Source: Sphingomonas natans (lineage in GTDB: Bacteria; Pseudomonadota; Alphaproteobacteria; Sphingomonadales; Sphingomonadaceae). From it: a stretch of 64,000 bases of DNA. Shown here piece after piece: positions 1 through 64,000 of this stretch. The DNA is taken from NCBI RefSeq assembly GCF_030546695.1, contig NZ_JAUOTP010000003.1:434001-498000 (forward strand), given 5' to 3'. Every line of letters begins with the position of its first letter. The stretch's first letter is position 1. The notes below the pieces were generated by a model that saw only the letters and a program-made list of their open reading frames with translations, was not told where the DNA came from and did no database searches. The translations under genes and the position numbers were made by a program.

Positions 1-1703
1 GCGGGCGCGGGGTCGATGAGCCGGACCTGATAACCGGAGCGGACCAGATCCAAAGCTAGCTCGATCCCCTCGCCTGAACCCCAGATCAGGACCGGTTGCG
101 CCTTGTCGAGGCTCGTCTTGCCCGACAGCACGTCATCGATCGGCATCGCGGCACCGGAGGCAAGCGCCTCGTCCAGGCCCTCGATCACCGGCAAAGCGGG
201 CTTCGCTCCGGTGGCGATCACGACGACGTCAGGCTTCTCGCCCTTGAGGAAGTCCGCCGTCACGGTCTGGTTGAGCTTCACGGAAATGCCGTGCTTGGCG
301 ACCATCAGCTTGTGCCAGTCGGGCTGGTAGGCGATCTGCTCCATGTTCGGAAGGTTCTTGTAATTGCCGGCCCAGGCCATGACGCCACCGAGCTGGTCGC
401 CCGCTTCGTAGATGGTCACGTCATGCCCGATCTGATGGGCGGTGATGGCATATTCCATGCCGCCGGAGCCGCCTCCGACGATGGCGACCTTCTTGGGATC
501 GAGCGTCTTGGTCAGCGCATAGTCGCGATTGCGGCCGAAGGTGGCATTCTGTGCCGAACCCGCAATACCCTTGGCGAAGATGTTGCCCGTCATCAGCGAG
601 GCGCCGGTCCGGGTCGACTTGCGGATCTCGTTCTCGCGCCCTTCGGCGATCTTGCGCGGGAAATCGGGATCGTCGAGCGACTGGCGACAGGAGGCATAGA
701 AATCGGCCGCGCCATCCGCGATCATGGCGCGCATCTGGTCGGGCGTGTTGACGTTGCACGACCCCATCAGCGGCATGTCGATGCCCCTGGCCTGGAGGCC
801 TTCGCGCAGATGCTTGATGTAAGGGAGCGCCACCATGTTCGGCACGTAGAAGCCGCCGCCGATGACCTCGCCGGACGAGACTTCCGGATCGCGGTTCTTG
901 GCCGGCAGCATCGAGCCGAAGGTGCAGTCCAGAGCGTCGATGCCGAGGTCATGCAGGCGCGTCGCATAATGCTCGATGAAATAATCGACGTCGTATCCGC
1001 CCTCGAAATTCTCATCGCACACCAGGCGCGGGATCTGCGGATAATCCTTTCCGCACAGTTCCTGGGCGCGCAGGACGATCTCCTCGCAGAACAGGAACCG
1101 ATCCTGATATTTGTCGTTGCGCCCCTGATTTTCGAGCAGTGACAAGGTCACGTGCGGCAGCGAGCCGTGACAGAAGTGATAGGAGACATAGTCATAACCG
1201 GCTTCCTTGGCGCGGCGCGCGGCCTGCCCGAAGCATTCGACGATATCTTCATATTCCTCGGTCGGAACGACGCCCGGCTCGGGATTGCCGATCGGATATT
1301 TGCCGGAAGGTCCCCATGAGACGGTGCCGGGGATCCAGCCCTTGCCGGGCTCGATCGGGAATGTCGCGCCGACTCCGGGAATGAGGCCGCCGTAGAAGAG
1401 CTGAATGCCGGCCAGCGCCCCGTTATTGTGAATGACCTCGACGATCTCGCGATGGCTGATCGTGTAGGTGTCATCGTAGAAGCCGAGCATCCGCTCGTTG
1501 ATCAGGCCATCCCAGCGAACGCAGGTGGCGCCCACGCACACCGCGCCATAGCCGCCGGCGGCGAGCGCCTCATAGGCACCGACTGCCTGGCGGGTCGCGT
1601 ATCCGCGTTCATCGGACATGTTCAGCGTCGTGGGCGCGTGGACGATGCGATTCTTGAAGGTGAGATTCTTCGTCTGGAACGGCTGCATCAAGGGGTCGGT
1701 CAC
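1..1703 (-). CDS. Old Yellow Enzyme / FadH-type flavin oxidoreductase, 3' end outside window, Fe-S cysteines missing
   Basis: About 567 codons are visible. The N-terminal part is an FMN-binding TIM barrel of the NADH:flavin oxidoreductase family (HAPTTLNMSDERGYATRQ near the start). The C-terminal part is an FAD/NAD(P)-binding domain (VAIVGGGSGGMEYA near residue 405). This is the architecture of 2,4-dienoyl-CoA reductase FadH, trimethylamine dehydrogenase and bacterial enone/bile-acid reductases. Those enzymes carry four cysteines for a [4Fe-4S] cluster between the domains. Here the linker has S363, T366, L370 and S383 at about those places and no cysteine motif, so the cluster is probably absent. 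I chose the GTG start at 1701-1703 because GGAGAG lies 6 nt upstream; the first ATG is five codons later. The gene is divergent from the TetR gene at 1826. The substrate is unknown; an enone or dienoyl-CoA is the family expectation. Confidence 0.85.
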   Translation of the reverse strand, partial: MTDPLMQPFQTKNLTFKNRIVHAPTTLNMSDERGYATRQAVGAYEALAAGGYGAVCVGATCVRWDGLINERMLGFYDDTYTISHREIVEVIHNNGALAGIQLFYGGLIPGVGATFPIEPGKGWIPGTVSWGPSGKYPIGNPEPGVVPTEEYEDIVECFGQAARRAKEAGYDYVSYHFCHGSLPHVTLSLLENQGRNDKYQDRFLFCEEIVLRAQELCGKDYPQIPRLVCDENFEGGYDVDYFIEHYATRLHDLGIDALDCTFGSMLPAKNRDPEVSSGEVIGGGFYVPNMVALPYIKHLREGLQARGIDMPLMGSCNVNTPDQMRAMIADGAADFYASCRQSLDDPDFPRKIAEGRENEIRKSTRTGASLMTGNIFAKGIAGSAQNATFGRNRDYALTKTLDPKKVAIVGGGSGGMEYAITAHQIGHDVTIYEAGDQLGGVMAWAGNYKNLPNMEQIAYQPDWHKLMVAKHGISVKLNQTVTADFLKGEKPDVVVIATGAKPALPVIEGLDEALASGAAMPIDDVLSGKTSLDKAQPVLIWGSGEGIELALDLVRSGYQVRLIDPAP

Positions 1704-1759
1704 GATGATCTCTCCGATGGCAGGCGGGCCCTAAGAGCAAAACCGCCTCTTTCCGACAC

Positions 1760-1798
1760 CATGTCGAGACTTCGTCAGAAGGTCAATCTATCGACATG
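1760..1798. promoter_or_regulatory. Inverted repeat in divergent promoter, candidate TetR operator
   Basis: CATGTCGA at 1760-1767 and its exact reverse complement TCGACATG at 1791-1798 flank a 23-bp spacer. They sit in the 122-bp gap between the divergent flavin oxidoreductase and TetR genes. TetR regulators usually bind palindromes in such gaps, although most have shorter spacers. Binding is inferred. Confidence 0.4.
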
Positions 1799-1825
1799 AC
1801 GGGCGTGCTCTGTAAGAAGCAGTGA

Positions 1826-2446
1826 ATGCTCGATCCCTCCGACGTTGAACCCGCACCGCCGTCGCTCCAGCAGGCGCGCAAGGCGTTTGCGCGCGGTCAC
1901 ATCTGCGATGCGGCGCGCGATCTCTTCTTCCGGCACGGCTATGCGGCGACGACCTTCGAGCAGATTGCAAAGGCGGCCGGCACGCGGCGCACGACGCTGT
2001 ATTCGCACTTCACCGACAAGGCCGAGATCCTCGAAGCCATCGGTCTGGATTATTATGCGGGTCTCGGCCGGATCATCGAGACGCTGCCAGGACCTGTTCC
2101 CGATCGGGCCGCGATCGACAAATGGATCGCCGATCTCGTGGCGTTCGTCGTCAGCCAGAAAACGCCTGCGACATTGCTGATCGGTCTGGGCGTCGGCCAT
2201 GACACGCCTTCGGTCGTCCAGAAGGTGAGCCAGTCCTTCCAGGACGCGCTCGCCGCGCGCTTCCCCGCCTTTGCTCGCGCCGAACAGCCCGGCCCGGAGC
2301 ATGCCTATGTCCGCGCGCTGTCGAAGATCATCCTGCGGGAATTGGGTCTGGGCTGTCTGGAGGCCGCGCGCGAGGACGGCGACGGATGCGCCCTGCTGGG
2401 CATCGTGGCCGACATGTTCGAAAAATTCGTGCGTGATTATGCCTGA
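1826..2446 (+). CDS. TetR/AcrR family transcriptional regulator
   Basis: A 206-residue protein with an N-terminal helix-turn-helix at roughly residues 20-66; AARDLFFRHGYAATTFEQIA and the following TTLYSHFTDKAEIL are typical TetR recognition-helix signatures. The C-terminal part is a variable ligand-binding helical domain and gives no ligand clue. It is divergent from the FadH-like reductase, so autoregulation and control of that gene is the likely role. Upstream there is only a weak ribosome binding site (AAGAAG), and the start is the first in-frame ATG before the HTH. Confidence 0.9.
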   Translation: MLDPSDVEPAPPSLQQARKAFARGHICDAARDLFFRHGYAATTFEQIAKAAGTRRTTLYSHFTDKAEILEAIGLDYYAGLGRIIETLPGPVPDRAAIDKWIADLVAFVVSQKTPATLLIGLGVGHDTPSVVQKVSQSFQDALAARFPAFARAEQPGPEHAYVRALSKIILRELGLGCLEAAREDGDGCALLGIVADMFEKFVRDYA

Positions 2447-2509
2447 GATGGGGCCGCAAGCCGCACGAAAGCTGCCGGCGGCGAGAAGGAACGGGAAAGG
2501 ATCGGCTCA

Positions 2510-2842
2510 ATGGCCCGCTATGAATATGTGATCCTGGGTCGCGGCAAGGAAGGCCGCGATCAGGAGTTTCGCGACTGGTACGATTCCGACCATCTCGCGG
2601 ACGTCGCGCGTGTGGAGGGCATCGTCAGTGCCCGCCGGCTGAACATCGACTATCAGAAGGTCTACGATCTCGACGTCCCGTCCTACACCTCGCTCACGAT
2701 CTACGAGCTGGAGACGGACGATCCCGCAGCCCTCGTCGCGAAGATCGCGGCGATGGCGGGGACCGACGCGATGCCCATGTCCGATGCGATCGAGAAGTCC
2801 GGCATGCTGCAGGTGGTGGCCTCCCTTTCGAAGCGGGCGTGA
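2510..2842 (+). CDS. EthD-like dimeric alpha-beta barrel protein
   Basis: A 110-residue protein beginning MARYEYVILGRGKEGRDQEF followed by a W-Y-D-x-D-H segment (residues about 23-28), the pattern of EthD/DUF4286-like small ferredoxin-fold proteins that form dimeric alpha-beta barrels. Members often sit in catabolic clusters and may act as small isomerases, decarboxylases or accessory proteins. It follows the TetR gene by 63 nt and precedes an SDR on the same strand. The exact activity cannot be assigned. Confidence 0.65.
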   Translation: MARYEYVILGRGKEGRDQEFRDWYDSDHLADVARVEGIVSARRLNIDYQKVYDLDVPSYTSLTIYELETDDPAALVAKIAAMAGTDAMPMSDAIEKSGMLQVVASLSKRA

Positions 2843-3036
2843 AGGCCGCATCCGCTGTGCCCTCGCCTGTCGTCGAAGGGTGAGGCTCCCACGGCCCGGG
2901 ACATGATTTCGCCGGGGCGATGACTTGGCCGGAGCCGCGGACGAATCGCTCGCCCGACTTGCCAAGCGTCCCGCGACCGGGAGGGTCGGCCGTCCCGATT
3001 TCTGCGCGACGGATCCTAGACGGGAAGGCCTGCCCG

Positions 3037-3891
3037 ATGATTCCTGCCCTCTCGCAGACACTTCTGCGCCGCGGCGACATCCTGCTGACCGATCAGGTCG
3101 CGATCGTCACGGGCGGTGGCTCCGGCATCGGGCGCGGGATCGCGATCGCCCTCGCGGAGTTCGGCGCGGACGTGGCGCTGATCGACGTGGGTGCCGCCGC
3201 TGCCGACGAGGTCGCAGCAAGGATCGAAGAGAAAGGGCGGCGGGCCCATGTGACTGTCGCCGACGTGACGGACCGGGATGCGACCCGTGCCGCCGTGGCG
3301 GACATTCTTCAAACCCTGGGCCGGGTCGACATCCTGGTGAACAATGCCGGCGGCACCCGGCCGATCCCGATCGTCGACATCACGGACCGCCAGGCGGATC
3401 GGCAGATTGATCTTAATCTGAAGAGCCTCGTGGCGACGACCCAGGCCGCCGTCCGCGCGATGATCGCGGCAGGCCGGCCGGGCAGCGTGATCAACATCGC
3501 CAGCATCGAGGGCCTTCGCGCCGCGCCTGGCTATGCGGTCTACGCCGCCTGCAAGGCGGCCATGATCAACTTTACCCGCACCGCGGCGCTCGAGCTCGCC
3601 GAGCATGACATCCGTGTCAATTGCATCGCACCCGACCTCGTGCCGACCGAGCACATGGCGCGTTTTGCGCCCGCGCTGCTCAGCGACGCCGGAAAGGCGG
3701 CGCAGGCACGCTACATTCCGGCCGGACGCGCCGGGACCCAGGACGACTGCGCCGGCGTCGCGGTGTTCCTCGCCTCCGCACTGGCAGGCTATGTGACCGG
3801 CGTGACCATCAACGTGGACGGCGGGACATGGGCATCAAGCGGCTGGACGCGCTCTGCCGCGGAAGGCGGCGGCTGGCAGCTGTTCAGCTAA
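3037..3891 (+). CDS. Short-chain dehydrogenase/reductase (SDR)
   Basis: A 284-residue classical SDR: cofactor motif TGGGSGIG at residues 25-32, NNAG near residue 104, catalytic Ser in the NIASIEG segment, YAACK as the YxxxK motif, and a VDGG C-terminal signature. It should oxidise or reduce an alcohol/ketone with NAD(P). An open frame extends upstream to 2920, but that region has no family similarity; the ATG at 3037, with GGAAGG 9 nt upstream, leaves a normal N-terminus. Its last 8 nt overlap the convergent luciferase-like gene. Confidence 0.85.
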   Translation: MIPALSQTLLRRGDILLTDQVAIVTGGGSGIGRGIAIALAEFGADVALIDVGAAAADEVAARIEEKGRRAHVTVADVTDRDATRAAVADILQTLGRVDILVNNAGGTRPIPIVDITDRQADRQIDLNLKSLVATTQAAVRAMIAAGRPGSVINIASIEGLRAAPGYAVYAACKAAMINFTRTAALELAEHDIRVNCIAPDLVPTEHMARFAPALLSDAGKAAQARYIPAGRAGTQDDCAGVAVFLASALAGYVTGVTINVDGGTWASSGWTRSAAEGGGWQLFS

Positions 3892-4828
3892 CCGCAGGAT
3901 CTTGTCCGCCATCGAGTCGGGCAACGACCTCGTCCGCGAAGCGCTCGACCTGATCGGACCATTCCGACCGGCTCTCCCCGGGAAAGTGAACCCCCAGCGC
4001 GGATACGCCCATCGTGGCATATCGACCGATCTTGTCGATCATCTCCTGCGTCGACAGCGGCGTTGCAGCATCGGTCCAGCCGGCAAGCTCGACCGGCGGT
4101 GGCTCGGCCCGCCCGATCGTTTCGCAATGGGAGCGCAGATAGTCGATACTGTCCTGAAGGTCGGCCTCGGTCGTCAGTTCGACCGTCCGGCTGGTCGCGG
4201 CCAGCGTCGCATTGACCGTCGGAAAGGGATTCCAGGCGTCGCCGAGCTCGGCGGCGCGGCGGATGGCACGCTTGGCGTTGCCCCCGATCAGGATCGGGGG
4301 ATGCGGCTTTTGCACCGGCAGCGGGTGGATGCGGTTGCCGAGCGCTTCATAGCCCGAGCCCGAGAAGGTGAATTCCGAGGACGTCCAGGCCGTCTTCAGG
4401 GCCTGAATATATTCGTCCATCAGCTCGTTGCGGCGCTCGAAATCGACACCGAGCGCGCGATACTCGCCCTTGAGATAACCGGTGCCGACGCCGAGGCGGA
4501 CGCGGCCGCGCGAGAGAAGATCGAGCGTGGCGACCGAGCGCGCGGTGATGAACGGGTTCCTGTAGGGCAGAACCAGAATCCCGGTCTGCAGCCGGAGCGT
4601 CGTGGTCGCCGCGCCGACGAAGGAGAGAAGAACGAACGGATCCTGCGCATGATGGCCGCCGGCATCGAGCCACCGACCGGTCGGACAGGGATGATCCGTC
4701 ACCAGGCCGGCATGATAGCCGGTGCGTTCGGCCAGCCGGGACATGGCGACGACCGCCTCATAGTCCAGGAATTCGTCGCCCATCTGGAAGCGATCGAAAG
4801 GCAAGGTGAGATTGATCTTCATCCGCAT
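3884..4828 (-). CDS. Luciferase-like (LLM class) F420-dependent oxidoreductase
   Basis: A 314-residue member of the luciferase-like monooxygenase superfamily. Seen: an N-terminal TIM-barrel strand (MKINLTLPFDRFQMGDEF), an LQTGILVLPYRNPF segment and the ARSVATLDLLSRGRVRLGVG signature, then PHPPILIGGNAKRAIRRAAE. These signatures are typical of F420-dependent rather than FMN-dependent members. The gene starts 25 nt downstream of cofC, so it is probably co-transcribed with the F420 operon and is the obvious local user of F420H2, reducing or oxidising a catabolic intermediate. The substrate is unknown. The 3' end overlaps the SDR at 3037-3891 tail to tail. Confidence 0.8.
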   Translation of the reverse strand: MRMKINLTLPFDRFQMGDEFLDYEAVVAMSRLAERTGYHAGLVTDHPCPTGRWLDAGGHHAQDPFVLLSFVGAATTTLRLQTGILVLPYRNPFITARSVATLDLLSRGRVRLGVGTGYLKGEYRALGVDFERRNELMDEYIQALKTAWTSSEFTFSGSGYEALGNRIHPLPVQKPHPPILIGGNAKRAIRRAAELGDAWNPFPTVNATLAATSRTVELTTEADLQDSIDYLRSHCETIGRAEPPPVELAGWTDAATPLSTQEMIDKIGRYATMGVSALGVHFPGESRSEWSDQVERFADEVVARLDGGQDPAVS

Positions 4829-4853
4829 CTTCCTGCGTCATTGAAGGGCGGCG

Positions 4854-5432
4854 CTAGAATGCGATCTGCGCCTGCCGCGCCGCGCGATCGCCGGCGAACA
4901 GGGTCAAATCCTCGAACACATCGATGTCGAGCGCCAGTCCGGGACGCTCAATGATCGCCGTGGCGCTACATTGGGTGCGATGGCGCGCCAGACTGTCGGG
5001 TCCGAAGGCGAAAACGAAGTCATCGCGGCGCCCGAGCGCGATCGCGTTGGTGCCGCGACGATGCCGATCTGCCGCGAGGGCAACGCCGTTCCGGCCGGCG
5101 TGCGTCAGCGCGCGGATGTCCGCAACCGCAAGCGCCGGGAGATCGGCGTGAATTACCAGCAAGGGATCGCCGATCCGCGCGGCAGCCGCTTGGACCTCGG
5201 CATTAAGGCCTCGTCCGTCATCGCTCAGGCGCGCCCCGTACCACCCCGCGACCGGGTCCGACGCCAGCAGGGTGATCGAGCCGATCGCCTCCGTGGCCTG
5301 CAGGATGGCGAGCACATGCCGCAGCATCCGTTCGCTCAGCGCGATGCGCTCGCCAGGCGACAACCGATCGGCGAGGCGCGTCTTCCGGTCGGCAGCGGCC
5401 TTGATCGGCACGAGAGCGTGCCAAGCCTTCAC
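4854..5432 (-). CDS. cofC: Phospholactate/phosphoenolpyruvate/3-phosphoglycerate guanylyltransferase of F420 synthesis
   Basis: A 192-residue MobA-like nucleotidyltransferase with the N-terminal VPIKAAADRKTRLADRLS segment of CofC/FbiD. It activates a C3 phospho-acid with GTP for transfer by CofD. Which acid is used differs by lineage: 2-phospholactate (archaea), PEP (mycobacteria) or 3-phosphoglycerate (Mycetohabitans/Paraburkholderia rhizoxinica). The sequence alone does not tell me which. The start overlaps the cofD stop by 4 nt (ATGA), and it is the last biosynthetic gene of the operon. Confidence 0.85.
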   Translation of the reverse strand: MKAWHALVPIKAAADRKTRLADRLSPGERIALSERMLRHVLAILQATEAIGSITLLASDPVAGWYGARLSDDGRGLNAEVQAAAARIGDPLLVIHADLPALAVADIRALTHAGRNGVALAADRHRRGTNAIALGRRDDFVFAFGPDSLARHRTQCSATAIIERPGLALDIDVFEDLTLFAGDRAARQAQIAF

Positions 5433-6355
5433 CGCAGGCTGTCGGCGAACCGCAGCGCGCTTTCGGCCACGCGCACGCGATCGGCGAGACTGTGCATGAG
5501 CGTGTCGCAGGCGAAGGTGGGAAGCGACAGCTGCGCCGTCGGATCGCGTTCGTCAACCAGGAATCCGTCCAGCAGCGTCCCATAATGGGCGGCGACCGAA
5601 GCCGGCGAGACCGCAACCCCAAGCTCGCGCATGAGCTTGGCCGTGGGGCCTTTGACCGCGTCGCCACCCACGATCGGCGTCACGGCAACGACGGGTGCGG
5701 TTGCGGCCCGCAGCGCGGCTTCGATGCCCGGGACGGCCAGCAGCGGATCGATGCTGAGATAGGGGTTGGACGGCGCGATCAGGATGGTGCGGGTGTCGGC
5801 GGAAAGGATGGCTTCGCACACGCCGGGCGCGGATCTCGCCTGCTTCGCGCCGTCAAAGGTGATGCGCTCGACCACCGGAGCGCAGCGCCGCTCGACGAAA
5901 TAGGACTGGAAGGCGAGGCGCCCCGCGTCGGTCTCGAGGCTGGTGGCGACCGCGTCGTTGCTCATCGGCAGCATTGTGATGCCGACACCCCAGTGATGCG
6001 CGAAGTCCGCGGTGATCTGCGCGAGCGTGTCGCCTCTGCTCATCCGCATCGTGCGCAGCACATGCAGTGCCAGGTCGCCATCGCCGAGCGCGAACCAGTC
6101 CTCGCCGCCCAGCGTGCGCAGCGTTTCGAGGAACGTCCAGGTCTCCCCTTCCCGGCCCCAGCCCTGGACCGCATTGGCCTTGCCGCTCAGCGTGTAGAGC
6201 AAGGTATCGAGATCGGGCGAGACCCACAGGCCGAGATGGCGAAAATCGTCTCCGGTGTTGACGATCGCCGTGATCTGATCCGCTGGAAGGATCTGCGTCA
6301 GCCCCAGCACGAGCTTGGCGCCGCCGACGCCACCGGTGAGCACGACGACGCTCAT
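5429..6355 (-). CDS. cofD: 2-phospho-L-lactate (or PEP) transferase CofD
   Basis: A 308-residue protein with the CofD/FbiA hallmarks: GGVGGAK at residues 8-14, NTGDD, the DLDTLLYTLSG segment, APSNPYLSI and the C-terminal PIVGGDAVKGPTAKLMRELG. It transfers the C3 phospho moiety from the CofC product to the deazaflavin Fo, giving F420-0 or dehydro-F420-0. It is translationally coupled at both ends by 4-nt overlaps with cofE and cofC. Length is normal for the family. Confidence 0.93.
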   Translation of the reverse strand: MSVVVLTGGVGGAKLVLGLTQILPADQITAIVNTGDDFRHLGLWVSPDLDTLLYTLSGKANAVQGWGREGETWTFLETLRTLGGEDWFALGDGDLALHVLRTMRMSRGDTLAQITADFAHHWGVGITMLPMSNDAVATSLETDAGRLAFQSYFVERRCAPVVERITFDGAKQARSAPGVCEAILSADTRTILIAPSNPYLSIDPLLAVPGIEAALRAATAPVVAVTPIVGGDAVKGPTAKLMRELGVAVSPASVAAHYGTLLDGFLVDERDPTAQLSLPTFACDTLMHSLADRVRVAESALRFADSLR

Positions 6356-7128
6356 CCGAACAGATCCTGGTCGGCCGGGCGGAGCAAGGCGGAGGCGGGT
6401 CGGATGGGCGCCGTCGCCGGCAGGCCGCGCACGATTGCGACCGGTACGCCTTCGTCGCCCTCGCCGGTCACGAGGCCGGCGGCAGCGGCCACCATGTCGG
6501 CCAGCGCGATCTGGGTGACCTGCATCAGGCGGCCGTCCCGATCCGGCGCGCCGCGTCGGTCGACGAGGGACGGGAAGCCGCAGGATCCGATCGCGACGTT
6601 GACGACGCCCTGCCGCCAGGGACGCCCGAAACTGTCCGATATGATGATGGCAGGCGCGAAACCGAGCGCCCCCACGAGCTCTTCCGAGAGGGCCGCGGCC
6701 GCCTTGTCAGGATCGGTCGGCAACAGCAAAGCGCGATCCTCGCTGCCCGGGCCGATATTCGACTGGTCGATGCCGGCATTGGCCATGATCAGGCCCAGGC
6801 GATGCCGGGTGATGAGAACATTGGGTGCCGTGCGCACGACGCGGCTCGACTCCCCAAGGATCAGTTCCACGAGCCGCGGATCCTTGCCGGTCGTCGCCGC
6901 CAGCGCGAGCGCCTCCGCGCCCGGCCGGACCTCGGCGAGCGACGCGAAGCGCCCTTCCGCCTTCGATACGATCTTCGACGTGACGACAAGAACATCGTCT
7001 GCGACCGGCCAGAGCTCCTGTCCGGCAAGCGCGTTCGCAATGATGGCGGCGAGCCCGTCGCCGGGCTTGATCTCGCCGATCCCCGTCACGGGGAAGACGC
7101 GTAGCCCTTCAGAGCCGACCATCGTCAC
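6352..7128 (-). CDS. cofE: Coenzyme F420-0:L-glutamate ligase, single-domain CofE
   Basis: A 258-residue ligase that adds the glutamate tail to F420-0 using GTP. Seen: an N-terminal FPVTGIGEIKPGD segment, DVLVVTSKIVSKAEG, ITRHRLGLIMANAGIDQSN and the ISDSFGRPWRQG motif, all characteristic of CofE and the N-terminal half of FbiB. It ends after the ligase domain, so the C-terminal nitroreductase-like domain of mycobacterial FbiB, which reduces dehydro-F420-0, is not present. It overlaps npdG and cofD by 4 nt each. Confidence 0.93.
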   Translation of the reverse strand: MTMVGSEGLRVFPVTGIGEIKPGDGLAAIIANALAGQELWPVADDVLVVTSKIVSKAEGRFASLAEVRPGAEALALAATTGKDPRLVELILGESSRVVRTAPNVLITRHRLGLIMANAGIDQSNIGPGSEDRALLLPTDPDKAAAALSEELVGALGFAPAIIISDSFGRPWRQGVVNVAIGSCGFPSLVDRRGAPDRDGRLMQVTQIALADMVAAAAGLVTGEGDEGVPVAIVRGLPATAPIRPASALLRPADQDLFG

Positions 7129-7781
7129 GCCGGCTCGGTCAGCGTGCCCGTGATCTGAATGCCGGCGCCATCGACCGCATAGGTCTTGTTGAGGAAGATC
7201 AGGATCGAGGTGAGCGCCTCGGCGGCGGCCGAATTGACGAGCGCCCCGCCATGCAGGCCGCGCAAGCCACAGTCGTTGGCAAGCGTGACGACGCGCCCGC
7301 GCGCTTCCTTATCGTCCCCGAACACCAGGACATCGCAGGCGACCGGATCGTCCTTGATAAGCTTGTGGGCGGCGACATTGTGGAAGGCGGACACGAGGAT
7401 CGCGCCTTCGCCGAGCAGACGCTGCGCCCGGACCGCCGCGGAGCCCTCCGTCGGAAGCTGGACGCGCATGACCTTTGGCGGGACCAGGGGCACGGTCGTG
7501 TCGACGACGACCTTGCCCTGGACGTGCGCGGCGATGCTGGCCAGCGTCGCTTCCTGCGCGGCGAACGGCACTGTGACGATGACGATGTCGGCCGCCTTGG
7601 CAGCCTCTTCATTGCCCATCCCGGTCAGCCCGAAGCCCAGTGACGCGGCGGCCGCGACGGCGCTTTCCGGAGCTCGCGACCCCAGGATCACCCTATGCCC
7701 GGCCTTGGCCAGGCGGCGGGCGATCGCCGAACCGAGATCGCCCGTGCCGCCAATGACCGCAACTGTTCCGATGGCCGTCAT
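7125..7781 (-). CDS. npdG: NADPH:F420 oxidoreductase
   Basis: A 218-residue F420-dependent NADP reductase (Fno/NpdG). The N-terminus has the Rossmann segment VAVIGGTGDLGSAIARRLAK followed by GSR, where the Arg typically contacts the NADP 2'-phosphate. SAFHNVAAHKL matches the conserved F420-site region of the family. It reduces F420 with NADPH and so supplies F420H2 to dependent oxidoreductases such as the LLM enzyme at 3884. It overlaps fbiC and cofE by 4 nt. Its presence within the operon means both synthesis and reduction of the cofactor are provided. Confidence 0.9.
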   Translation of the reverse strand: MTAIGTVAVIGGTGDLGSAIARRLAKAGHRVILGSRAPESAVAAAASLGFGLTGMGNEEAAKAADIVIVTVPFAAQEATLASIAAHVQGKVVVDTTVPLVPPKVMRVQLPTEGSAAVRAQRLLGEGAILVSAFHNVAAHKLIKDDPVACDVLVFGDDKEARGRVVTLANDCGLRGLHGGALVNSAAAEALTSILIFLNKTYAVDGAGIQITGTLTEPA

Positions 7782-10111
7782 GATGCGAAAACTCCTGCTG
7801 GTTCGAGATGCGCGGCCGGGACCACGCCATAGAGGGTTGTGCGCTGCCGGGCCGGGCGCCCCGCGCTGCGCGCCAGCTCGTGCATCTGTTCGACACCGAA
7901 AAGCTGGCCGTTGCGGCCACCGGCCGCGCGCGTGATCGATTCATCCATCAGGACGCCGCCGAGATCATTGACCCCGGCGCCCAGCGCGAGCCGGGCCCCC
8001 ACCGGTCCGAGCTTCACCCAGCTCGCCTGGATATTGTCGATCCGGCCATGCAGGACGAGCCGTGCCACGGCGTGCATGAGCAGGGCTTCGCGGAAACTGG
8101 GTCCCGAGCGCGACCGGCCCTTGCGCCACATCGGCGCCTCCATATGCACGAACGGCAAGGGCACGAATTCGGTGAAGCCGCCCGTCTCTTCCTGCAGGTC
8201 ACGGATCAGGAGGAGGTGGCGCGCCCAGTGCGTATAGGTGTCGACATGGCCGAACATGATGGTGGCCGTCGATCGCAGGCCAGCCTGATGCGCTGCGCGC
8301 ATCACGTCGAGCCATTCGACCGCACTGACCTTGTCCGGGCAGATGACCGCCCGAACCTCGGGATCCAGGATCTCGGCGGCCGTGCCCGGGAGGGTCGACA
8401 GGCCGGAATCCTTGAGGCTCGCCAGATAGTCCGCAAGCGAGAGGCCCAGCGTGGTCGCGCCGTGCGTGACCTCGAGCGGCGAGAAAGCATGGATATGAAT
8501 GTCCGGCGCCGCCGCGCGCACTGCGGCGAGCACCTGATGATAGGTGTGCCCGTCATAGTCGGGATGAATGCCGCCCTGCAGGCAGACTTCCGTCGCGCCG
8601 CGATCACCGGCCTCGGCGGCCCGGCGGCCGATCTCGCTCATGTCCAGCTTGTAGGCGGGGCCGCGCAGATCCTTCGTCCCGCCCTTTGAGAAGGCGCAGA
8701 AGGTGCAGCGATACAGGCAGATGTTGGTGTAGTTGATGTTCCGGTTGATGACGTAGGTGACCGCATCCCCCGACACCTCGGCGCGCAGGCGATCGGCCGC
8801 GCGCGCGACCCGCAGCACGTCGGGTCCGTCGGCGGAGAACAAGGCTACGATGTCCGGCACGTCCAGGCGGTGGCCTGCGCTCGCACGGTCGATGATCGCG
8901 TCGATCGTCGCGGACGTGCGGGTGGCGCCTCCGCCCGGCACGGCGGGAGGATCGATGGTCCCGCCGGCCCGCCAGGCCTCGGTCACGGGCAGGCCGCGCG
9001 CGTCCACGGCGCGCAGGACCGGACGCACCAGGCCGGGATCAAGCCAGCGGCTGGGCTCGCGTGCAAAAGCCGGTCCGATGGCTAGGCGTTCGACCAGCAC
9101 CCGCCCGGTGGCCGCAGTCGCTGCGGCCAACGCCTCCAGATGCGGCCAGGGGGCTTCCGGGTTCACATGGTCGGGCGTGACCGGGGAAACCCCGCCCCAA
9201 TCGTTGACGCCGGCGGCCAGAAGCTTCGACAAAGCGTCCGGCTGCAGGTTCGGGGGCGCCTGGATTGTCATCGCCCCACCGAGGATCAGACGCGCCGCCG
9301 CGATCGTCCACAGATGCTCTTCGAGGGACGGCTCGGGAAAGGCGGCCATGCGCGTGCCCGGCTTGGCCTTGAAGTTCTGGACGATCACTTCCTGGATATG
9401 ACCGTAGCGGGCGTGGAGATCGCGGATCTCGGTCAGCGCCTGGATCCGCTCGTCGCGCGTCTCGCCGATACCGATGAGCAGCCCGGTCGTGAACGGGACG
9501 CGAGCGCGGCCCGCCGCCGCGATCGTCTCCAGCCGGCGTGCCGGCACCTTGTCGGGCGAGCCGAAATGCGGCCCGCCGCGCTGCGAGAGCCTGGGCGATA
9601 TGGTCTCGAGCATGAGCCCCATCGACGCCGCCGCCGGGCGAAGGGCGGCATAGTCGGCGTCGGTCATGAGACCGGGATTGAGATGCGGCAGCAGTCCCGT
9701 CTCTTCGAGCACCGCCGCCGCCATCTCGCGCAGATAGGTGAGCGTCGTTTCGTGCCCCATCGCGTCGAGCGCTGTCCGCGCCGCGGCGTGCCGCGCCTCG
9801 GGCGCGTCGCCGAGCGTGAACAGGGCCTCGCGGCAGCCTGCGGCCACACCGGCGCGCGCGATCGCCAGCACCTCGTCGCGCGTCAGATAGGCCTTGCCGA
9901 CCGCGCGGGGCGAGGTTGCGAACGTGCAGTAATGACAGACGTCCCGGCACAGGCGCGTCAGTGGAATGAAGACCTTGCGCGAATAGGTCACCAGCGCGCC
10001 GTGAGCGCCAAGGGTCAGATGTTCGGCAGCGGCGAGCATCTCGCTGAGCGGCACGCCTGCGAGCCGATAGACAATCCGATCAGCCGACGTATCGGGAGAG
10101 AATTCATGCAT
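7778..10111 (-). CDS. fbiC: Fo synthase, fused CofG-CofH (FbiC)
   Basis: A 777-residue two-module radical SAM enzyme that makes the deazaflavin Fo from tyrosine and 5-amino-6-ribitylaminouracil. The CofG half has C55-x3-C59-x2-C62 (CRDVCHYC). The CofH half has C465-x3-C469-x2-C472 (CLYRCTFC). Each triad should bind a [4Fe-4S] cluster. The fusion is typical of bacteria such as mycobacteria and some proteobacteria. The frame stays open to 10591, but the ATG at 10109-10111 is preceded by AAGAGGAGA with good spacing and gives a normal FbiC N-terminus. It is the first gene of the F420 block and lies 116 nt after the enoyl-CoA hydratase gene. Confidence 0.95.
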   Translation of the reverse strand: MHEFSPDTSADRIVYRLAGVPLSEMLAAAEHLTLGAHGALVTYSRKVFIPLTRLCRDVCHYCTFATSPRAVGKAYLTRDEVLAIARAGVAAGCREALFTLGDAPEARHAAARTALDAMGHETTLTYLREMAAAVLEETGLLPHLNPGLMTDADYAALRPAAASMGLMLETISPRLSQRGGPHFGSPDKVPARRLETIAAAGRARVPFTTGLLIGIGETRDERIQALTEIRDLHARYGHIQEVIVQNFKAKPGTRMAAFPEPSLEEHLWTIAAARLILGGAMTIQAPPNLQPDALSKLLAAGVNDWGGVSPVTPDHVNPEAPWPHLEALAAATAATGRVLVERLAIGPAFAREPSRWLDPGLVRPVLRAVDARGLPVTEAWRAGGTIDPPAVPGGGATRTSATIDAIIDRASAGHRLDVPDIVALFSADGPDVLRVARAADRLRAEVSGDAVTYVINRNINYTNICLYRCTFCAFSKGGTKDLRGPAYKLDMSEIGRRAAEAGDRGATEVCLQGGIHPDYDGHTYHQVLAAVRAAAPDIHIHAFSPLEVTHGATTLGLSLADYLASLKDSGLSTLPGTAAEILDPEVRAVICPDKVSAVEWLDVMRAAHQAGLRSTATIMFGHVDTYTHWARHLLLIRDLQEETGGFTEFVPLPFVHMEAPMWRKGRSRSGPSFREALLMHAVARLVLHGRIDNIQASWVKLGPVGARLALGAGVNDLGGVLMDESITRAAGGRNGQLFGVEQMHELARSAGRPARQRTTLYGVVPAAHLEPAGVFAS

Positions 10112-10227
10112 GGCACATTCTCCTCTTGCGGTCAGGCGGGTGCAACCGCCCGCGCACCGCGCGGGCGATATATGAAGGGTTTCCGGGCCTATTCGGGACG
10201 GCCGGCACGAACCGGGCGACCGATCGC

Positions 10228-11112
10228 TCAGCGATAATCGGGCTCCTCCCACCAGGGAAAGAAGTCCGGCATGTCGCGTGAGACGCGCTCTCCAAAGATC
10301 GGAGACCGCTTTTCCTGCCATGCGGCCACGCCCTCGATCGCGTCGGCGCTGCGACTGCGCGCCGCAATGCCCCGACTGTCGATCCGATGCGCGTCCATGG
10401 GGTGGCTCGCCGCCAGGCCGCGCCACATCTGGTGGCGGATGAGGGCGGCCGAAACCGGCGCCGAGCCGGCTGCGCAGTCTGCAGCCAGACGCCGCGCTGC
10501 GCCCAGCAATTCCTCCGACGGATAGACGGCGCGAACGAGCCCGCTGTCCAAAGCGTCGGCAGCCGTCACCGTGCGCGAGGCGTAGCACCATTCCAGCGCT
10601 GTCGAGATGCCGACCAGGCGCGGCAGGAAGAAGCCGGATGCGGCTTCCGGGACCATGCCGCGCGCCCCGAACACGAAGCGGAAGTCGGCGTCGGAGCTTG
10701 CGAGCCTGATGTCCATCGGCAGGGTGAGCGTAATCCCCAGCCCCACCGCCGGGCCGTTGATCGCGGCGATCACCGGCTTGAGTAGAGCATAGAGGCGCAG
10801 CGCCACGATCCCGCCGCCGTCGCGCATTTCCGGACGGCCATAATCGGGCTTGCCGCCTGGTCCGAGTGCTGCGGCAGAGGCTGGATCCACGAAACTGCCG
10901 GTGCCGCGCGACAGATCGGCACCGGCGCAGAAAGCGCGCCCTTCCCCGGTGATGATCAGCGCGCGGACATCGTCATCGGCATCGACGCGGTCGAGCACCG
11001 TCAGCAGGTCGCGGATCATCGCGCCATTCACCGCATTCAGGCGCTCCGGTCGCGCGAGAGTCACGATCCCGATCCCGTCGTCGACTGCATAACGGAGTGT
11101 CTCGAAGGTCAT
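10228..11112 (-). CDS. Enoyl-CoA hydratase/isomerase family protein
   Basis: A 294-residue crotonase. Seen: GIGIVTLARPERLNAVNGAM at the N-terminus, the oxyanion-hole segment GRAFCAGADLS, and the second active-site region GPAVGLGITLTLPMDIRLAS followed by ARGMVPEAASGFFLPRLVG, where the Glu sits in the usual acid/base place. It hydrates or isomerises an enoyl-CoA in beta-oxidation or ring-degradation steps. The start is the ATG at 11110-11112; the longer open frame upstream belongs to another frame of the neighbouring ligase. It lies between a CoA ligase (83-nt gap) and fbiC on the same strand. Confidence 0.88.
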   Translation of the reverse strand: MTFETLRYAVDDGIGIVTLARPERLNAVNGAMIRDLLTVLDRVDADDDVRALIITGEGRAFCAGADLSRGTGSFVDPASAAALGPGGKPDYGRPEMRDGGGIVALRLYALLKPVIAAINGPAVGLGITLTLPMDIRLASSDADFRFVFGARGMVPEAASGFFLPRLVGISTALEWCYASRTVTAADALDSGLVRAVYPSEELLGAARRLAADCAAGSAPVSAALIRHQMWRGLAASHPMDAHRIDSRGIAARSRSADAIEGVAAWQEKRSPIFGERVSRDMPDFFPWWEEPDYR

Positions 11113-11195
11113 ATGACGCTGTCCCGAAAGCTGGGTCGTTGGCGGCAGGTGCGTGGCCATGCCTCGACCAGGCCCGGCCCTTGACGGTGACGCGG

Positions 11196-12746
11196 CTAGA
11201 GTGCGCGCATCTCTGGCGCCGGCCAGTACCGATCGCGCAGCGCCTTCTTGTAGAGCTTGCCCGTGGGCAGGCGGGGCAGCGCGTCGGTGAACTCGACCGT
11301 GCGCGGCGTGAGCTGGCGGCCCAGCCGTTCGCGAACGAACTGCATGATCTCCTGGGCGAGCAGATCGGAGGGAACGACGCCCGAAGCGGGTTCGACGACG
11401 GCCTTGATCTCCTCGCCGAGCTCGACGTTGGGCACCCCGATCACGGCGACGTCGGCAATCTTGGGATGCAGCGCCAGCGCATCCTCGATCTGTTGCGGAT
11501 AAATGTTCACGCCGCCCGAGATGATCATAAAGGACTTGCGGTCGGTGAGGTACAGATATCCCTCTTCGTCGACATAACCGATGTCGCCGACCGTCCGCCA
11601 CGTCGGGTGGAGTGGATGGGACGCGCTGGCCGTCTTGCCATTGTCCTTATGGTAGCTGAACTGCACCCCGGACGGCGACTCTCCGAAGATGAGACCCGGC
11701 TCGCCCGGCGGCAATTCGCGACCGTCTTCGTCGCAAATGTGAAAGGGGGCATTGGGGTCGCGTCCGACGGACCCCGGATGGGCCAGCCACTCCACGCTCC
11801 CGATCCGCGCGAAACCCGCCTGCTCGGTCGATGAATAGAATTCCTCGAGGATCGGCCCCCACCAGCCGATCATCTCCCGTTTCACCTCGACCGGACACGG
11901 GGCTGCGGCATGGATCGCGCATCGGTGGCTGGTGAGATCATAGCGGCTGCGGACGTCGGCGGGCAGCTTGAGCATCCGGATGAACATCGTGGGCACCCAT
12001 TGGCTGTGCGTGACCCGATAACGGTCGATCAGCGACAGGGCGGCCTCCGGATCGAACCGGTCCATGAGCACGACTGTGCCCCCGGCCTGGAGGACGGCGG
12101 TCGTGAAGCCGGCGGGCGCGGAATGGTAGAGCGGCGCGGGATTGAGGTAGACGGTGCCGGGGCCGAACCCGAAACTGTCTCCCGTCGCCTTCATGGCCGG
12201 GTTTCCCTCGGCGGCCGGGCGCCCCGAAAGAGGTCGCCTTATGCCTTTCGGCCGTCCGGTGGTGCCGGACGAATACAGCATCAGGCTGCCGATCTGCTCG
12301 TCGGGTACGGGCGTGGTCGGAAAGGCCGCGATTGCGGGCTCGAAGGCGTCGAAGCCCGGTATCACGCCGTCGACCGAGAGCTTCACGGCGCACCGCGACG
12401 CGAGCCGGCCGAGCTCGGCCGATTCCGGAAGTCTGGCCGACGCGATCAGCGCCTCGGCGTCGCAATTGTCGACGATATAGGCCGCCTCGCCTGCGGGCAG
12501 GTAGCGATTGACCGGCGTGACATAGAGACCGGATCGCAGCGCGGCCCAGACCACGTCGAAGAAGGCCAGATCGTTGCCGATGAACAGGGCGATATGACTG
12601 CCGGGTTTCAGACCATGCGCGCGCAGCAGATGCGCCAGCTGGTTCGTGCGGCACTCGAGCTCGAAATAGGTACGGCTCTCGCCGGTCGCCGGCAACAGGA
12701 GCGCCGGGTGCTCCGGCTGCACGCGCGCATGCGTTCCAAGATACAC
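11196..12746 (-). CDS. AMP-dependent acyl-CoA ligase
   Basis: A 516-residue adenylate-forming CoA ligase: P-loop YSSGTTGRPKGI, A5 motif EFYSSTEQAGF, A7 motif GDIGYVDEEGYLYLTDRK, and the C-terminal catalytic lysine motif LPTGKLYKKALR. It activates a carboxylic acid as acyl-AMP and then acyl-CoA. I placed the start at the GTG 12744-12746 because a strong GGGAGGGAAGG lies just upstream and the next residues match the usual N-terminus; the frame remains open further upstream without similarity. It probably heads the run ligase, hydratase, F420 operon, LLM. The substrate is unknown. Confidence 0.88.
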   Translation of the reverse strand: MYLGTHARVQPEHPALLLPATGESRTYFELECRTNQLAHLLRAHGLKPGSHIALFIGNDLAFFDVVWAALRSGLYVTPVNRYLPAGEAAYIVDNCDAEALIASARLPESAELGRLASRCAVKLSVDGVIPGFDAFEPAIAAFPTTPVPDEQIGSLMLYSSGTTGRPKGIRRPLSGRPAAEGNPAMKATGDSFGFGPGTVYLNPAPLYHSAPAGFTTAVLQAGGTVVLMDRFDPEAALSLIDRYRVTHSQWVPTMFIRMLKLPADVRSRYDLTSHRCAIHAAAPCPVEVKREMIGWWGPILEEFYSSTEQAGFARIGSVEWLAHPGSVGRDPNAPFHICDEDGRELPPGEPGLIFGESPSGVQFSYHKDNGKTASASHPLHPTWRTVGDIGYVDEEGYLYLTDRKSFMIISGGVNIYPQQIEDALALHPKIADVAVIGVPNVELGEEIKAVVEPASGVVPSDLLAQEIMQFVRERLGRQLTPRTVEFTDALPRLPTGKLYKKALRDRYWPAPEMRAL

Positions 12747-13039
12747 GCCTTCCCTCCCCTGTCCGCTGTCGGCCCGTGCGCCGGGTTCAAAAACCTGGAG
12801 CCGGACCTGCCTCCGCACCTTCGGATTGCTGCTAGCGCGCGGAGGCGATAATACACAATGCTTCAGGCGCCATGCATTTCGTCGGGCAAAAACAGCGGCC
12901 GGGCGATGCCCGCGCGAAAGAGCGGATGTCTCCCGGGACCGGGGTTGGAGAGCATGCGGTTGGATCTTACGAACTGCGATCAGATTGCTCTGCCGGACCG
13001 CGCGGCGCGCGCTCGGCCAAAACTCGAAGGACAATGACA

Positions 13040-14011
13040 ATGGCGAATGACGGCCCGGAAAACGCGATGCAGGTTCCTGCCCGAACGATCCCGGCGCCCG
13101 CCTATCTGAGCGATGTGGCACGCGCCTATCTGATGCCGCAGCCGCCCTCGGCCCCCTACCCCGCGATCGACGACGTGGCAGGCTGGAGCGCTTATGTCAC
13201 CGCCGTCGACCAGGCGATCCTGCCGATGCTGAGCGCGATCATGGCGCAGGCCACCGGCGAGGTCGAGGAGCGGGTCGCAGACGGCGCGCGGATCTTCGAC
13301 ATCGTTCCGCCGGGGCGCGAGGAGGGCGATCGCAGCATCGTGCTGGACCTGCATGGCGGCGGCCTCATCATGTGTGGAGGCGAATTGTGCCGCCTCATGG
13401 GCGTCGGCTCGGCCGCGCGCCTGCAACGACGGGTGTGGGCGGTCGACTATCGGATGCCGCCGGCCCACCCCTATCCTGCGGCACTGGACGATTCTATGGC
13501 GGCCTATCGCGCCTTGCTGGAGGAGCGCTCGCCGGGGGAGATCATCGTCAGCGGCGGTTCGGCAGGCGGCAATCTGGCTGCCGCCTTGCTGCTGCGCGCG
13601 CGCGACGAGGGGCTGCCCATGCCGGCGGCCCTGATCCTGGCCACTCCGGAGGCCGATCTCACCGAATCCGGCGACTCGTTCCACACGAATGACGGCGTCG
13701 ATCCGGGCCTGCGCAGCCTCATGCCAGTCAACCTGCTCTACGCGGCGGGCCATGATCTGACGCACCCGTATCTGTCTCCGCTGTTCGGCGACGTGTCGGG
13801 CTTCCCGCCGACGCTCCTGACGAGCGGGACGCGCGACCTGTATCTGTCGAACACGGTCCGCATGCATCGCAAGCTGCGCGCCGCCGGCGTCGAGGCCGAA
13901 TTGCATGTGACCGAAGCCGGCCCGCACACCGGCTTTCCCGGCAGCCCGGAAGGCGCGGAGATCGACGCAGAAGTGCACCGTTTCCTGAAGGACATCCTGT
14001 CCCGGCGCTGA
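13040..14011 (+). CDS. Alpha/beta hydrolase of the hormone-sensitive lipase family
   Basis: A 323-residue esterase/lipase. Seen: the oxyanion-hole HGGG motif, the nucleophile elbow SGGSAGGN (GxSxG type; the common GDSAGG has Gly instead of Asp), the TSGTRDLYLSN segment with the catalytic Asp, and TEAGPHTGF with the His. It should hydrolyse a carboxylic ester. GAAGGA lies 8 nt before the ATG at 13040; an ATG two codons earlier is too close to the ribosome binding site. It is divergent from the CoA ligase. Confidence 0.85.
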   Translation: MANDGPENAMQVPARTIPAPAYLSDVARAYLMPQPPSAPYPAIDDVAGWSAYVTAVDQAILPMLSAIMAQATGEVEERVADGARIFDIVPPGREEGDRSIVLDLHGGGLIMCGGELCRLMGVGSAARLQRRVWAVDYRMPPAHPYPAALDDSMAAYRALLEERSPGEIIVSGGSAGGNLAAALLLRARDEGLPMPAALILATPEADLTESGDSFHTNDGVDPGLRSLMPVNLLYAAGHDLTHPYLSPLFGDVSGFPPTLLTSGTRDLYLSNTVRMHRKLRAAGVEAELHVTEAGPHTGFPGSPEGAEIDAEVHRFLKDILSRR

Positions 14012-14052
14012 CGCGCCGGGAATCCGGTCGCCTCACGAGGAGATGCGACCGG
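14001..14052 (+). terminator. Two tandem perfect hairpins at the end of the hydrolase gene
   Basis: The first stem is CCCGGCGC (14001-14008) with GCGCCGGG (14013-14020) around a 4-nt loop that contains the TGA stop. The second is CCGGTCGC (14024-14031) with GCGACCGG (14045-14052). Neither is followed by a T-run, so intrinsic termination is uncertain; they may block readthrough or protect the 3' end between two convergent genes. Confidence 0.45.
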
Positions 14053-14119
14053 AGCGGCGCGGGCGGCGATGATAAGCCACATCCCCGTCGCGGCCGCGTG
14101 CGGCAGGATCCGGCGCGGC

Positions 14120-15572
14120 TTAGAGAATGACAGTCAGGGCCGTACCCAGGTTCAGGGCCGGCTTGAACGTGCCGATAAAGGACGGATTGCGAATATAGGT
14201 AATCGAGGGCGACAGATAGAGCCCGCGCGCCATGTGATAGGCATAGAGGAAGCCGACCGAAATCTGGCCCTTGTGGGTCGCGGCGCCGAGCAGCGAATAG
14301 GTCTTGCCAGCCGTGGAGCTGAAGACATTGTAGCCGACGGTGAAGGACATCTGATCCGTCGGCCGGCCCGGCAGCATGCCGATCGCATAGGTCCGCACCT
14401 CGTAGGTCTGGGCGTAGACGTTGACGCTCTTCGGCGCGATCAGAGCGCATGCCCCGACGAAGATGCCGCGATAGGGCTCGGCCTTGCTCGGCTGGACCAG
14501 CTGATAGTCGGCAAGCACATAGGCCATCCAGTTGCGTTTCGTGCCGCGGCCGTCGAGACGCGCATAGTCTGTCGTATAGTACAGGCCGCCTGCGCGCAGC
14601 CAGATCTGATGGCCGTCGGGCGAAGCCGGACGCAGGATGCCGACTTCCTCGATGACGAGCGGCTTGGCGCCGTGCCGGGTCAGCTTCAGGCCGACGCCAT
14701 TGTCTTCGGCCTCCGCGATGAGGCCGTCGGGACCGATGCTGCGCTGCAGGCCGGTCTTCGAATAGAGGCCGTCCTTGCCGTTGAGGGTAATGTTGATCAG
14801 GGGCGTCGGCGCCGTGCTGCCGCTGAGCCCGGTCTCGATGGGGATCGTCGCGGCAACTTCGTTGGCGAGGATCGGATTACCCCCGGCGAAGATGCCGATA
14901 TAGTTGAGCAGGTTCGTTCCGAAGCCAACGGTCACCTGAAGCGTGTTGTCGAACAGGGTCGATGAAATGTCGACGCGGTCGAAGAAGACCTTGGACGGTC
15001 CGAGCTGACGCCAAGGTGACACCGGACACCTGGAAGCCGACATTGAGCTGGGTCACGTCTTCGTCCGTACCGGCGAACTTCCAGGACATGCGGGCTTCGT
15101 TCGAGGTTCCGCCGGTCGGCTTCTGACCACTGAACACGTGCGGGTCCTTCGAGCTCTTGCCCTTGGCGACATCGTAGGAGAAGGTGTTCACCGATTGCGC
15201 GCGAAACCACAGATCATGATCGTACAGCCAGGATCGCATGCCGCCGCGATCCTGCAGGATCGTATCGTAGCTGCCGGGCAGGTCGGTCGTCTGACCCTGC
15301 GATTTCAGGGCATCGAATTTGGCGAACTTCATCGCCTCCTGCATCATGGCGGCGCCTGCCGGATCGGGACCCGTCGGCGGCTCGGCGGACGGCGTCGAGG
15401 GGGCGGCAGCCGTCGAGGGACTGTCGGCGGCCGGCGGAGACTGCGGCGAGCCACCTTCCTGCGCGGCGGTGGGACGTTGTGCCATCGCGGCGGTCCCGGC
15501 CGTGCAGCATAGGATCATGAGCGGGGCGCAAAGGCGCGTGCGGATCTCCAGGCGGTGTGGCGGCATGGTCAT
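14120..15572 (-). pseudogene. OprB-like outer-membrane porin gene with a frameshift
   Basis: Read from 15572, the first part has a signal peptide (residues about 1-30, ending AAMA), a Pro/Ala-rich stretch and the porin N-terminus with SVNTFSYDVAKG and VFSGQKPTGGTSNEARMSW. This frame leaves the family after GFQVSGVT near 15013. The family match continues one nucleotide later in the next frame as WRQLGPSKVFFDRVDIS and runs to the stop at 14120 with many amphipathic beta strands. The total is one base too long for a single frame of about 483 codons, so one extra A (plus strand) at 15013/15014 explains it. It could be real inactivation or a sequencing error. If intact it would be a substrate-uptake porin. 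Confidence 0.7.
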
Positions 15573-15780
15573 CCTGGGCTGGTGCGAGATCGCCTACGAA
15601 ATGCACACCCGCCCTTTGCCGGCCAAGCCCACAACATCGCCTGGGCGGTAACCAGCGGCGGAAATCGGCCAAATCCGATGGACTGCCGCGTGGGACGGAT
15701 GGTTCGTTGCCGCCGGCGCACGCGACGCCTTGGGCCTCCTGTCGCAGGCCTGCCTTGTGGGTCCACTTCGGCCGAAAAAG

Positions 15781-16407
15781 CTAGCGGCCGATGCCGCGCA
15801 GAATGAAGAGGAACGTCGCCAGCGCCTCGTCCCGCGTCGCGCCGGTCTCCGGCGCATTCGCCATTGTCAGGGCTGCGTCATGCAGGGCCGCCTGGATCAT
15901 CGTTGCGAGCGGCAGCGTGGCACGCGGTTCGACCAGGTCGGCATCCATCAGCAGTTGAAGCGCGTCCGCCGTCCGGTTGGCGACATGATCGGCCTGCACT
16001 TCGCGCCAGCGCACCCAGCCCAGGATGGCGGGTCCGTCGATGAGCAGGATGCGGCGATAGTCGGCGTGGGCGACGATCAACAGCAGATAGGTGCGGAAGG
16101 CTTCGGTGACCTGCGCCCACAGATTGCCCGACAGGCCCGCGGCAGCCGCGCTCGAGCGCTCGGCCAGTTCCTCGGCGAGGAGGCGCGAGACGGCAAGGAA
16201 CAGCGCCTCCTTGTCGTCGAAATGATGATAGAGCGCGCCGCGCGTGAGGCCGGCGCGCGCCGCAATCTCCGTGGTTGCGGTCGCGTGATAGCCAGCCTCG
16301 GCAAAGAGAGCGCGCGCAACGGCCAGGATCGTATCGCGCGTCGCGGTGGCCCGCTTCTGCTGATCCTGCGGACTGCCGCCGCGCTTCGTATGGGGGAGCG
16401 CCGCCAC
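15781..16407 (-). CDS. TetR/AcrR family transcriptional regulator
   Basis: A 208-residue TetR protein. The HTH lies in residues about 20-66: ARALFAEAGYHATATTEIAA followed by RAGLTRGALYHHFDDKEALF. The C-terminal domain has a WVRWREVQADHV segment seen in many TetR proteins of this type. The best start is the GTG at 16405-16407; the frame stays open far upstream inside the neighbouring gene. It lies 20 nt downstream of the DRSWG-protein gene, so it is probably the last gene of that kinase/DRSWG operon and may control it. Confidence 0.85.
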   Translation of the reverse strand: MAALPHTKRGGSPQDQQKRATATRDTILAVARALFAEAGYHATATTEIAARAGLTRGALYHHFDDKEALFLAVSRLLAEELAERSSAAAAGLSGNLWAQVTEAFRTYLLLIVAHADYRRILLIDGPAILGWVRWREVQADHVANRTADALQLLMDADLVEPRATLPLATMIQAALHDAALTMANAPETGATRDEALATFLFILRGIGR

Positions 16408-16427
16408 GGATGTGCGCCCCCGCCCGC

Positions 16428-17597
16428 TCAGACGATGCGGACCCCGGGATAATCGCCCAGAATGATGCTTTCCATATCGCCAAACCCTTCGTTCTCGCCT
16501 TCCCGGATCCGTACAGGCCGATCCCGGATTTGCCACCGGTAGGTTTCGGCGAGTTTGGCGGGTGCGTTGACGTCGTCGATGCATTCGCCGTCGAGGAAAT
16601 CCTCGCCCTTGTAGCTGCCGTGCACCTGCCCCTTCCACGCGCCATACATGCCCGGCAGCAGGCGGAACCCCATTTCCGGGTTGATCACCTCGATATCGAA
16701 AACGCGCTCGACCACCTGCTTGCCCGGGCCCGCGAGGATTGCGGTGACCCGACCGCGCATCGCGCCGCGGTCCTGGTCGCGATAGTCCATCTCGGGATGC
16801 AGATGGAGGATCGGAATCTGGCGGCCGTCGCTCTCGTTGATATGACCGGTGAAGAAGGTCGGCGCACCCAGCCCGCCATAGTCGCGGAAGTAATAGGCCA
16901 GATCGTAGCTGGTCCCATCCGGGCGATCGATCTTCGAGACCAGCCAGTTGAAATGGAACGCGCTGCCGGTCTTGTCGCTGCTGGAGATGCCGACATTGCC
17001 GGGAACGAGGTCGGTCGGATCCAGGCCGACATGCTCGCGAACGCCCCAGCTGCGGTCGCGAAAGCCGTACCAATCGTCCGGGTTAACCTCGATCCGCTCG
17101 CCGTCGATCTCGATCCAGCCGGACACGGTGCCGGGCTGATGAAAGCGGATAAGGTCGGACGCGGTCCGGCCGCCATGGACGACGATGTCGCGATTTTCGA
17201 AGAAGGCGGGCATTGTCATGTGGAAGAGCAGGTCGAAGCGCAGCGGCTGCGCGTCATTCTCGGCGAGGGTGATGCGCAGGGTCTTGTAAGGTTCGATCAC
17301 CTCGCAGGCGATCGGTCCGACGCTCATATCGTCGAAGCGCGGCGCGAGCACGCGGCTGGCGCGCACGGTCCGCTGCTGCGTGCCGCGCTGGACGCCGGCG
17401 AAGCCGTCCATGACGTTGCGGTTGGGATATTTGCCGAGCCCGAGCCCGACCTGGAGCGTCGCATCCTTGCGGATCAGCGTGAACCAGGCCTTCTCGGTCC
17501 ACGAGCGATCGGCCGTGCCGACGGCGGCATGGGTGTTGACGATCTGATGATTGAACAGCTCGTCGGCGTCGGTCAGGGGCGCAATCGAGGGTATCAT
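16428..17597 (-). CDS. Unknown 'DRSWG' protein, copy A
   Basis: A 389-residue protein whose function I cannot assign. It is a clear paralogue of the 366-residue protein at 22439-23539: both share a YPNxNxMD block (residues 57-64 here), an RASR block, VGPI..E(V/I)(L/I)EP, a GTVSGW-type turn and a DRSWG block (FRDRSWGVR, residues 179-187). The D-x-x-W-G motif recalls the lipocalin-like AttH/CrtC hydroxyneurosporene-synthase fold, and uncharacterised DUF7064/7065-type annotations come to mind, but neither assignment is secure. No signal peptide or membrane segment is visible, so it is probably cytoplasmic. It starts 17 nt after an APH-type kinase gene and precedes a TetR gene. Confidence 0.75.
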   Translation of the reverse strand: MIPSIAPLTDADELFNHQIVNTHAAVGTADRSWTEKAWFTLIRKDATLQVGLGLGKYPNRNVMDGFAGVQRGTQQRTVRASRVLAPRFDDMSVGPIACEVIEPYKTLRITLAENDAQPLRFDLLFHMTMPAFFENRDIVVHGGRTASDLIRFHQPGTVSGWIEIDGERIEVNPDDWYGFRDRSWGVREHVGLDPTDLVPGNVGISSSDKTGSAFHFNWLVSKIDRPDGTSYDLAYYFRDYGGLGAPTFFTGHINESDGRQIPILHLHPEMDYRDQDRGAMRGRVTAILAGPGKQVVERVFDIEVINPEMGFRLLPGMYGAWKGQVHGSYKGEDFLDGECIDDVNAPAKLAETYRWQIRDRPVRIREGENEGFGDMESIILGDYPGVRIV

Positions 17598-17614
17598 GTC
17601 CGGTTTCTCCGTGT

Positions 17615-18595
17615 TCAGAAGCCGGCGTCATCGATCATGCTTTGCATGACGCCGATATAATATTCGAGACTGCGGGCGAAGATCGTCAGCTTGGGATCCG
17701 AACTTCGGCCGCTCGCGAACATGTTGGCACCCTCGGCGATAATCGCCGCGAGCTTTCCCATCTGCGCGATTTCGTGCCAGACCAGTCCTTCGGCCGACCG
17801 GCCGGAGATTTCTTCCCAAAGCGCGATCACCTCATCACGCACGAGCATTCCCGACAATTTGTAGGCACGGGTCGCGGCGTGATGTTTGCTTTCGAGCGCG
17901 TAGAGCATGTACCCCAGATTGGCGAGCGGCTCGCCGTTCAGCGCCATCTCCCAGTCCAGCACCGCGCCGACCTGGCCATCCACCCACAGGATGTTGGCCA
18001 ATTTGCTGTCGCCATGGATGAGGCCCGGCGGGCCGCTGCGCGGCGCCGGTACGCTCAGCAGCCGGTCGAACAGGCCGGCCAGTCGCGGGCTTTGCGCCTT
18101 CAGCGCGAAGGCGCGCCAGGTTCGCGCATCCTCTTCGGGCGCTACCGGCGCGCCCAAGATGTCGAGCGGCGCCAGGCGCGAGAGCCCGGCATAAGCGGCG
18201 ACCCACTGGCGGCAGATATCGGCCCGCAGGGCGTCACTGCCCTCTGCAAACCAGGCCTGCATCTCAAGGTCGTCGATCGCTTCGCCGGGCAGGCGCTCCA
18301 TCACGAAGAACGGGACGCCCAGAATCTCCGGCGTGTCGCAGATGGCGACGATCTTTGGCACGCGCGGTGCGTCCGGTCGCCGCCCGAGCTCTTCATAGAT
18401 GCGCGCCTGGGCGATCACGTCGTGACCGTCGAGCATCGCCCCGGCAGAGGGCGGCAGGCGCAGGATGAGGTCGAGCCCTTCGATCCGGTAGGTCTCGTTG
18501 GAGAATCCGGTTGTGAGCGAGACGATGCGCGTGATGCGGTCGCCATCTGGCAGGTAATCGCGCAACGCACGCGCCATCACCTCGACATCAGCCAC
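17615..18595 (-). CDS. APH-type phosphotransferase, acyl-CoA kinase-like, copy A
   Basis: A 326-residue aminoglycoside-phosphotransferase-fold kinase. Seen: the N-lobe LTTGFSNETYRIEGLDLILR, the linker PFFVMERLPGEA, the catalytic loop HGDSKLAN (H194, D196, N201) and the metal-binding D214 in LDWE. This subgroup (phosphotransferase family, ACAD10/11 N-domain and LvaA) includes kinases that phosphorylate 4-hydroxyacyl-CoAs. There is no resistance-gene context here, and catabolic neighbours make an acyl-CoA or other intermediate the likelier substrate. It is upstream of, and close to, DRSWG copy A. Confidence 0.83.
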   Translation of the reverse strand: MADVEVMARALRDYLPDGDRITRIVSLTTGFSNETYRIEGLDLILRLPPSAGAMLDGHDVIAQARIYEELGRRPDAPRVPKIVAICDTPEILGVPFFVMERLPGEAIDDLEMQAWFAEGSDALRADICRQWVAAYAGLSRLAPLDILGAPVAPEEDARTWRAFALKAQSPRLAGLFDRLLSVPAPRSGPPGLIHGDSKLANILWVDGQVGAVLDWEMALNGEPLANLGYMLYALESKHHAATRAYKLSGMLVRDEVIALWEEISGRSAEGLVWHEIAQMGKLAAIIAEGANMFASGRSSDPKLTIFARSLEYYIGVMQSMIDDAGF

Positions 18596-18732
18596 GTCTG
18601 CCTCTCCCCGAACTTTTTTTCCGAAGCGACATACAGCCTGTATCTCGCTTTCCTGTCAAACCGGCCGGGGCGCTGGAAACGGAAAAACGGGCGGGTCGAG
18701 GCCATCCATCACGGGATCCGCGCCCGGGCCGC

Positions 18733-20286
18733 CTAGACGGCTTCCTGCGCGGTCCGCTCGGCGATCATGTCCCGGATTAGGCGGCGGGCCACCTTGTTGC
18801 TGGGAAGCATCGGGACTTCGTGGGGCGCGATCTGGATGTAGGTCTGTGGCGTCTTGTATCTCGACAAACGGCCGCGCAAATGACTGTCCAAATCGTTGAA
18901 ATCCAACACAGTCCCATCGCGCGACACGATTGCTGCGGCGACGCGTTCGCCGCGCCTTGCGTCGGGCAGTCCCACGACATAGGCCGCCTGGACGCCGTCG
19001 ATCTGCATCAATTCTTGCTCGACTTCGGCCGGAGAGACGTTGGATCCGGACGTCTTGATCATGTCGCCGCTGCGGCCGACAAAGTGGATGCGGGGACCGT
19101 CGAGGAGCCCAAGATCGCCGGTGCGATAATAGCCGTCGGCTGTGAAATAGTCCGCCCGCTCGAACTTGTGGAGGCCCGGCGTCAGCGCATAGCCGCGCAC
19201 CTGGATCTCGCCGACCTCGCCGTCGCCGACGGGCCGGTCGTCCGTGTCGGCCACGCGGACCTCGTAGCGCTCGGCGATATGATCGAGCGGCGCGCACAGC
19301 GGAAAGCCGTCCGCGCGCAACACGTCGCCATAGGCGTAAGGCCCGAACGTCTCGCTCATGCCCAGCGCCCAATAGGGCGTGGCCTGGGCCATCATGGCGA
19401 GGTCGTCGGCGGCCAGGACGCTGCCCATCGCGTGGCGGCTGCTCGTCGACGTGCCTTCCGTGCAGACCGTGCACGCGCCCGAGATGAGGCTCGGCAGGAG
19501 GACGATGCCCAGCCCGCCGACCCAGAACATGGGCAGGATGGCGGCCGCTTCCTGGCCGCGCACACGCTTGGTCATCCTCGCGATATAGTCGGCGCGAAAC
19601 AGAACCGGGCCGTGGAGATGCTTCACCCCCTTGGGCGCGGCCATCGACCCTGACGTGTAGATCTCCAGAAGCTGGTCGGTGGCATGAACGGCGTCCTCGA
19701 CGGCGCGCAACATGGCGTCGCTCACGCCGCCGGCCGCGTCGGTCAGCCAGGACCGCGGGTGGATGGACGCGGGCAGATCGGCGCCGTCGCTGACGATCCA
19801 GCGCAGATATGGCGCATCCGGAATTTGCAGATTGGCTGAGGTGGCGTTGGCCAGAGCGGGCAGCGCGTCGCACAGACGATCGACATAATCATGTCCCAGA
19901 AGCGAGCGCTGGACGATCAGACCATGGACGTCCGACTGTCGCAACACGCGCACGAGCTCGTCGGCCTTGACCAGAGTGCTCAGCGGGATGGCGATCGCGC
20001 CGATGCGCGCGATGGCGGCGAGCAGGACCGCGAAGGTCGGGCTATTGCCATAGATGAAGCCGATCCGGCATCCCTTGCCCACGCCGCGTCCCAGCAGGGC
20101 CCGGGCGAGTTCGGCGGACGCGCGCTCCAGCCCGGAAAAGCTGATGGCATCGTCCGGGATCGTCTCGGCGTGGAGAACGACCGCCGGTTCTTCGCCATAA
20201 GCGGCGGCAGCGGCGTGCAACAGCTTCGGAAAGGTATCGAGCCTTGCCGCGCCGAGCGCCGCCTGCGGACTCTCGTCTTCAACCAT
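18733..20286 (-). CDS. AMP-dependent acyl-CoA ligase
   Basis: A 517-residue adenylate-forming enzyme. The P-loop region is IYTSGSMAAPKGVKH, where the usual TSGST-x-x-PKG has Met in place of the second Thr. Other motifs are normal: MSETFGPY, GYYRTGDLGLL, GRSGDMIKTSGSNVSP and a C-terminal LPSNKVARRLIRDM with the catalytic Lys. It should activate a carboxylic acid to its CoA thioester. It lies between the two kinase/DRSWG modules: 137 nt before kinase A and 128 nt after the DUF1330 gene. Confidence 0.85.
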   Translation of the reverse strand: MVEDESPQAALGAARLDTFPKLLHAAAAAYGEEPAVVLHAETIPDDAISFSGLERASAELARALLGRGVGKGCRIGFIYGNSPTFAVLLAAIARIGAIAIPLSTLVKADELVRVLRQSDVHGLIVQRSLLGHDYVDRLCDALPALANATSANLQIPDAPYLRWIVSDGADLPASIHPRSWLTDAAGGVSDAMLRAVEDAVHATDQLLEIYTSGSMAAPKGVKHLHGPVLFRADYIARMTKRVRGQEAAAILPMFWVGGLGIVLLPSLISGACTVCTEGTSTSSRHAMGSVLAADDLAMMAQATPYWALGMSETFGPYAYGDVLRADGFPLCAPLDHIAERYEVRVADTDDRPVGDGEVGEIQVRGYALTPGLHKFERADYFTADGYYRTGDLGLLDGPRIHFVGRSGDMIKTSGSNVSPAEVEQELMQIDGVQAAYVVGLPDARRGERVAAAIVSRDGTVLDFNDLDSHLRGRLSRYKTPQTYIQIAPHEVPMLPSNKVARRLIRDMIAERTAQEAV

Positions 20287-20414
20287 CCGCGCCCCCTCCC
20301 CGTCTCGTTGCCGGCCGTTGGTTTCGCAACCGGCGCGACGGTCGGCTGCGCCACGACACGCCGGACCGGCGCCTGCTTTCGACTTCGTTTCGCGGACCGG
20401 CTTGATGTTCGACC

Positions 20415-20702
20415 CTACAGGCCCTCGGTCAGGGTCACCTGATAGCTGGCGCCTTTGAACCGGTGGGCACGAGCCTCCTGATAGGCCGGGCTCTGATACC
20501 AGCCGAGTGCCGCCTCCTTGTCCGGAAAGGCCAGCACGACCATGCCTTCATGATCCGACCCTTCGAGGATTTCTTGGGCGCCATAAGCGGCGAGCGGCGT
20601 GACGGGATGACCCGCGAACGTCGCGCCAACCTTGCTGGAATAGACATCCATCTCGGACTGGTCCGTCGTCGCTAGCCGGGTGAACACGAGATAGGTCGTC
20701 AT
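20415..20702 (-). CDS. DUF1330 family protein
   Basis: A 95-residue protein starting MTTYLVFTRLATTDQSEMDV, with a YGAQEILEGSDHEGMVVLAF core and ending in a segment like WYQSPAYQEARAHR. This is the DUF1330 pattern, a dimeric alpha-beta barrel of unknown biochemical role often found beside catabolic enzymes. It lies upstream of the CoA ligase and downstream of the LLM remnant. Confidence 0.8.
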   Translation of the reverse strand: MTTYLVFTRLATTDQSEMDVYSSKVGATFAGHPVTPLAAYGAQEILEGSDHEGMVVLAFPDKEAALGWYQSPAYQEARAHRFKGASYQVTLTEGL

Positions 20703-20848
20703 GATTTTCCTCTTCCGCGGACATCCGCACCGAGCGAGAGTCTGTCGCCTTCGTCTTTAGCCCACCGGCCACAGCTTCGAAGACGGATTGACCGTTCTGC
20801 GGCAGCCGGCGCCCCACTTACCGCCCGGGCGATAGCGACACGGTCGCG

Positions 20849-20968
20849 TCAGGCCGGCAGGGCCGCCGCGAGCTCCCGCCAGGCGGGCAGGAGCACGGCA
20901 ACGTCCGGTTCCGGCGTCGGGCCCACCACCTGGAGACAGGCATGGTCGGCGCCCGCCGCCAGATGGTG
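20849..20968 (-). pseudogene. C-terminal remnant of a luciferase-like F420-dependent oxidoreductase
   Basis: Reading the minus strand, about 40 codons run LAAGADHACLQVVGPTPEPD and then, after four residues, PAWRELAAALPA before a TGA at 20849-20851. This matches the extreme C-terminus of TIGR03620-type luciferase-like oxidoreductases, where an AGADHVxxQV strand is followed by a final W-R-x-L-A helix. The match stops at about 20968. The codons before it look unrelated and run directly into the next gene's end at 20995, so the rest of the gene is missing. It is a likely relic of a deletion or rearrangement. Confidence 0.55.
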
Positions 20969-20994
20969 GGATTGAAAGCAGGGATCGGATCGTT

Positions 20995-21429
20995 TCACAT
21001 GCGGGGTGCGCGTCGCTCCTCGACCGTGCGCAACAGCCCCCAGATCCGCGCGTTCAGGTCCTGCGCCGCCGCGCGCCGATCGACCTCGATCTCGGCCTGC
21101 AACGCGATCAGCACCGTGCGCAGGCGGCCGTTCGCGCCGTCCAGTTCGCTGATCCGCAGACCAGGGTCGACCGATGCGGCCGCCTCGGCAAGGCGGGATG
21201 ACAGATCGCCGTCGACGAGGCTGACTGCATCGGCGAAGAGCTGGCGCATTTCCTGATTTTCCCAGACGCGCACTGCCGCTGCATCATCCACGGCGTTGGC
21301 GGCCACGCTCACCAGCAAGGTCGCCAACCGCGACATTTCCGCCGCGAAGCCCTCCGGGACTTCGGGCCTGATACGGTCGCGCAAGGTAGCGGCGACACCA
21401 TGCAGCAGCGTTTCGAGCGTGAGGTTCAT
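20995..21429 (-). CDS. Small all-helical protein partnered with the kinase, LvaB-like candidate
   Basis: A 144-residue protein, predicted almost entirely helical (LLHGVAATLRDRIRPEV, then several Ala/Leu/Arg-rich helices), with no signal peptide or membrane segment. Its start overlaps the stop of the kinase gene by 4 nt, so the two are translationally coupled. Small helical proteins next to APH-type acyl-CoA kinases include LvaB of Pseudomonas putida, which LvaA needs for activity. I infer a similar partner role from context and general character, not from a firm sequence match. Confidence 0.6.
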   Translation of the reverse strand: MNLTLETLLHGVAATLRDRIRPEVPEGFAAEMSRLATLLVSVAANAVDDAAAVRVWENQEMRQLFADAVSLVDGDLSSRLAEAAASVDPGLRISELDGANGRLRTVLIALQAEIEVDRRAAAQDLNARIWGLLRTVEERRAPRM

Positions 21430-22442
21430 GCAGCGATACCGCGCTCGGTCATGAGCGTCAGGATCAGATTGCGATGAAAATGCCCCGCGCGAATGCCGGA
21501 CATCGCGACGACCATTTCACGTGCCTCGCCGTGCGTGAAACTGGCTTCGGCGGTCGTCCAGATGGCGCAAGCCTTGACCGCAGAAAAGAGCCGCCACCAG
21601 TCGAGTGCAAGCCGGTCCACGACCAGACCGCTCGATGCCTCCCATTCGCGCAAACCCTCTTCCAACGCGAGATGGCGGGTCATCGGCCAGAAGGGATCGA
21701 TCGCCCAGGCGACATCCTCGAGCGGGTCGCCGACGTGGCACATTTCCCAGTCGAGGATGGCGCTGATGCGGCCGTCCGGCGTGAACAGAAAATTGCCGGC
21801 GCGATAGTCGCCATGAACGATGGCCGGCTTGACGGGGCCAGGCGGCGGATGGCGGCGTAGCCAGCGGATGGCGGCATGGACGATCGGTTCGGGAACGTCT
21901 TCGCCCTTCTCGAGGATTGCGGTCCACCAATCCAGCTCCCGCGACCACAGGTCGTCGTCCGCCTTGCCGTTCCGTATCTTGGCCAGGCCCAAAACGCGGT
22001 GGTCGAGCGCGGCAAGGGTGCCCAGGTGGCGCCAGAAGGCCCGCGCGACGGCGTCGCTCTGACCGTCATAGGGGTCTGCGGACGCATAGAAATGCCCTGG
22101 CTTGCCCGGCATCAGATCCATGATGAAAAAGGGCCGATCGAGCCAGCACGGCTCCGTTTCGAAATGATAAGCGCCCGGCACCGGGACGCCGTGACCCGCC
22201 AGCGCGCGATAGACCGTGAATTCGATGTCACGCTCTGCCACGACAAGACCGGCTGGCGGTGCGCGACGCAGGATAAGGTTGCGCTCGACCGCGCGCCCCT
22301 CTTCCTCCCACGTCGCCCGGAACCGATAGGTCTCCTGGCTGCTCCCGCCCTGGATGCGGGCAAGGTTCGTGACGGACAGGTTGCGCGCGCCGGGTTGCTG
22401 ATGGGCGAGATAGTCGGCGAGCCGCCGTTCCAGTTCGCTCAT
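21426..22442 (-). CDS. APH-type phosphotransferase, acyl-CoA kinase-like, copy B
   Basis: A 338-residue kinase of the same family as the one at 17615-18595. Seen: IQGGSSQETYRFRA as the nucleotide-binding turn, ERNLILRRAP with the ATP-binding region, PFFIMDLMPG, the catalytic HGDYRAGN (H210, D212, N217) and metal-binding D231 in ILDWEMCHVGDPLEDVAW. The last segment is highly typical of the ACAD11/LvaA-like subgroup. It is coupled by 4-nt overlaps to DRSWG copy B upstream and to the small helical protein downstream. Confidence 0.87.
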   Translation of the reverse strand: MSELERRLADYLAHQQPGARNLSVTNLARIQGGSSQETYRFRATWEEEGRAVERNLILRRAPPAGLVVAERDIEFTVYRALAGHGVPVPGAYHFETEPCWLDRPFFIMDLMPGKPGHFYASADPYDGQSDAVARAFWRHLGTLAALDHRVLGLAKIRNGKADDDLWSRELDWWTAILEKGEDVPEPIVHAAIRWLRRHPPPGPVKPAIVHGDYRAGNFLFTPDGRISAILDWEMCHVGDPLEDVAWAIDPFWPMTRHLALEEGLREWEASSGLVVDRLALDWWRLFSAVKACAIWTTAEASFTHGEAREMVVAMSGIRAGHFHRNLILTLMTERGIAA

Positions 22443-23539
22443 GGCGCGTCGAACATGCCGGTGAAGCCGCGCGCGGGATTGGGTCCCATGCTCAGCGATT
22501 CGAAGGTTCCGATACCGCCGACTGCGCGTCCGTCGGGTGTCTCCATTCGCAGTCGCGCGAAGGCCTCGGTGTGCAGATAGGGCGGCGCGTGGTCGGTGAC
22601 CTCGTCGGCCCGGATCTCGTCATAGCCAATCGCGAACGGCCCCTTGTTGAAGCCATGTCCCCACTCGGGATGCATGTAGCCGACGCCCGAAAGATAGATC
22701 CTCTTTTCGGCCTGAATCTCAACACGATAGGCACGGCCGGCATCGTCGAAGGCGGTGATGACGCCCTCTCTCGGCCAGCGCGTTCCGGGATGTTCGGTCG
22801 TTGCGATCGTCGGCGCATGGAGATGTTCGACCCGCCCGTCATCATGCACCATGACCAGATCGCGATGCCAGATCGCCCCCTGCTCGTCCTCGTTGAGATA
22901 GAAATGGACGATGCGGTCCTCGAGATGGGCCGGCACCCAATACCAGTGGAATTGCCGGGTCGGCGCTGGCACCATTTCCTGCGGATCGCGCAGACCGACG
23001 GCGCGCATACCCCAGGACCGATCGCGCGAGCCGATGACGCCGGCCTCCTCGGCGCTGATGTCCTGTCCGCCCGCGTGCAGCCAGCCCGAATAGCGGCCGA
23101 GCTGGGTCAACCGGCTATAGTCCATCGTCACCCGCGGCCCGTTGCGTCGGGTCGAGCGCACTTCCTCGACGGGCGCATGCCGCCCTTCGAACACCAGATC
23201 GGCCGCGATCTGGTGCTCATTGTCGGCGACGACCAGGCGAAGCCGCCTGAGCGGCTCGAGGATCTCGATCCTGATCGGACCGACCTCGATGTCCATCCGC
23301 TCCATGTTCAGATGCCGCGAGGCGCGCAGGTTATATTGGACGTCGCCGATCCGGACCGCGAAAGCTGCGTCCATGATGTTGAGGTTGGGATAGACGCCGA
23401 GCGCGAAGAGAAAGAACAGGGACCCGTCGGCGGAATAGCCGTTGAAGAAATAGCGGTCGTAGAAATTGCGCTCCGTTCCGGCGAACGCGATCGGGTCCGG
23501 TGTCTGATGAATGGGATAATCGTCGCCCTTGCTCAGCAT
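22439..23539 (-). CDS. Unknown 'DRSWG' protein, copy B
   Basis: A 366-residue protein of unknown function and a paralogue of the one at 16428-17597. Shared blocks are YPNLNIMD (residues 50-57), RASR, VGPIRIEILEP, a YSGW turn and SRDRSWGMR (171-179). C-terminal parts also correspond loosely (HLEDRIVHFYLNEDE region; MHPEWGHG). The many aromatic residues and the duplicated beta-rich look suggest a two-domain beta barrel, possibly lipocalin-like, with a hydrophobic ligand. No secretion signal. It lies 54 nt after the MDR reductase gene and overlaps kinase B by 4 nt, so it belongs to that operon. Confidence 0.75.
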   Translation of the reverse strand: MLSKGDDYPIHQTPDPIAFAGTERNFYDRYFFNGYSADGSLFFLFALGVYPNLNIMDAAFAVRIGDVQYNLRASRHLNMERMDIEVGPIRIEILEPLRRLRLVVADNEHQIAADLVFEGRHAPVEEVRSTRRNGPRVTMDYSRLTQLGRYSGWLHAGGQDISAEEAGVIGSRDRSWGMRAVGLRDPQEMVPAPTRQFHWYWVPAHLEDRIVHFYLNEDEQGAIWHRDLVMVHDDGRVEHLHAPTIATTEHPGTRWPREGVITAFDDAGRAYRVEIQAEKRIYLSGVGYMHPEWGHGFNKGPFAIGYDEIRADEVTDHAPPYLHTEAFARLRMETPDGRAVGGIGTFESLSMGPNPARGFTGMFDAP

Positions 23540-23593
23540 TGCCAGGCATCCTCCAGATTGATGCGGCCGGTGCGTCCGGCCGGCTGTTTGCTG

Positions 23594-24703
23594 TTAGGGT
23601 CGGATCACAAGCCGCTGGTGAAGGTCTCCGCCGGCGATCCGCCGATGAGCCGACGCCGCGTCCTCGAGCGCCACGACCTCGGGTGCGGGCAAGGCGAGTT
23701 GGCCCGTGTCGATGAGCGCGAGGAGATGCTCGGCGTCCGCGCGATACTCGGCAGGAAGCGCGGCGCGCCGCAGGTTGATGTCGTAGAACAAGGTGCGCCG
23801 CTGGGTTCCATCGGCTGCGCCCTCTTCGTTCCAGCCTGTGTTGAACTGCTCGAGCGACCGCATCGCTTCGGTCGACGGTGCCCCCGATTCCAGAAAGTCC
23901 TGCATGCCATAGCCGGCAAGAACGCCGCCCTTTGCCAGGACCGCCCAGCTCGTCTCCCAGCTGCTTCCGCCGACGGCATCGAAGGCCGCGTCCACGCCTT
24001 TGCCATGGCTGGCGGACAGGATCGCCGCGCGCAGATCGTCGCGCCGATAGTCGAGCGCGAGCGCGCCGAGCCTTTCCACGAGGCCCAGCTTCGCGCCGGA
24101 ACTGGTCCCGATCACGGTCAGACCCAGAATGCGGCCGAGCAAGACCAGCAGACGGCCCACCGCCCCACTCGCTCCCACGACCAATATGGTCGATCCTGGC
24201 GCCAGCGAGACGCAGCGGGTCAGCAATTGCCACGCGGTCACCCCCATCAGGGGTATCTCGACGGCCGCGAGCATGTCGACGCCCACGGGGACTCGCACGA
24301 GATCGGCCGCCGGTCGGACCAGATATTCGCTATGGCCGCCATGCACGGGCATGTCGCAGACGCGGTCGCCAGTCTCCCATTGGGTGACCCCGGCGCCCAG
24401 CGCGTCGACCACTCCGGCAATGTCATAGCCGGGCGTGAACGGGAGACCGCCCTTGTAGAGCGCATATCGCCCCCGCCGGACGATCGTGTCGGTATAGCCC
24501 GTACCCGCCGCCTCGACGCGGACGCGCACCTCCCCCTCGCCCGGCTCGGGCAGAGGGCTCGCACGCTCGACCGCGAGCACGTCGGCGTCTCCGAAGCTGC
24601 GCGCGACGACCTTGCGATAGTCGGCCGAAGGACCCGGTGCCGGCGCCCCGCCCGGCGCTGCGTCATCCTTGGGCGGGCGGGCGTCGGTGTCAGGCAGTGC
24701 CAT
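23594..24703 (-). CDS. MDR family NADPH:quinone/enone oxidoreductase
   Basis: A 369-residue medium-chain dehydrogenase/reductase. Seen: the N-terminal GroES-like domain with PFTPGYDIAGVVDALGAGV, then the Rossmann segment STILVVGASGAVGRLLVLLG and a downstream VDAAFDAVGG. It lacks the zinc-binding residues of alcohol dehydrogenases and looks like the zinc-free quinone oxidoreductase/enoyl reductase group. The N-terminus has a Pro/Ala-rich extension of about 30 residues. The ATG at 24701-24703 overlaps the upstream amidohydrolase by 14 nt. Confidence 0.83.
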   Translation of the reverse strand: MALPDTDARPPKDDAAPGGAPAPGPSADYRKVVARSFGDADVLAVERASPLPEPGEGEVRVRVEAAGTGYTDTIVRRGRYALYKGGLPFTPGYDIAGVVDALGAGVTQWETGDRVCDMPVHGGHSEYLVRPAADLVRVPVGVDMLAAVEIPLMGVTAWQLLTRCVSLAPGSTILVVGASGAVGRLLVLLGRILGLTVIGTSSGAKLGLVERLGALALDYRRDDLRAAILSASHGKGVDAAFDAVGGSSWETSWAVLAKGGVLAGYGMQDFLESGAPSTEAMRSLEQFNTGWNEEGAADGTQRRTLFYDINLRRAALPAEYRADAEHLLALIDTGQLALPAPEVVALEDAASAHRRIAGGDLHQRLVIRP

Positions 24704-26417
24704 GGCGCAGCAGCTTTCCCGGAGTTGCCTGGGTGCATTCGCCGTCGATGAATGTGACGACGCCGTTGACGATGATGAAATGATAGCCGGTCGCCTTCTG
24801 GACGAGGCGCCACTCGCCTGCGGGATAGTCCCACAACCGCTCCTGCGGCAGCGACCCGATGGCGTCAGCATCATAGACGATGACGTCGGCGGCCATGCCT
24901 TCGGCGAGATATCCGCGGCCCTTCAGCCCTGCAGCCCGTGCGGGCGAGGCGGACAAACGCCAGTGCGCCTCCTCGAGCGAGAGCAGGTCATGGTCGCGCG
25001 ACCACAAGCCCAGCAGGTCGGATGGGAAACGCCCGGTCGTGACGAACTTGGTATGCGCGCCGCCATCGCTGATGCCCGGCAGACCGGTCGGCACCTTGAT
25101 GATCTCCTGCATGTTTTCCGGCGGCGTGACGATCATTTCCGTCTCGAAGCCGCTCTGAAGGCCGCCCCAGACCGCAATGTCGAGCATGACGTCGAGCGGA
25201 TGCTTGCCTTCCCGGACGGCGATCTCCCCGATCGAGAAGCCTTCATACCGTTCCTGCAGCGCCAAGCCGTCCGGCACGTCGAGCGGGATCCAGGCGACCT
25301 TGATGCGGTCGACCACATAGCCCGAGGAGAACAGCCCGCCGCGCTCCTCATGGATCGCCTTGAGCGCGGTACGCCGCGCGGGATCCTTGAACTTCTCGAG
25401 CTTCTCGGCGACCGTCCCTGTGCAGATCTCCTTCCACGCAGGGATGGCGTCGGCCAGATTGTAATCCTCGAACGTGAACTGCGAGGCGAAATTGACCGTC
25501 TGGGCCTGCGCGTAGATCCGCACGCCGTCGACTTCGTTCAGCGTCTTGAGACGAGCGATGGCCTCGCGCGGCTGGATCTTGGCGCCCCCATGCTGGTTGA
25601 GCGCGCCTTCCGCCATCAGCGCGTTCCAGATGGCGGGCCGCCCGCTCTCCCGGGCGATCAGCTCGGCATTGTCGAGCTCGCCGGTCATCTGCGAAATGCC
25701 GCGGCCCGTGCTACCCATGGTCCTCGAAAAGGCGGTGAGGTCGCGCCGGCTGATAAGATCCGTCACCATCGGCGTGCCGTCATGATCGAGCTGGACGTTG
25801 CCCACATCGCCCATGATCTGGATGCTGAACCCGCAGCCGCCCGCGTCCATGCCTTCCAGCAACAGATCGCACATCTGCTGGAGCTCGTCCTCGGTCGCGT
25901 CCCGCTTCTTGGCTTCGTCGATGCCGATGACATAGCCGTAGATCGGCGCCAGCGGCACGAACGACATGACGTTCACGCCCTTGGGCGCCCGCTCCACGCT
26001 GTCGAGATATTCGCGATAGGTGACCCAGTCCCAGGGCATGCCCTGACGCATCGTCTCCAGCGGCACGGCCTCGTTCCGGACAAGGCTGAGCATGGCGCGC
26101 TCGCGATCCTCGGGCTTGCAGGGCGCAAAGCCGAATCCGCAATTGCCGATCACCACGCTGGTGACGCCGTGCCATCCGGACATCGTGCACCACGGATCCC
26201 AGAAAAGCTGGCTGTCATAATGGGTGTGAAGATCGATGACGCCCGGCGCGACGATCTTGCCGTGCGCGTCGATGACTTTTTCGCCAAGTTCTGCCGGAAT
26301 GGCGCCGCCCATCGTGACGATCAGGCCATCCTTGATGCCGATGTCACCGCGATATCGCGGTGTCTGGAGACCGTCGATCACAGTCCCGTTCTGAATGACG
26401 ATGTCGTACGTGGCCAC
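24690..26417 (-). CDS. Amidohydrolase, N-acyl-D-amino-acid deacylase family
   Basis: A 575-residue metal-dependent amidohydrolase. Seen: the N-terminal DIVIQNGTVIDGLQTPRYRG beta sandwich, the metal motif GVIDLHTHYDSQ, VVIGNCGFGFAP with the metal-bridging Cys typical of D-aminoacylases, and the late catalytic Asp in ISDGGAHTKF. Members hydrolyse N-acyl-D-amino acids or related amides. In this setting it may release an amino acid from a conjugated substrate, but that is inference. It is the first gene of a minus-strand run with MDR, DRSWG B, kinase B and the small protein. Confidence 0.85.
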   Translation of the reverse strand: MATYDIVIQNGTVIDGLQTPRYRGDIGIKDGLIVTMGGAIPAELGEKVIDAHGKIVAPGVIDLHTHYDSQLFWDPWCTMSGWHGVTSVVIGNCGFGFAPCKPEDRERAMLSLVRNEAVPLETMRQGMPWDWVTYREYLDSVERAPKGVNVMSFVPLAPIYGYVIGIDEAKKRDATEDELQQMCDLLLEGMDAGGCGFSIQIMGDVGNVQLDHDGTPMVTDLISRRDLTAFSRTMGSTGRGISQMTGELDNAELIARESGRPAIWNALMAEGALNQHGGAKIQPREAIARLKTLNEVDGVRIYAQAQTVNFASQFTFEDYNLADAIPAWKEICTGTVAEKLEKFKDPARRTALKAIHEERGGLFSSGYVVDRIKVAWIPLDVPDGLALQERYEGFSIGEIAVREGKHPLDVMLDIAVWGGLQSGFETEMIVTPPENMQEIIKVPTGLPGISDGGAHTKFVTTGRFPSDLLGLWSRDHDLLSLEEAHWRLSASPARAAGLKGRGYLAEGMAADVIVYDADAIGSLPQERLWDYPAGEWRLVQKATGYHFIIVNGVVTFIDGECTQATPGKLLRHGTA

Positions 26418-26454
26418 GAAACCCTCCCCGGCGCACCCATTTCAAAAAACGCCT

Positions 26455-26468
26455 ATGCATATGTGCAT
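26455..26468. promoter_or_regulatory. Palindrome ATGC-N6-GCAT upstream of the amidohydrolase
   Basis: ATGCATATGTGCAT is an inverted repeat (ATGCA/TGCAT around TATG) lying 38-51 bp upstream of the amidohydrolase start. The same ATGC-N6-GCAT arrangement recurs at 47450-47463 before the acyl-CoA dehydrogenase operon. It is a possible operator. Confidence 0.35.
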
Positions 26469-26559
26469 TGCCGAAGCGCGGAAAGTCTTGTCAAGCAAAC
26501 AGCATGACCCAGGCCCGCACCGATGCGACATGGTCAACCGCGTCTGATAGTTTTATTCG

Positions 26560-26584
26560 TTCGCCATCAGATAGTTAAGGCGAA
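26560..26584. promoter_or_regulatory. Inverted repeat TTCGCC-N13-GGCGAA
   Basis: TTCGCC at 26560-26565 and GGCGAA at 26579-26584 flank an AT-rich 13-bp spacer, about 150 bp upstream of the E2-type gene. Two related GATAGTT words occur at 26546 and 26571. A regulator site is possible. Confidence 0.3.
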
Positions 26585-26733
26585 TATGTCACGATCGTAG
26601 GATTGCACCTGCCCTGTCGCATATCGCTCGAGCGCCTTTTCAATGGACGGCGCGCAAGCCGCTATCTGCGTCGGGTTGGCCTGAGTACAGGCGACGGTTG
26701 CGCAGTTGCGCTACCGCCATCTTGGAGCCGGCC

Positions 26734-27447
26734 ATGCCAGAAGCATTCGATCCCCTGGATCCCTTCGCCTCGTTCGGGCAGACGCAGACCGTCAAGCTGA
26801 GCCGCTTCCAGAAGCTCGTCGGGCGGACGCTGAGCGCCAATGCCAGCCAGATCCCGCACGTGACCCATCATGACGAGGTCGACGTCACCGATCTCGAGAG
26901 CAATCGGGCCAGCCTGGCGCCCGGAGCGAAGGCGTCGCCCCTGATCTTTCTGATCAAGGCCGTGGTGGCCGCGCTCGAGGCCTTCCCGCACTTCAACGCC
27001 TCCTTGTCGGCCGATGGCGACAGCCTGATCCTCAAGAAATACTTCCACGTCGGCATCGCCGTCGACGGCCCGCTGGGACTGCTCGTGCCGGTGCTGCGCG
27101 ATTGCGATTCCAAGGACATTACCGAGCTTTCGGCCGAACTGAAGGAGGTCAGCGCGCTCGCCCGGTCAAAGGGCTTGCCGCTCGACCGCATGCAGGGCGG
27201 CTCCGTCTCGATCTCGTCGCTCGGCGGCATCGGCGGCACCTATTTTACGCCGATCATCAACGCGCCCGAAGTCGCCATCCTGGGCGTCACCGGCATCCAG
27301 ACCAAGCCCGTCTGGGATGGCAGCGAATTCAAGCCGCGTCGTCTCCTGCCCTTGTCGCTGAGCTACGACCATCGTGTGATCAACGGTGCCGATGCCGCGC
27401 GCTTCGTGCGGCATATCGGCGATACGCTCGGCCAATGGCGCGGTTGA
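26734..27447 (+). CDS. Free-standing 2-oxoacid dehydrogenase E2 catalytic (acyltransferase) domain
   Basis: A 237-residue protein equal to the catalytic domain of E2 dihydrolipoyl acyltransferases. Seen: SRFQKLVGRTLSANASQIPH at the start, IAVDGPLGLLVPVLRDCDSK, SISSLGGIGGTYFTPIINAP, and the active-site SYDHRVINGADAARF near the C-terminus (His with Asn in the DHRxx(D/N)G motif; Asn also occurs in some genuine E2p enzymes). There is no lipoyl domain or E3-binding domain, so it cannot be a normal complex core. It may transfer acyl groups between CoA esters. GGAG lies 6 nt before the ATG at 26734. Confidence 0.8.
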   Translation: MPEAFDPLDPFASFGQTQTVKLSRFQKLVGRTLSANASQIPHVTHHDEVDVTDLESNRASLAPGAKASPLIFLIKAVVAALEAFPHFNASLSADGDSLILKKYFHVGIAVDGPLGLLVPVLRDCDSKDITELSAELKEVSALARSKGLPLDRMQGGSVSISSLGGIGGTYFTPIINAPEVAILGVTGIQTKPVWDGSEFKPRRLLPLSLSYDHRVINGADAARFVRHIGDTLGQWRG

Positions 27448-27567
27448 CGACGCGAGCGGGCCGCGAAATGCCATGGTCTCCCTGCCCGATCGCCGGCGCC
27501 ATCCGGGCCAAGACTGTGGCGACGGGCGGGCACAGGCCCTAGGATCTGGTCGGGAAAGGAGTCGGCG

Positions 27568-27810
27568 ATGGACACAATGCAGGGCGAAAGCTGCCCCTTC
27601 AGTTTCAATTTCGATCCCGCCAGTTTCAAGGTCGGCGACGCGGTGAGCTATCGGGTCACGGGCAGCCTGTCGGGCATGCCCTTTGCCGGCACCTTGCTCG
27701 AAGTCCATGACGACCATGTCGTGCTGACCAGCGATCCCGCTGATCCGGCTTCGCGGATGCGCGCGACCCGGGACAGCAGGCCGGTCGTGCAGGACGAAGA
27801 CATAGCCTGA
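27568..27810 (+). CDS. Small hypothetical protein
   Basis: An 80-residue acidic protein (MDTMQGESCPFSFNFDPASF...) with a small beta-rich core around VGDAVSYRVTGSLSGMPFAG. I do not recognise the family. It is 120 nt downstream of the E2-type gene on the same strand and has GGAAAGGAG upstream of its ATG, so it is probably translated. Confidence 0.5.
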   Translation: MDTMQGESCPFSFNFDPASFKVGDAVSYRVTGSLSGMPFAGTLLEVHDDHVVLTSDPADPASRMRATRDSRPVVQDEDIA

Positions 27811-27870
27811 AGCGGCGCCGCCGGTGCGCGGTGGGCACCGCCGGCTCGCGCGCCAGCGCTTTTCACATCG

Positions 27871-28620
27871 TCATTCGAGCAGCACGGCGCGCAGCGTCTC
27901 GCGGTCGTCGGCCGTCAGCGCGAGGGTCTCGGCGAGATAGGCATCGAGCGAACCGCTGCGCTCGGTCACCGCCTCGAACATCGCATCGAGATAGGCAGGA
28001 TCCGGCACGATCATCGGAGAAACGCTGGCCCGTCTGGCGTCCGACATGGGCGGTCGTCCCTTGACGGGCGGCGAGGCCAGCAGGTCGAACTCCGCTGTCA
28101 GGCCGTAATCCTTCACGATATCGGTTCGAGCGACACCGAGCGCGGCGAGGATCAACGCGGCGGCAACGCCCGTCCGGTCCTTGCCGGCCGCACAGTGGAA
28201 CAGGACCGGCCAGCGTCCGTCGATCACCGATCGAAACAGCCGGATGAAGGCATCGCTCTGCTCGTAGGGAAGCGCCCGGTACAGGGACAGCATCGCGCCG
28301 CGGCTGTCGTCCGCTGTCAAATCGGGGCTGCGCAGCAGCGGGCCGAGGTCGGCGCCCGAGGCATGATGATCGCGACACCAATAATCGGTGCAGCCCAGTG
28401 CCTCCCAAGGCGTCGGAAAGGCGGTCCGCTCGCCATTATGGCGGAAATCGATGATCGTCCGGATGCCGAGCGCGCGGACAACCTCGAGCAACTCGCCATC
28501 GAGCCCTGACAGCGTCGCCGCGCGATACAGCCGTCCGCGACGAACGACCGTCCCGTCCGGGAAAGCCTGAAAGCCGCCCAGGTCGCGCAGATTGACCGCG
28601 CGGGACAATCGGTCCCGCAT
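27871..28620 (-). CDS. Tyrosine-protein phosphatase, DSP/PTP-like
   Basis: A 249-residue phosphatase with the conserved N-terminal segment VNLRDLGGFQAFPDG and the active-site loop HCAAGKDRTG (C143 nucleophile, CxxGKDR signature). This bacterial family dephosphorylates tyrosine residues or phosphoinositides in host-associated species; in soil bacteria the role is unclear. The start is uncertain: the ATG at 28618-28620 is used here, but a TTG at 28641 overlapping the ferredoxin stop is also possible. It is coupled to the ferredoxin gene. Confidence 0.83.
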   Translation of the reverse strand: MRDRLSRAVNLRDLGGFQAFPDGTVVRRGRLYRAATLSGLDGELLEVVRALGIRTIIDFRHNGERTAFPTPWEALGCTDYWCRDHHASGADLGPLLRSPDLTADDSRGAMLSLYRALPYEQSDAFIRLFRSVIDGRWPVLFHCAAGKDRTGVAAALILAALGVARTDIVKDYGLTAEFDLLASPPVKGRPPMSDARRASVSPMIVPDPAYLDAMFEAVTERSGSLDAYLAETLALTADDRETLRAVLLE

Positions 28621-28637
28621 CAAGGCCGGCGTTTCGA

Positions 28638-28955
28638 TCAATCCTCCGGCGCGATCTGCACTTTGAGCCCATCGAGGGCCGCATTGATCTGGATCTGGCA
28701 CGACAGGCGCGACGTCGGCCCGCGATGTTCGGAGCTGTCGAGCAGGTCGTTCTCGTCCTCGCTCATCGGCGGCAGCATCGCGAAGCCTGCGGGATCGACG
28801 AGGACATGACAGGTCGCGCAGGAGCAGCACCCCCCGCACAAGGCGAGCAGTTCATCAAAGCCTGCATCGCGGATCGCCTCCATCACCGAGATACCCTCGC
28901 CGGCATCGAGCTCCGTCTCGACGCCCTCGCGGGTGACAACGATCAGTTTCGGCAT
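28638..28955 (-). CDS. [2Fe-2S] ferredoxin, adrenodoxin/putidaredoxin type
   Basis: A 105-residue vertebrate-type ferredoxin. Cluster ligands are C40-x5-C46-x2-C49 and C86 ([11 protein letters not shown] and RLSCQI). Two extra cysteines (C43 and C44) sit within the first loop, which is uncommon. It would pass electrons to a P450, and the P450 at 29479 in the same run is the likely partner. No ferredoxin reductase is in the window. The ATG at 28953-28955 has GGGAG 8 nt upstream and is preferred to an ATG five codons earlier. Confidence 0.87.
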
Positions 28956-29069
28956 CTGGCAAGCTCCCATGGTTCCCCGATAACGGGGCTCTTCGATACG
29001 GTTGCGACGTGAGGATTCACGACAGACTGGACGTGCGCCGGCCCGGACACAATTCGGTGGTGCGGCGGA

Positions 29070-29444
29070 TTATCCGGTCACATAGCTATAGGCGCACATC
29101 TTGTTGCCGTCGGGGTCGCGCACATAGGCGCCCACCAGTCCGCCGGCAGCTTCGCGCGGGCCCGGCGGTCCTTCGCACGTGCCGCCCGATGCCAGTGCGG
29201 CGGCATAAAATGCGGCGACCGCCGCATCGGTGGGCGCTGCGAAGCCGACCGTCCCGCCGTTGGCGAAGGTCGCAGGCTCGCCATTCAGGGGGGTGCGTAC
29301 AACCACAGAGGGACGGTCTGCGCCCCAGATGGAATAGACCTCGCCATCCATGAGGCGCTTGAGCCCCAAGGGTTCGAGCGCGGCATCATAGAAGGCGCGC
29401 GACCTGTCGATGTCGTTGCTGCCGAGCGTGACGTGGGTCAGCAT
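29070..29444 (-). CDS. VOC (glyoxalase/dioxygenase-like) family protein
   Basis: A 124-residue vicinal-oxygen-chelate fold protein: the N-terminal LTHVTLGSNDIDRSRAFYDA carries the first metal-ligand position, and the C-terminal YVRDPDGNKMCAYSYV closes the second beta-alpha-beta-beta-beta unit. Many such proteins are of unknown substrate. It lies between the P450 and the ferredoxin on the same strand, 34 nt after the P450 stop, so it is probably co-transcribed. Confidence 0.82.
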   Translation of the reverse strand: MLTHVTLGSNDIDRSRAFYDAALEPLGLKRLMDGEVYSIWGADRPSVVVRTPLNGEPATFANGGTVGFAAPTDAAVAAFYAAALASGGTCEGPPGPREAAGGLVGAYVRDPDGNKMCAYSYVTG

Positions 29445-29478
29445 TTGTTCCTCCCGTGATCGCCTCGTGCGTGGCGCG

Positions 29479-30720
29479 TCATGCCGGGACGACCGTCACG
29501 GGAAGCTTCGTCCAGCCGATCTGGAACTCGGAAACCGCCCACTCGCCGGCGTCGGGCTCGATCCTGAAATCCCGGGTGGCGCGGAGGAACTCCTTGAGCA
29601 TGATCTGGCCTTCCAGCCTCGCCAGGTGGATGCCGATACAGAAATGCGGTCCGACACCGAAGCTCAGCATCCGGCGCGCCTTGCGGTTCCAAATGAACGC
29701 GTCGGGGTCGTCGAACTCGCGCGGATCGCGATTGGCCGCGGCGATGAGGAGCATCACGCGCTGCCCAGGCTCGACCGTCACGCCTGCGACCTCGACCGGG
29801 TTCTTCGCCGTCCGGCCGAACCACTGTGCCGGTGCGTTGAAGCGCAACATCTCCTCGAAGGCGAGCGGAGCATGCGCGTCGATATCGGCGCGGACCGCCG
29901 CCAGCTGCTCGGGTCGCCTCTGCAGCTCCAGCAGGCCGCCCGAAAACACCTTCGGGACGGTCTCCGTCCCTCCGACCAGGATGCCGAGAATGTCGTTTGC
30001 GATTTCGGTGTCGGTCTGGGGCCTGCCGATCATGTCGCCATGGATCAGCGGATCGATCACCCGACTGGCTTCGCCCTCCTCGCGTCGGCGGCGCTGAATC
30101 GCGACGGTGAGGAAGTCGATGATCTCCCCTCGCGCGGCGATCCCGTCGGCCGTTGGACCGGGCTTTTGCGGATCCCGTGCGACCATGCGGTTGACCAGGT
30201 CGATGATCGCGCCGCTGTCCTCGACCGGCAGCCCCATGAGGATCGCGGTCGCTCCCACCGAGATATAGCTGGCGAAATCGGCGTTGAGGTCGAAGCGCCC
30301 CTTGGCGATGCAGAGATCGAGCTGGCGGCGGATCAGCGCGGTGATCTGCGGCTCCAGCTTGCCGACATTCCCCTTCATGAACGGGCTCGCAAGCGCCGTG
30401 CGGAAGCTCGAATGGACCGGCGGGTCGAGAAACAGGAACATCGTCTTCGGATCGATGGACGCCTTGGGCGGGTCGCCGCGATGATGGACCAGCATCTGGC
30501 TGCGCGGAAAGACCTGGCCTTCGGACTCTGTGAAATTCTTGGCGTCCATGAAGGCCGCCCACACATCGTCATAGCGGCTGATCGCATAGGCATCGTAATC
30601 GGGTATGTAATAAGCGCGATGATGTTCACGCAGCGTCGGGTACAGACTCTGCGGGTCGCGCCGTGCCTCTTCCGAATAGGGGTCGTAATGAAATGCGGTC
30701 TTGGTCGAGAGTTCGGTCAC
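29479..30720 (-). CDS. Cytochrome P450
   Basis: A 413-residue soluble bacterial P450. Seen: the I-helix oxygen-binding segment GILVGGTETVPK, the K-helix ExxR motif in FEEMLR, and the heme loop FGVGPHFCIG with C361 as the iron ligand, followed by HLARLEGQIML. It should hydroxylate a hydrophobic substrate and needs a ferredoxin such as the one at 28638. The family (CYP number) cannot be assigned without alignment. An upstream gap of 137 nt contains two TGCAA words. Confidence 0.92.
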   Translation of the reverse strand: MTELSTKTAFHYDPYSEEARRDPQSLYPTLREHHRAYYIPDYDAYAISRYDDVWAAFMDAKNFTESEGQVFPRSQMLVHHRGDPPKASIDPKTMFLFLDPPVHSSFRTALASPFMKGNVGKLEPQITALIRRQLDLCIAKGRFDLNADFASYISVGATAILMGLPVEDSGAIIDLVNRMVARDPQKPGPTADGIAARGEIIDFLTVAIQRRRREEGEASRVIDPLIHGDMIGRPQTDTEIANDILGILVGGTETVPKVFSGGLLELQRRPEQLAAVRADIDAHAPLAFEEMLRFNAPAQWFGRTAKNPVEVAGVTVEPGQRVMLLIAAANRDPREFDDPDAFIWNRKARRMLSFGVGPHFCIGIHLARLEGQIMLKEFLRATRDFRIEPDAGEWAVSEFQIGWTKLPVTVVPA

Positions 30721-30762
30721 GACTCATCCTCAGGAAGATCAGCTATCAACAGGCTGGCCGAA

Positions 30763-30795
30763 TGCAACGGCATCAGCGCATTATCACCGTGCAAT
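30763..30795 (-). promoter_or_regulatory. Pair of TGCAA elements upstream of the P450
   Basis: TGCAAC at 30763-30768 and TGCAAT at 30790-30795 lie 43-75 bp upstream of the P450 start. They belong to a TTGCA/TGCAA word that recurs in several promoters of this window (see findings). Function is inferred. Confidence 0.25.
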
Positions 30796-30857
30796 CGAAC
30801 GGATCGACCCGGGCCTGTCAAGGCGACCCGAAAACATCGCTGCCGCGTTCCTCGGCG

Positions 30858-31757
30858 TCACGGCCGGAGCTCTGCGGCCAGCAACGCCGTCCCGCGATCC
30901 AGAACGACCTGGCCTTGCGCGCCCACGACCCGAAACAGCGCCGCCGTCGTTCCGTCGAGCCAGACCTGGGTCGCGAGCGTATCGCCCGGCATCACCGGCC
31001 TGCGGAAGCGCGCGTCCATCCCGCGCAGACGCGAGGGCATACCGTCGGCCGCGGCCCGGACCAGCGCCCGGCAGGCGATGCCATAGGTGCACAGGCCGTG
31101 GAGGATGGGCCGCTCGAATCCCAGCTTCCTGGCGAAGGCCGGATCGCTATGCAGGCGGTGGCGATCGCCGGACAGCCGGTACAGCAAGGCCTGGTCGGGG
31201 CGCGTCTCGACGACGATCTCCCGGTCCGGATCCCGGGCGGGAAGCGACCATGGCACGCCCTCGCTCGGGCTCTTGTCGAACCCGCCTCCCCCGCGCACGA
31301 AGATCGACGAGCGGAGCCTCGCCAGGACCCGCCCATCCTGGTCGTGCCTGAGCGTTGCGCTGTTCGTGACGATCGCATCGGCACCCGTGTCGCGCAGTCC
31401 GGTGATCGCGTTCGTCAGCAGCCCGCGTCCCGACGCGGGGAAAGGCTCGGGAAGCTCGAATGCCTGGCCCGCATGAAGGAACCGCCCCGCATCGAGCGCC
31501 GCCATGGCGGGTGGCCGCTCGGCGGCGACGACCAGGGCGGTGACGAAGCTCGGGATCGCCTGCAGGCCGCATCCGCCGCTATTCTCGGTAACGAAGCCCA
31601 GTTCCGCTTCCGATCCGTCCCGGCCCGCGCCCACGCCGAGCGCGTAAAGCATCGTGTCGCGCTCGCTCCACGCGACGGCACGGCTTCCCGTGCTCGATCC
31701 CAGCATGTCGAGCGAGAGGGGCTGCGCGCCGCCCCGTTTGCCTTCCTCGTGCATCAC
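30858..31757 (-). CDS. MaoC-like double-hotdog hydratase
   Basis: A 299-residue protein with two hotdog halves. The C-terminal half carries the hydratase-2 motif YRLSGDRHRLHSDPAFARKL with GFERPILHGLCTYG, containing the D and H of the (R)-specific enoyl-CoA hydratase active site. The N-terminal half is divergent, as in steroid-degradation (ChsH, MFE-2 hydratase) and related enzymes. It should hydrate an enoyl-CoA to a 3-hydroxyacyl-CoA. It is upstream of the P450 on the same strand and divergent from the thioesterase. Confidence 0.87.
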   Translation of the reverse strand: MMHEEGKRGGAQPLSLDMLGSSTGSRAVAWSERDTMLYALGVGAGRDGSEAELGFVTENSGGCGLQAIPSFVTALVVAAERPPAMAALDAGRFLHAGQAFELPEPFPASGRGLLTNAITGLRDTGADAIVTNSATLRHDQDGRVLARLRSSIFVRGGGGFDKSPSEGVPWSLPARDPDREIVVETRPDQALLYRLSGDRHRLHSDPAFARKLGFERPILHGLCTYGIACRALVRAAADGMPSRLRGMDARFRRPVMPGDTLATQVWLDGTTAALFRVVGAQGQVVLDRGTALLAAELRP

Positions 31758-31792
31758 CCATCCCCGTCCATCTTGCCACGATGGGTCACTTT

Positions 31793-31803
31793 ATTGCATT
31801 GCC
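31793..31803. promoter_or_regulatory. ATTGCA/ATTGCC element in divergent promoter
   Basis: ATTGCATTGCC sits in the 143-bp gap between the divergent hydratase and thioesterase genes. It contains the recurring TTGCA word, here as two overlapping copies. A binding site is inferred. Confidence 0.25.
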
Positions 31804-31900
31804 ATCATGCCGTTGCGTTCAGGCCTTGCCAAGCGATCGCGTGCGCGGCGCACGAGCAGGACGTCGGTCCTGCCGGTGCTCACCATGAGGACTGGGACGA

Positions 31901-32335
31901 ATGTCGAGGATCGACCGGAATCGGATAGACGCCGCGCGCGAGCCTGTCGTTGAACTGATCGCGACGCGCTTCGCCGACCTGGACATGCAGGGTCATATCA
32001 ACAACGGCGCGGCCGTCACGCTGCTTCAGGAGGCCCGCACGCGGTTCAACGGTGCGATTGGTCTTCCCCGGATGACCCATAGCCTGCGCGCCATGGTGGC
32101 AAGCCTTCGCGTCGAATTCGCCCGCGAGCTCTATCACCCGGCCCCCGTTGAGATTGCGACCACGATCCTTTCGGTCGGACGGACCTCGTTCGTGATGGGC
32201 CAGGCGCTCAGACAGAATGGACAAAGTGCGGTCTATGCCGAGACCGTCATCGTCATGGCCGACGCGGACGGCCCGACGCCACTGCCGGAGGATGTCCGGC
32301 GCGCTTATTCCGAGCAGGCGAACGAGGCCGCCTGA
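31901..32335 (+). CDS. Acyl-CoA thioesterase, hotdog fold (4-HBT type)
   Basis: A 144-residue hotdog protein with the 4-hydroxybenzoyl-CoA thioesterase-type segment TRFADLDMQGHINNGAAVTL, where the Asp and the H-I-N-N surround the active site, and a following AMVASLRVEFARELYHP strand. It should hydrolyse an acyl-CoA. It precedes an SDR gene on the same strand, and its ATG follows GAGGA at a suitable distance. Confidence 0.85.
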   Translation: MSRIDRNRIDAAREPVVELIATRFADLDMQGHINNGAAVTLLQEARTRFNGAIGLPRMTHSLRAMVASLRVEFARELYHPAPVEIATTILSVGRTSFVMGQALRQNGQSAVYAETVIVMADADGPTPLPEDVRRAYSEQANEAA

Positions 32336-32422
32336 TGCGGTTAGCGTCCCGGCGATGTCGGACGCTTCCGCGGCCCACCGCCTGGTGCGATGGTCGACGG
32401 AGAGAAAACGAGAAGGACGGAC

Positions 32423-33211
32423 ATGACGGGACGCTTTTCAGGCAAGGTCGCGATTGTCACAGGAGGCTCCTCCGGCATCGGCGCCGCTACGGTGGAGCGG
32501 CTCGCAGCCGAGGGCGCTCAGGTGATCGTGGCCGACGTCAATGCCCCCGCCGATGCGGCGTCCGTGCACTATCTCGCCTGCGACGTGACAGATCCGGCGG
32601 CCGCGGCAGCCACGATCGAGGAGACGGTCCGCCTTTATGGTCGCCTGGACATCCTCATCAACAATGCCGGCGTGGGCTATCTCGCGGAGGCCGAGGACAT
32701 GCCGTTCGACGCCTGGGACAGGGTCTTTGCGATCAACGTGAACGCCGTTTTCTACGCCTGCAGGGTCGCCATTCCCGCGATGAGGGCCAGCGGCGGCGGC
32801 GCCATCGTCAACGTCGCCTCGATTTCGGGTCTGGCGGGGGACTATGGGTTCGGCGCCTACAGCGCCTCCAAGGGCGCCGTCGTGAACTTCACCCGCACAC
32901 TCGCGCTCGATGCGGCGCGGGACCATATCCGCGTGAATGCGCTTTGCCCTGGCGCCGTGGCCCAGACGGCGATGGGCGTCGGCAGCCATGGGTCGGATGC
33001 CGACAAGCAGGAATGGACCGACCGGATTCCGCTTGGCCGCTATGGCACGCCCGTCGAAGTCGCGAGCGCCATTGCCTTCCTGGCCTCGGACGAAGCCTCC
33101 TACATCACCGGCAGCGTGATGGTCGTCGACGGCGGCGTCACCGCCCATACCGGCCAGCCCAACATCATCGCGCAGCGCAAGCGCCGCCTGGCGGACGCCG
33201 CCGCGCACTGA
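32423..33211 (+). CDS. Short-chain dehydrogenase/reductase (SDR)
   Basis: A 262-residue classical [11 protein letters not shown] near residues 13-20, NNAG near 84, catalytic Ser in NVASISG, YSASK as the YxxxK motif, and [10 protein letters not shown] plus a VDGG C-terminus. The acceptor is unknown; the location suggests oxidation of a hydroxyl of a steroid- or terpenoid-like intermediate. The ATG at 32423 follows AGAAGGA; the open frame extends 11 codons further upstream without a good ribosome binding site. Confidence 0.87.
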
Positions 33212-33368
33212 GGGCGCGTCGGCCCGGTCGGAAGGGTCGGTCCTGAGGGTGGCGCCCGCGATCTCGTCGGCGTTCCGCGGCCGTCTCGGGCAGGAAGGCG
33301 TTCGGCCGAGCAAGGCAACGCCGCCCCGCCCCACCCGCGCAGGCGCTCTGGTCAGGCGGGATGCGCGG

Positions 33369-34040
33369 TCAGAAGCCGATGAGGCGCACCTGTCGCTCGA
33401 GGGGCACGCGAGGGCGCTCGTGGCGGTTCGTGTCCGTCTCCGCGTCACGAAATCCGATCCCGAGCCCGCAGAAGAAGATGTGCGTCGTATCGTCGACGCC
33501 GATATGCGCCTTGATAAGGCGCGCATGGATGGCCAGGGCCTCCTGCGGGCAGGTGTCGAGCCCTTCCTCGCGCGCCAGAAGCATGATGGTCTGAAGCCAC
33601 ATTCCGACGTCGGACCATTGGGGTGGCCCCATGAAGCGTGGGAAATAGCAGAGCAGGAGGACGGGCGCGCCAAACGAGATCAGGTTGCGCCGGCCAAGCG
33701 CGCGGCGTCCCTCCGCATCGTCGCGACCGACACCTTCCGCGCCGTACATGAGTGCGCCGATGGCGCGCAGTCGATCCCGATATTCCTCGGTGATCGCTTT
33801 GGGCTGAACATCATATTCCACCGGGTCCTGCATCGGCGCCTCAAGCATTTTGGCCTGAAGCGCGCGCAGCGGTTCGCCAGTGAGGATGGTCGCTTCCCAG
33901 GGCTGGAAGTTGCATCCCGAGGGCGCCATCCGCGCGCGATCGAGAATGGACAGGATCGTGTCGCGCGGCACGGGAGTCGGCAGAAACGCGCGGACCGTCC
34001 TACGGCTCTCGACCGCCTCGCTCACTGTCTTCGCCCGCAT
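33369..34040 (-). CDS. Nitroreductase family FMN protein
   Basis: A 223-residue nitroreductase-fold protein: SRRTVRAFLPTPVPRDTILS with the FMN-contacting Arg pair, APSGCNFQPWE as the second FMN region, and LLAREEGLDTCPQEAL and CGLGIGFRD toward the end. Family members reduce nitro groups, quinones or enones with NAD(P)H. The fold is also that of the FbiB reductase domain missing from this operon's CofE, but nothing in the sequence ties the two together. It is alone on the minus strand between plus-strand genes. Confidence 0.82.
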   Translation of the reverse strand: MRAKTVSEAVESRRTVRAFLPTPVPRDTILSILDRARMAPSGCNFQPWEATILTGEPLRALQAKMLEAPMQDPVEYDVQPKAITEEYRDRLRAIGALMYGAEGVGRDDAEGRRALGRRNLISFGAPVLLLCYFPRFMGPPQWSDVGMWLQTIMLLAREEGLDTCPQEALAIHARLIKAHIGVDDTTHIFFCGLGIGFRDAETDTNRHERPRVPLERQVRLIGF

Positions 34041-34258
34041 CGCGCCACCTCCGTCGCAAGTTCCTGCGTGAACCTAGCGCGTGAGCCGTCCTGCTGCCCG
34101 CGTGCTAGGACCGATCAGGAGAGTTCTTGCCGAAGATCGCTCGGGCGATACCATTGGCTTCTGCGCCCCTGGGAACTGCGCGACCCAGCGCCTGCACTGG
34201 ACGGGCCGGCGGCGACAACAGTACGGGCTTCGTCCATCGAAGTATCGGAGGCTGTCGC

Positions 34259-34654
34259 ATGCCCGTCGAGATCGTCATCCTCTTCCTGGCGGCGCTGCTG
34301 CTGCTTGTTCATGTTTTTTCCGCCGGCGACGCCCGGACCAAGCAATATGGCATCGAGTGGAATATGGGCGCTCGCGACGAGGCCATGCCGCCGCTCAATC
34401 CCTATGCCGGTCGGCTGGCGCGGGCGCAGACCAATTTCCAGGAAACCCTGCCGATCGCGATCATGGCGCTGCTCGGCGCCGTTGCGGCCGGACGCACGAG
34501 CGAGTGGACCGCCATCGGTGGCTGGATCTGGCTCGGCGCGCGGGTCGTCTATCTGCCGGTCTACGGCAAGGGCATCCCCAAAATCCGCACCTTCATCTTT
34601 CTCGCCAGCCTTGTCGGGCTGGCGATCGTGATCGGCGCCGTCGTCTTCCACTGA
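34259..34654 (+). CDS. MAPEG family membrane protein
   Basis: A 131-residue integral membrane protein with about four hydrophobic helices (near residues 3-20, 60-80, 85-100 and 108-130) and the MAPEG signature NPYAGRLARAQTNFQETLPI, where R, N and E line the glutathione-binding site. MAPEG proteins are microsomal glutathione-transferase-like enzymes that conjugate or isomerise lipophilic compounds. The start is the ATG at 34259 with GGAGG upstream; an extension to 34127 has no family similarity. Confidence 0.85.
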   Translation: MPVEIVILFLAALLLLVHVFSAGDARTKQYGIEWNMGARDEAMPPLNPYAGRLARAQTNFQETLPIAIMALLGAVAAGRTSEWTAIGGWIWLGARVVYLPVYGKGIPKIRTFIFLASLVGLAIVIGAVVFH

Positions 34655-34688
34655 AGACGGCTGACCTTTTCCGGAAGGGATTTCAGAT

Positions 34689-35531
34689 ATGACGCGAACG
34701 CTCTTGTTGACGGGTGCCGCCGGCGGAATGGGCCGGGCCTGTGCCCGCCTGTTCGGCGCAACCCATGACCTGGTCCTGACCGACGTCGCGGCCGCACCGC
34801 TCGAAAGCTTCGCGCAGGATCTGACCAACGAAGGCTATTCGGTGCGTCAGGCGCGGGCCGGGGATCTGGGCGATGCGAGCCTGCTCGCCCCGCTGGTCGC
34901 GGACCTCGGGACAGATGGTCCGGTGACGTTGGTGCACACGGCCGGCCTTTCGCCGGCGATGGGCGACTGGAAAACGATCCTGACCGTCAACCTCGTCGCC
35001 ACCGTCAAGCTGCTGGACGCCGTCGAGCCTGTGCTCACCCCCGGTTCGGTCGCGGTCGTGATCGCCTCGACCGCGGGGCACATGCTTCCGCAGTCACCCG
35101 ACTGGCTGCAGATCCTCGATAGCCCGCTGGATCCCGATCTGACCGAGAAGCTCACGCCGATCGTGGAAGGCATGGCGCAGGGCGCGACCGAATATCTGCC
35201 CGGCATCGGTTACTCGCTCAGCAAGCAGGCGGTCCTGCGCCTCGTCGAGCAGCGCGCCAGAAGCTGGGGTCAGCGCCGCGCGCGGATCGTCAGCATATCT
35301 CCGGGTCTCATTCTGACGCCGATGGGCCGGAAGGAACTGGCGGAGACGCAGGGCGCGGCCCAGATGATGGACGCAGCCCCGGTCGGACGCGGCGGACGCG
35401 CCATCGACATCGCCCTCGCCGCCCAGTTCCTGGCCAGCGAGCAGGCGGCCTTCATCAGCGGCACCGACCTGCGGGTCGATGGCGGCTCGGTTGCCGGCCT
35501 GCGCTTCGCGGGAGCGACCAACCCGTCCTGA
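34689..35531 (+). CDS. SDR, 3-alpha-hydroxysteroid-dehydrogenase-like
   Basis: A 280-residue SDR: TGAAGGMG near residues 8-15, VNLVAT in the middle, catalytic Ser in VIASTAGH and Tyr/Lys in the GYSLSKQAV segment. The long insertion between Ser and Tyr (LPQSPDWLQILDSPLDPDL onwards) is typical of 3-alpha-HSD/carbonyl-reductase-like SDRs. It should act on a bulky carbonyl or hydroxyl. It is 34 nt downstream of the MAPEG gene with GGAAGGGA before its ATG, and precedes the thiolase by 52 nt, so the three may be one operon. Confidence 0.85.
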   Translation: MTRTLLLTGAAGGMGRACARLFGATHDLVLTDVAAAPLESFAQDLTNEGYSVRQARAGDLGDASLLAPLVADLGTDGPVTLVHTAGLSPAMGDWKTILTVNLVATVKLLDAVEPVLTPGSVAVVIASTAGHMLPQSPDWLQILDSPLDPDLTEKLTPIVEGMAQGATEYLPGIGYSLSKQAVLRLVEQRARSWGQRRARIVSISPGLILTPMGRKELAETQGAAQMMDAAPVGRGGRAIDIALAAQFLASEQAAFISGTDLRVDGGSVAGLRFAGATNPS

Positions 35532-35583
35532 CCGCCAGCGCGCCCTGCGCCCGAGACCAGCCGCCGTTTTGAGGGGCCCCGTG

Positions 35584-36831
35584 ATGACCGAAGCCTATAT
35601 CATCGATGCCGTCCGCACACCGCGCAGCATCGGCAAGATCGGAAAGGGCGCCCTTGCCCACATGCATCCCCAGCATCTGGGAGCAACCGTGCTCAAGGCG
35701 TTGAGAGAACGCAACAACCTCGAAACGGCCGATGTCGACGACGTCATCTGGGGGACGTCGGCACAGTTCGGCGCCCAGGGCGGCGATCTCGGGCGTATGG
35801 CGGCGCTGGACGCGGATTATGACGTCCGGGTCAGCGGGGTGACGCTCGATCGCTTCTGCGGCAGCGGGATCACCGCAACCGCGCTGGCGGCGGCCCAGAT
35901 CCGCTCGGGCATGGAGGATCTCGTCATCGCCGGCGGCACCGAGATGATGAGCCAGGTCAACGATTATATCGGCCGGGCCATGCATGCCGGCCTGATGGGC
36001 GACATGGGCGCAAACGCCCGGCTCCAGGAAAAACATCCGCAATCGAACCAGGGCGTCGCGGCAGACGCGATCGCCGCGATCGAGGGGATATCGCGCGAGG
36101 AGCTCGAGGCCTTCGGCGTGGAGAGTCAGCGGCGCGCCGCCATCGCCTTGCGCGAGGGACGCTTCGACAAGTCGGTCGTCTCGGTCGTGGACGATGCGGG
36201 CACCGTCCTGCTCGATCATGAGGAATATCCGCGACCCGGCACGACCGCCGAAGTGCTCGCCACCATGAAGCCGGCGTTCGAAGCGATTGCGGACATGCCC
36301 AGCCGTCAGGACGGGCCGACCTTTCGCGAGCTGATCAACCGGCGCTACCCGGACGTCGATATCAAGCCCGTGCATCATGTCGGAACCTCCTCAGGCGTCG
36401 TCGATGGGGCAGCCGCTCTCCTTCTGTCGTCCAAGGCCTATGCGGATGCGCACGGCCTGCGCCCCCGCGCGCGGGTCGTGGCCACCGCCAATGTCGGGGA
36501 TGATCCGACGCTGATGCTGAACGCGCCGGTTCCGGCCGCCAGGAAGGTGCTCGCCAAGGCTGGCCTGACGACGGATGATATCGACGTCTGGGAGGTCAAC
36601 GAGGCCTTCGCGGTGGTGGTCGAGAAATTCATCCGCGACCTCGGCATCGACCGAAGCAAGATCAACATCAACGGCGGTGCCATCGCGCTCGGTCATCCTA
36701 TCGGGGCGACCGGCGCGGTGCTCATCGGCACTGCGCTCGACGAACTCGAGCGCTCGGGCGGCCGTTACGCGCTGATCACGATGTGTGCCGCCGGCGGCAT
36801 GGCACCCGCCATTATCATCGAGCGCGTCTGA
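35584..36831 (+). CDS. Acetyl-CoA acetyltransferase (thiolase)
   Basis: A 415-residue thiolase: the nucleophile C92 in DRFCGSG, the substrate-entry His region EVNEAFAVV, GHPIGATG with the catalytic His, and CAAGGM with the second catalytic Cys. It performs thiolytic cleavage of 3-ketoacyl-CoA in beta-oxidation. The start is the ATG at 35584; the frame continues to 35479 inside the SDR gene. It is followed after 15 nt by the convergent aldehyde dehydrogenase. Confidence 0.92.
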   Translation: MTEAYIIDAVRTPRSIGKIGKGALAHMHPQHLGATVLKALRERNNLETADVDDVIWGTSAQFGAQGGDLGRMAALDADYDVRVSGVTLDRFCGSGITATALAAAQIRSGMEDLVIAGGTEMMSQVNDYIGRAMHAGLMGDMGANARLQEKHPQSNQGVAADAIAAIEGISREELEAFGVESQRRAAIALREGRFDKSVVSVVDDAGTVLLDHEEYPRPGTTAEVLATMKPAFEAIADMPSRQDGPTFRELINRRYPDVDIKPVHHVGTSSGVVDGAAALLLSSKAYADAHGLRPRARVVATANVGDDPTLMLNAPVPAARKVLAKAGLTTDDIDVWEVNEAFAVVVEKFIRDLGIDRSKININGGAIALGHPIGATGAVLIGTALDELERSGGRYALITMCAAGGMAPAIIIERV

Positions 36832-36846
36832 CCCAGGACAGCGCAA

Positions 36847-38286
36847 TCAGCCGGGGCTCCGCGGCTGGTCGCGCGCGATCGTGATCGTCTTGGGATTGGT
36901 ATAAGCGAGCAAGCCGTCCCTGCCCCCTTCCGCCCCGATCCCCGATTGCTTGTGGCCGGCAAAAGGCGCGAGCGGCGACGGTGACGTCGCGCCATTGATG
37001 GTGACGGAGCCGGTCTCCAGCCGATCGGCGACGGCCTGCGCCGCGTCGAGGTCGCGGCCCCAGACGGTGCCGCCCAGGCCGTAGGACGAGGCATTGGCGC
37101 GCGCGACCGCCTCTGCGACCTCGCGATACCGCAGGAGCGGCAGGACCGGCCCGAAGGCCTCTTCCTGCACGACGCGGGCCGCCTCGGGTGGATTGTCGAT
37201 CAGCGTGATCGGCAGAAAATAGCCCTTGGCAGCCGGATCTTCGGTCCCGCCCGTCAGGAAGCGCAGTCCGCTCGTGCGCGCATCCGCGATCAGATCCTTC
37301 ACGCGCTCGAACTGCGGTCGATTCTGGATGGGGCCCATCTGCACGCCGGGCTGCAATCCGTCGCCGACGACCACGCGCGCCGCATACTCGGCCAGAGAGG
37401 CCGCGAGTTCGTCATAAATGGCGTCGTGAATGTAGATGCGCTTGGTGGCGATGCAGATCTGGCCGGCATTCCTGAAGGCGGACCAGAACAATGTGGGCGT
37501 GATGGCGGCAATGTCGACATCGGGCAGAACGATCGCGGCATCATTGCCCCCGAGCTCCAGGGTGATCCGCTTCAGGCTCGCCGCCGCGCCGGCCATGACG
37601 CGCTTGCCGGTCGCGGTCGAACCGGTGAAGCTGATCTTGTCGATGCCCGGATGCGCGGTCATCAACGGGCCCAGAGCATCGCCGCCGCTGACGACGTTGA
37701 GCACACCATCGGGCACGACACCGCGCAGCAGCTCACCGATCTTCAGCGTCGTCAGCGGCGTGAACGGCGACGGCTTGAGGATCATCACGTTGCCGGTCAG
37801 CAGTGCCGGCGCGATCTTGAACATGGCGAGGACGACCGGGAAATTCCAGGGAACGATCCCGCCGCACACGCCAAGCGGCGCATAGCGCGTCACGACCTGG
37901 CCGAAAGGCCCGTCGACCGTGTCGCCCGGCATCTCCAGATCGGCCGTGGCGTTGGCCCAGTATGCGGCCCCGCCGACTTCCGCGCGGGCGTCCGCCAGAG
38001 GTTTGCCCTGTTCCTGAACCAGCAGGCGGGCAAGATCGTCCTGGTTCGCCTGGATGATGGCGGCAACGGCCTTCAGGACAGCCCGACGCTCGTCGATCCC
38101 CGTGGCGGCCCAATCCGGAAAAGCGCCGCGCGCGCTCGCGACCGCGGCGTCGAGCTCGTCCGGCCCTGCATCGGGCGCCGCTGCGAACACCGCCCCTGTC
38201 GACGGATTGACGATATCGATGGAGGCGCGGGCCAGCGCTTGGCCCCCCTGGATCGTCATGGTGAAGTCGCGGGTGAAATCCGTCAT
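36847..38286 (-). CDS. NAD(P)-dependent aldehyde dehydrogenase
   Basis: A 479-residue aldehyde dehydrogenase: GGIVPWNFPVVLAMFKIAPA with the cofactor Asn, LELGGNDAAIVLPD with the general-base Glu, and the catalytic Cys in NAGQICIATKR. It should oxidise an aldehyde to a carboxylate, feeding the CoA ligases. Its start overlaps the MFS stop by 4 nt (ATGA), so the two form one operon. The substrate is not known. Confidence 0.92.
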   Translation of the reverse strand: MTDFTRDFTMTIQGGQALARASIDIVNPSTGAVFAAAPDAGPDELDAAVASARGAFPDWAATGIDERRAVLKAVAAIIQANQDDLARLLVQEQGKPLADARAEVGGAAYWANATADLEMPGDTVDGPFGQVVTRYAPLGVCGGIVPWNFPVVLAMFKIAPALLTGNVMILKPSPFTPLTTLKIGELLRGVVPDGVLNVVSGGDALGPLMTAHPGIDKISFTGSTATGKRVMAGAAASLKRITLELGGNDAAIVLPDVDIAAITPTLFWSAFRNAGQICIATKRIYIHDAIYDELAASLAEYAARVVVGDGLQPGVQMGPIQNRPQFERVKDLIADARTSGLRFLTGGTEDPAAKGYFLPITLIDNPPEAARVVQEEAFGPVLPLLRYREVAEAVARANASSYGLGGTVWGRDLDAAQAVADRLETGSVTINGATSPSPLAPFAGHKQSGIGAEGGRDGLLAYTNPKTITIARDQPRSPG

Positions 38287-39536
38287 TCCATGCTCCGTTG
38301 CGCGTTCGGGTGCGGAAAGCTTCCCAGGCTCGCCATCAGACCGGCTGACAGCAGGCAGAGCGGGATCGCGCCGATCAGCATCGGATCATAGGACCCCCAG
38401 CGATCATAGATGAACCCGGCGAGGAGCGGCGCCGCGCCGGTCGAAAGAGAGAGCCCGCTGTTGATCGTCCCGAACAGCATGCCGTAATGGCGCAGGCCGA
38501 AATAATGCCCCGTCAGGAAGGCCACCGCATCCACCTCGGCGCCCAGTGACAGGCCCATGAGCAATACGGCCACGAAACCGGCTGGCACCGAGCCCGGCAT
38601 GGCCAGCAGGAGCGCGAGCGTCCCCACCGGCGTCAGCATCGCCAGCGCGGAGATCAGGCGGGGCTCGAAGCGATCGAGCAGAAGGCCGGTTAAAAGCCGT
38701 CCGACGATCGCGGTGACGCCGATGGTGGCGGAGATTTCCGCCCCGGTCGTCCGCGGGATGCCGTGAGACGAGAAGATGGGGATGAGGGAGACGATCAGGC
38801 CGATCGCGAACAGCGAGAAGGCCATCGCACCGATCAGGAGGGCCGCGAAGCGACGGGACAGGATCGCCTCGCGCATTGTCGCCCCCGTGAGCGCAGGCGC
38901 TGCTTGAACGGGAGCGCCCAGAGCCTTTCCCCGCCGCTGCTTGTCCGACGGCCCGTGAAAGCCCAACACTATGATCGGAAAGCCGATCGCGCCCACGACC
39001 ACGGGCAGGCCGAGGAAAGCCCCTCGCCAGCCATAATGCGCGACCAGCCAGGCGGTCAGCAGCGGCGTGAAAATCGAGCCCAGGCTCGCGCCGCACAGGG
39101 TCGTCGCGAGCGCGAGCCCGCGGCTTCTCGTGAACAGGCCGGCAATGGCTGCGGTCCAGACCGACGGCTTGATCCCGACCCCGCACAAGGCGAGCGCGAA
39201 CCACAATCCCCACCAGCTCCAGATCGAGCGGCCGGTCAACGAAAGCGCGGCGAAAGCCAGGCAGAAGGCCAGCACGCCCGGTATCGCGATCCTGCGGGAG
39301 CCATAGCGGTCGACGGCGGCGCCCAGCGCCGGCCCGAGCAGCGAGCCCGTGACCGTCAGCACGGTGATGCCGGATCCGATCGCCGCGCGCGACCAGCCGA
39401 ATTCATGCTCGATGGGTTCGGTCAGGCCGCCCGCCGAATAGACATAGATCGTCGAGAAGGACATGCCGATCGCGGCGGCAAGGACCGATGGCCAATGGTC
39501 GCGCCACTCCCGGCTGCCCGCCCCTTCTGGCGTCAT
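38283..39536 (-). CDS. MFS transporter
   Basis: A 417-residue major facilitator with 12 predicted membrane helices. The loop DRYGSRR, between helices 2 and 3, and FTRSRGLALATTLCGASLGS, in helix 4/5, are typical MFS elements related to the monocarboxylate porter group. It may import the carboxylic substrate or export a product. I use the ATG at 39534-39536; a GTG at 39569 is an alternative with no clear ribosome binding site. It is coupled to the aldehyde dehydrogenase. Confidence 0.87.
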   Translation of the reverse strand: MTPEGAGSREWRDHWPSVLAAAIGMSFSTIYVYSAGGLTEPIEHEFGWSRAAIGSGITVLTVTGSLLGPALGAAVDRYGSRRIAIPGVLAFCLAFAALSLTGRSIWSWWGLWFALALCGVGIKPSVWTAAIAGLFTRSRGLALATTLCGASLGSIFTPLLTAWLVAHYGWRGAFLGLPVVVGAIGFPIIVLGFHGPSDKQRRGKALGAPVQAAPALTGATMREAILSRRFAALLIGAMAFSLFAIGLIVSLIPIFSSHGIPRTTGAEISATIGVTAIVGRLLTGLLLDRFEPRLISALAMLTPVGTLALLLAMPGSVPAGFVAVLLMGLSLGAEVDAVAFLTGHYFGLRHYGMLFGTINSGLSLSTGAAPLLAGFIYDRWGSYDPMLIGAIPLCLLSAGLMASLGSFPHPNAQRSME

Positions 39537-39564
39537 CACGGTCTGGGCAGCGGAGGGACACCCG

Positions 39565-39574
39565 CGCACGTGCG
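39565..39574. promoter_or_regulatory. Palindrome CGCACGTGCG in divergent region
   Basis: A perfect 10-bp palindrome, with two further matching pairs outside it after one mismatch, in the 238-bp gap between the MFS gene (minus) and an SDR (plus). A regulator site is possible, but such GC-rich palindromes also arise by chance. Confidence 0.25.
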
Positions 39575-39774
39575 GGGTCGAGCCGCCAGGGCAGGCCCGG
39601 CGAATGCAGCATCGATCATGGCCCGCACCTTATCGCCCCCATGCCGTGCAGACCATCGAGCGGGCTTCGCCGGGGCGATATCGCGTCGTCCCGCCGACGC
39701 GCCTTCGACCGTCGCGTGCCGGAGGGTGTAACCGTTCGCCGTCGCGCATCTGGGCGCGGTCGGAAGGCTGGGAC

Positions 39775-40560
39775 ATGGCAGACGGTTATCGCGGAAAACG
39801 GGTGGTGGTAACCGGCTGCGCCTCGGGCATCGGCGCGGCTGTTGCGAAGGCTCTCCTGGCGCAAGGTGCCCATGTCATCGGCCTCGACCGGATCGCAAGC
39901 CCGCACGGCCTGGACAAATTTCTTGCCGTCGACCTCGCCGATCCGGCAGCGATCGACACCATGCTGACGACGCTGGCGGCCGGCGGAGCGGTCGACGCGC
40001 TGTTCAATTGCGCCGGGCTCGCCCCCACCCAGCCGAAGCTTGCGATCCTCAAGGTCAATTTTCTCGGGACGCGGCACCTGACCGAGGGCATGGCCACCTT
40101 GATGCCACCGGGCAGCGCCATCGTCAGCGTCTCATCGAACGGCGGCCTGCGCTGGCGCGCGCAACGCGCCTTGCTGCTCGACCTGATCAGACGGGACGGC
40201 TTCGCGGAGGGACTTGCGTGGCTCGAGGCGCGCGCGGACGAGATCATCAACGGCTATGCCTTTGCCAAGCAGGCGCTGACGGTCTGGACCCTGCACGAAT
40301 CGGCGCGTCTGATCGAACAGGGCATCCGGCTGAACTGTACGAGCCCCGGCGCGGTCGAGACGCCGATGCTCCGCGAGATCGAGGAGAAGATGCCCGGTGC
40401 CGCGATCGACGCCGCGACGGTGCCGATCGGGCGCCGATCCGCGCCCGAAGAACAGGTCGGCCCCCTTCTCTTCCTCGGCAGTCAGGCCGCATCCTATGTC
40501 AATGGCGTCGATCTCGCCGTGGACGGCGGCTATGCGGCGACCGTCGCCCTTGGCGAATAG
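39775..40560 (+). CDS. SDR similar to 3-alpha-hydroxysteroid dehydrogenase
   Basis: A 261-residue SDR with VVTGCASGIGAAVAKALLAQ at the N-terminus, VNFLGTRHLTEG, a catalytic Ser in SVSSNGG and GYAFAKQALTVW as the YxxxK motif. The CASGIGAA cofactor loop, the GLDR strand and the ALTVW helix closely recall 3-alpha-HSD of Comamonas testosteroni, as does the TSPGAVETPML segment. A role in steroid or terpenoid oxidoreduction is plausible. The ATG is at 39775 with GGAAGG upstream. It is 12 nt before the GDSL gene. Confidence 0.87.
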   Translation: MADGYRGKRVVVTGCASGIGAAVAKALLAQGAHVIGLDRIASPHGLDKFLAVDLADPAAIDTMLTTLAAGGAVDALFNCAGLAPTQPKLAILKVNFLGTRHLTEGMATLMPPGSAIVSVSSNGGLRWRAQRALLLDLIRRDGFAEGLAWLEARADEIINGYAFAKQALTVWTLHESARLIEQGIRLNCTSPGAVETPMLREIEEKMPGAAIDAATVPIGRRSAPEEQVGPLLFLGSQAASYVNGVDLAVDGGYAATVALGE

Positions 40561-40572
40561 CATCCCTCCGAC

Positions 40573-41463
40573 ATGGCGATGATCCTCGTACGAACGATCT
40601 GCTGCCTGGGCCTGGCGGCCCTTCTCCTGGCGGGCGGCGTCGCGGCTCTGCTCTGGTGGCAGGCGCGGCGGGTGCCGATCGGCCAGGCCGATTACGTGGC
40701 GCTCGGCAGTTCCTTCGCGGCCGGGATCGGCCTGGGGCCGCGCGCGCCGCGCAGTCCGCTGGTCTGCCTACGCACGACCAATGGCTATCCCCAGCAACTG
40801 GCGCGGATGCGCGGCCTGTCACTGGTCGATGTCACCTGTTCGGGCGCTACGTCCACCCACGTGCTGGCGGGCGGACAGATCTTCCTCGGCCCCCAGATCG
40901 ACGCGATCACTCGCAAGACCCGACTGGTGACGATGACCATCGGTGGCAACGACATCGGCTATGTGGGCGACCTCAGCCTCGCGGCCGCACGCCGGCAACG
41001 CTCGCTGACAGGGTGGCTGGCGCGTGCCGCCACCCGGGCACCTCGGCTGGACCGGGCGCGGGACTATGACGGCGTGCGTGTCAGGATGGTCGCGATTATC
41101 AGGGCGATCCGAAAGCGGGCGCCGGCAGCGACAATCATCGTGCTGAGCTATCCGCAGATCCTGCCGGAGAGCGGCACCTGCGAGCGTCTGGCGCTGGCGG
41201 AAGGCGACGTTGCGACCATGCGCAATGTCGGCGATCGCCTCGTTGCGGCGACCCGGGCCGCCGCGATGCAGGCCGGGGCCGAATTCATCGACCTGCAGCA
41301 ACTCGGCGGTGCCCACGATGCCTGCGCGCCCGATCCGTGGGTCAATGGCTGGCGCGATGCCGCCAAGACGCCGTTCCATCCGACCTTGGCGGGCGCGACC
41401 GCGGCGGCTCAGGCGATCGCAGCCTTGCTCGACGCGCGCGCCGGTCCCGCCCGCGATCGTTAG
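40573..41463 (+). CDS. Membrane-anchored SGNH/GDSL hydrolase
   Basis: A 296-residue protein with one N-terminal hydrophobic segment (residues about 8-28) that acts as a signal anchor, then an SGNH hydrolase: catalytic Ser in ALGSSFAAG, the Gly/Asn block TIGGNDIG, and the Asp/His in FHPTLAG near the C-terminus. It resembles secreted esterases of the SEST/GDSL type. It probably acts in the periplasm on a lipophilic ester. It follows the SDR by 12 nt; its TAG stop overlaps the stop of the convergent enoyl-CoA hydratase. Confidence 0.83.
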   Translation: MAMILVRTICCLGLAALLLAGGVAALLWWQARRVPIGQADYVALGSSFAAGIGLGPRAPRSPLVCLRTTNGYPQQLARMRGLSLVDVTCSGATSTHVLAGGQIFLGPQIDAITRKTRLVTMTIGGNDIGYVGDLSLAAARRQRSLTGWLARAATRAPRLDRARDYDGVRVRMVAIIRAIRKRAPAATIIVLSYPQILPESGTCERLALAEGDVATMRNVGDRLVAATRAAAMQAGAEFIDLQQLGGAHDACAPDPWVNGWRDAAKTPFHPTLAGATAAAQAIAALLDARAGPARDR

Positions 41464-42317
41464 CCGGCTTTCTTGGGCGTCGTCGCGAGGCCGGGCACGT
41501 TGGTGGGATCCATGCCCCAGTTGAAGACCCGGAAATTGTGACTGTGGCCGAGATGATGGAGGTAGAAGGCCGCATCGAGCGCGTTTGCCTGGCCCTGAAT
41601 ATCGAGGGTCTTGTTCACGGCTTCCTTGGCGAGCTTCAGCGCGAAGACGGGCTTGCCGGCAATCTTTCGGGCCATCTCGAGCGCGCGCTCGTCCAGCTGG
41701 TCGCGGGGAACGACATGGTTCACCATGCCCAGCCGATGCGCTTCCGCGGCCGTCCAGCTGTCGGCGGTGAACAGGAACTCCTTGGCCTTGCGTGCACCCA
41801 ATTCCCAAGGGTGCGCGAACCATTCGACTCCGGGCATGCCGAACGTCATCACCGGGTCCGAAAAGACCGCATCCTCGCTGGCGATGATGATGTCGCAGAC
41901 CCACGGGAAGATCAGGGCCCCCGCGATGCACTTGCCCTGCACCGTACAGATGGTCGGCTTCGAGATATTGCGCCAGCGCTTGGCGGTCTCGAAATAGGCT
42001 TCCTTTTCAGCCGCGTACCAGCCGTGCGTCCCCTCGGCCTGAAAGTCGCTCCAATGCCCGACCTGTCGGTCGGAGGCCGTCACTGCGGCCTGATATTGCT
42101 CGACCGAGTCGGCGATATCGTGGCCGGCGGAGAAATGCTTCCCGTCCGCGCCCAGGATGATCACCTTGATCGCATTGTCCTTGAGCGCGTCGTTGAAGGC
42201 GTCATTGATCTGGAAGATCATGTCCGGATTAATGGCGTTATATTTGTCCGCGCGGGCCAGCGTGATGCGGGCAACGCCTGGAGCCGGGGTGTCGACGCGA
42301 ATAAGGGCTTCGCTCAT
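41460..42317 (-). CDS. Enoyl-CoA hydratase/isomerase
   Basis: A 285-residue crotonase: GVARITLARADKYNAINPDM, the oxyanion-hole segment GKHFSAGHDIADS, and GALIFPWVCDIIIASEDAVF, followed by MPGVEWFAHPWELGARKAKE. The late segment FYLHHLGHSHNF is a variant seen in some degradation clusters. It acts on an enoyl-CoA. The start overlaps the CoA ligase stop by 4 nt, so both are made from one transcript. Confidence 0.87.
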   Translation of the reverse strand: MSEALIRVDTPAPGVARITLARADKYNAINPDMIFQINDAFNDALKDNAIKVIILGADGKHFSAGHDIADSVEQYQAAVTASDRQVGHWSDFQAEGTHGWYAAEKEAYFETAKRWRNISKPTICTVQGKCIAGALIFPWVCDIIIASEDAVFSDPVMTFGMPGVEWFAHPWELGARKAKEFLFTADSWTAAEAHRLGMVNHVVPRDQLDERALEMARKIAGKPVFALKLAKEAVNKTLDIQGQANALDAAFYLHHLGHSHNFRVFNWGMDPTNVPGLATTPKKAG

Positions 42318-43969
42318 GCTTCCTGACCTTCTGCGATTTCGCGTGCCCGGACCCGGAGCACGTCCTTTCTGACCTTGCCCGACGGAACGCGCGGCAGGTC
42401 ATCGACGAGAATGAGATGCTCGGGGAATTTCTGGCGCGCCAAGCCGACGCGATCGAGGAACCGGGTGATGTCCGTGATGTCGAGCGACTGGCCAGGCCTC
42501 GGGATGACGAACGCGCAGCCCTTTTCACCTGTCTGGGCGCTGGGCATCGCGACGATCGCAACCTCCGCGACCGAGGGGTGGGTCGCAAGCACGTCCTCCA
42601 CCTCTTTGGGGCTGATATTCTCACCCGAGCGAATGATGATATCCTTCTTGCGCCCGGTGATGACGACATAGTCGCCATGGACGCGACGACCGAGGTCGCC
42701 CATCCGGAAGAATCCGTCCGCGCGGAAAGTGCCGTCATTGTCGGCCGGATGCAGATAGCCCGCGCACAGGCCCGGACCGCGCATCAGGATCTCGCCCTCC
42801 TCGCCATCCGCCACCGGCGCGTCGGTCGTGGCGTCCACGATCTCCATCTCGACCGGATAGACAATTTCGCCATCGGTCTCGGCGCCTCTCTGCGCCTGCG
42901 CGGCCTCGCGGATGCCGAGCGTCGCTGTCAGCATTTCGGTCGAGCCATAGGCGCGAAAGAACAGAGCGTGCGGGAAGGTCGCGCTGGCGCGCTTGATCAG
43001 ATCGGGCGAGACGGTCGTCCCGCCGCAGAAGAACAGGCGAAGTGAGGCGAGCCGCTCAGGCGTCGCCTCGGCGATGTCGAGCATCTGCTGAAGGAAGGGC
43101 GTGGCACCGCCCGTCACCGTGCAGCGATTTCGCTCGATGCAGGCGATACCGTCCTCGGGCGACCAGACGTCCATGAGCACGCTGACATCGCCTGCGACCC
43201 AGGGCATGTCGAAAGCCCAGATGGCGCCGGTGATGTGCGTGACCGGCGAGGGCATGAAGACGACATCGTTCGGGCCGATCCGCCATGCATCGGCCATGGC
43301 GCGCACCCGGTGGTCATAGGAATAATGAGTGTGCAACACCCCCTTCGGCCGACCGGTCGTGCCGGACGTGTACATGGCGATGACGATGGCTGCGGGATCG
43401 ACCTGCGGCAAACGGCGCTCGTCGACAGGGTCGCCGGCCAGCGCCTGCTCGTAGATGAGCGCGCCTTCGTCGCGCACGACGACCACGTCCTTCAAGGCGG
43501 GCAGTTGCGTGCGCAGTTCCGCAAGCGTGGCCTTATGGTCATACTTGCGGAAAATGCCGGGAATGAAGATCAGCTTCGCGCCGCAGTCGGCGAGAATATA
43601 GGCCAGTTCCGCACTGCGGTAGATGGGCGGGATCGGATTGATGATGAGACCGCACATCCGCGCGGCCAGCGCGATGACGGGCGTCTCGGACCAGTTAGGA
43701 AGTTGGAAGGAAACGACGTCGCCGGGGACGAGCCCGCGCTCGAGAAAGAAGCCCGCAAGGCGCAAGGCATCGTCCCAAACCTGACGCCGCGTCGCGTGCC
43801 GATCCCCCTCGATCTGGAACAGGACGTCGGGAGCGGCGGCGACCGCGGCGCGCGCGACGTCGACGAGCGTCGACGCCCGCCAATGCCCCTCCTCGAGATA
43901 ATGCCGCGCTGCCGTCTCGGACCAGCGCGTCGCGAGCCCGCTCGGGTCGGTCCTGATCGTCCAGTTCAT
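42314..43969 (-). CDS. AMP-dependent acyl-CoA ligase, cyclohexanecarboxylate-CoA-ligase-like
   Basis: A 551-residue adenylate-forming ligase: P-loop MYTSGTTGRPKGVLHTHYSY, the A5 motif FRAYGSTEMLTATLG, the A7 motif FRMGDLGRRVHGDYVVITGR and C-terminal VPSGKVRKDVLR with the catalytic Lys. The N-terminus (RQVWDDALRLAGFFLERGL) resembles ligases acting on alicyclic or long-chain acids. It is the first gene of the ligase-hydratase pair and lies 157 nt downstream of the Gfo/Idh/MocA gene on the same strand. Confidence 0.88.
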   Translation of the reverse strand: MNWTIRTDPSGLATRWSETAARHYLEEGHWRASTLVDVARAAVAAAPDVLFQIEGDRHATRRQVWDDALRLAGFFLERGLVPGDVVSFQLPNWSETPVIALAARMCGLIINPIPPIYRSAELAYILADCGAKLIFIPGIFRKYDHKATLAELRTQLPALKDVVVVRDEGALIYEQALAGDPVDERRLPQVDPAAIVIAMYTSGTTGRPKGVLHTHYSYDHRVRAMADAWRIGPNDVVFMPSPVTHITGAIWAFDMPWVAGDVSVLMDVWSPEDGIACIERNRCTVTGGATPFLQQMLDIAEATPERLASLRLFFCGGTTVSPDLIKRASATFPHALFFRAYGSTEMLTATLGIREAAQAQRGAETDGEIVYPVEMEIVDATTDAPVADGEEGEILMRGPGLCAGYLHPADNDGTFRADGFFRMGDLGRRVHGDYVVITGRKKDIIIRSGENISPKEVEDVLATHPSVAEVAIVAMPSAQTGEKGCAFVIPRPGQSLDITDITRFLDRVGLARQKFPEHLILVDDLPRVPSGKVRKDVLRVRAREIAEGQEA

Positions 43970-44126
43970 GCAGGCTCCTGCTCACATCCGACCGCTGACC
44001 GGACGGATCCATCGGTCGCCAGGACGACATTTGCAAAGTGCGGCTGCCGCCCGTCTGGCGCGCGGGCGGGCTGTGGCACGGTCGCTGCGAGTGGCAACGC
44101 GCTTTCGGCGAGCAGTACGATCGCGG

Positions 44127-45212
44127 TCATGCCCCTTCCTGAACCAGGATCCGGCGTCCCGTTTCGGACGCTTCGTCGATCGCGTCGAGAAGCCGCGTGA
44201 GGCGGACGGCACGGTCGAAATCCGGCGCGCTCCGGCTGCCCGTGCGGATGTCCCGCTCCAGCGATGCATAGAGTTCGCTGACATTTGCCGCGGGCCCGGT
44301 CAGGCCGGGCGCGGACGCTGCCGGCACGGCGGGCGCACCGACATCGCTGGTCACCGCCAGCACCCCGCCCTGGAACCCGCCGGCGAAATGCCCCTCGATC
44401 GTCAGCATGCCTGTTTCGCCGCGCAGTTCGAACAGGAACGTGGGACGCGCCTCGCCGCCCAGTACTTCGAGCGAGGAGACGCAGCCACTCGCATGATGGC
44501 CGATCACGAGAATATGATCGGGCGACGTCCGCGCGACGGTTTCGTCCTGTCCCGTCAGCTTCATCTCGGGGAAGCGGATCGTGTTGATGGCGCTTACATC
44601 GACATAGGCGCCGACCACGTTCTCGATCGCCGCGAGCGTGTGGCCTCCGGCGATCGTCGACAGCGTCGCGCCGTTCGTCTTGTCCTGCAGATAGGCGTAG
44701 AAGGCCGGTGCCTCCCGGCCCCAACCCGCAGTCGGGGAAACGACCCGCAGCGACAGAGGGCGACCGATGGCGCCGTCGCGCACGAGGCTGGCGGCATGCT
44801 GCACGGCCTTGGAGTTGGCCCCTTGCAGCCCGATCGCGGCGTGGACGTCTGCGTCGCGCGCGGCTGCGGCCATCTCTTCCGCCTCCGCCAGGTCGCGCCC
44901 GAGCGGCCATTCGCAATAGATATGCTTGCCGGCCGCAAGCGCGGCCAGAACGATGGCGCGATGCTCGGGTACCTTGACCGTCACCGAAACGATGTCGATC
45001 TCGGGATCCTGAACCATTTCGAGGCTGTCGCCATAGGCCTTCGGCGCGCCGAAGGCGTGCGCGGCCTTGTCCGCGAGATCCTGGCTTCGGGCCGAGACCG
45101 CGTGAAGAGCAAGACCGGGCAATGCGGTCACGGCCGGCAGATGGGCGTCCTTCGCCCATGCCCGTTCCGCATTAGCTCCAGCAAAGGCGACCTTGAGGGG
45201 AGTGTCGGTCAT
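44127..45212 (-). CDS. Gfo/Idh/MocA family oxidoreductase
   Basis: A 361-residue two-domain NAD(P)-dependent oxidoreductase. The N-terminal Rossmann part has VAFAGANAERAWAKDAHLPA and, later, GKHIYCEWPLG, where the family's EKP motif is replaced by EWP. The C-terminal part is the Gfo/Idh beta-sheet dimerisation domain. Such proteins usually oxidise sugars, inositols or similar alcohols, so its place in an acyl-CoA dehydrogenase operon is unusual. The ATG overlaps the upstream dehydrogenase stop by 4 nt. Confidence 0.82.
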   Translation of the reverse strand: MTDTPLKVAFAGANAERAWAKDAHLPAVTALPGLALHAVSARSQDLADKAAHAFGAPKAYGDSLEMVQDPEIDIVSVTVKVPEHRAIVLAALAAGKHIYCEWPLGRDLAEAEEMAAAARDADVHAAIGLQGANSKAVQHAASLVRDGAIGRPLSLRVVSPTAGWGREAPAFYAYLQDKTNGATLSTIAGGHTLAAIENVVGAYVDVSAINTIRFPEMKLTGQDETVARTSPDHILVIGHHASGCVSSLEVLGGEARPTFLFELRGETGMLTIEGHFAGGFQGGVLAVTSDVGAPAVPAASAPGLTGPAANVSELYASLERDIRTGSRSAPDFDRAVRLTRLLDAIDEASETGRRILVQEGA

Positions 45213-46387
45213 CGTGCTCTCGGAAGGTCCAGAAGTCGATCTGCGGTGATCTCGCGCTGGATCTCGCTCGTGCCGCCCGAGATGGAGAACACCCAGCTCC
45301 ACAGATAATCATATGTCCACGGATGGCTCGCGCGGTCACCGTCGAACTCGAGAAAATCCCAGCCCAGCATGTCGCCGACGGTTTCCGACAGCGCCTTGTG
45401 GGTCGCGGTGACGGTCAGCTTCATCAGCGATCCCTTGGGGCCTGGCTCCCCGGTCCGGTCGCTTTCGGTGATGTGCGCCAGCGTCATCGCGCGGATCGCC
45501 AGCGCGTCCGCCTTCAGTCCGGCCAGCTTCTGGGCGATACCGGCATCCTCGATCGCACGCTGCCCGTTTTCGAGGCGCACCTTTCCGGCCAGATCGATCG
45601 CACGGCACACGCGCTCGTACAGATCCAGCTGATCGCCGATGAAACCGAGGCCGCGTTCGAAGGACAGCGTCGACAAGGCGGTCGACCAGCCCTTGTTGAT
45701 CTGGCCGACCACATTGGACACCGGAAACCGGGCCTCGTCGTAGAAAACGAGGTTCACATGCTCATCCATCAGCATGGTCCGGATCGGTTTGACCTCGATG
45801 CCGGGCGTCTTCATGTCCGCGATGAGCCAGGTCAGACCCTTGTGCCGCTCCGAGCCCGGATCGGTCCGGATCAGCAATTCCTGATAGTCGGCATAGACCG
45901 CGTCCGTCGTCCACATCTTCGAGCCGGTCACCGCGATGGCGTCGCCGTCGACGACGCCGCGGGTCTTCAGGCTTGCCAGATCGGAGCCGGCGTTGGGCTC
46001 TGAGAAACCCTGGCACCACAAAGCCTCGCCCGACAGGATCTTGGGGAGATGGAACGCTTTCTGCTCGTCCGTCCCGCGCGCGATGAGGGTCGGACCGGCA
46101 TGCATCAGCGCGATATAGGTCGTGTTGATGTAATGAGGCGCGCGGGCGCGCGCCAGTTCCTCGTACCAGATCACCTGCTGAAGGCCCGAAAGACCCAGCC
46201 CGCCGAAATCCTTGGGCCAGGCCACGCCCGCCCAGCCATGCTCATATTGCTTGCGCTGCCAGTCGCGGTCGAACTGTGCTGCTGCGGCACCATGCGCCGG
46301 CCGCGGCGTCGTCGGCACGTTGGTCGACAGCCAGCCGCGCGCCTTCTCGCGAAAGGCGCGGTCGGCGTCGGAATAGGTCAGATCCAT
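45209..46387 (-). CDS. Acyl-CoA dehydrogenase, subunit 1 of a two-gene enzyme
   Basis: A 392-residue acyl-CoA dehydrogenase with WCQGFSEPNAGSDLASLKTR, the FAD-contacting KMWTTDAVYADY region and the C-terminal SISGGTSEIQREITADRLL. It lies 4 nt downstream of a second, shorter acyl-CoA dehydrogenase gene. Paired unequal subunits that form an alpha2-beta2 enzyme are characteristic of steroid side-chain degradation (FadE26-27, FadE28-29, FadE34-type), and I infer the same here. The start is the ATG at 46385-46387; the frame extends upstream inside the neighbour. Confidence 0.88.
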   Translation of the reverse strand: MDLTYSDADRAFREKARGWLSTNVPTTPRPAHGAAAAQFDRDWQRKQYEHGWAGVAWPKDFGGLGLSGLQQVIWYEELARARAPHYINTTYIALMHAGPTLIARGTDEQKAFHLPKILSGEALWCQGFSEPNAGSDLASLKTRGVVDGDAIAVTGSKMWTTDAVYADYQELLIRTDPGSERHKGLTWLIADMKTPGIEVKPIRTMLMDEHVNLVFYDEARFPVSNVVGQINKGWSTALSTLSFERGLGFIGDQLDLYERVCRAIDLAGKVRLENGQRAIEDAGIAQKLAGLKADALAIRAMTLAHITESDRTGEPGPKGSLMKLTVTATHKALSETVGDMLGWDFLEFDGDRASHPWTYDYLWSWVFSISGGTSEIQREITADRLLDLPRAR

Positions 46388-46391
46388 GCGG

Positions 46392-47366
46392 TCAGTCTTC
46401 CACGCGCGCGTCGAGAAGCCGGCCGAGCAGGGCACGCTTGGTGCCGAACACTTTGGCCAGAAACCACGCATGTTTCAGCAGGAGATGGGCGTCATGTTCG
46501 TCGGTGACGCCGATGCCGCCATGCAGCTGGATGTTGGCGTCGGCATTGGCGATCGCGGCCTGATTGGCGAGATGCTTGGCGGCATCGAGATGAATGGCCG
46601 CATCTCCGCGACCTTCCTTGATGGCCGCGGCCGAGAACCAGAGCTGGCAGCGTGCGGCCTCGGCGCGGAGCGCCATGTCGGCGCAGGCATGACGGACGGC
46701 CTGATAGGCACCGATCTTGCGCCCGAACGTCTCACGGACCTTCGCATAGTCGACGATCAGGTCGAGCGCGGCCTCCGCGAGCCCGATCAGCATCGCGGCA
46801 CTTCCAAGGCGCGCGAGCTGCATGACCTCCGGCCCATCGACCTGCCCGAGCACCGCGTCCGGCATCGCCGTCGAGACGCGCATCGAGGTCGCGGGATCGA
46901 GCGACGAGCGCGTCTCAGCAGCAAGCGCCGAAACGTCGCGCAGCCACGCACCGGTTTCATTGACTTCCAGCGCGAGCGCTGCACCCGGTGCACCGAGCAG
47001 TCGGAATTCCCCGCCATCGCGGACGGCGAGCGCCACGCCCACATCTCCGCTGATCAGCCGGGCGCGAAGATCGCCGTCCGCGACATGCACCGCCAGGGCC
47101 TGCGACAGCACGTCGAGCGAGCCGCACAGGCGACCGATCTCGCGGAAAAACAAGGCATGTTCGACCGCGGTCAGCCCGCTGCCACCCTTGTTTTCCTCCA
47201 ATGCGAGGGCGAACCAGCCCATCTCGCCCATCTGGCGGCGCAGCGTTCCATTCATGTCGGCCGAGCCGGACTCATGGAGCCGGCTGATGGGCATCACATC
47301 GGCAAGGAACCCTGCTGCAGCATCGATGATCTCAATTTCATCACCGTCAGGCGCGAGAAACATCAC
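46392..47366 (-). CDS. Acyl-CoA dehydrogenase, subunit 2 of a two-gene enzyme
   Basis: A 324-residue acyl-CoA dehydrogenase that is shorter than the usual 380 residues. Seen: MGEMGWFALALEENKGGSGL in the N-terminal helical domain, FGRKIGAYQAVRHACADMAL in the C-terminal helical domain, and IQLHGGIGVTDEHDAHLLLK. The middle beta domain is reduced, which fits a partner subunit in a heterotetramer with the gene immediately downstream. It is the first gene of the operon ACAD-ACAD-Gfo/Idh. An ATG one codon further on is equally possible as start. Confidence 0.87.
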   Translation of the reverse strand: MMFLAPDGDEIEIIDAAAGFLADVMPISRLHESGSADMNGTLRRQMGEMGWFALALEENKGGSGLTAVEHALFFREIGRLCGSLDVLSQALAVHVADGDLRARLISGDVGVALAVRDGGEFRLLGAPGAALALEVNETGAWLRDVSALAAETRSSLDPATSMRVSTAMPDAVLGQVDGPEVMQLARLGSAAMLIGLAEAALDLIVDYAKVRETFGRKIGAYQAVRHACADMALRAEAARCQLWFSAAAIKEGRGDAAIHLDAAKHLANQAAIANADANIQLHGGIGVTDEHDAHLLLKHAWFLAKVFGTKRALLGRLLDARVED

Positions 47367-47449
47367 GCATTCCCGACACGATACCGCCTCTGATTTTGTT
47401 CTTGTTCACGATCTCTCCGCTGAGCCCCGTACCGGCCAAAATCGACTTA

Positions 47450-47472
47450 ATGCAATAGCGCATGTCCATTGC
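47450..47472 (-). promoter_or_regulatory. Overlapping inverted repeats upstream of the acyl-CoA dehydrogenase operon
   Basis: ATGC at 47450-47453 pairs with GCAT at 47460-47463 (ATGC-N6-GCAT), and GCAAT at 47452-47456 pairs with ATTGC at 47468-47472. They lie 84-106 bp upstream of the operon start. The first is the same arrangement as the palindrome at 26455. A shared operator is possible. Confidence 0.35.
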
Positions 47473-47593
47473 CCTTATGTCAATCCACGGCGGGTTGGCT
47501 TCCGGGCGGCGATGCGAACACCGCCCCGGCGTTAGAGCGCGCAAAAAAACCGCTCGTCTTTTCACAGCGGAAGGACGGTTGGCACAGCACAGC

Positions 47594-47626
47594 AAAACGG
47601 CCGGGCTTCGCGAAGACGCCCGGCCG
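47594..47626 (-). terminator. Intrinsic terminator downstream of the IclR gene
   Basis: CGGCCGGGC at 47598-47606 and GCCCGGCCG at 47618-47626 form a perfect 9-bp stem. On the minus strand it is followed by TTTT (AAAA at 47594-47597), which fits a rho-independent terminator about 70 nt after the IclR stop. Confidence 0.65.
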
Positions 47627-47692
47627 CCTGGCCGACTGCATTTAGGGAAACGGCCTGGGGCCGTCGTCGTCGAGATCAGATCGCGTGCCGGA

Positions 47693-48502
47693 TCAGACGG
47701 CCCGCATCAACGAGGGCATGTGCGACGGCATCGGTGAGAAATCGTCGCTGCGGTCGGCGCCACAGGATTCCAGGCCAGCCTGCATGGTGGCTATCAGCGC
47801 TCCGGGATCTACGGCGCTGTCTTCCGGATAGACGACGCCGACCGCCAGCGGGCGTTCGCCGCCGCCCTGCGGGATGAGCATTGCCGTCACCCGGCCCTGA
47901 CAGCCAAAGCCGGCCGCGCCCGTCGCATAGCCCTGACGACCGAACTGGGTGACGCGCTCCTGAAGCGCGGAAAAGCTGAATTTGCGATCCTCGGGCGCTT
48001 CGGCGTTGAGGCGGCGCAGCAACTTGCCGGACGCGTCCGACGGCAATGTCGAAAGCAGGAGTTGGCCCGCAGCGCTTTCAGACAGGCGTTCGGACGTTCC
48101 GCACCCGATGTCGTTGCCGAGGGCGAACATGCCCGGCGACCACCGGAAGATCTGCACATGCGTACCCACCATCCCAAAGAGCGCGACACTGTGCCGGCTG
48201 GACTGCGCCAGACGATCGATGAACGAAAAAAGCTGTCCGTTACGGACCATGTCGGGCTGCGCGCCAGAGCCGAGCGTCGCCAGTCGCGGGGTCGGTGTGT
48301 AGGTTCGCGAGCGGGGGTCTTTGTACAGAAGGCCCATTTCGACGAGGCTGGCCAGGAGTTCCGAGGTGCTGGACTGGGGCCGGCCATATTGGCGAACGAT
48401 GTCCATTACCGTCGCCTGCCGATGATTGCCTCCGAAGAACTCAAAGACCTCGATCACACGTTTGGCGATCTTGGTTTTGTTCGATTCAAGGACCGTTGCC
48501 AT
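47693..48502 (-). CDS. IclR family transcriptional regulator
   Basis: A 269-residue IclR protein: N-terminal winged HTH (KRVIEVFEFFGGNHRQATVM, then a SSTSELLASLVEMGLLYKD recognition region) and a C-terminal effector-binding GAF-like domain (GMVGTHVQIFRWSPGM to GCQGRVTAMLI). IclR proteins commonly regulate aromatic and acid catabolism by binding inverted repeats. I use the ATG at 48500-48502, which has GGAG 7 nt upstream; one four codons earlier is also possible. It sits between the TIM-barrel isomerase and the acyl-CoA dehydrogenase operon and may control either. Confidence 0.87.
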   Translation of the reverse strand: MATVLESNKTKIAKRVIEVFEFFGGNHRQATVMDIVRQYGRPQSSTSELLASLVEMGLLYKDPRSRTYTPTPRLATLGSGAQPDMVRNGQLFSFIDRLAQSSRHSVALFGMVGTHVQIFRWSPGMFALGNDIGCGTSERLSESAAGQLLLSTLPSDASGKLLRRLNAEAPEDRKFSFSALQERVTQFGRQGYATGAAGFGCQGRVTAMLIPQGGGERPLAVGVVYPEDSAVDPGALIATMQAGLESCGADRSDDFSPMPSHMPSLMRAV

Positions 48503-48604
48503 CCCGCTCTCCATGTTTATTTGAACCGAGCATTCCTCCTCGCCACGGGCCCCGTCAATAGAGAAATGACAGGCTATCGTTTTTTTGCGTCGGATCGGCC
48601 CGTT

Positions 48605-48624
48605 TTGCATAGGGTGGTGTGCAA
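48605..48624 (-). promoter_or_regulatory. Inverted repeat TTGCA-N10-TGCAA upstream of the IclR gene
   Basis: TTGCA at 48605-48609 and TGCAA at 48620-48624 form a perfect 5-bp inverted repeat about 103 bp upstream of the regulator's start. A regulator's own promoter is where an autoregulatory site is expected. Confidence 0.4.
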
Positions 48625-48696
48625 TGCGTTGTCTGCCCGCGCCTTCCGAAGGCTTCCAACGATGCCGGGTCACATGCGGACAGCACCGATTCGCGG

Positions 48697-49500
48697 TCAG
48701 GAACCGGCCGACTCGAGTACCGCCGCCAGCCATTCGGCCGCTCGACGAAGCGCTGTCTGCGCGCCCTCCGCCACGATGCGTGGCCCAATGAGCTCCAGGT
48801 CATAGAAACCGCGAAAGCCGGCCTCCTCGATGCGCCAGACCAGGTGATGGAGGCCCGCAATGCCGTCCCCGGGCACGGCCCGACAGGGCAGCCCGCGATC
48901 TCCGCCCATATAGTCACTCAGCTGGACGATCCGGGTTCGCGAGGCGGTGGCCTTGATCGCCACGTCGATGTCGGCGTCGAACCAGCAGGCGAATGTGTCG
49001 AGGCAGATCGCGGTCCCTGCCCGCTCGCAGACGGTCACGAGATCCGAAAGCCGATGCGCGAATGAGGCATCCGCATAGAGATGCGAGGTCGGTTCCAAGG
49101 TGAGCGCGACGCCCGCGCGCGCGGCCTGCTCGACACAAGGGGCGATCGCCTCGGCGAAGCGATCATTCGCCTGCGCCCAGGTCAGCTCACCCCGCCCGCC
49201 CGTCGTCAGCGTCACCGACGACGCCTCTATCTTTCCCGCGATCTCGATGCTGCGCGCGAGTCTGGCACGCGCGGCGCCTGCCAGGGCGGGCATGGCGAAG
49301 CCGAACGCTCGATGGGTGAGCGTCGCCACCTGAAGCCCCGCGTCACGGAGGCGTCGGCCCGCGGGTTCGATGCCGAGCCCGTCCACATCCTCGCAGGTCG
49401 GACTGATCGCCGCGCAGCCGAGACGCGCGACACGGTCGATATGCTCCGCAAGCGAGCCGTGATCCAGACTGAGTGTGTTGACGGAGATACGGGAATGCAT
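48697..49500 (-). CDS. Sugar phosphate isomerase/epimerase-like TIM barrel
   Basis: A 267-residue AP-endonuclease-2-type TIM barrel: ISVNTLSLDHGSLAEHIDRV at the start, LTLEPTSHLYADASFAHRLS with a metal-ligand Glu, ICLDTFACWF with an Asp, and a late YDLELIGPRI with a Glu. Members are isomerases, epimerases or IolE-like dehydratases. The start is the ATG at 49498-49500; the upstream open frame to 49695 lies in the divergent cyclase gene. Substrate unknown. It is divergent from the cyclase. Confidence 0.82.
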   Translation of the reverse strand: MHSRISVNTLSLDHGSLAEHIDRVARLGCAAISPTCEDVDGLGIEPAGRRLRDAGLQVATLTHRAFGFAMPALAGAARARLARSIEIAGKIEASSVTLTTGGRGELTWAQANDRFAEAIAPCVEQAARAGVALTLEPTSHLYADASFAHRLSDLVTVCERAGTAICLDTFACWFDADIDVAIKATASRTRIVQLSDYMGGDRGLPCRAVPGDGIAGLHHLVWRIEEAGFRGFYDLELIGPRIVAEGAQTALRRAAEWLAAVLESAGS

Positions 49501-49580
49501 GCGACGAACCTCGAAACGCGCGACGGCTTCATAGCGCGACACGTTGCAAATGCGCTTCGCTCGTTGCAATGATTCGTCGC
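49501..49580. promoter_or_regulatory. Divergent promoter with paired CGTTGCAA direct repeats inside an inverted repeat
   Basis: CGTTGCAA occurs at 49542-49549 and again at 49562-49569, exactly 20 bp apart (about two helical turns). An outer inverted repeat GCGACGAA (49501-49508) and TTCGTCGC (49573-49580) frames them. The region separates the divergent TIM-barrel and cyclase genes. The arrangement looks like a regulator site; the TTGCA core is shared with several other promoters here. Confidence 0.45.
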
Positions 49581-49617
49581 CGCAACCTAACGCAGGCACA
49601 GGAAGAGGATCCCGGAC

Positions 49618-50673
49618 ATGAACGACGGCGTGCTGCCGCGGTGGACCGTCAGGCCCGAAGGATCGAACTGGGGCGATTTCGGACCGGACGACCAACTCGG
49701 TCGCCTGAACCTCGTGACGCCGGAGCGTCGCCGGATCGCGGCGCAGGAAGTCCTCGAAGGAATCGCCTTCTGCCTGTCGCTACCTCTCGACTGCCCCCGC
49801 AACATCTCCCTGCATCCACGTCGGCAGCCGCCCGAACTCGGCTGGTTCCTGCGGGGCACCGATCCGACGCTCAACTATCCGATGGAGCGGGTCCAGGCCG
49901 GCCAGGACGATGTCGTCTGCGACGACAAGGCAGTGATCTCGCTTCAATATTCGACGCAGTGGGACGCGCTCTGCCACATCGGCATGCTATATGATGCTCA
50001 TGGAACAGGCGAGCGCGAGGCGACGTATTATAACGGCTTTCATGCCGGCGAGCATGTCTGCGGGCCGATCGACTATTCGCACGGCGGAACATCAAAGGAT
50101 GGGCCTTACGGTGCGCATGCCCTCGGCATCGAGACCATTGCCGAGACCGGACTTCAGACGCGCGGCGTGATGGTCGATCTGCACGCCCATGTCGGGCTCG
50201 AACGTGTCGCGGTCGGATATGACCAGCTGATGCGTATCCTGGACGCCGACAGGGCCGAAGTCGGACCGGGCGACGTGCTGGCCTTGAGAACCGGTTTCGA
50301 CCGGGCTCTGCTCGCGCGGTACGATAACCCGGCCGCGCCATTCGACCAGCAGCGCTGTTCCGGACTGGATGGCGGCGACCCGCTTTTGCAGCGGTGGATC
50401 GACGAGAGTGGTCTGGTGGCGATCGTCTCCGACAACGAGGCGGTGGAAGTGCTGCCTACCTCCCATGTCGCCCCGGGGGCCCACGGGCCCCATATTCCGC
50501 TTCACAATCTCTGCCTGTTCCGGCTGGGCATTCCGCTCGGTGAAATGTTTCTGCTGTCCGATCTCGCCGACTGGCTACGGGCCCATCAGCGCTCGCGCTT
50601 CCTCTTCACCGCGCCACCGCTGCGGCTGCCCCGCGCGGTCGGCTCACCGGTCACGGGTGTCGGCACCGTCTGA
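49618..50673 (+). CDS. Cyclase family protein (kynurenine-formamidase-like)
   Basis: A 351-residue metal-dependent cyclase/hydrolase of the kynurenine formamidase superfamily. Seen: GSNWGDFGPDDQLGRLN, the metal region STQWDALCHIG, and GVMVDLHAHVGLERV. The usual HxGTHxDxPxH motif appears in the variant QWDxxxH form, which is typical of a subgroup found in degradation clusters. It may open or close a lactone or amide ring. GGACATG with upstream GAAGAGGA supports the start. Divergent from the TIM-barrel gene. Confidence 0.83.
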   Translation: MNDGVLPRWTVRPEGSNWGDFGPDDQLGRLNLVTPERRRIAAQEVLEGIAFCLSLPLDCPRNISLHPRRQPPELGWFLRGTDPTLNYPMERVQAGQDDVVCDDKAVISLQYSTQWDALCHIGMLYDAHGTGEREATYYNGFHAGEHVCGPIDYSHGGTSKDGPYGAHALGIETIAETGLQTRGVMVDLHAHVGLERVAVGYDQLMRILDADRAEVGPGDVLALRTGFDRALLARYDNPAAPFDQQRCSGLDGGDPLLQRWIDESGLVAIVSDNEAVEVLPTSHVAPGAHGPHIPLHNLCLFRLGIPLGEMFLLSDLADWLRAHQRSRFLFTAPPLRLPRAVGSPVTGVGTV

Positions 50674-50724
50674 GCGGGAGACGGGCATAGCGACCGGATC
50701 TGGCCCGCAGAGGAGGCAGACATC

Positions 50725-51600
50725 TTGGCTGACGAGAGCAAGATCATGACGCAGCAAAGCCTGCAGGCCGTGTCGGCACGCGCGCACGCGGACGGCGCAC
50801 CGGCTCCGTCCGATCTGTTAGACCTGAAGGGTCGCAATGTCATGGTCACCGGCGCGGGTCAGGGGGTCGGCCGCGCGATCGCGTTGGGTATTGCGCGCAG
50901 CGGCGCCGGCGCCATCATCGTCAACGACATCAACGAGGACCGTGCGACAAAGGTCGCGGGCGAAATCGAGGCTTTGGGCGTCCGCGCGTGGCCGATGGCG
51001 GTCGACGTCGGCGACCTCGATGCGGTGCGGGCCGGCATCGGCACCGTCGAAGCGGCGCTGGGGCCCATCGCCATCCTCGTCAACAATGCGGGCAATGGCG
51101 GCGCCGAAGGGTTTTCGGGATTTCCGGTCTTCTGGGAAAGTGATCCGGCCCACTGGCACCGGTATCTCCACGTCAACCTGTTCGGGGTCATGAACTGCTG
51201 CCACGCACTCCTGCCGTCGATGGTGGCGCAGCGCTACGGTCGCGTGGTCACCATCATCTCGGACGCAGCGCGCAATCTCGAGGCGCGACAGGCCGAATAT
51301 TCCGCCGCCAAGGCGGGTGCTGCCGGCTTCATGCGCAGCATCGCCGCCGATGCTGCGCGCCATGGGATCACCGCCAATTGCGTCGCCATCGCAACGATGC
51401 GTCCCGACATGGCGCCGGCGGAGCTCGGGGCCTTCCTTGCCGCCGATCGCACGCGAAGCCAGCTCGCCCGTTATCCGATCCGCCGCTTCGGCCTGCCGGA
51501 AGACGTCGTCGCCACGGTTCTGCTGCTGTGCTCGGATGCATCCAGCTGGACGACCGGACAGACCTATGCCGTCAATGGCGGCTACAGCAGTTCGCTTTGA
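50725..51600 (+). CDS. Short-chain dehydrogenase/reductase (SDR)
   Basis: A 291-residue SDR: VTGAGQGVGRAIALGIARSG with cofactor motif near residue 42, NNAGNGG, ISDAARN with the catalytic Ser and YSAAK as the YxxxK motif. An N-terminal extension of about 30 residues precedes the Rossmann fold. I use the TTG at 50725-50727 because AGGAGG sits 8 nt upstream; the ATG at 50746 is an alternative. It follows the cyclase gene by 51 nt, so they are probably co-transcribed. Confidence 0.85.
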   Translation: MADESKIMTQQSLQAVSARAHADGAPAPSDLLDLKGRNVMVTGAGQGVGRAIALGIARSGAGAIIVNDINEDRATKVAGEIEALGVRAWPMAVDVGDLDAVRAGIGTVEAALGPIAILVNNAGNGGAEGFSGFPVFWESDPAHWHRYLHVNLFGVMNCCHALLPSMVAQRYGRVVTIISDAARNLEARQAEYSAAKAGAAGFMRSIAADAARHGITANCVAIATMRPDMAPAELGAFLAADRTRSQLARYPIRRFGLPEDVVATVLLLCSDASSWTTGQTYAVNGGYSSSL

Positions 51601-51850
51601 CGCCTACCTGGCCTGAGCGTGCCATCTGGCACGCGCCTCTGCGCCGGCCGCTCCGAGCAGCGGACCACAATATCGTCCCGGCGGGACTGAAGTCCCAATC
51701 GGCGTTTCAGCGCAGCAATTGCTCGCTTTCAGCTCGGCGAACGTGGACCACGTCGCTGACCAGATCAGGACCGGCGCGACGACGCCCTTACCTGACCGGC
51801 TTCATCCCGCGGTGCACGACGACCTGGCACGCTGACTGCGAGGCGACACG

Positions 51851-53527
51851 ATGAGTGAAGACCCCATTCCGACCGCGCCGGCCCGCCCGCGCTTCACGTT
51901 GCTCGAGCCATTGCGAGAGAAGACCTACCGGACGATCTGGTCCGCGAGCCTGTTCTCCAACTTCGGCCAGCTGATCCAGGGCGTCGGCGCGGCCTGGCTG
52001 ATGACGCGGCTGTCCTCCTCGCCCGAAATGGTCGCCCTTGTGCAGACCGCCATCATGCTGCCGCTCATGCTCGTGGCGCTGCCGGCTGGCGCGATCGCCG
52101 ACATGTTCGACCGGCGCAAAGTCGCTCTCATCGGCCTGCTGTTCGCCTGCGCGATGGCGATCTGCCTGACGACCCTCGCCTGGGCGGGCCTCGTGACGGC
52201 CTGGATCCTGCTCGCATTCTGCTTCTTGATCGGCGCGGGCGTCGCGCTGTACGGACCGGCCTGGCAGGCGTCCGTTGGCGAGCAGGTCAGCGGCGAACAT
52301 CTGCCGGCCGCGATCGCACTGGGGACGATCAGCTACAATGTCGCGCGCAGCTTCGGGCCCGCGCTCGGCGGGATCGTCGTGGCCGCCTTCGGAGCGATGG
52401 CGGCGTTCGCGACGAACGCATTATTCTACCTTCCGCTGATCATCGCCTTCCTGCGCTGGAACCGCCGTCACACGCCGTCCCGGCTGCCGCCCGAGCGGAT
52501 CGACCGCGCGATCGTCTCGGGGGTCCGCTATGCGCTTCACTCGCCGCCCATCCGCATCGTGCTGATCCGCACGCTGGGCAGTGGGCTCGCCGGCGCCTCG
52601 GTGTCGGCGCTGACCCCGCTGGTGGCCAAGGACCTGCTCCATGGCGGCGCGAGCACCTACGGGCTCTTGCTCGGCGCCTATGGCGTCGGCGCGGTGCTGG
52701 GGGCGCTGCTGCTCGATTTCTTCCGAGGGCGCCTCGAGCCCGAGCAGGTGGCGCGTCTCCTGGCGATGATCACCGGAGCATTGATCGTCGTGGTCGGCAT
52801 CAGCACGAATGTGGTCGTCACATGCGCGGCGATGATGGGGGCCGGAGCCGCCTGGATGGTCCTGATCGCGCAGTTCAATGTCGGCGTACAGCTGTCGGCA
52901 CCGCGATGGGTCACCGCGCGCGCGCTGTCCTGCTTCGGCTGTGCGATTACCGGGGGCATGGCGATCGGTGCCTGGCTCTGGGGCTCGGTCGCCGCCCGGC
53001 TCGGCACCAGCGACACCATGATGCTTTCGGGGCTCGCGATCGCCGCCACGCCGCTGCTGGGTCTCATCTGGCGACTGCCGAGTGCGACGCCGGACGGCCT
53101 GGACATTCACCTTCAGGTGCATCAGCCGGTCGTCGGTCTCCCGCTCACGAGCCGCAGCGGCCCCGTCATCATCGAAGTCGATTATCGGGTTGATGCGTCA
53201 CGGGCGCGCGAATATTATTCCGCGATGCAGAAGCTGCGCAGCGCGAGGCTCCGCAGTGGCGCTTTCGGCTGGACCCTGGCGCGCGATATCGGCGATCCTG
53301 AATTATGGACCGAGCAATATCAGTGTCCGACCTGGGGCGACTATCTGCGCCAGCGCGACCGCATGACCCAGAGCGACAAGCTGCTTCAGGAGGCAGCCGA
53401 CCGCTTCAACCGGTTCGAGGATCCCAGTCGCGTCCGCCGGCGGCTTGAGCGTCCGACCGGCTCGGTTCGCTGGCGTGCCGACACCCCCGATCTGCAGGAT
53501 GAGCGGCTGACCGTCCACCGACCTTAA
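51851..53527 (+). CDS. MFS_3 family transporter with C-terminal soluble domain
   Basis: A 558-residue major facilitator of the EntS-like MFS_3 group. About 12 membrane helices lie in residues 20-410 (IQGVGAAWLMTRLSSSPEMV is helix 2 and FDRRKVALIGLL follows). A soluble domain (residues about 425-545, with IIEVDYRVDASRAREYYSAM and WTLARDIGDPELWTEQY) is an alpha-beta module usual in this subgroup. It may export or import a metabolite. It starts 250 nt after the SDR. Confidence 0.85.
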   Translation: MSEDPIPTAPARPRFTLLEPLREKTYRTIWSASLFSNFGQLIQGVGAAWLMTRLSSSPEMVALVQTAIMLPLMLVALPAGAIADMFDRRKVALIGLLFACAMAICLTTLAWAGLVTAWILLAFCFLIGAGVALYGPAWQASVGEQVSGEHLPAAIALGTISYNVARSFGPALGGIVVAAFGAMAAFATNALFYLPLIIAFLRWNRRHTPSRLPPERIDRAIVSGVRYALHSPPIRIVLIRTLGSGLAGASVSALTPLVAKDLLHGGASTYGLLLGAYGVGAVLGALLLDFFRGRLEPEQVARLLAMITGALIVVVGISTNVVVTCAAMMGAGAAWMVLIAQFNVGVQLSAPRWVTARALSCFGCAITGGMAIGAWLWGSVAARLGTSDTMMLSGLAIAATPLLGLIWRLPSATPDGLDIHLQVHQPVVGLPLTSRSGPVIIEVDYRVDASRAREYYSAMQKLRSARLRSGAFGWTLARDIGDPELWTEQYQCPTWGDYLRQRDRMTQSDKLLQEAADRFNRFEDPSRVRRRLERPTGSVRWRADTPDLQDERLTVHRP

Positions 53528-53562
53528 GGCGTGGAGGACAAGGCCCGCCGCGTCCGCCGGTG

Positions 53563-54114
53563 TCAGGCAGCTTTGGGCCGACGCGGCACGACAGGGCGCT
53601 CATAGCTCAAGTCGGTGCGATCGAAGGTTGCCGGGAGCAAGGGGCCGTAACTCGTATCGCCACCGATCGAGAGGGCGTCGGCCGCGTTCGCATGAAGGTC
53701 GTACGTCTTCTCGATGACCGTCACGCGATTGGCGATCTTCCATACCCCGCCCCGCCGCTGAAAATGATCGATGTAGCGGCCGATCGAAAACATGTGCGGC
53801 GGCGTCAGATTGACGCCGACGAAGGTGTAGTAAGTCTCGGAATAAGCGTCGTCGCCATCCAGCTCGCAATAATGATTGTTGAGCCCATGATGCTGGACAC
53901 CGGCGAGGCCCTCGCGAGACGTGAAGACCCAGTCGATGAAGTCGTCCGGCGTACCGACGAAACCGTGATGGTCGTCGATCGCATCATCCCAGTAACTGCT
54001 GCGGACCATCTCCCGGTCGAGCCGGTCCAGACCGCGCGCATAGCGCAGCAGCAGCGTCCAGATTTCGTGGCGATCGATCAGTTCGCGCAGCTTCCGCTCG
54101 AGATCCTGGTCCAC
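53563..54114 (-). CDS. SnoaL-like (NTF2 fold) protein
   Basis: A 183-residue NTF2-fold protein with an N-terminal helix (LERKLRELIDRHEIWTLLLR), YARGLDRLDREMV, and a C-terminal beta sheet ending in FQRRGGVWKIANRVTVIEKT. This matches SnoaL_4-type polyketide-cyclase-like or bile-acid dehydratase-like proteins. In steroid contexts the fold includes ketosteroid isomerases and 7-alpha-dehydratases, but no catalytic residues can be assigned. The GTG start at 54112-54114 is preceded by GGGGAGGAGGGGGG. The gene converges with the MFS_3 transporter. Confidence 0.8.
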   Translation of the reverse strand: MDQDLERKLRELIDRHEIWTLLLRYARGLDRLDREMVRSSYWDDAIDDHHGFVGTPDDFIDWVFTSREGLAGVQHHGLNNHYCELDGDDAYSETYYTFVGVNLTPPHMFSIGRYIDHFQRRGGVWKIANRVTVIEKTYDLHANAADALSIGGDTSYGPLLPATFDRTDLSYERPVVPRRPKAA

Positions 54115-54158
54115 GCCCCCCTCCTCCCCATTCTTATCTTGGCGGGGGCGGGGTATCA

Positions 54159-54181
54159 CATTGCACGAAGGGCATTGCAAC
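54159..54181 (-). promoter_or_regulatory. Direct repeats CATTGCA upstream of the SnoaL-like gene
   Basis: CATTGCAC at 54159-54166 and CATTGCAA at 54173-54180, 14 bp apart, lie 45-67 bp upstream of the gene's start. They carry the recurring TTGCA word. A regulator site is possible. Confidence 0.35.
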
Positions 54182-54226
54182 AAAGAGGGTACAGCAGGAC
54201 GGGCAGCGGCGCCCGCGGACGCGGGC

Positions 54227-54511
54227 TCAGAGCTTGGCGAGATCGGCCTTGGCCAGCGATGTCTTCAAACCATTGTCGCCGGCACTGAGCGTGCTGATCG
54301 GGATCTCGATGAACTTGCCCGCATAGATCACGCTGACGCTGCTGCCGCGCACGCGGTCGATCCGTCCGACGCGCCGGCCATCGGCAGTGAAGATCGTTGC
54401 GCCCTGGGAGACGGCGACGTTGGTCGCCGAGGGTGACGGCGCAGCCTCCTGCGCCGATGCGGGAACGGCGCAGACGGCCAGAGCAAGAGCGAGAGCTGCG
54501 GAGATCTTCAT
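54227..54511 (-). CDS. Secreted small PRC-barrel-like protein
   Basis: A 94-residue protein with a clear Sec signal peptide (MKISAALALALAVCAVPASA, cleavage near residue 21) and a short beta-rich core GATIFTADGRRVGRIDRVRG followed by SVIYAGKFIEIPISTL. The pattern resembles the small exported PRC-barrel proteins common in sphingomonads. Its role is unknown. The ATG at 54509-54511 has GAAGGG about 10 nt upstream. It lies between the SnoaL-like gene and a divergent TetR gene. Confidence 0.75.
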   Translation of the reverse strand: MKISAALALALAVCAVPASAQEAAPSPSATNVAVSQGATIFTADGRRVGRIDRVRGSSVSVIYAGKFIEIPISTLSAGDNGLKTSLAKADLAKL

Positions 54512-54702
54512 GATGGTCACCCTTCAGGTGGCGTTGTCGAACGAGGTAATGGCTCGCTTTATGCAGGTGCCGCATAATTGTCGAGGGTGGTTCGAAAATA
54601 TTTCCGAGGGCGGTTCGTAAATGTATTTGAAGCCATCGAGTCGGGATCGGAACCGCCCCCTCACCTTTCGGCCCGCACGAAAAAGAGATAGACCCCGCAG
54701 CA

Positions 54703-55302
54703 ATGACGACTGAGATCCCGGTACCCCTCTCGCCGATCAAGAAGATGGCCGGACGGCCGCGCAGGTTGACCCTCGACGCGATCGTCGATGCCGCCTGCGA
54801 CATCGGGATCGCGCGGCTCGAGATGGGTCTGCTCGCCGAGCGGCTCAATACGGGGGTCGCGACGCTCTATGGCTATGTCAAAGGCCGCGAACATCTTCTC
54901 GCGCTCGTCACGCAGAGGCTCGCGGGCCAGGCCCTGGTGCCCGACCGGGGCCAAAGCTGGCAGGACATCATCCGCGAGCACGCTGCGGTGACCTTCGCGA
55001 TCTTCGAGGCGTCGCCCGAGCTTATCACCAACCTGATCGTTGGCGGGGCCGATCTCCAGTCGGCCAGCTATGCGCAGCTGATTCTCGACATGCTGATCGG
55101 TCGCGGCCTTTCCCCGCGCGCGGCCGCGAACGTGTATATCGAGGCCAACCAGGTCGTTCTGGGCGCCGCCATCTTCCTGATCCGCAGGCGGGCTTTGTCC
55201 GAGGCCATGCTCGATGGCATTGGAGGGGCCGCGCAGCTACCCGACGTGCTCGGCGATTATCGCCCGACGCTCGAACGGATCATCGGCGGGTTCGAGCGAT
55301 GA
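54703..55302 (+). CDS. TetR family transcriptional regulator
   Basis: A 199-residue protein with the HTH in residues about 22-65: LTLDAIVDAACDIGIARLEM, then LLAERLNTGVATLYGYVKGR, the recognition helix with the LY-x-Y-V signature. The C-terminal domain is of the TetR_C type common in actinobacterial and proteobacterial regulators. It is divergent from the secreted small protein and converges with the epoxide hydrolase gene, so its targets are unclear. Confidence 0.85.
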   Translation: MTTEIPVPLSPIKKMAGRPRRLTLDAIVDAACDIGIARLEMGLLAERLNTGVATLYGYVKGREHLLALVTQRLAGQALVPDRGQSWQDIIREHAAVTFAIFEASPELITNLIVGGADLQSASYAQLILDMLIGRGLSPRAAANVYIEANQVVLGAAIFLIRRRALSEAMLDGIGGAAQLPDVLGDYRPTLERIIGGFER

Positions 55303-55338
55303 ACTCTCTGCAAGGCCAGGGCCGAGCGTGACGCGTGG

Positions 55339-56478
55339 TCAGCGCAGCGCCCTGAAGGTGGTTCGAAGCTCATCGATGAAGATGTCCGGCTGCTCGAAGG
55401 CGGCAAAATGCCCTCCGCGCTCCGGCTCGCCCCAATGGATGATATTGGTATAGCGTTTCGCCGCGGCCGCGCGGCTCGGCCGAATGATCTCACCGGGAAA
55501 GAGCGAGCAGCCCGTCGGGAGCGACACGGTTTCATAGGCACCGGCCCCGAAGCTCCCAGTAGAGCCGGGCCGACGAAGCGGCAGTCCCGGTCAGCCAGTA
55601 CAACGTGATATTGTCGAGCATTTCGTCGAGGGTCAGCACGGAGCCGGGATCGCCCCGACAGTCGGACCATTCGAAGAATTTCTCGTAGATCCACGCTGCC
55701 TGCCCGACCGGTGAATCCGACAGCCCGTAGCCGATCGTCTGGGGCCGGGTGCGCTGCTGCGCCGCATAGCCGCTGCCGTCGGGTGATAACGGGCCCTGTC
55801 GAGTTGGGCCCTCTGCTCACTCTGTGGATCTGCGCTCAGCTCCTCGGCCGTCGGGGGCGGCGCGAGGATGAGGTTGAGATGGATGCCGGCCAATCCGGGA
55901 GCCTGCTGGACGGCCATCTCCGTGGTGACGCTCGCCCCCCAATCGCCGCCCTGGGCGCAAAACCGGTCATAGCCCAGACGCCGCATCAGGACCGCCCAGG
56001 CCTGCGCGATGCGCTCGATGGTCCAGCCAGGCCTGTCTGGTCGATCCGAGAAACCGTAGCCAGGGAGCGAAGGGATCACGAGGTCGAAGGCATCTGCTCG
56101 ATCGCCGCCGTAGGCGGCGGGATCGGTCAGCGGGCCGATGACTTTGTGACACTCGATCACCGAACCCGGCCAGCCATGCGTCATGATGACCGGCAGCACG
56201 TTCGCTTCCGGGGAGCGGATATGCAGGAAATGGAGATCGAGACCGTCGATCCTCGTCCTGAACTGACCAAAGCCGTTGAGCATCGCCTCGCAGCGCCGCC
56301 AGTCATGGCGGGAACGCCAATGCTCGCACAGCCGCTGCATCTGATCGAGCGGCACACCCTGCCGCCAGTCCTCGACGGTCTCCCGCTCCGGCCACCGTAT
56401 CTGCGAGAGACGACGCTGCAGATCGTCGAGCGCGGCTTGCTCGACGCACAGATGAAAAGGTGTGATCGCCTCGCTCAT
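55339..56478 (-). pseudogene. Epoxide hydrolase (EHN type) with two compensating frameshifts
   Basis: The span is exactly 380 codons, the usual length of EHN-domain epoxide hydrolases. The N-terminal part (EHN domain, HGWPGSV oxyanion segment, QGGDWGAS with nucleophilic Asp) reads from 56478 in one frame. Near 55785-55800 the family match moves to the frame one base earlier (SPDGSGYAAQQRTRPQTIGY to ARLYWE). Near 55550 it returns to the first frame as FGAGAYETVSLPTGCSLFPG and ends with GGHFAAFEQPDIFIDEL, which carries the catalytic His. A one-base loss and a one-base gain explain this. Real decay or sequence error cannot be separated here. The ATG at 56476-56478 has GGAGAG upstream. Confidence 0.72.
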
Positions 56479-56492
56479 CCCTGTCTCTCCTC

Positions 56493-57620
56493 TCAGGCCG
56501 GCGCGGCCGGCGGCGGTGGTGGACCCGGCGGAAGCAGCTTCAGGTCCGCCATGGTGGCGAGCGCCGACACCAAGCTTTGCTGGCTGTCCAGGCAATCGCT
56601 GAAACCGGCCCGGCGAAGCTTGATGGTGCTGACCAGCATAGGCACGGGGCGCGCCGCCAGACGGGGCCCGAACAGCAGGTCCACATAATGGTGGGATTCG
56701 CCGAGGAAGGTCGGGAGATGATCGCACCGCAGGCCGTGCGCTTGCGCGAGCTTCCGCCAGGCAGCGATTGCGTCGGCCCGCGCGAAGAATTCCACCAGCC
56801 GTCGCTCGGTCGCGTCGGTGGGCGGGTGACCGAGCGCCGCGCCCAGATCCTGCCAGGAATGGGCCGGCACGAACACGTCGCCGTTGGTGATGTTGAACGT
56901 CTCGCCACTGGCGGCGGGCATATCGAAGGCCCACCGAAAGGCGCGGGCCAGCAGCGTGGCATCCGTCGCCTCGAAGAGAGCGTCAGCCGCACCCGGATAG
57001 GCAAAGGGCCGGCCGAGAGCGTGGCACAGGGCTGAATAAGCCCCGATCGCGAGCACCGGGTTCATGGCGACGCCGGCCGCGGTCCCGACGAGAACCTGGG
57101 GCCGGAAGATGGTGACGGCAAATCCGTGGATGCCCGCCTGCTCACGCGCATGATCTTCGTGCAGCCAGTAGAAATTGGCGTGGTCGTCGCGCGGGCGATC
57201 CTCCCGGGCCGGGATGCGGACCGGATGATGATGGCCGCCATAGGCCTTGGTGCCTTGAAGCACGATAACGTGCTGCAGCGGGTGCCGCGCCACCAGCGCG
57301 TCCAGGACATTCTTGAACATGCGCCCGTTTTCGGCGATCAGGTCCGCGTCGCGCCAACCGGCGACAAGGCCGGGCTTCTCCCTCACGGCGGCATAAACGA
57401 GATGCGTGACGGGCGACAGCTGCTGCAGCGCCGCAAGACAGCCGGACGGATCGCCGAGATCGACCGGGAGATGGCTGTGATGCGCCGCCGGGGCCACGAC
57501 CGGAGGCCGGCGCGAGAGCCCGGTCACGCTCCAGTCCTGCGACCGGCCGAACAGATCGATGGCGGCGGTTCCGATGACGCCGCTGGCGCCAACAATCAGC
57601 ACATGCCCTTTGGCGGCCAA
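56493..57620 (-). CDS. PRISE family NAD(P)H-dependent enone reductase
   Basis: A 375-residue extended-SDR protein: Rossmann segment VLIVGASGVIGTAAIDLFGR, PVTHLVYAAVREKP, VIVLQGTKAYGGHH with a conserved Lys, NFYWLHEDHAREQA with the NFY..ED motif whose Tyr is catalytic, and a C-terminal FNITNGDVFVPAHSWQDLG. This pattern matches progesterone-5-beta-reductase/iridoid-synthase (PRISE) enzymes, which reduce enones such as 4-en-3-ones with NADPH. The C-terminus has a Pro-rich tail. The gene is 15 nt upstream of the epoxide hydrolase, in the same operon. Confidence 0.8.
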   Translation of the reverse strand: MAAKGHVLIVGASGVIGTAAIDLFGRSQDWSVTGLSRRPPVVAPAAHHSHLPVDLGDPSGCLAALQQLSPVTHLVYAAVREKPGLVAGWRDADLIAENGRMFKNVLDALVARHPLQHVIVLQGTKAYGGHHHPVRIPAREDRPRDDHANFYWLHEDHAREQAGIHGFAVTIFRPQVLVGTAAGVAMNPVLAIGAYSALCHALGRPFAYPGAADALFEATDATLLARAFRWAFDMPAASGETFNITNGDVFVPAHSWQDLGAALGHPPTDATERRLVEFFARADAIAAWRKLAQAHGLRCDHLPTFLGESHHYVDLLFGPRLAARPVPMLVSTIKLRRAGFSDCLDSQQSLVSALATMADLKLLPPGPPPPPAAPA

Positions 57621-57684
57621 GGCTCATACCCTTTCGATCGACCCAGGCGCAGCCGGAAGGATCTCGACGAGGTCCGTTCGACGC

Positions 57685-57718
57685 AAAAAGGGCGCCCGGA
57701 CCGCCGATCCGGACGCCC
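57685..57718 (-). terminator. Intrinsic terminator of the TonB-dependent receptor gene
   Basis: On the minus strand an 11-bp stem (57708-57718 with 57690-57700, one U-G pair) encloses a 7-nt loop and is followed by TTTTT (AAAAA at 57685-57689). It lies 18 nt after the receptor's stop, in the right orientation, which makes it a strong rho-independent terminator. Confidence 0.8.
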
Positions 57719-57735
57719 AGCGCAGCATCACACCC

Positions 57736-60186
57736 TCAGAAGCTGAGCCCCAGATCTAGCCCGAAGGTGCGCGCCGGTTCGAAATTGACGTTTGCGAGAA
57801 ATCCGTTGGGAATGATCGCGTAAGTGGACGACTTGTTGTCGAACATGTTGCGCGCCCAGACTGACACCTCGACCTTCGCCCCTGCAATCTTGATGTCCGA
57901 GATGCCCGCGCGACCGTTGACGATCCAGTGCGCCGGAGACACCCGCGCCGCATCGAGATAGCTCGCCGGACGATGCTGATTGGGATCAAGCGCCATTTTC
58001 GAACGCCAGTTTCCGTCGACCCGGATGATCGCTCGAGCATCGTCGAAGATCGGCCGGCTCTCGAACTGCCCCCACACGGTCCCGGTCCATTTCGGACGCA
58101 GGGTCGGCACGAATTCTCCGGCGCCCGAGGCGAGCAGGACCGGCGCCACGTCCTTGAACGTCGTCTTGGTGTAGCCAAGGCTGCCGCCCGCGGTCAGGCC
58201 GTGCGCGATCAGCCCCGTACCTTCGAATTCGAAGCCCTTGGCCGTGACGGGGCCACCTTGGGGAATAATGAACGTGGTCAGCACGTCTTGGTTAGGAAAG
58301 GTCCCCGGCGAGAAGCTGCTGCCACTCGCGGCCGACTGCACATTCTTGTACTTGGCGTGGAACACCGCGAGGTTGGTGCGGATGCGGCGATCGAACAGGT
58401 CCGCCTTGATGCCGCCCTCATAGGACGCGACCGTCTCAGGGTCGAACTCGATCGTGCCGACCTTGCCGCCTGACACGAATGCCGTCGAGAATTTCGCATA
58501 AACGAGGAGATCCCGCGACGGCTTGTAGTTCACGCCCACGAGATAGGACGGCTTGGTCTTCTTGTAGGTGAAGTCGATGGCCGTCAGAGCCGTCGGCAGA
58601 CCGTAGATGAACGACCCCGACTTCTTGTCATGGGTGACGCGGATTCCGCCGACGAGGTCGACCGTACTCAGAACGTGGAACTCTGCCTGCGTGTAGGCTG
58701 CAAGCGACGTTGCCTTGTTGTAGGAGATACCCTGGCTGGCGATGGGCAGCACACCGTTGGGGACGATGGCGAAGGTCGTCGTTCCGCCCAGCCCCTGCTG
58801 CGTACCGGCGCGGTCCTTCCCGTGAAACCACAGGGCACCGGCCGTAAGGGTGACAAAGTCGGATTCGAAATTGGCCTGAAGTTCGTCGCTATATTGCGAG
58901 CTCGTTCCGTAGGAGGACGATCCCAGGATGACGAAGGGCTGGCCGACACTGGACGCCAGACCACGGGCAAATGCACCGATGGTAGCGGCCTGTACGGCTG
59001 GCGATGCGGTGGCGAGCCCCGGCACCGACGAGAAAGCCGCAAACGTGGCATAAGGCACGACTGTCTGGGGCGTGAATGTCAGCGCCGCGAGGCCGTCGAT
59101 CGGCGCCGTCGCGAATATGCTCGATTTGCGATAGGCAGCGATATTCTTGAACGTCAGGCTATCGCTTGCCCGCAGATTGCTCGTCAGGCTGTGGCCCTGG
59201 ACCTTCTGATCGACAACCGTGCTCCAGCTGTTGAACACCGCATCCGGGCGCCGGCCGTCCGAAGCGATGGGAAACGGCGTCGGCTGGCTTGAGATCAGCG
59301 ACCCAATCAGGTTGCCGATCAGCGGAAAGGTGGGATCGTAGCCGACGAAGGCCGAGGCCTCGGGCGTATTCTTGCTCTTGCTATAGTCGAATTTGTAGAC
59401 GGTCGAGAAGGTGTCGCTCGGCTCGAATTTCAGCGCGGCAAAATAGGAATCGGAGTTGCGCGTTCCCAGCCATTTCGGCGACGTCTGCAGTTTGCCGTCC
59501 GGGGAGTTGCGGCGGTCCCAGACCTGCCCGGCGCCCAGATTGCGGACTTCGCCACGCTTGTAATAGTGCACGAAGCTTGCGTAGCCGCTGAACGGTCCGA
59601 CCTGCGGGAGGTCGACGCCGACCTGGATGCGGTTCTGATCATAATTGCCGACGGTCAGCTTGGTCTTGACGCCGAACTGGCCGGTGGGATCGCGTGTCGT
59701 CACGCTCATCGCGCCGGCGGTCGCGTTGCGACCGAACAGCGTGCCCTGCGGACCGCGCAGCATCTCGATGCGGGTAACGTCGGGCAGATCGAAGATCGAA
59801 CCGCGCGGCGACGAAATGTACACGCCGTCGAGATAGATCGACACTTGCTTGTCCGAGCCGGGAACGACACCGTAGCTCACCGCACCGCGAATGGTGAAGG
59901 ACGGCACGCCGACGCCGCCGGCGGATGGCCGCACGGTGACACCCGGCGCGAGCCCCGAAATATCGTTGATCGTCGTCACGCGGTTCGTCGCCAGCGCTGT
60001 CCCAGTCAGCGCCGTGACGGCAATCGGCACGTCCTGCACGCTCTGCTCGCGCTTTTGCGCGGTGACCACGATGTCGGCGAGCGCCTCGGGCTCCAGCGGA
60101 GCACTCGCCTGCGCGAAGGCCGGCGCTGCCGCGATCGCACCGATGCTGACGCCGAGCAGCAAAGACCGTAAATTTGTCCTTTGCAT
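57736..60186 (-). CDS. TonB-dependent outer-membrane receptor
   Basis: An 816-residue receptor. The signal peptide (residues about 1-26, LLLGVSIGAIAAAPAFAQ) is followed by the plug: DIVVTAQKREQSVQDVPIAV, then SFTIRGAVSYGVVPG, RIEMLRGPQGTLFGRNATAG and a beta barrel ending FGLDLGLSF with a terminal Phe, as expected for BamA recognition. This is the sphingomonad type often linked to uptake of hydrophobic or aromatic compounds. AAAAAAGGGGGAG precedes the ATG. It follows the CMD-family gene after a 280-bp promoter region. Confidence 0.93.
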   Translation of the reverse strand: MQRTNLRSLLLGVSIGAIAAAPAFAQASAPLEPEALADIVVTAQKREQSVQDVPIAVTALTGTALATNRVTTINDISGLAPGVTVRPSAGGVGVPSFTIRGAVSYGVVPGSDKQVSIYLDGVYISSPRGSIFDLPDVTRIEMLRGPQGTLFGRNATAGAMSVTTRDPTGQFGVKTKLTVGNYDQNRIQVGVDLPQVGPFSGYASFVHYYKRGEVRNLGAGQVWDRRNSPDGKLQTSPKWLGTRNSDSYFAALKFEPSDTFSTVYKFDYSKSKNTPEASAFVGYDPTFPLIGNLIGSLISSQPTPFPIASDGRRPDAVFNSWSTVVDQKVQGHSLTSNLRASDSLTFKNIAAYRKSSIFATAPIDGLAALTFTPQTVVPYATFAAFSSVPGLATASPAVQAATIGAFARGLASSVGQPFVILGSSSYGTSSQYSDELQANFESDFVTLTAGALWFHGKDRAGTQQGLGGTTTFAIVPNGVLPIASQGISYNKATSLAAYTQAEFHVLSTVDLVGGIRVTHDKKSGSFIYGLPTALTAIDFTYKKTKPSYLVGVNYKPSRDLLVYAKFSTAFVSGGKVGTIEFDPETVASYEGGIKADLFDRRIRTNLAVFHAKYKNVQSAASGSSFSPGTFPNQDVLTTFIIPQGGPVTAKGFEFEGTGLIAHGLTAGGSLGYTKTTFKDVAPVLLASGAGEFVPTLRPKWTGTVWGQFESRPIFDDARAIIRVDGNWRSKMALDPNQHRPASYLDAARVSPAHWIVNGRAGISDIKIAGAKVEVSVWARNMFDNKSSTYAIIPNGFLANVNFEPARTFGLDLGLSF

Positions 60187-60207
60187 GAGATCACTCCCCC
60201 TTTTTTA

Positions 60208-60222
60208 GTCCGTCGATCGGAC
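60208..60222 (-). promoter_or_regulatory. Inverted repeat GTCCG-N5-CGGAC in the receptor leader
   Basis: GTCCG at 60208-60212 and CGGAC at 60218-60222 flank TCGAT, 22-36 bp upstream of the receptor start, just before the AAAAAAGGGGGAG ribosome binding region. It could be an operator or a leader hairpin; evidence is structural only. Confidence 0.3.
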
Positions 60223-60421
60223 GTTTCTGTTGCCTTGGGCCCGATGGCCGTCTGCCGTTGGGTTAATGCCCATCGAAAGTAGCAATCTTGGTCGGGGCAG
60301 GCAAAGCGCCTTTTGCGGAAGAAGCGCAACGTTCCGCGGGAAAGCCCGCAACAAATCGCTCTGGCGATGCCCCGTACCAAGCAGTCCAAGGCTCGTGTAG
60401 AATGCTATGCAACGATTGCGT

Positions 60422-60434
60422 TTCACATTGTGAA
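60422..60434 (-). promoter_or_regulatory. Palindrome TTCACATTGTGAA upstream of the receptor
   Basis: TTCAC-ATT-GTGAA is a 13-bp palindrome in the 280-bp gap upstream of the TonB-dependent receptor, about 240 bp from its start, and close to the stop of the CMD-family gene. The half site GTGAA resembles those of global regulators, but which protein binds is unknown. The adjoining ATGCAACGATTGCG also contains TGCAA and TTGC words. Confidence 0.35.
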
Positions 60435-60466
60435 CGGTCAGCGGCGGCGCAGGGCGCGCCTGGGCG

Positions 60467-60835
60467 CTAGAGGAGCTGGTCTTCCTGCGCGCGTGCGATC
60501 TCGTCGAGGATCCGTTCGACCTCGACGGCTTTTGGAAAGCCCTGGAAAATCGCGAACTGCAGGGTGAATTCCCGCAGCTCCGGCATCGTCAGGTCTCCGC
60601 TCGCCAGGCCGGCCAATGCGTAAGCGTGGATCGCGGTGGGAGATCCGGCCGCGGCCACACTGGCGAGCGTGATCCAGCGGCGCGAACGGCGGTCCAGACC
60701 CGGTCGGTTCCAGACCTCGGCGAAAACGAAATCCTGTGCGGCAACCATGAGGGGCGTGGCGGGATCGCCCGCCGGCAAGCCCAAAATCTCCTCGAAGGTC
60801 TGGCGCCCTGTCGCCCGTCGCATCTCCTCGCTCAT
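60467..60835 (-). CDS. Carboxymuconolactone decarboxylase family protein
   Basis: A 122-residue CMD-fold helical protein: TFEEILGLPAGDPATPLMV, RPGLDRRSRRWITLASVAAA and ASGDLTMPELREFTLQFAIF followed by GFPKAVEVERI. The AhpD-type CxxC is absent, so it is closer to the decarboxylase branch than the peroxidase branch. It may act in gamma-carboxymucono-lactone-like ring chemistry or be a stand-alone homologue. It is upstream of the TonB receptor on the same strand. Confidence 0.85.
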   Translation of the reverse strand: MSEEMRRATGRQTFEEILGLPAGDPATPLMVAAQDFVFAEVWNRPGLDRRSRRWITLASVAAAGSPTAIHAYALAGLASGDLTMPELREFTLQFAIFQGFPKAVEVERILDEIARAQEDQLL

Positions 60836-60923
60836 TCCCTCGCGCCCTCTTGTGCATGCTGGCCGATGCCATCCTAGGCATCGCCGACGCCTACCTGCCC
60901 CCGCCGCTTCCTCATTCCCGGCC

Positions 60924-62066
60924 TCAGTCGGAAAGGTAGGCTGCCGTATCGACCCACGCTCGACGTTCGTTCGCGGCGTACAGCGCTTCGATCAGCCCCT
61001 GGACTTCGGCGGCCCGGGCAAAGCTCGGTAGCGGGGTGCTCCCGGTGCGGATGCCGGATACGACGGTGGAGAAAAGCCTGGCCAGCGAGATACGCTGCCC
61101 GCCATTGAGAAGGTCCGATGCCTCCTCCTCGCAGGGGCGACCGGAGACCATCATCAGCCGCGAGGGCACCGGGACCACCGCCCCGTCCGGAGCCAGGGTC
61201 ATCGAATTGCCGCCGGCATAGAGCTGCGCGCTGTCCACGCTGGGATAGCGTAGGGCGGTCAGGTGCAACCTGCCCTTGGTCCCCATCGCTTCGAGGCTGA
61301 AGCCCGGGCTGTCCGCACCGACCCAGGATGTCGTGAGCGTCCCCATCGTTCCGTTGGCGAACGAGAGCAGAGCGTGCGCGGTGTCGTCGGTCTCCACCGC
61401 CCTGCGCTCGCCATCCGGCATGGCCCAGGTCTTGACCATCGTTTGAATATGGCTCGAGACCGATTGGATCGGGCCGAACAGATGGCGCAGCGCGTGCAGC
61501 ATGTGCGAGCCATGATTGCGGGTGACGCTTACCCCCAGACCGGCCTTACCGAACCACGTATAGGGAAATCCCGGCATGATCTGAAGGAAGAAGGAGAGGT
61601 GCCACGAGCAGTGGACCTGCAGCACCTCGCCGATCTCGCCGGCCTCGACCATCTCCTTCATGAGCGCCAGGTGCGGAAGACCGAGCAGGCTTGCGGCCGC
61701 AGCGCCGACGCGCCCCTGGTCCGCGCGCAATGCTTCGAGGCGACGCGCGCCAGCGGCGCTCGCGGCAAACGGCATCTGGTTCACGACATGCTTGCCGGCT
61801 GTCAGGGCTGCGGTGACGATCTTCTCACGCAGGACCGGATTGGTGCCGGCGTCGATCAGGTCGATCTCCGGATCGGCGCACATCGCCTCGAAGTCCCAGA
61901 ATGGCCGATCGACCGCGAACTGCTGCGCCGCGGCTTCGGCCGTCTCCCGGCGCGAGGTGCAGATCGCGGTCACCTCGACATCTTCGCAGAGCGTCCGCCA
62001 CGCCGGCAGGTGCGCGACCGCCCCCCAGTTCGCGCTGACGATGCCGACTCTCAGTTTCTTGGTCAT
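60924..62066 (-). CDS. Gfo/Idh/MocA family oxidoreductase
   Basis: A 380-residue two-domain oxidoreductase: VGIVSANWGAVAHLPAWRTL in the Rossmann part, PEIDLIDAGTNPVLREKIV, AGKHVVNQMPFAASA in place of the family EKP motif, and HGSHMLHALRHLFGP at the start of the C-terminal domain. NAD(P)-dependent oxidation of an alcohol or sugar-like ring is the family role. The ATG at 62064-62066 has GGGGACGGG upstream; the open frame continues upstream into intergenic DNA. It lies 88 nt upstream of the CMD-family gene. Confidence 0.82.
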   Translation of the reverse strand: MTKKLRVGIVSANWGAVAHLPAWRTLCEDVEVTAICTSRRETAEAAAQQFAVDRPFWDFEAMCADPEIDLIDAGTNPVLREKIVTAALTAGKHVVNQMPFAASAAGARRLEALRADQGRVGAAAASLLGLPHLALMKEMVEAGEIGEVLQVHCSWHLSFFLQIMPGFPYTWFGKAGLGVSVTRNHGSHMLHALRHLFGPIQSVSSHIQTMVKTWAMPDGERRAVETDDTAHALLSFANGTMGTLTTSWVGADSPGFSLEAMGTKGRLHLTALRYPSVDSAQLYAGGNSMTLAPDGAVVPVPSRLMMVSGRPCEEEASDLLNGGQRISLARLFSTVVSGIRTGSTPLPSFARAAEVQGLIEALYAANERRAWVDTAAYLSD

Positions 62067-62181
62067 CCCGTCCCCCTGCCCGTCCTTCGAAACAGCGGCC
62101 CGCGACACGCGCACCGGTCCGCACCCGCACCAAGCAGGCTGACCGGCAGGATCGCGAGGCGAGGCTGCGTGCCGCCGCCGA

Positions 62182-62997
62182 TCACTCTGCGACCTCGGGC
62201 CGGGCGAAATATGCGGCCGTGGCTGCGAACGGCGCGACGTCGAGGCCGGCTCTGTCGGCATTGGACATAGCCAGCGCGACGTCTTTCTCGAGATAAGGTC
62301 GAATGGCCTGCATCACTATCGCGGACGGCGCGGGGTGAGCGAGCAGCTTCAGCGCATAGCTTGCGCCGCTGCAGGTCTCCATCAGCTCCGCTATGAGGTG
62401 CGGCGTGAAACCCTGCCGCTCGGCCAGAGCCACGGCCTGTGCCGCGTTCATGAGGTTCGTGGCGAACAGGAGATTGTTGATCAGCTTGAGCTTCTGGCCA
62501 TCCCCTGTCGGGCCAACCCGGACGATCCGGCCGGCATAATGCCCGAGCAAAACCCTGACCCGATCGAGCGCGGCCTCTTCGCCCCCCACCATCAAGGTCA
62601 AGGTCGCGGCCGCCACGTCGGCAGGGCCGCCGCTGAAACAGGCGTCGAGCACATCGACACCGGCGGGTGCCCGCTGCGCGATGTTCCGCATCACGTCGGG
62701 CGAGCCGGTCGTATGGATAATCAGGGTCGATCCTGGCGCCAGTGCGGCCAGAGCGCCTTGGCGCAGCAGAATGTCGCACACCTGCTCGTCGTCATACACG
62801 CACAGACCGAGTATATCGCTTTGCGACGCCAAGGCGGGATAGTCCGGGCATTGCCCCGCCCCTGCTGTGCGCACGTCGGTCAGTCCCACCCCGCGCGGAT
62901 ACACCATGACCTCTTCGCCGGCCGCGATCAGCCGCTTGACCATCTGCGTCCCGATACTGCCGAGACCGATCCAACCGATCCGCCGCTTTCTGGGCAT
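62182..62997 (-). CDS. 3-hydroxyisobutyrate-dehydrogenase-like beta-hydroxyacid dehydrogenase
   Basis: A 271-residue protein with the Rossmann segment IGWIGLGSIGTQMVKRLIAA, the substrate motif DACFSGGPADV, and GDGQKLKLINNLL with the catalytic Lys near residue 171. It should reversibly oxidise a beta-hydroxyacid with NAD(P). The start ATG at 62995-62997 is chosen over one five codons earlier because of the GGCGGGAAAGC just upstream. It is divergent from the final SDR, and 115 nt upstream of the Gfo/Idh/MocA gene. Confidence 0.87.
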   Translation of the reverse strand: MPRKRRIGWIGLGSIGTQMVKRLIAAGEEVMVYPRGVGLTDVRTAGAGQCPDYPALASQSDILGLCVYDDEQVCDILLRQGALAALAPGSTLIIHTTGSPDVMRNIAQRAPAGVDVLDACFSGGPADVAAATLTLMVGGEEAALDRVRVLLGHYAGRIVRVGPTGDGQKLKLINNLLFATNLMNAAQAVALAERQGFTPHLIAELMETCSGASYALKLLAHPAPSAIVMQAIRPYLEKDVALAMSNADRAGLDVAPFAATAAYFARPEVAE

Positions 62998-63058
62998 GCT
63001 TTCCCGCCTCACAGCCGCCCGAACTGGCCCATCCCGATAAGGCGTCTTGCCTCACGCT

Positions 63059-63090
63059 AGCCCGAAGCTTCCGCAGCCCGAAGCTTCCGC
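63059..63090. repeat. Perfect 16-bp tandem duplication with palindromic cores
   Basis: The unit AGCCCGAAGCTTCCGC occurs at 63059-63074 and immediately again at 63075-63090. Each copy contains the 8-bp palindrome GAAGCTTC. It lies in the divergent promoter region between the beta-hydroxyacid dehydrogenase and the last SDR. It could be a recent duplication or paired regulator sites one and a half helical turns apart. Confidence 0.6.
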
Positions 63091-63276
63091 CCAAGGTTGT
63101 GCGATCGGTCGACGACAGGAGCGTGGAAGCACGCATGGTTATCGTCAACGCGGGCGGCCCGCTGATCGCCGGCACGATGGTTGTAATGCATCGCTCCACT
63201 GGTATTTCATCGGACGCCTATACGGACCGCCCCGGTTGGAGCAGATCATGGCCGTGCGAAGACAAGCAGGGACGAT

Positions 63277-64000
63277 ATGGACATCTCGAACGGATCCGTA
63301 CTGATCAGTGGCGGCGCAGGTGGCTTCGGCGGGGCGACCGCGCGGCGGCTGGCTGCGCTCGGCGCGAAAGTGGTTCTGGCAGATCTCGCAGACGAGCGAG
63401 GTGCCGAGCTCGCGGCGGAAATCGGCGGCCTTTATGTGCAGACCGACATCATGGACGAGACGTCCATCCAGGCCGCCATTGATGCGGCGATTAGCCTTGC
63501 ACCGCTTCGAGCGGCGGTGATCGCCCATGGCGGACCACCGCCCCCCGACAAAGGCGGCCGCACGATCGGACGCGATGGGAGCCGTGTCAGCATCGCCCAT
63601 TTCGCTCACCTCGTCAGCGTCTACCTGGTCCAGGCCTATGCCGTCAGCAGCATGGCGGCACAGGCCATGGCGACCAATGAGCCGCTCGCGTCCGGGCAGC
63701 GCGGGGTGATCGTCAACACCGCGTCCATCGCCGGGTTCGAAGGTCAGCCCGGTCAGGTGCCGTATGGGGCGGCCAAAGGCGGGATCATCTCCATGGCGCT
63801 CAATCTGGCGCGAGACCTCGCGCCGCTTGGCGTGCGCTCCATGGCGATCGCGCCCGGGACGTTTCTGACCTACGCCTATGCGCAGATGGGCGCCAACAAG
63901 GCCCAGGAAACCTTCGGCCCCATGGTGCTCAATCCCAAGCGCATGGGTGAACCAGAAGAATATGCGATGCTGGCACAGCAGATCATCGAGAATGATTTCC
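63277..64000 (+). CDS. Short-chain dehydrogenase/reductase, 3' end outside window
   Basis: At least 241 residues of an SDR: VLISGGAGGFGGATARRLAA at the N-terminus, VVLADLADERGAEL, a catalytic Ser in VNTASIAGFEG, and YGAAK as the YxxxK motif. The NNAG motif is replaced by AVIAHGG, which suggests the 17-beta-HSD type 10 or 3-hydroxyacyl-CoA dehydrogenase branch of the family (SIAGFEGQPGQVPYGAAKGG is typical of it). It should oxidise 3-hydroxyacyl-CoA. It stops at the window edge with about 10-15 residues missing. Confidence 0.85.
   Translation, partial: MDISNGSVLISGGAGGFGGATARRLAALGAKVVLADLADERGAELAAEIGGLYVQTDIMDETSIQAAIDAAISLAPLRAAVIAHGGPPPPDKGGRTIGRDGSRVSIAHFAHLVSVYLVQAYAVSSMAAQAMATNEPLASGQRGVIVNTASIAGFEGQPGQVPYGAAKGGIISMALNLARDLAPLGVRSMAIAPGTFLTYAYAQMGANKAQETFGPMVLNPKRMGEPEEYAMLAQQIIENDF

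What the first reader, a model, noticed from the sequence alone, without database searches (positions are those of the whole stretch)
15781..26417. Duplicated kinase + 'DRSWG' protein module: candidate undescribed acyl-CoA phosphorylation system
Two minus-strand modules pair an APH-type kinase (HGDxxxxN) with a protein of unknown function carrying YPNxNxMD and DRSWG blocks. Module B also has a translationally coupled small helical protein. Established: in levulinate catabolism (lva operon of Pseudomonas putida) LvaA, a kinase of this family, phosphorylates 4-hydroxyvaleryl-CoA with small partner LvaB, and mammalian ACAD10/11 carry related kinase domains for 4-hydroxyacyl-CoAs. Inference: these modules phosphorylate a hydroxylated acyl-CoA (perhaps terpenoid or steroid derived) to enable elimination, with the DRSWG protein as an unrecognised partner. 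The nearby CoA ligase and MDR reductase fit such a route.
Basis: partly seen in the sequence, partly recalled or inferred. Interest (0 to 1): 0.85.

Follow-up and report, generated by a model that had tools for sequence, protein, structure and literature searches.

The report
Kinase plus phosphate-removing enzyme pairs
Two gene modules each pair a kinase with a relative of a known enzyme that knocks phosphate off a steroid to leave a double bond, so they probably strip hydroxyl groups from steroid- or terpene-like compounds in two ATP-paid steps; one module also carries a small helical protein of no known family that was found with nearly every kinase of its type examined.

The parts
16428..17597 (-). 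Lyase A: Rv3169-family / 25-phosphosteroid-lyase-like protein, 389 aa (DRSWG protein of module A)
17615..18595 (-). Kinase A: APH-type phosphotransferase, 326 aa, HGDSKLAN and DWE motifs
   Evidence: PF01636 106.9 bits; PDB relatives 9o56, 9fsg, 3ats, 3dxp, ACAD11; motifs
20995..21429 (-). Small all-helical kinase-partner protein, 144 aa
   Evidence: AF2 pLDDT 94.1, five helices; 4-base overlap with kinase B; found in 41 of 44 loci with this kinase type next to the lyase (3 cut by contig ends) and 0 of 22 with the other; no Pfam match
21426..22442 (-). Kinase B: APH-type phosphotransferase, 338 aa, HGDYRAGN and DWE motifs
   Evidence: PF01636 117.8 bits; PDB relatives 3dxp, 3ats, 9o56, ACAD11, 9fsg
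22439..23539 (-). Lyase B: Rv3169-family / 25-phosphosteroid-lyase-like protein, 366 aa (DRSWG protein of module B)
   Evidence: NF053593 390 bits; PDB 25-PSL E 1e-52
15781..16407 (-). TetR-family regulator directly after lyase A (start chosen here)
   Evidence: PF00440 67.8 bits, PF21351 70.2 bits
18733..20286 (-). AMP-forming acyl-CoA ligase upstream of kinase A
   Evidence: PF00501 128.7 bits
20415..20702 (-). DUF1330 protein between the modules
   Evidence: PF07045 76.9 bits
23594..24703 (-). MDR-family reductase/dehydrogenase upstream of lyase B (start at 24703 chosen here)
   Evidence: PF08240, PF00107, PF13602
24690..26417 (-). Amidohydrolase (Amidohydro_3), first gene of the module B run; link to the reaction unclear
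   Evidence: PF07969 71.4 bits

Best explanation
Each module is a two-step ATP-dependent dehydratase. The APH-fold kinase transfers phosphate from ATP to a poorly reactive alcohol of a hydrophobic substrate, most likely a tertiary alcohol on a terpenoid or steroid skeleton or side chain. The DRSWG protein (AttH-like beta fold) then eliminates phosphate and leaves an alkene, which neighbouring reductase, CoA ligase and beta-oxidation enzymes can process. In module B the 144-residue helical protein is a dedicated subunit or activator of that kinase lineage, in the position LvaB has beside LvaA. Shown here: family membership of both lyases, fold match of lyase A, intact kinase motifs, conserved gene pairing, lineage-specific linkage of the small protein. 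Inferred: the reaction, the substrate class, the role of the small protein. Modules A and B probably act on different substrates (inferred from their divergence).
Against: No activity has been measured for A, B or near relatives. A is far from 25-PSL (28% identity in the structural alignment). A paper on the activity of 25-PSL was not found in the library; its identity rests on PDB names and titles. Lyases without a near kinase exist: 13 of 80 named loci show none and one has it 483 bases away on the other strand, 9 of the 66 with ample flank lack an adjacent one; L065 and L091 show none in 15 and 19 kb, L066 one about 4.8 kb away; plasmid loci L097 and L246 show none. The kinases resemble ACAD11 about as well as 9fsg, so an acyl-CoA substrate is open. 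No steroid-pathway marker was tested in this genome.
Confidence: 0.74

Rival explanations
1. Lva/ACAD-type route: the kinases phosphorylate a hydroxyacyl-CoA made by the nearby CoA ligases and the DRSWG protein performs the elimination that LvaC or the ACAD domain performs elsewhere. This differs from the best explanation mainly in the substrate (CoA ester).
For: Kinase B's top PDB relatives include 3dxp, named 'putative acyl-CoA dehydrogenase', and ACAD11. A CoA ligase directly precedes kinase A; CoA ligases adjoin pairs in Pseudonocardia and Variovorax records. Weak profile similarity of the small protein to DUF6285, which I recall as the LvaB family.
Against: The closest lyase with a named substrate acts on a steroid that is not a CoA ester (titles). 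Lva and ACAD10/11 elimination uses acyl-CoA dehydrogenase-type proteins (PMC11342911, passages). The window's own kinases fall outside the DUF6285-linked kinase clade.
Confidence: 0.2
2. The kinases are antibiotic or small-molecule inactivating phosphotransferases, and the neighbouring DRSWG genes are unrelated to their reaction.
For: APH fold; weak matches to macrolide and capreomycin phosphotransferase models. The homologue Rv3168 was called a putative aminoglycoside resistance enzyme in print (PMC3691515, passages).
Against: Those matches are far below cut-off (best 29 bits against 650). Lyase-kinase pairing recurs across phyla and gene orders.
Confidence: 0.04
3. The DRSWG proteins are hydratases or isomerases of the AttH-like fold that act before or beside the kinase and do not eliminate phosphate.
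Confidence: 0.07
4. The small protein is not a kinase subunit but a regulator or a hitch-hiking gene.
For: No biochemical test; no clear fold match.
Against: Clean split by kinase type and a 4-base overlap in 34 of 41; the parallel with LvaB, which pulls down with LvaA (PMC6692424, passages), and with DUF6285, fused to or directly beside a kinase in 25 of 25 loci.
Confidence: 0.15

Closest known systems
25-hydroxysteroid kinase and 25-phosphosteroid lyase of Sterolibacterium denitrificans (25-HSK/25-PSL)
   Same: Lyase family NF053593 and fold; APH-like kinase; two-step ATP-dependent dehydration is the natural reading.
   Different: Aerobic-type locus with P450 and CoA ligases (inferred from genes); kinase and lyase adjacent here, whereas the 2021 paper saw no lyase candidate near 25-HSK (PMC8449060 discussion); module B adds a small protein, whereas recombinant 25-HSK was active and monomeric on its own.
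LvaA/LvaB/LvaC of Pseudomonas putida and ACAD10/11
   Same: APH-like kinase that primes a hydroxyl for elimination; in Lva a small partner protein of the kinase.
   Different: Elimination there is by acyl-CoA dehydrogenase-type proteins on 4-phosphoacyl-CoA (PMC11342911, PMC12440821, passages); no such gene adjoins either module; the small protein is not a Pfam DUF6285 match.
Rv3168-Rv3169 of Mycobacterium tuberculosis
   Same: Adjacent kinase and family-naming lyase homologue in one operon beside a TetR gene (PMC5340868, passages); module A also has a TetR gene next to its lyase.
   Different: Function unknown there as far as the passages go; no small-protein gene is described in the passages read.
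AttH-like fold proteins: NE1406, kievitone hydratase, CghA/Fsa2/Phm7 pericyclases
   Different: 9-14% identity; no kinase partner known to me.

Membership tests
NF053593 Rv3169 family (contains 25-PSL) | Score over the curated cut-off of 150 bits | tested here: met
   A 309.9, B 390; 25-PSL fragment 369.9
25-phosphosteroid lyase | Same fold as solved 25-PSL | tested here: met
25-phosphosteroid lyase | Eliminates phosphate from a 25-phosphosteroid | not testable with these tools
   Needs an enzyme assay
APH (PF01636) phosphotransferases | Curated cut-off plus HGDxxxxN and DxE motifs | tested here: met
   106.9 and 117.8 bits against 23.2; motifs
25-hydroxysteroid kinase | Phosphorylates the tertiary C25 alcohol | not testable with these tools
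   Only distant similarity to 9fsg, which I take to be 25-HSK by inference: 47.4 bits (kinase A) and 45.1 bits (kinase B)
LvaB / DUF6285 (equation of the two is recalled) | Pfam PF19802 match | tested here: not met
   No match at E up to 10; no PF19802 match in the whole genome at E 0.01
LvaB / DUF6285 (equation of the two is recalled) | Gene directly 3' of, and coupled to, an APH kinase | tested here: met
   4-base overlap; DUF6285 itself fused to or directly beside a kinase in 25 of 25 loci
LvaB / DUF6285 (equation of the two is recalled) | Remote profile similarity | tested here: inconclusive
   hhalign probability 60.3%, E 8.5e-5, 80 columns
LvaB / DUF6285 (equation of the two is recalled) | Same fold | tested here: inconclusive
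Lva/ACAD10-11 4-hydroxyacyl-CoA system | LvaC-like acyl-CoA dehydrogenase next to the kinase | tested here: not met
   None among the genes of the two modules; the nearest found among the window genes scanned are at 45209-46471 and 46392-47366

The most novel reading that the evidence does not exclude
The Rv3169, DUF7064 and DUF7065 proteins form one large superfamily of phosphate-eliminating lyases. Most are paired with a dedicated kinase (APH type, or a PEP-utiliser type), and together they are a general, modular toolkit for ATP-dependent removal of alcohol groups in bacteria, including the long-unassigned Rv3168-Rv3169 pair. The small helical protein found here, its distant relatives and LvaB/DUF6285 are parallel classes of obligatory subunits of separate kinase lineages.
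Probability: 0.42. Interest if true: 0.78.

Novelty: new variant of a known kind. Interest (0 to 1): 0.62.

Why it matters
Dehydrating a tertiary alcohol by phosphorylation and phosphate elimination is known to me from few systems, chiefly anaerobic sterol degradation. If the pairs found here do the same, the reaction is far more widespread, though patchy: 42 of 119 sampled genomes of the window's family hold the lyase over cut-off, against 12 of 299 sampled across its phylum; one genome holds about 15 lyase-superfamily genes, 11 of them near kinases. It would give a testable function to a DUF superfamily and to many kinases now labelled as aminoglycoside phosphotransferases, and would define a new class of kinase subunit.

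Tried and rejected
Recent tandem duplication: rejected. Lyases 34% identical over 218 residues, kinases 25% over 327, different clades.

DRSWG protein as a new unknown fold or kinase subunit: rejected by the 25-PSL match and by two relatives of lyase A that stand beside PEP-utiliser genes with no APH match in 25 kb.

Conserved catabolic neighbours as a clue to the substrate: beyond lyase, kinase and small protein (and shadow ORFs over them) no ORF cluster reached more than 22 of the 80 named loci, so the substrate stays open. Literature searches. Two papers, PMC8449060 and PMC11061730, hold the 25-HSK or 25-PSL names. DUF7064 was in none of the 14 papers; DUF6285 and DUF7065 were in none of the 15 papers listed of 30.

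Caveats on counts. The start codon used for the 34 of 41 overlaps was the in-frame one nearest the expected place. In one search, 30 loci hold 26 distinct genes by my reading of coordinates: 20 have a kinase directly beside them or separated only by a small-protein gene, 1 (L238) has one about 0.8 kb away, 5 have none; the set includes the window's own lyase A (L225). The link of A and B to DUF7065 and DUF7064 by Pfam is under the cut-offs (22.1 against 27 and 21.3 against 24.7 bits). Negative control: 913 ORFs from the window outside the modules and from four unrelated loci gave no kinase and no small-protein hits.
Full report
What is there. On the minus strand lie two kinase-plus-DRSWG modules. 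Module B reads lyase 22439-23539, kinase 21426-22442, small protein 20995-21429, each overlapping the next by 4 bases. Module A reads kinase 17615-18595, lyase 16428-17597, then a TetR gene 15781-16407. A CoA ligase (18733-20286) precedes kinase A; an MDR reductase (start taken as 24703) and an amidohydrolase precede lyase B. The genome has 5 APH matches and 2 members of the lyase family.

What the kinases are. Both are APH-fold with intact HGDxxxxN and DxE motifs. PDB relatives are mixed: ACAD11, 3dxp, 9o56, 3ats (listed with 3att, which PMC3691515 gives as Rv3168), and 9fsg, which I take to be 25-HSK by inference from its neighbouring entry codes. Sequence alone does not decide between a free alcohol and a CoA ester.

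Pairing. The searches were made with the lyase; kinases were then sought in the flanks. A kinase was adjacent in 28 of 31 first loci, the window's two included; L012 had a kinase-like ORF 0.6 kb away, L017 and L024 none. In 80 named loci 66 had one, 64 directly downstream on the same strand and 2 upstream; counting only loci with 1.2 kb on both sides, 57 of 66. In longer stretches L065 and L091 showed none and L066 one about 4.8 kb off. Of 14 plasmid loci inspected, from 13 records (the two searches matched 26 records each), 10 had an APH kinase next to the lyase or separated only by a small-protein gene (L096, L098, L099, L245, L247-L252), 2 had PEP-utiliser genes (L094, L095) and 2 neither (L097, L246). 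Distant DUF7065 relatives show the same: 21 of 26 distinct genes, one of them at about 0.8 kb. In one single-contig genome 11 of 15 superfamily genes lie within 1.5 kb of an APH kinase; 20,000 random placements gave a mean of 0.39 and a maximum of 5. Rv3168-Rv3169 is one such operon in print (PMC5340868, passages).

Different kinases, same lyase. Lyase A sits in a six-row clade (support 100/100) with two Rhodococcus lyases whose upstream genes carry PEP-utiliser mobile domains and no APH match, a Mycobacterium branderi lyase without a kinase neighbour, and two sphingomonad lyases with APH kinases. A Desulfobacteraceae locus has a PPDK-type gene about 3.3 kb after its lyase (L155). This favours a lyase acting on the phosphorylated product over a structural subunit of one kinase. 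It is an argument from neighbourhood only.

The small protein. The clustering gave two kinase types among the 80 named loci. With type 0 (module B's) next to the lyase the small protein was found in 41 of 44, and the three misses end at the contig edge; with type 1 it was found in 0 of 22; its start lies 4 bases inside the kinase stop in 34 of 41. A 45th type 0 locus, L160, is the exception described below. In the kinase tree the small-protein kinases and those with distant small proteins group together (93/82, short of the strict support level); DUF6285-linked kinases form their own clade (100/100), and module A's kinase groups with the kinases beside its lyase's relatives (100/99). DUF6285, the family I recall for LvaB, is fused to a kinase in 13 and directly beside one in 12 of 25 loci. 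In L160 (Desulfobacteraceae) a distant lyase relative (NF053593 36.7 bits, under the cut-off; RDHSWG), a kinase of the DUF6285 clade and a DUF6285 protein follow each other in the order of module B. Profile comparison links the small protein to its distant relatives (probability 95.8%) and weakly to DUF6285 (60.3%). Its model is confident and all-helical with no clear solved relative. I read it as a kinase subunit, parallel to LvaB, which pulls down with LvaA (PMC6692424, passages).

Mechanism. In Sterolibacterium 25-HSK phosphorylates a tertiary C25 alcohol, and elimination of phosphate gives an alkene (PMC8449060 sections read; PMC11061730 passages). The same two steps are the simplest reading here. 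The fold relatives include kievitone hydratase, which I recall hydrates a prenyl double bond to a tertiary alcohol, so the fold already handles that chemistry in the other direction; this is a recalled fact, not tested. The P450 (29479-30720), ferredoxin (28638-28970), CoA ligases, thiolase and acyl-CoA dehydrogenases in the window suggest a catabolic region for a hydrophobic compound; which one is unknown.

Verdict. The system is a variant of a known kind, not undescribed, and the acyl-CoA claim is open. New here, as far as the searches went: the breadth of the pairing, the lineage-bound small protein, the possible change of kinase type beside lyase A's relatives, and the extension to DUF7065 proteins.

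Noticed in passing
window 3884-10591 (-): Coenzyme F420 gene set in a Sphingomonadaceae-like genome: CofC, CofD, CofE, NADPH-F420 reductase and a fused CofGH each exceed an NCBIfam cut-off, with a TIGR03619 F420-dependent oxidoreductase beside them. Unusual for the group as far as I recall.
   Followed up: partly
window 27871-28839 (-), L099:6088-6921, L090 near 2923: Tyrosine-phosphatase-family genes near lyase-kinase loci: PF13350 in the window and L099, a similar ORF in L090; possibly a repair phosphatase for dead-end phosphoesters. In Pseudomonas citronellolis a phosphatase gene likewise sits in the lva cluster (PMC6692424, passages).
   Followed up: partly
L251 (Variovorax sp. SRS16 plasmid 3) 1806-7557: CoA ligase, kinase, 180-aa protein, lyase, kinase, 156-aa protein in a row: perhaps two kinase-plus-small-protein sets around one lyase; only the 156-aa one matched the small-protein HMMs.
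   Followed up: partly
genome handle G088: About 15 lyase-superfamily genes and 24 APH matches in one 3.35 Mb genome, suggesting an expanded toolkit.
   Followed up: partly
L098 (Rhodococcus oxybenzonivorans pRB98) 5775-16328: Run of CoA ligase, P450, OB-fold protein, lyase, kinase, 177-aa protein, aldehyde dehydrogenase and acyl-CoA dehydrogenase genes; its lyase groups with 25-PSL in the tree. The 177-aa protein matched no Pfam family and none of my small-protein HMMs.
   Followed up: partly
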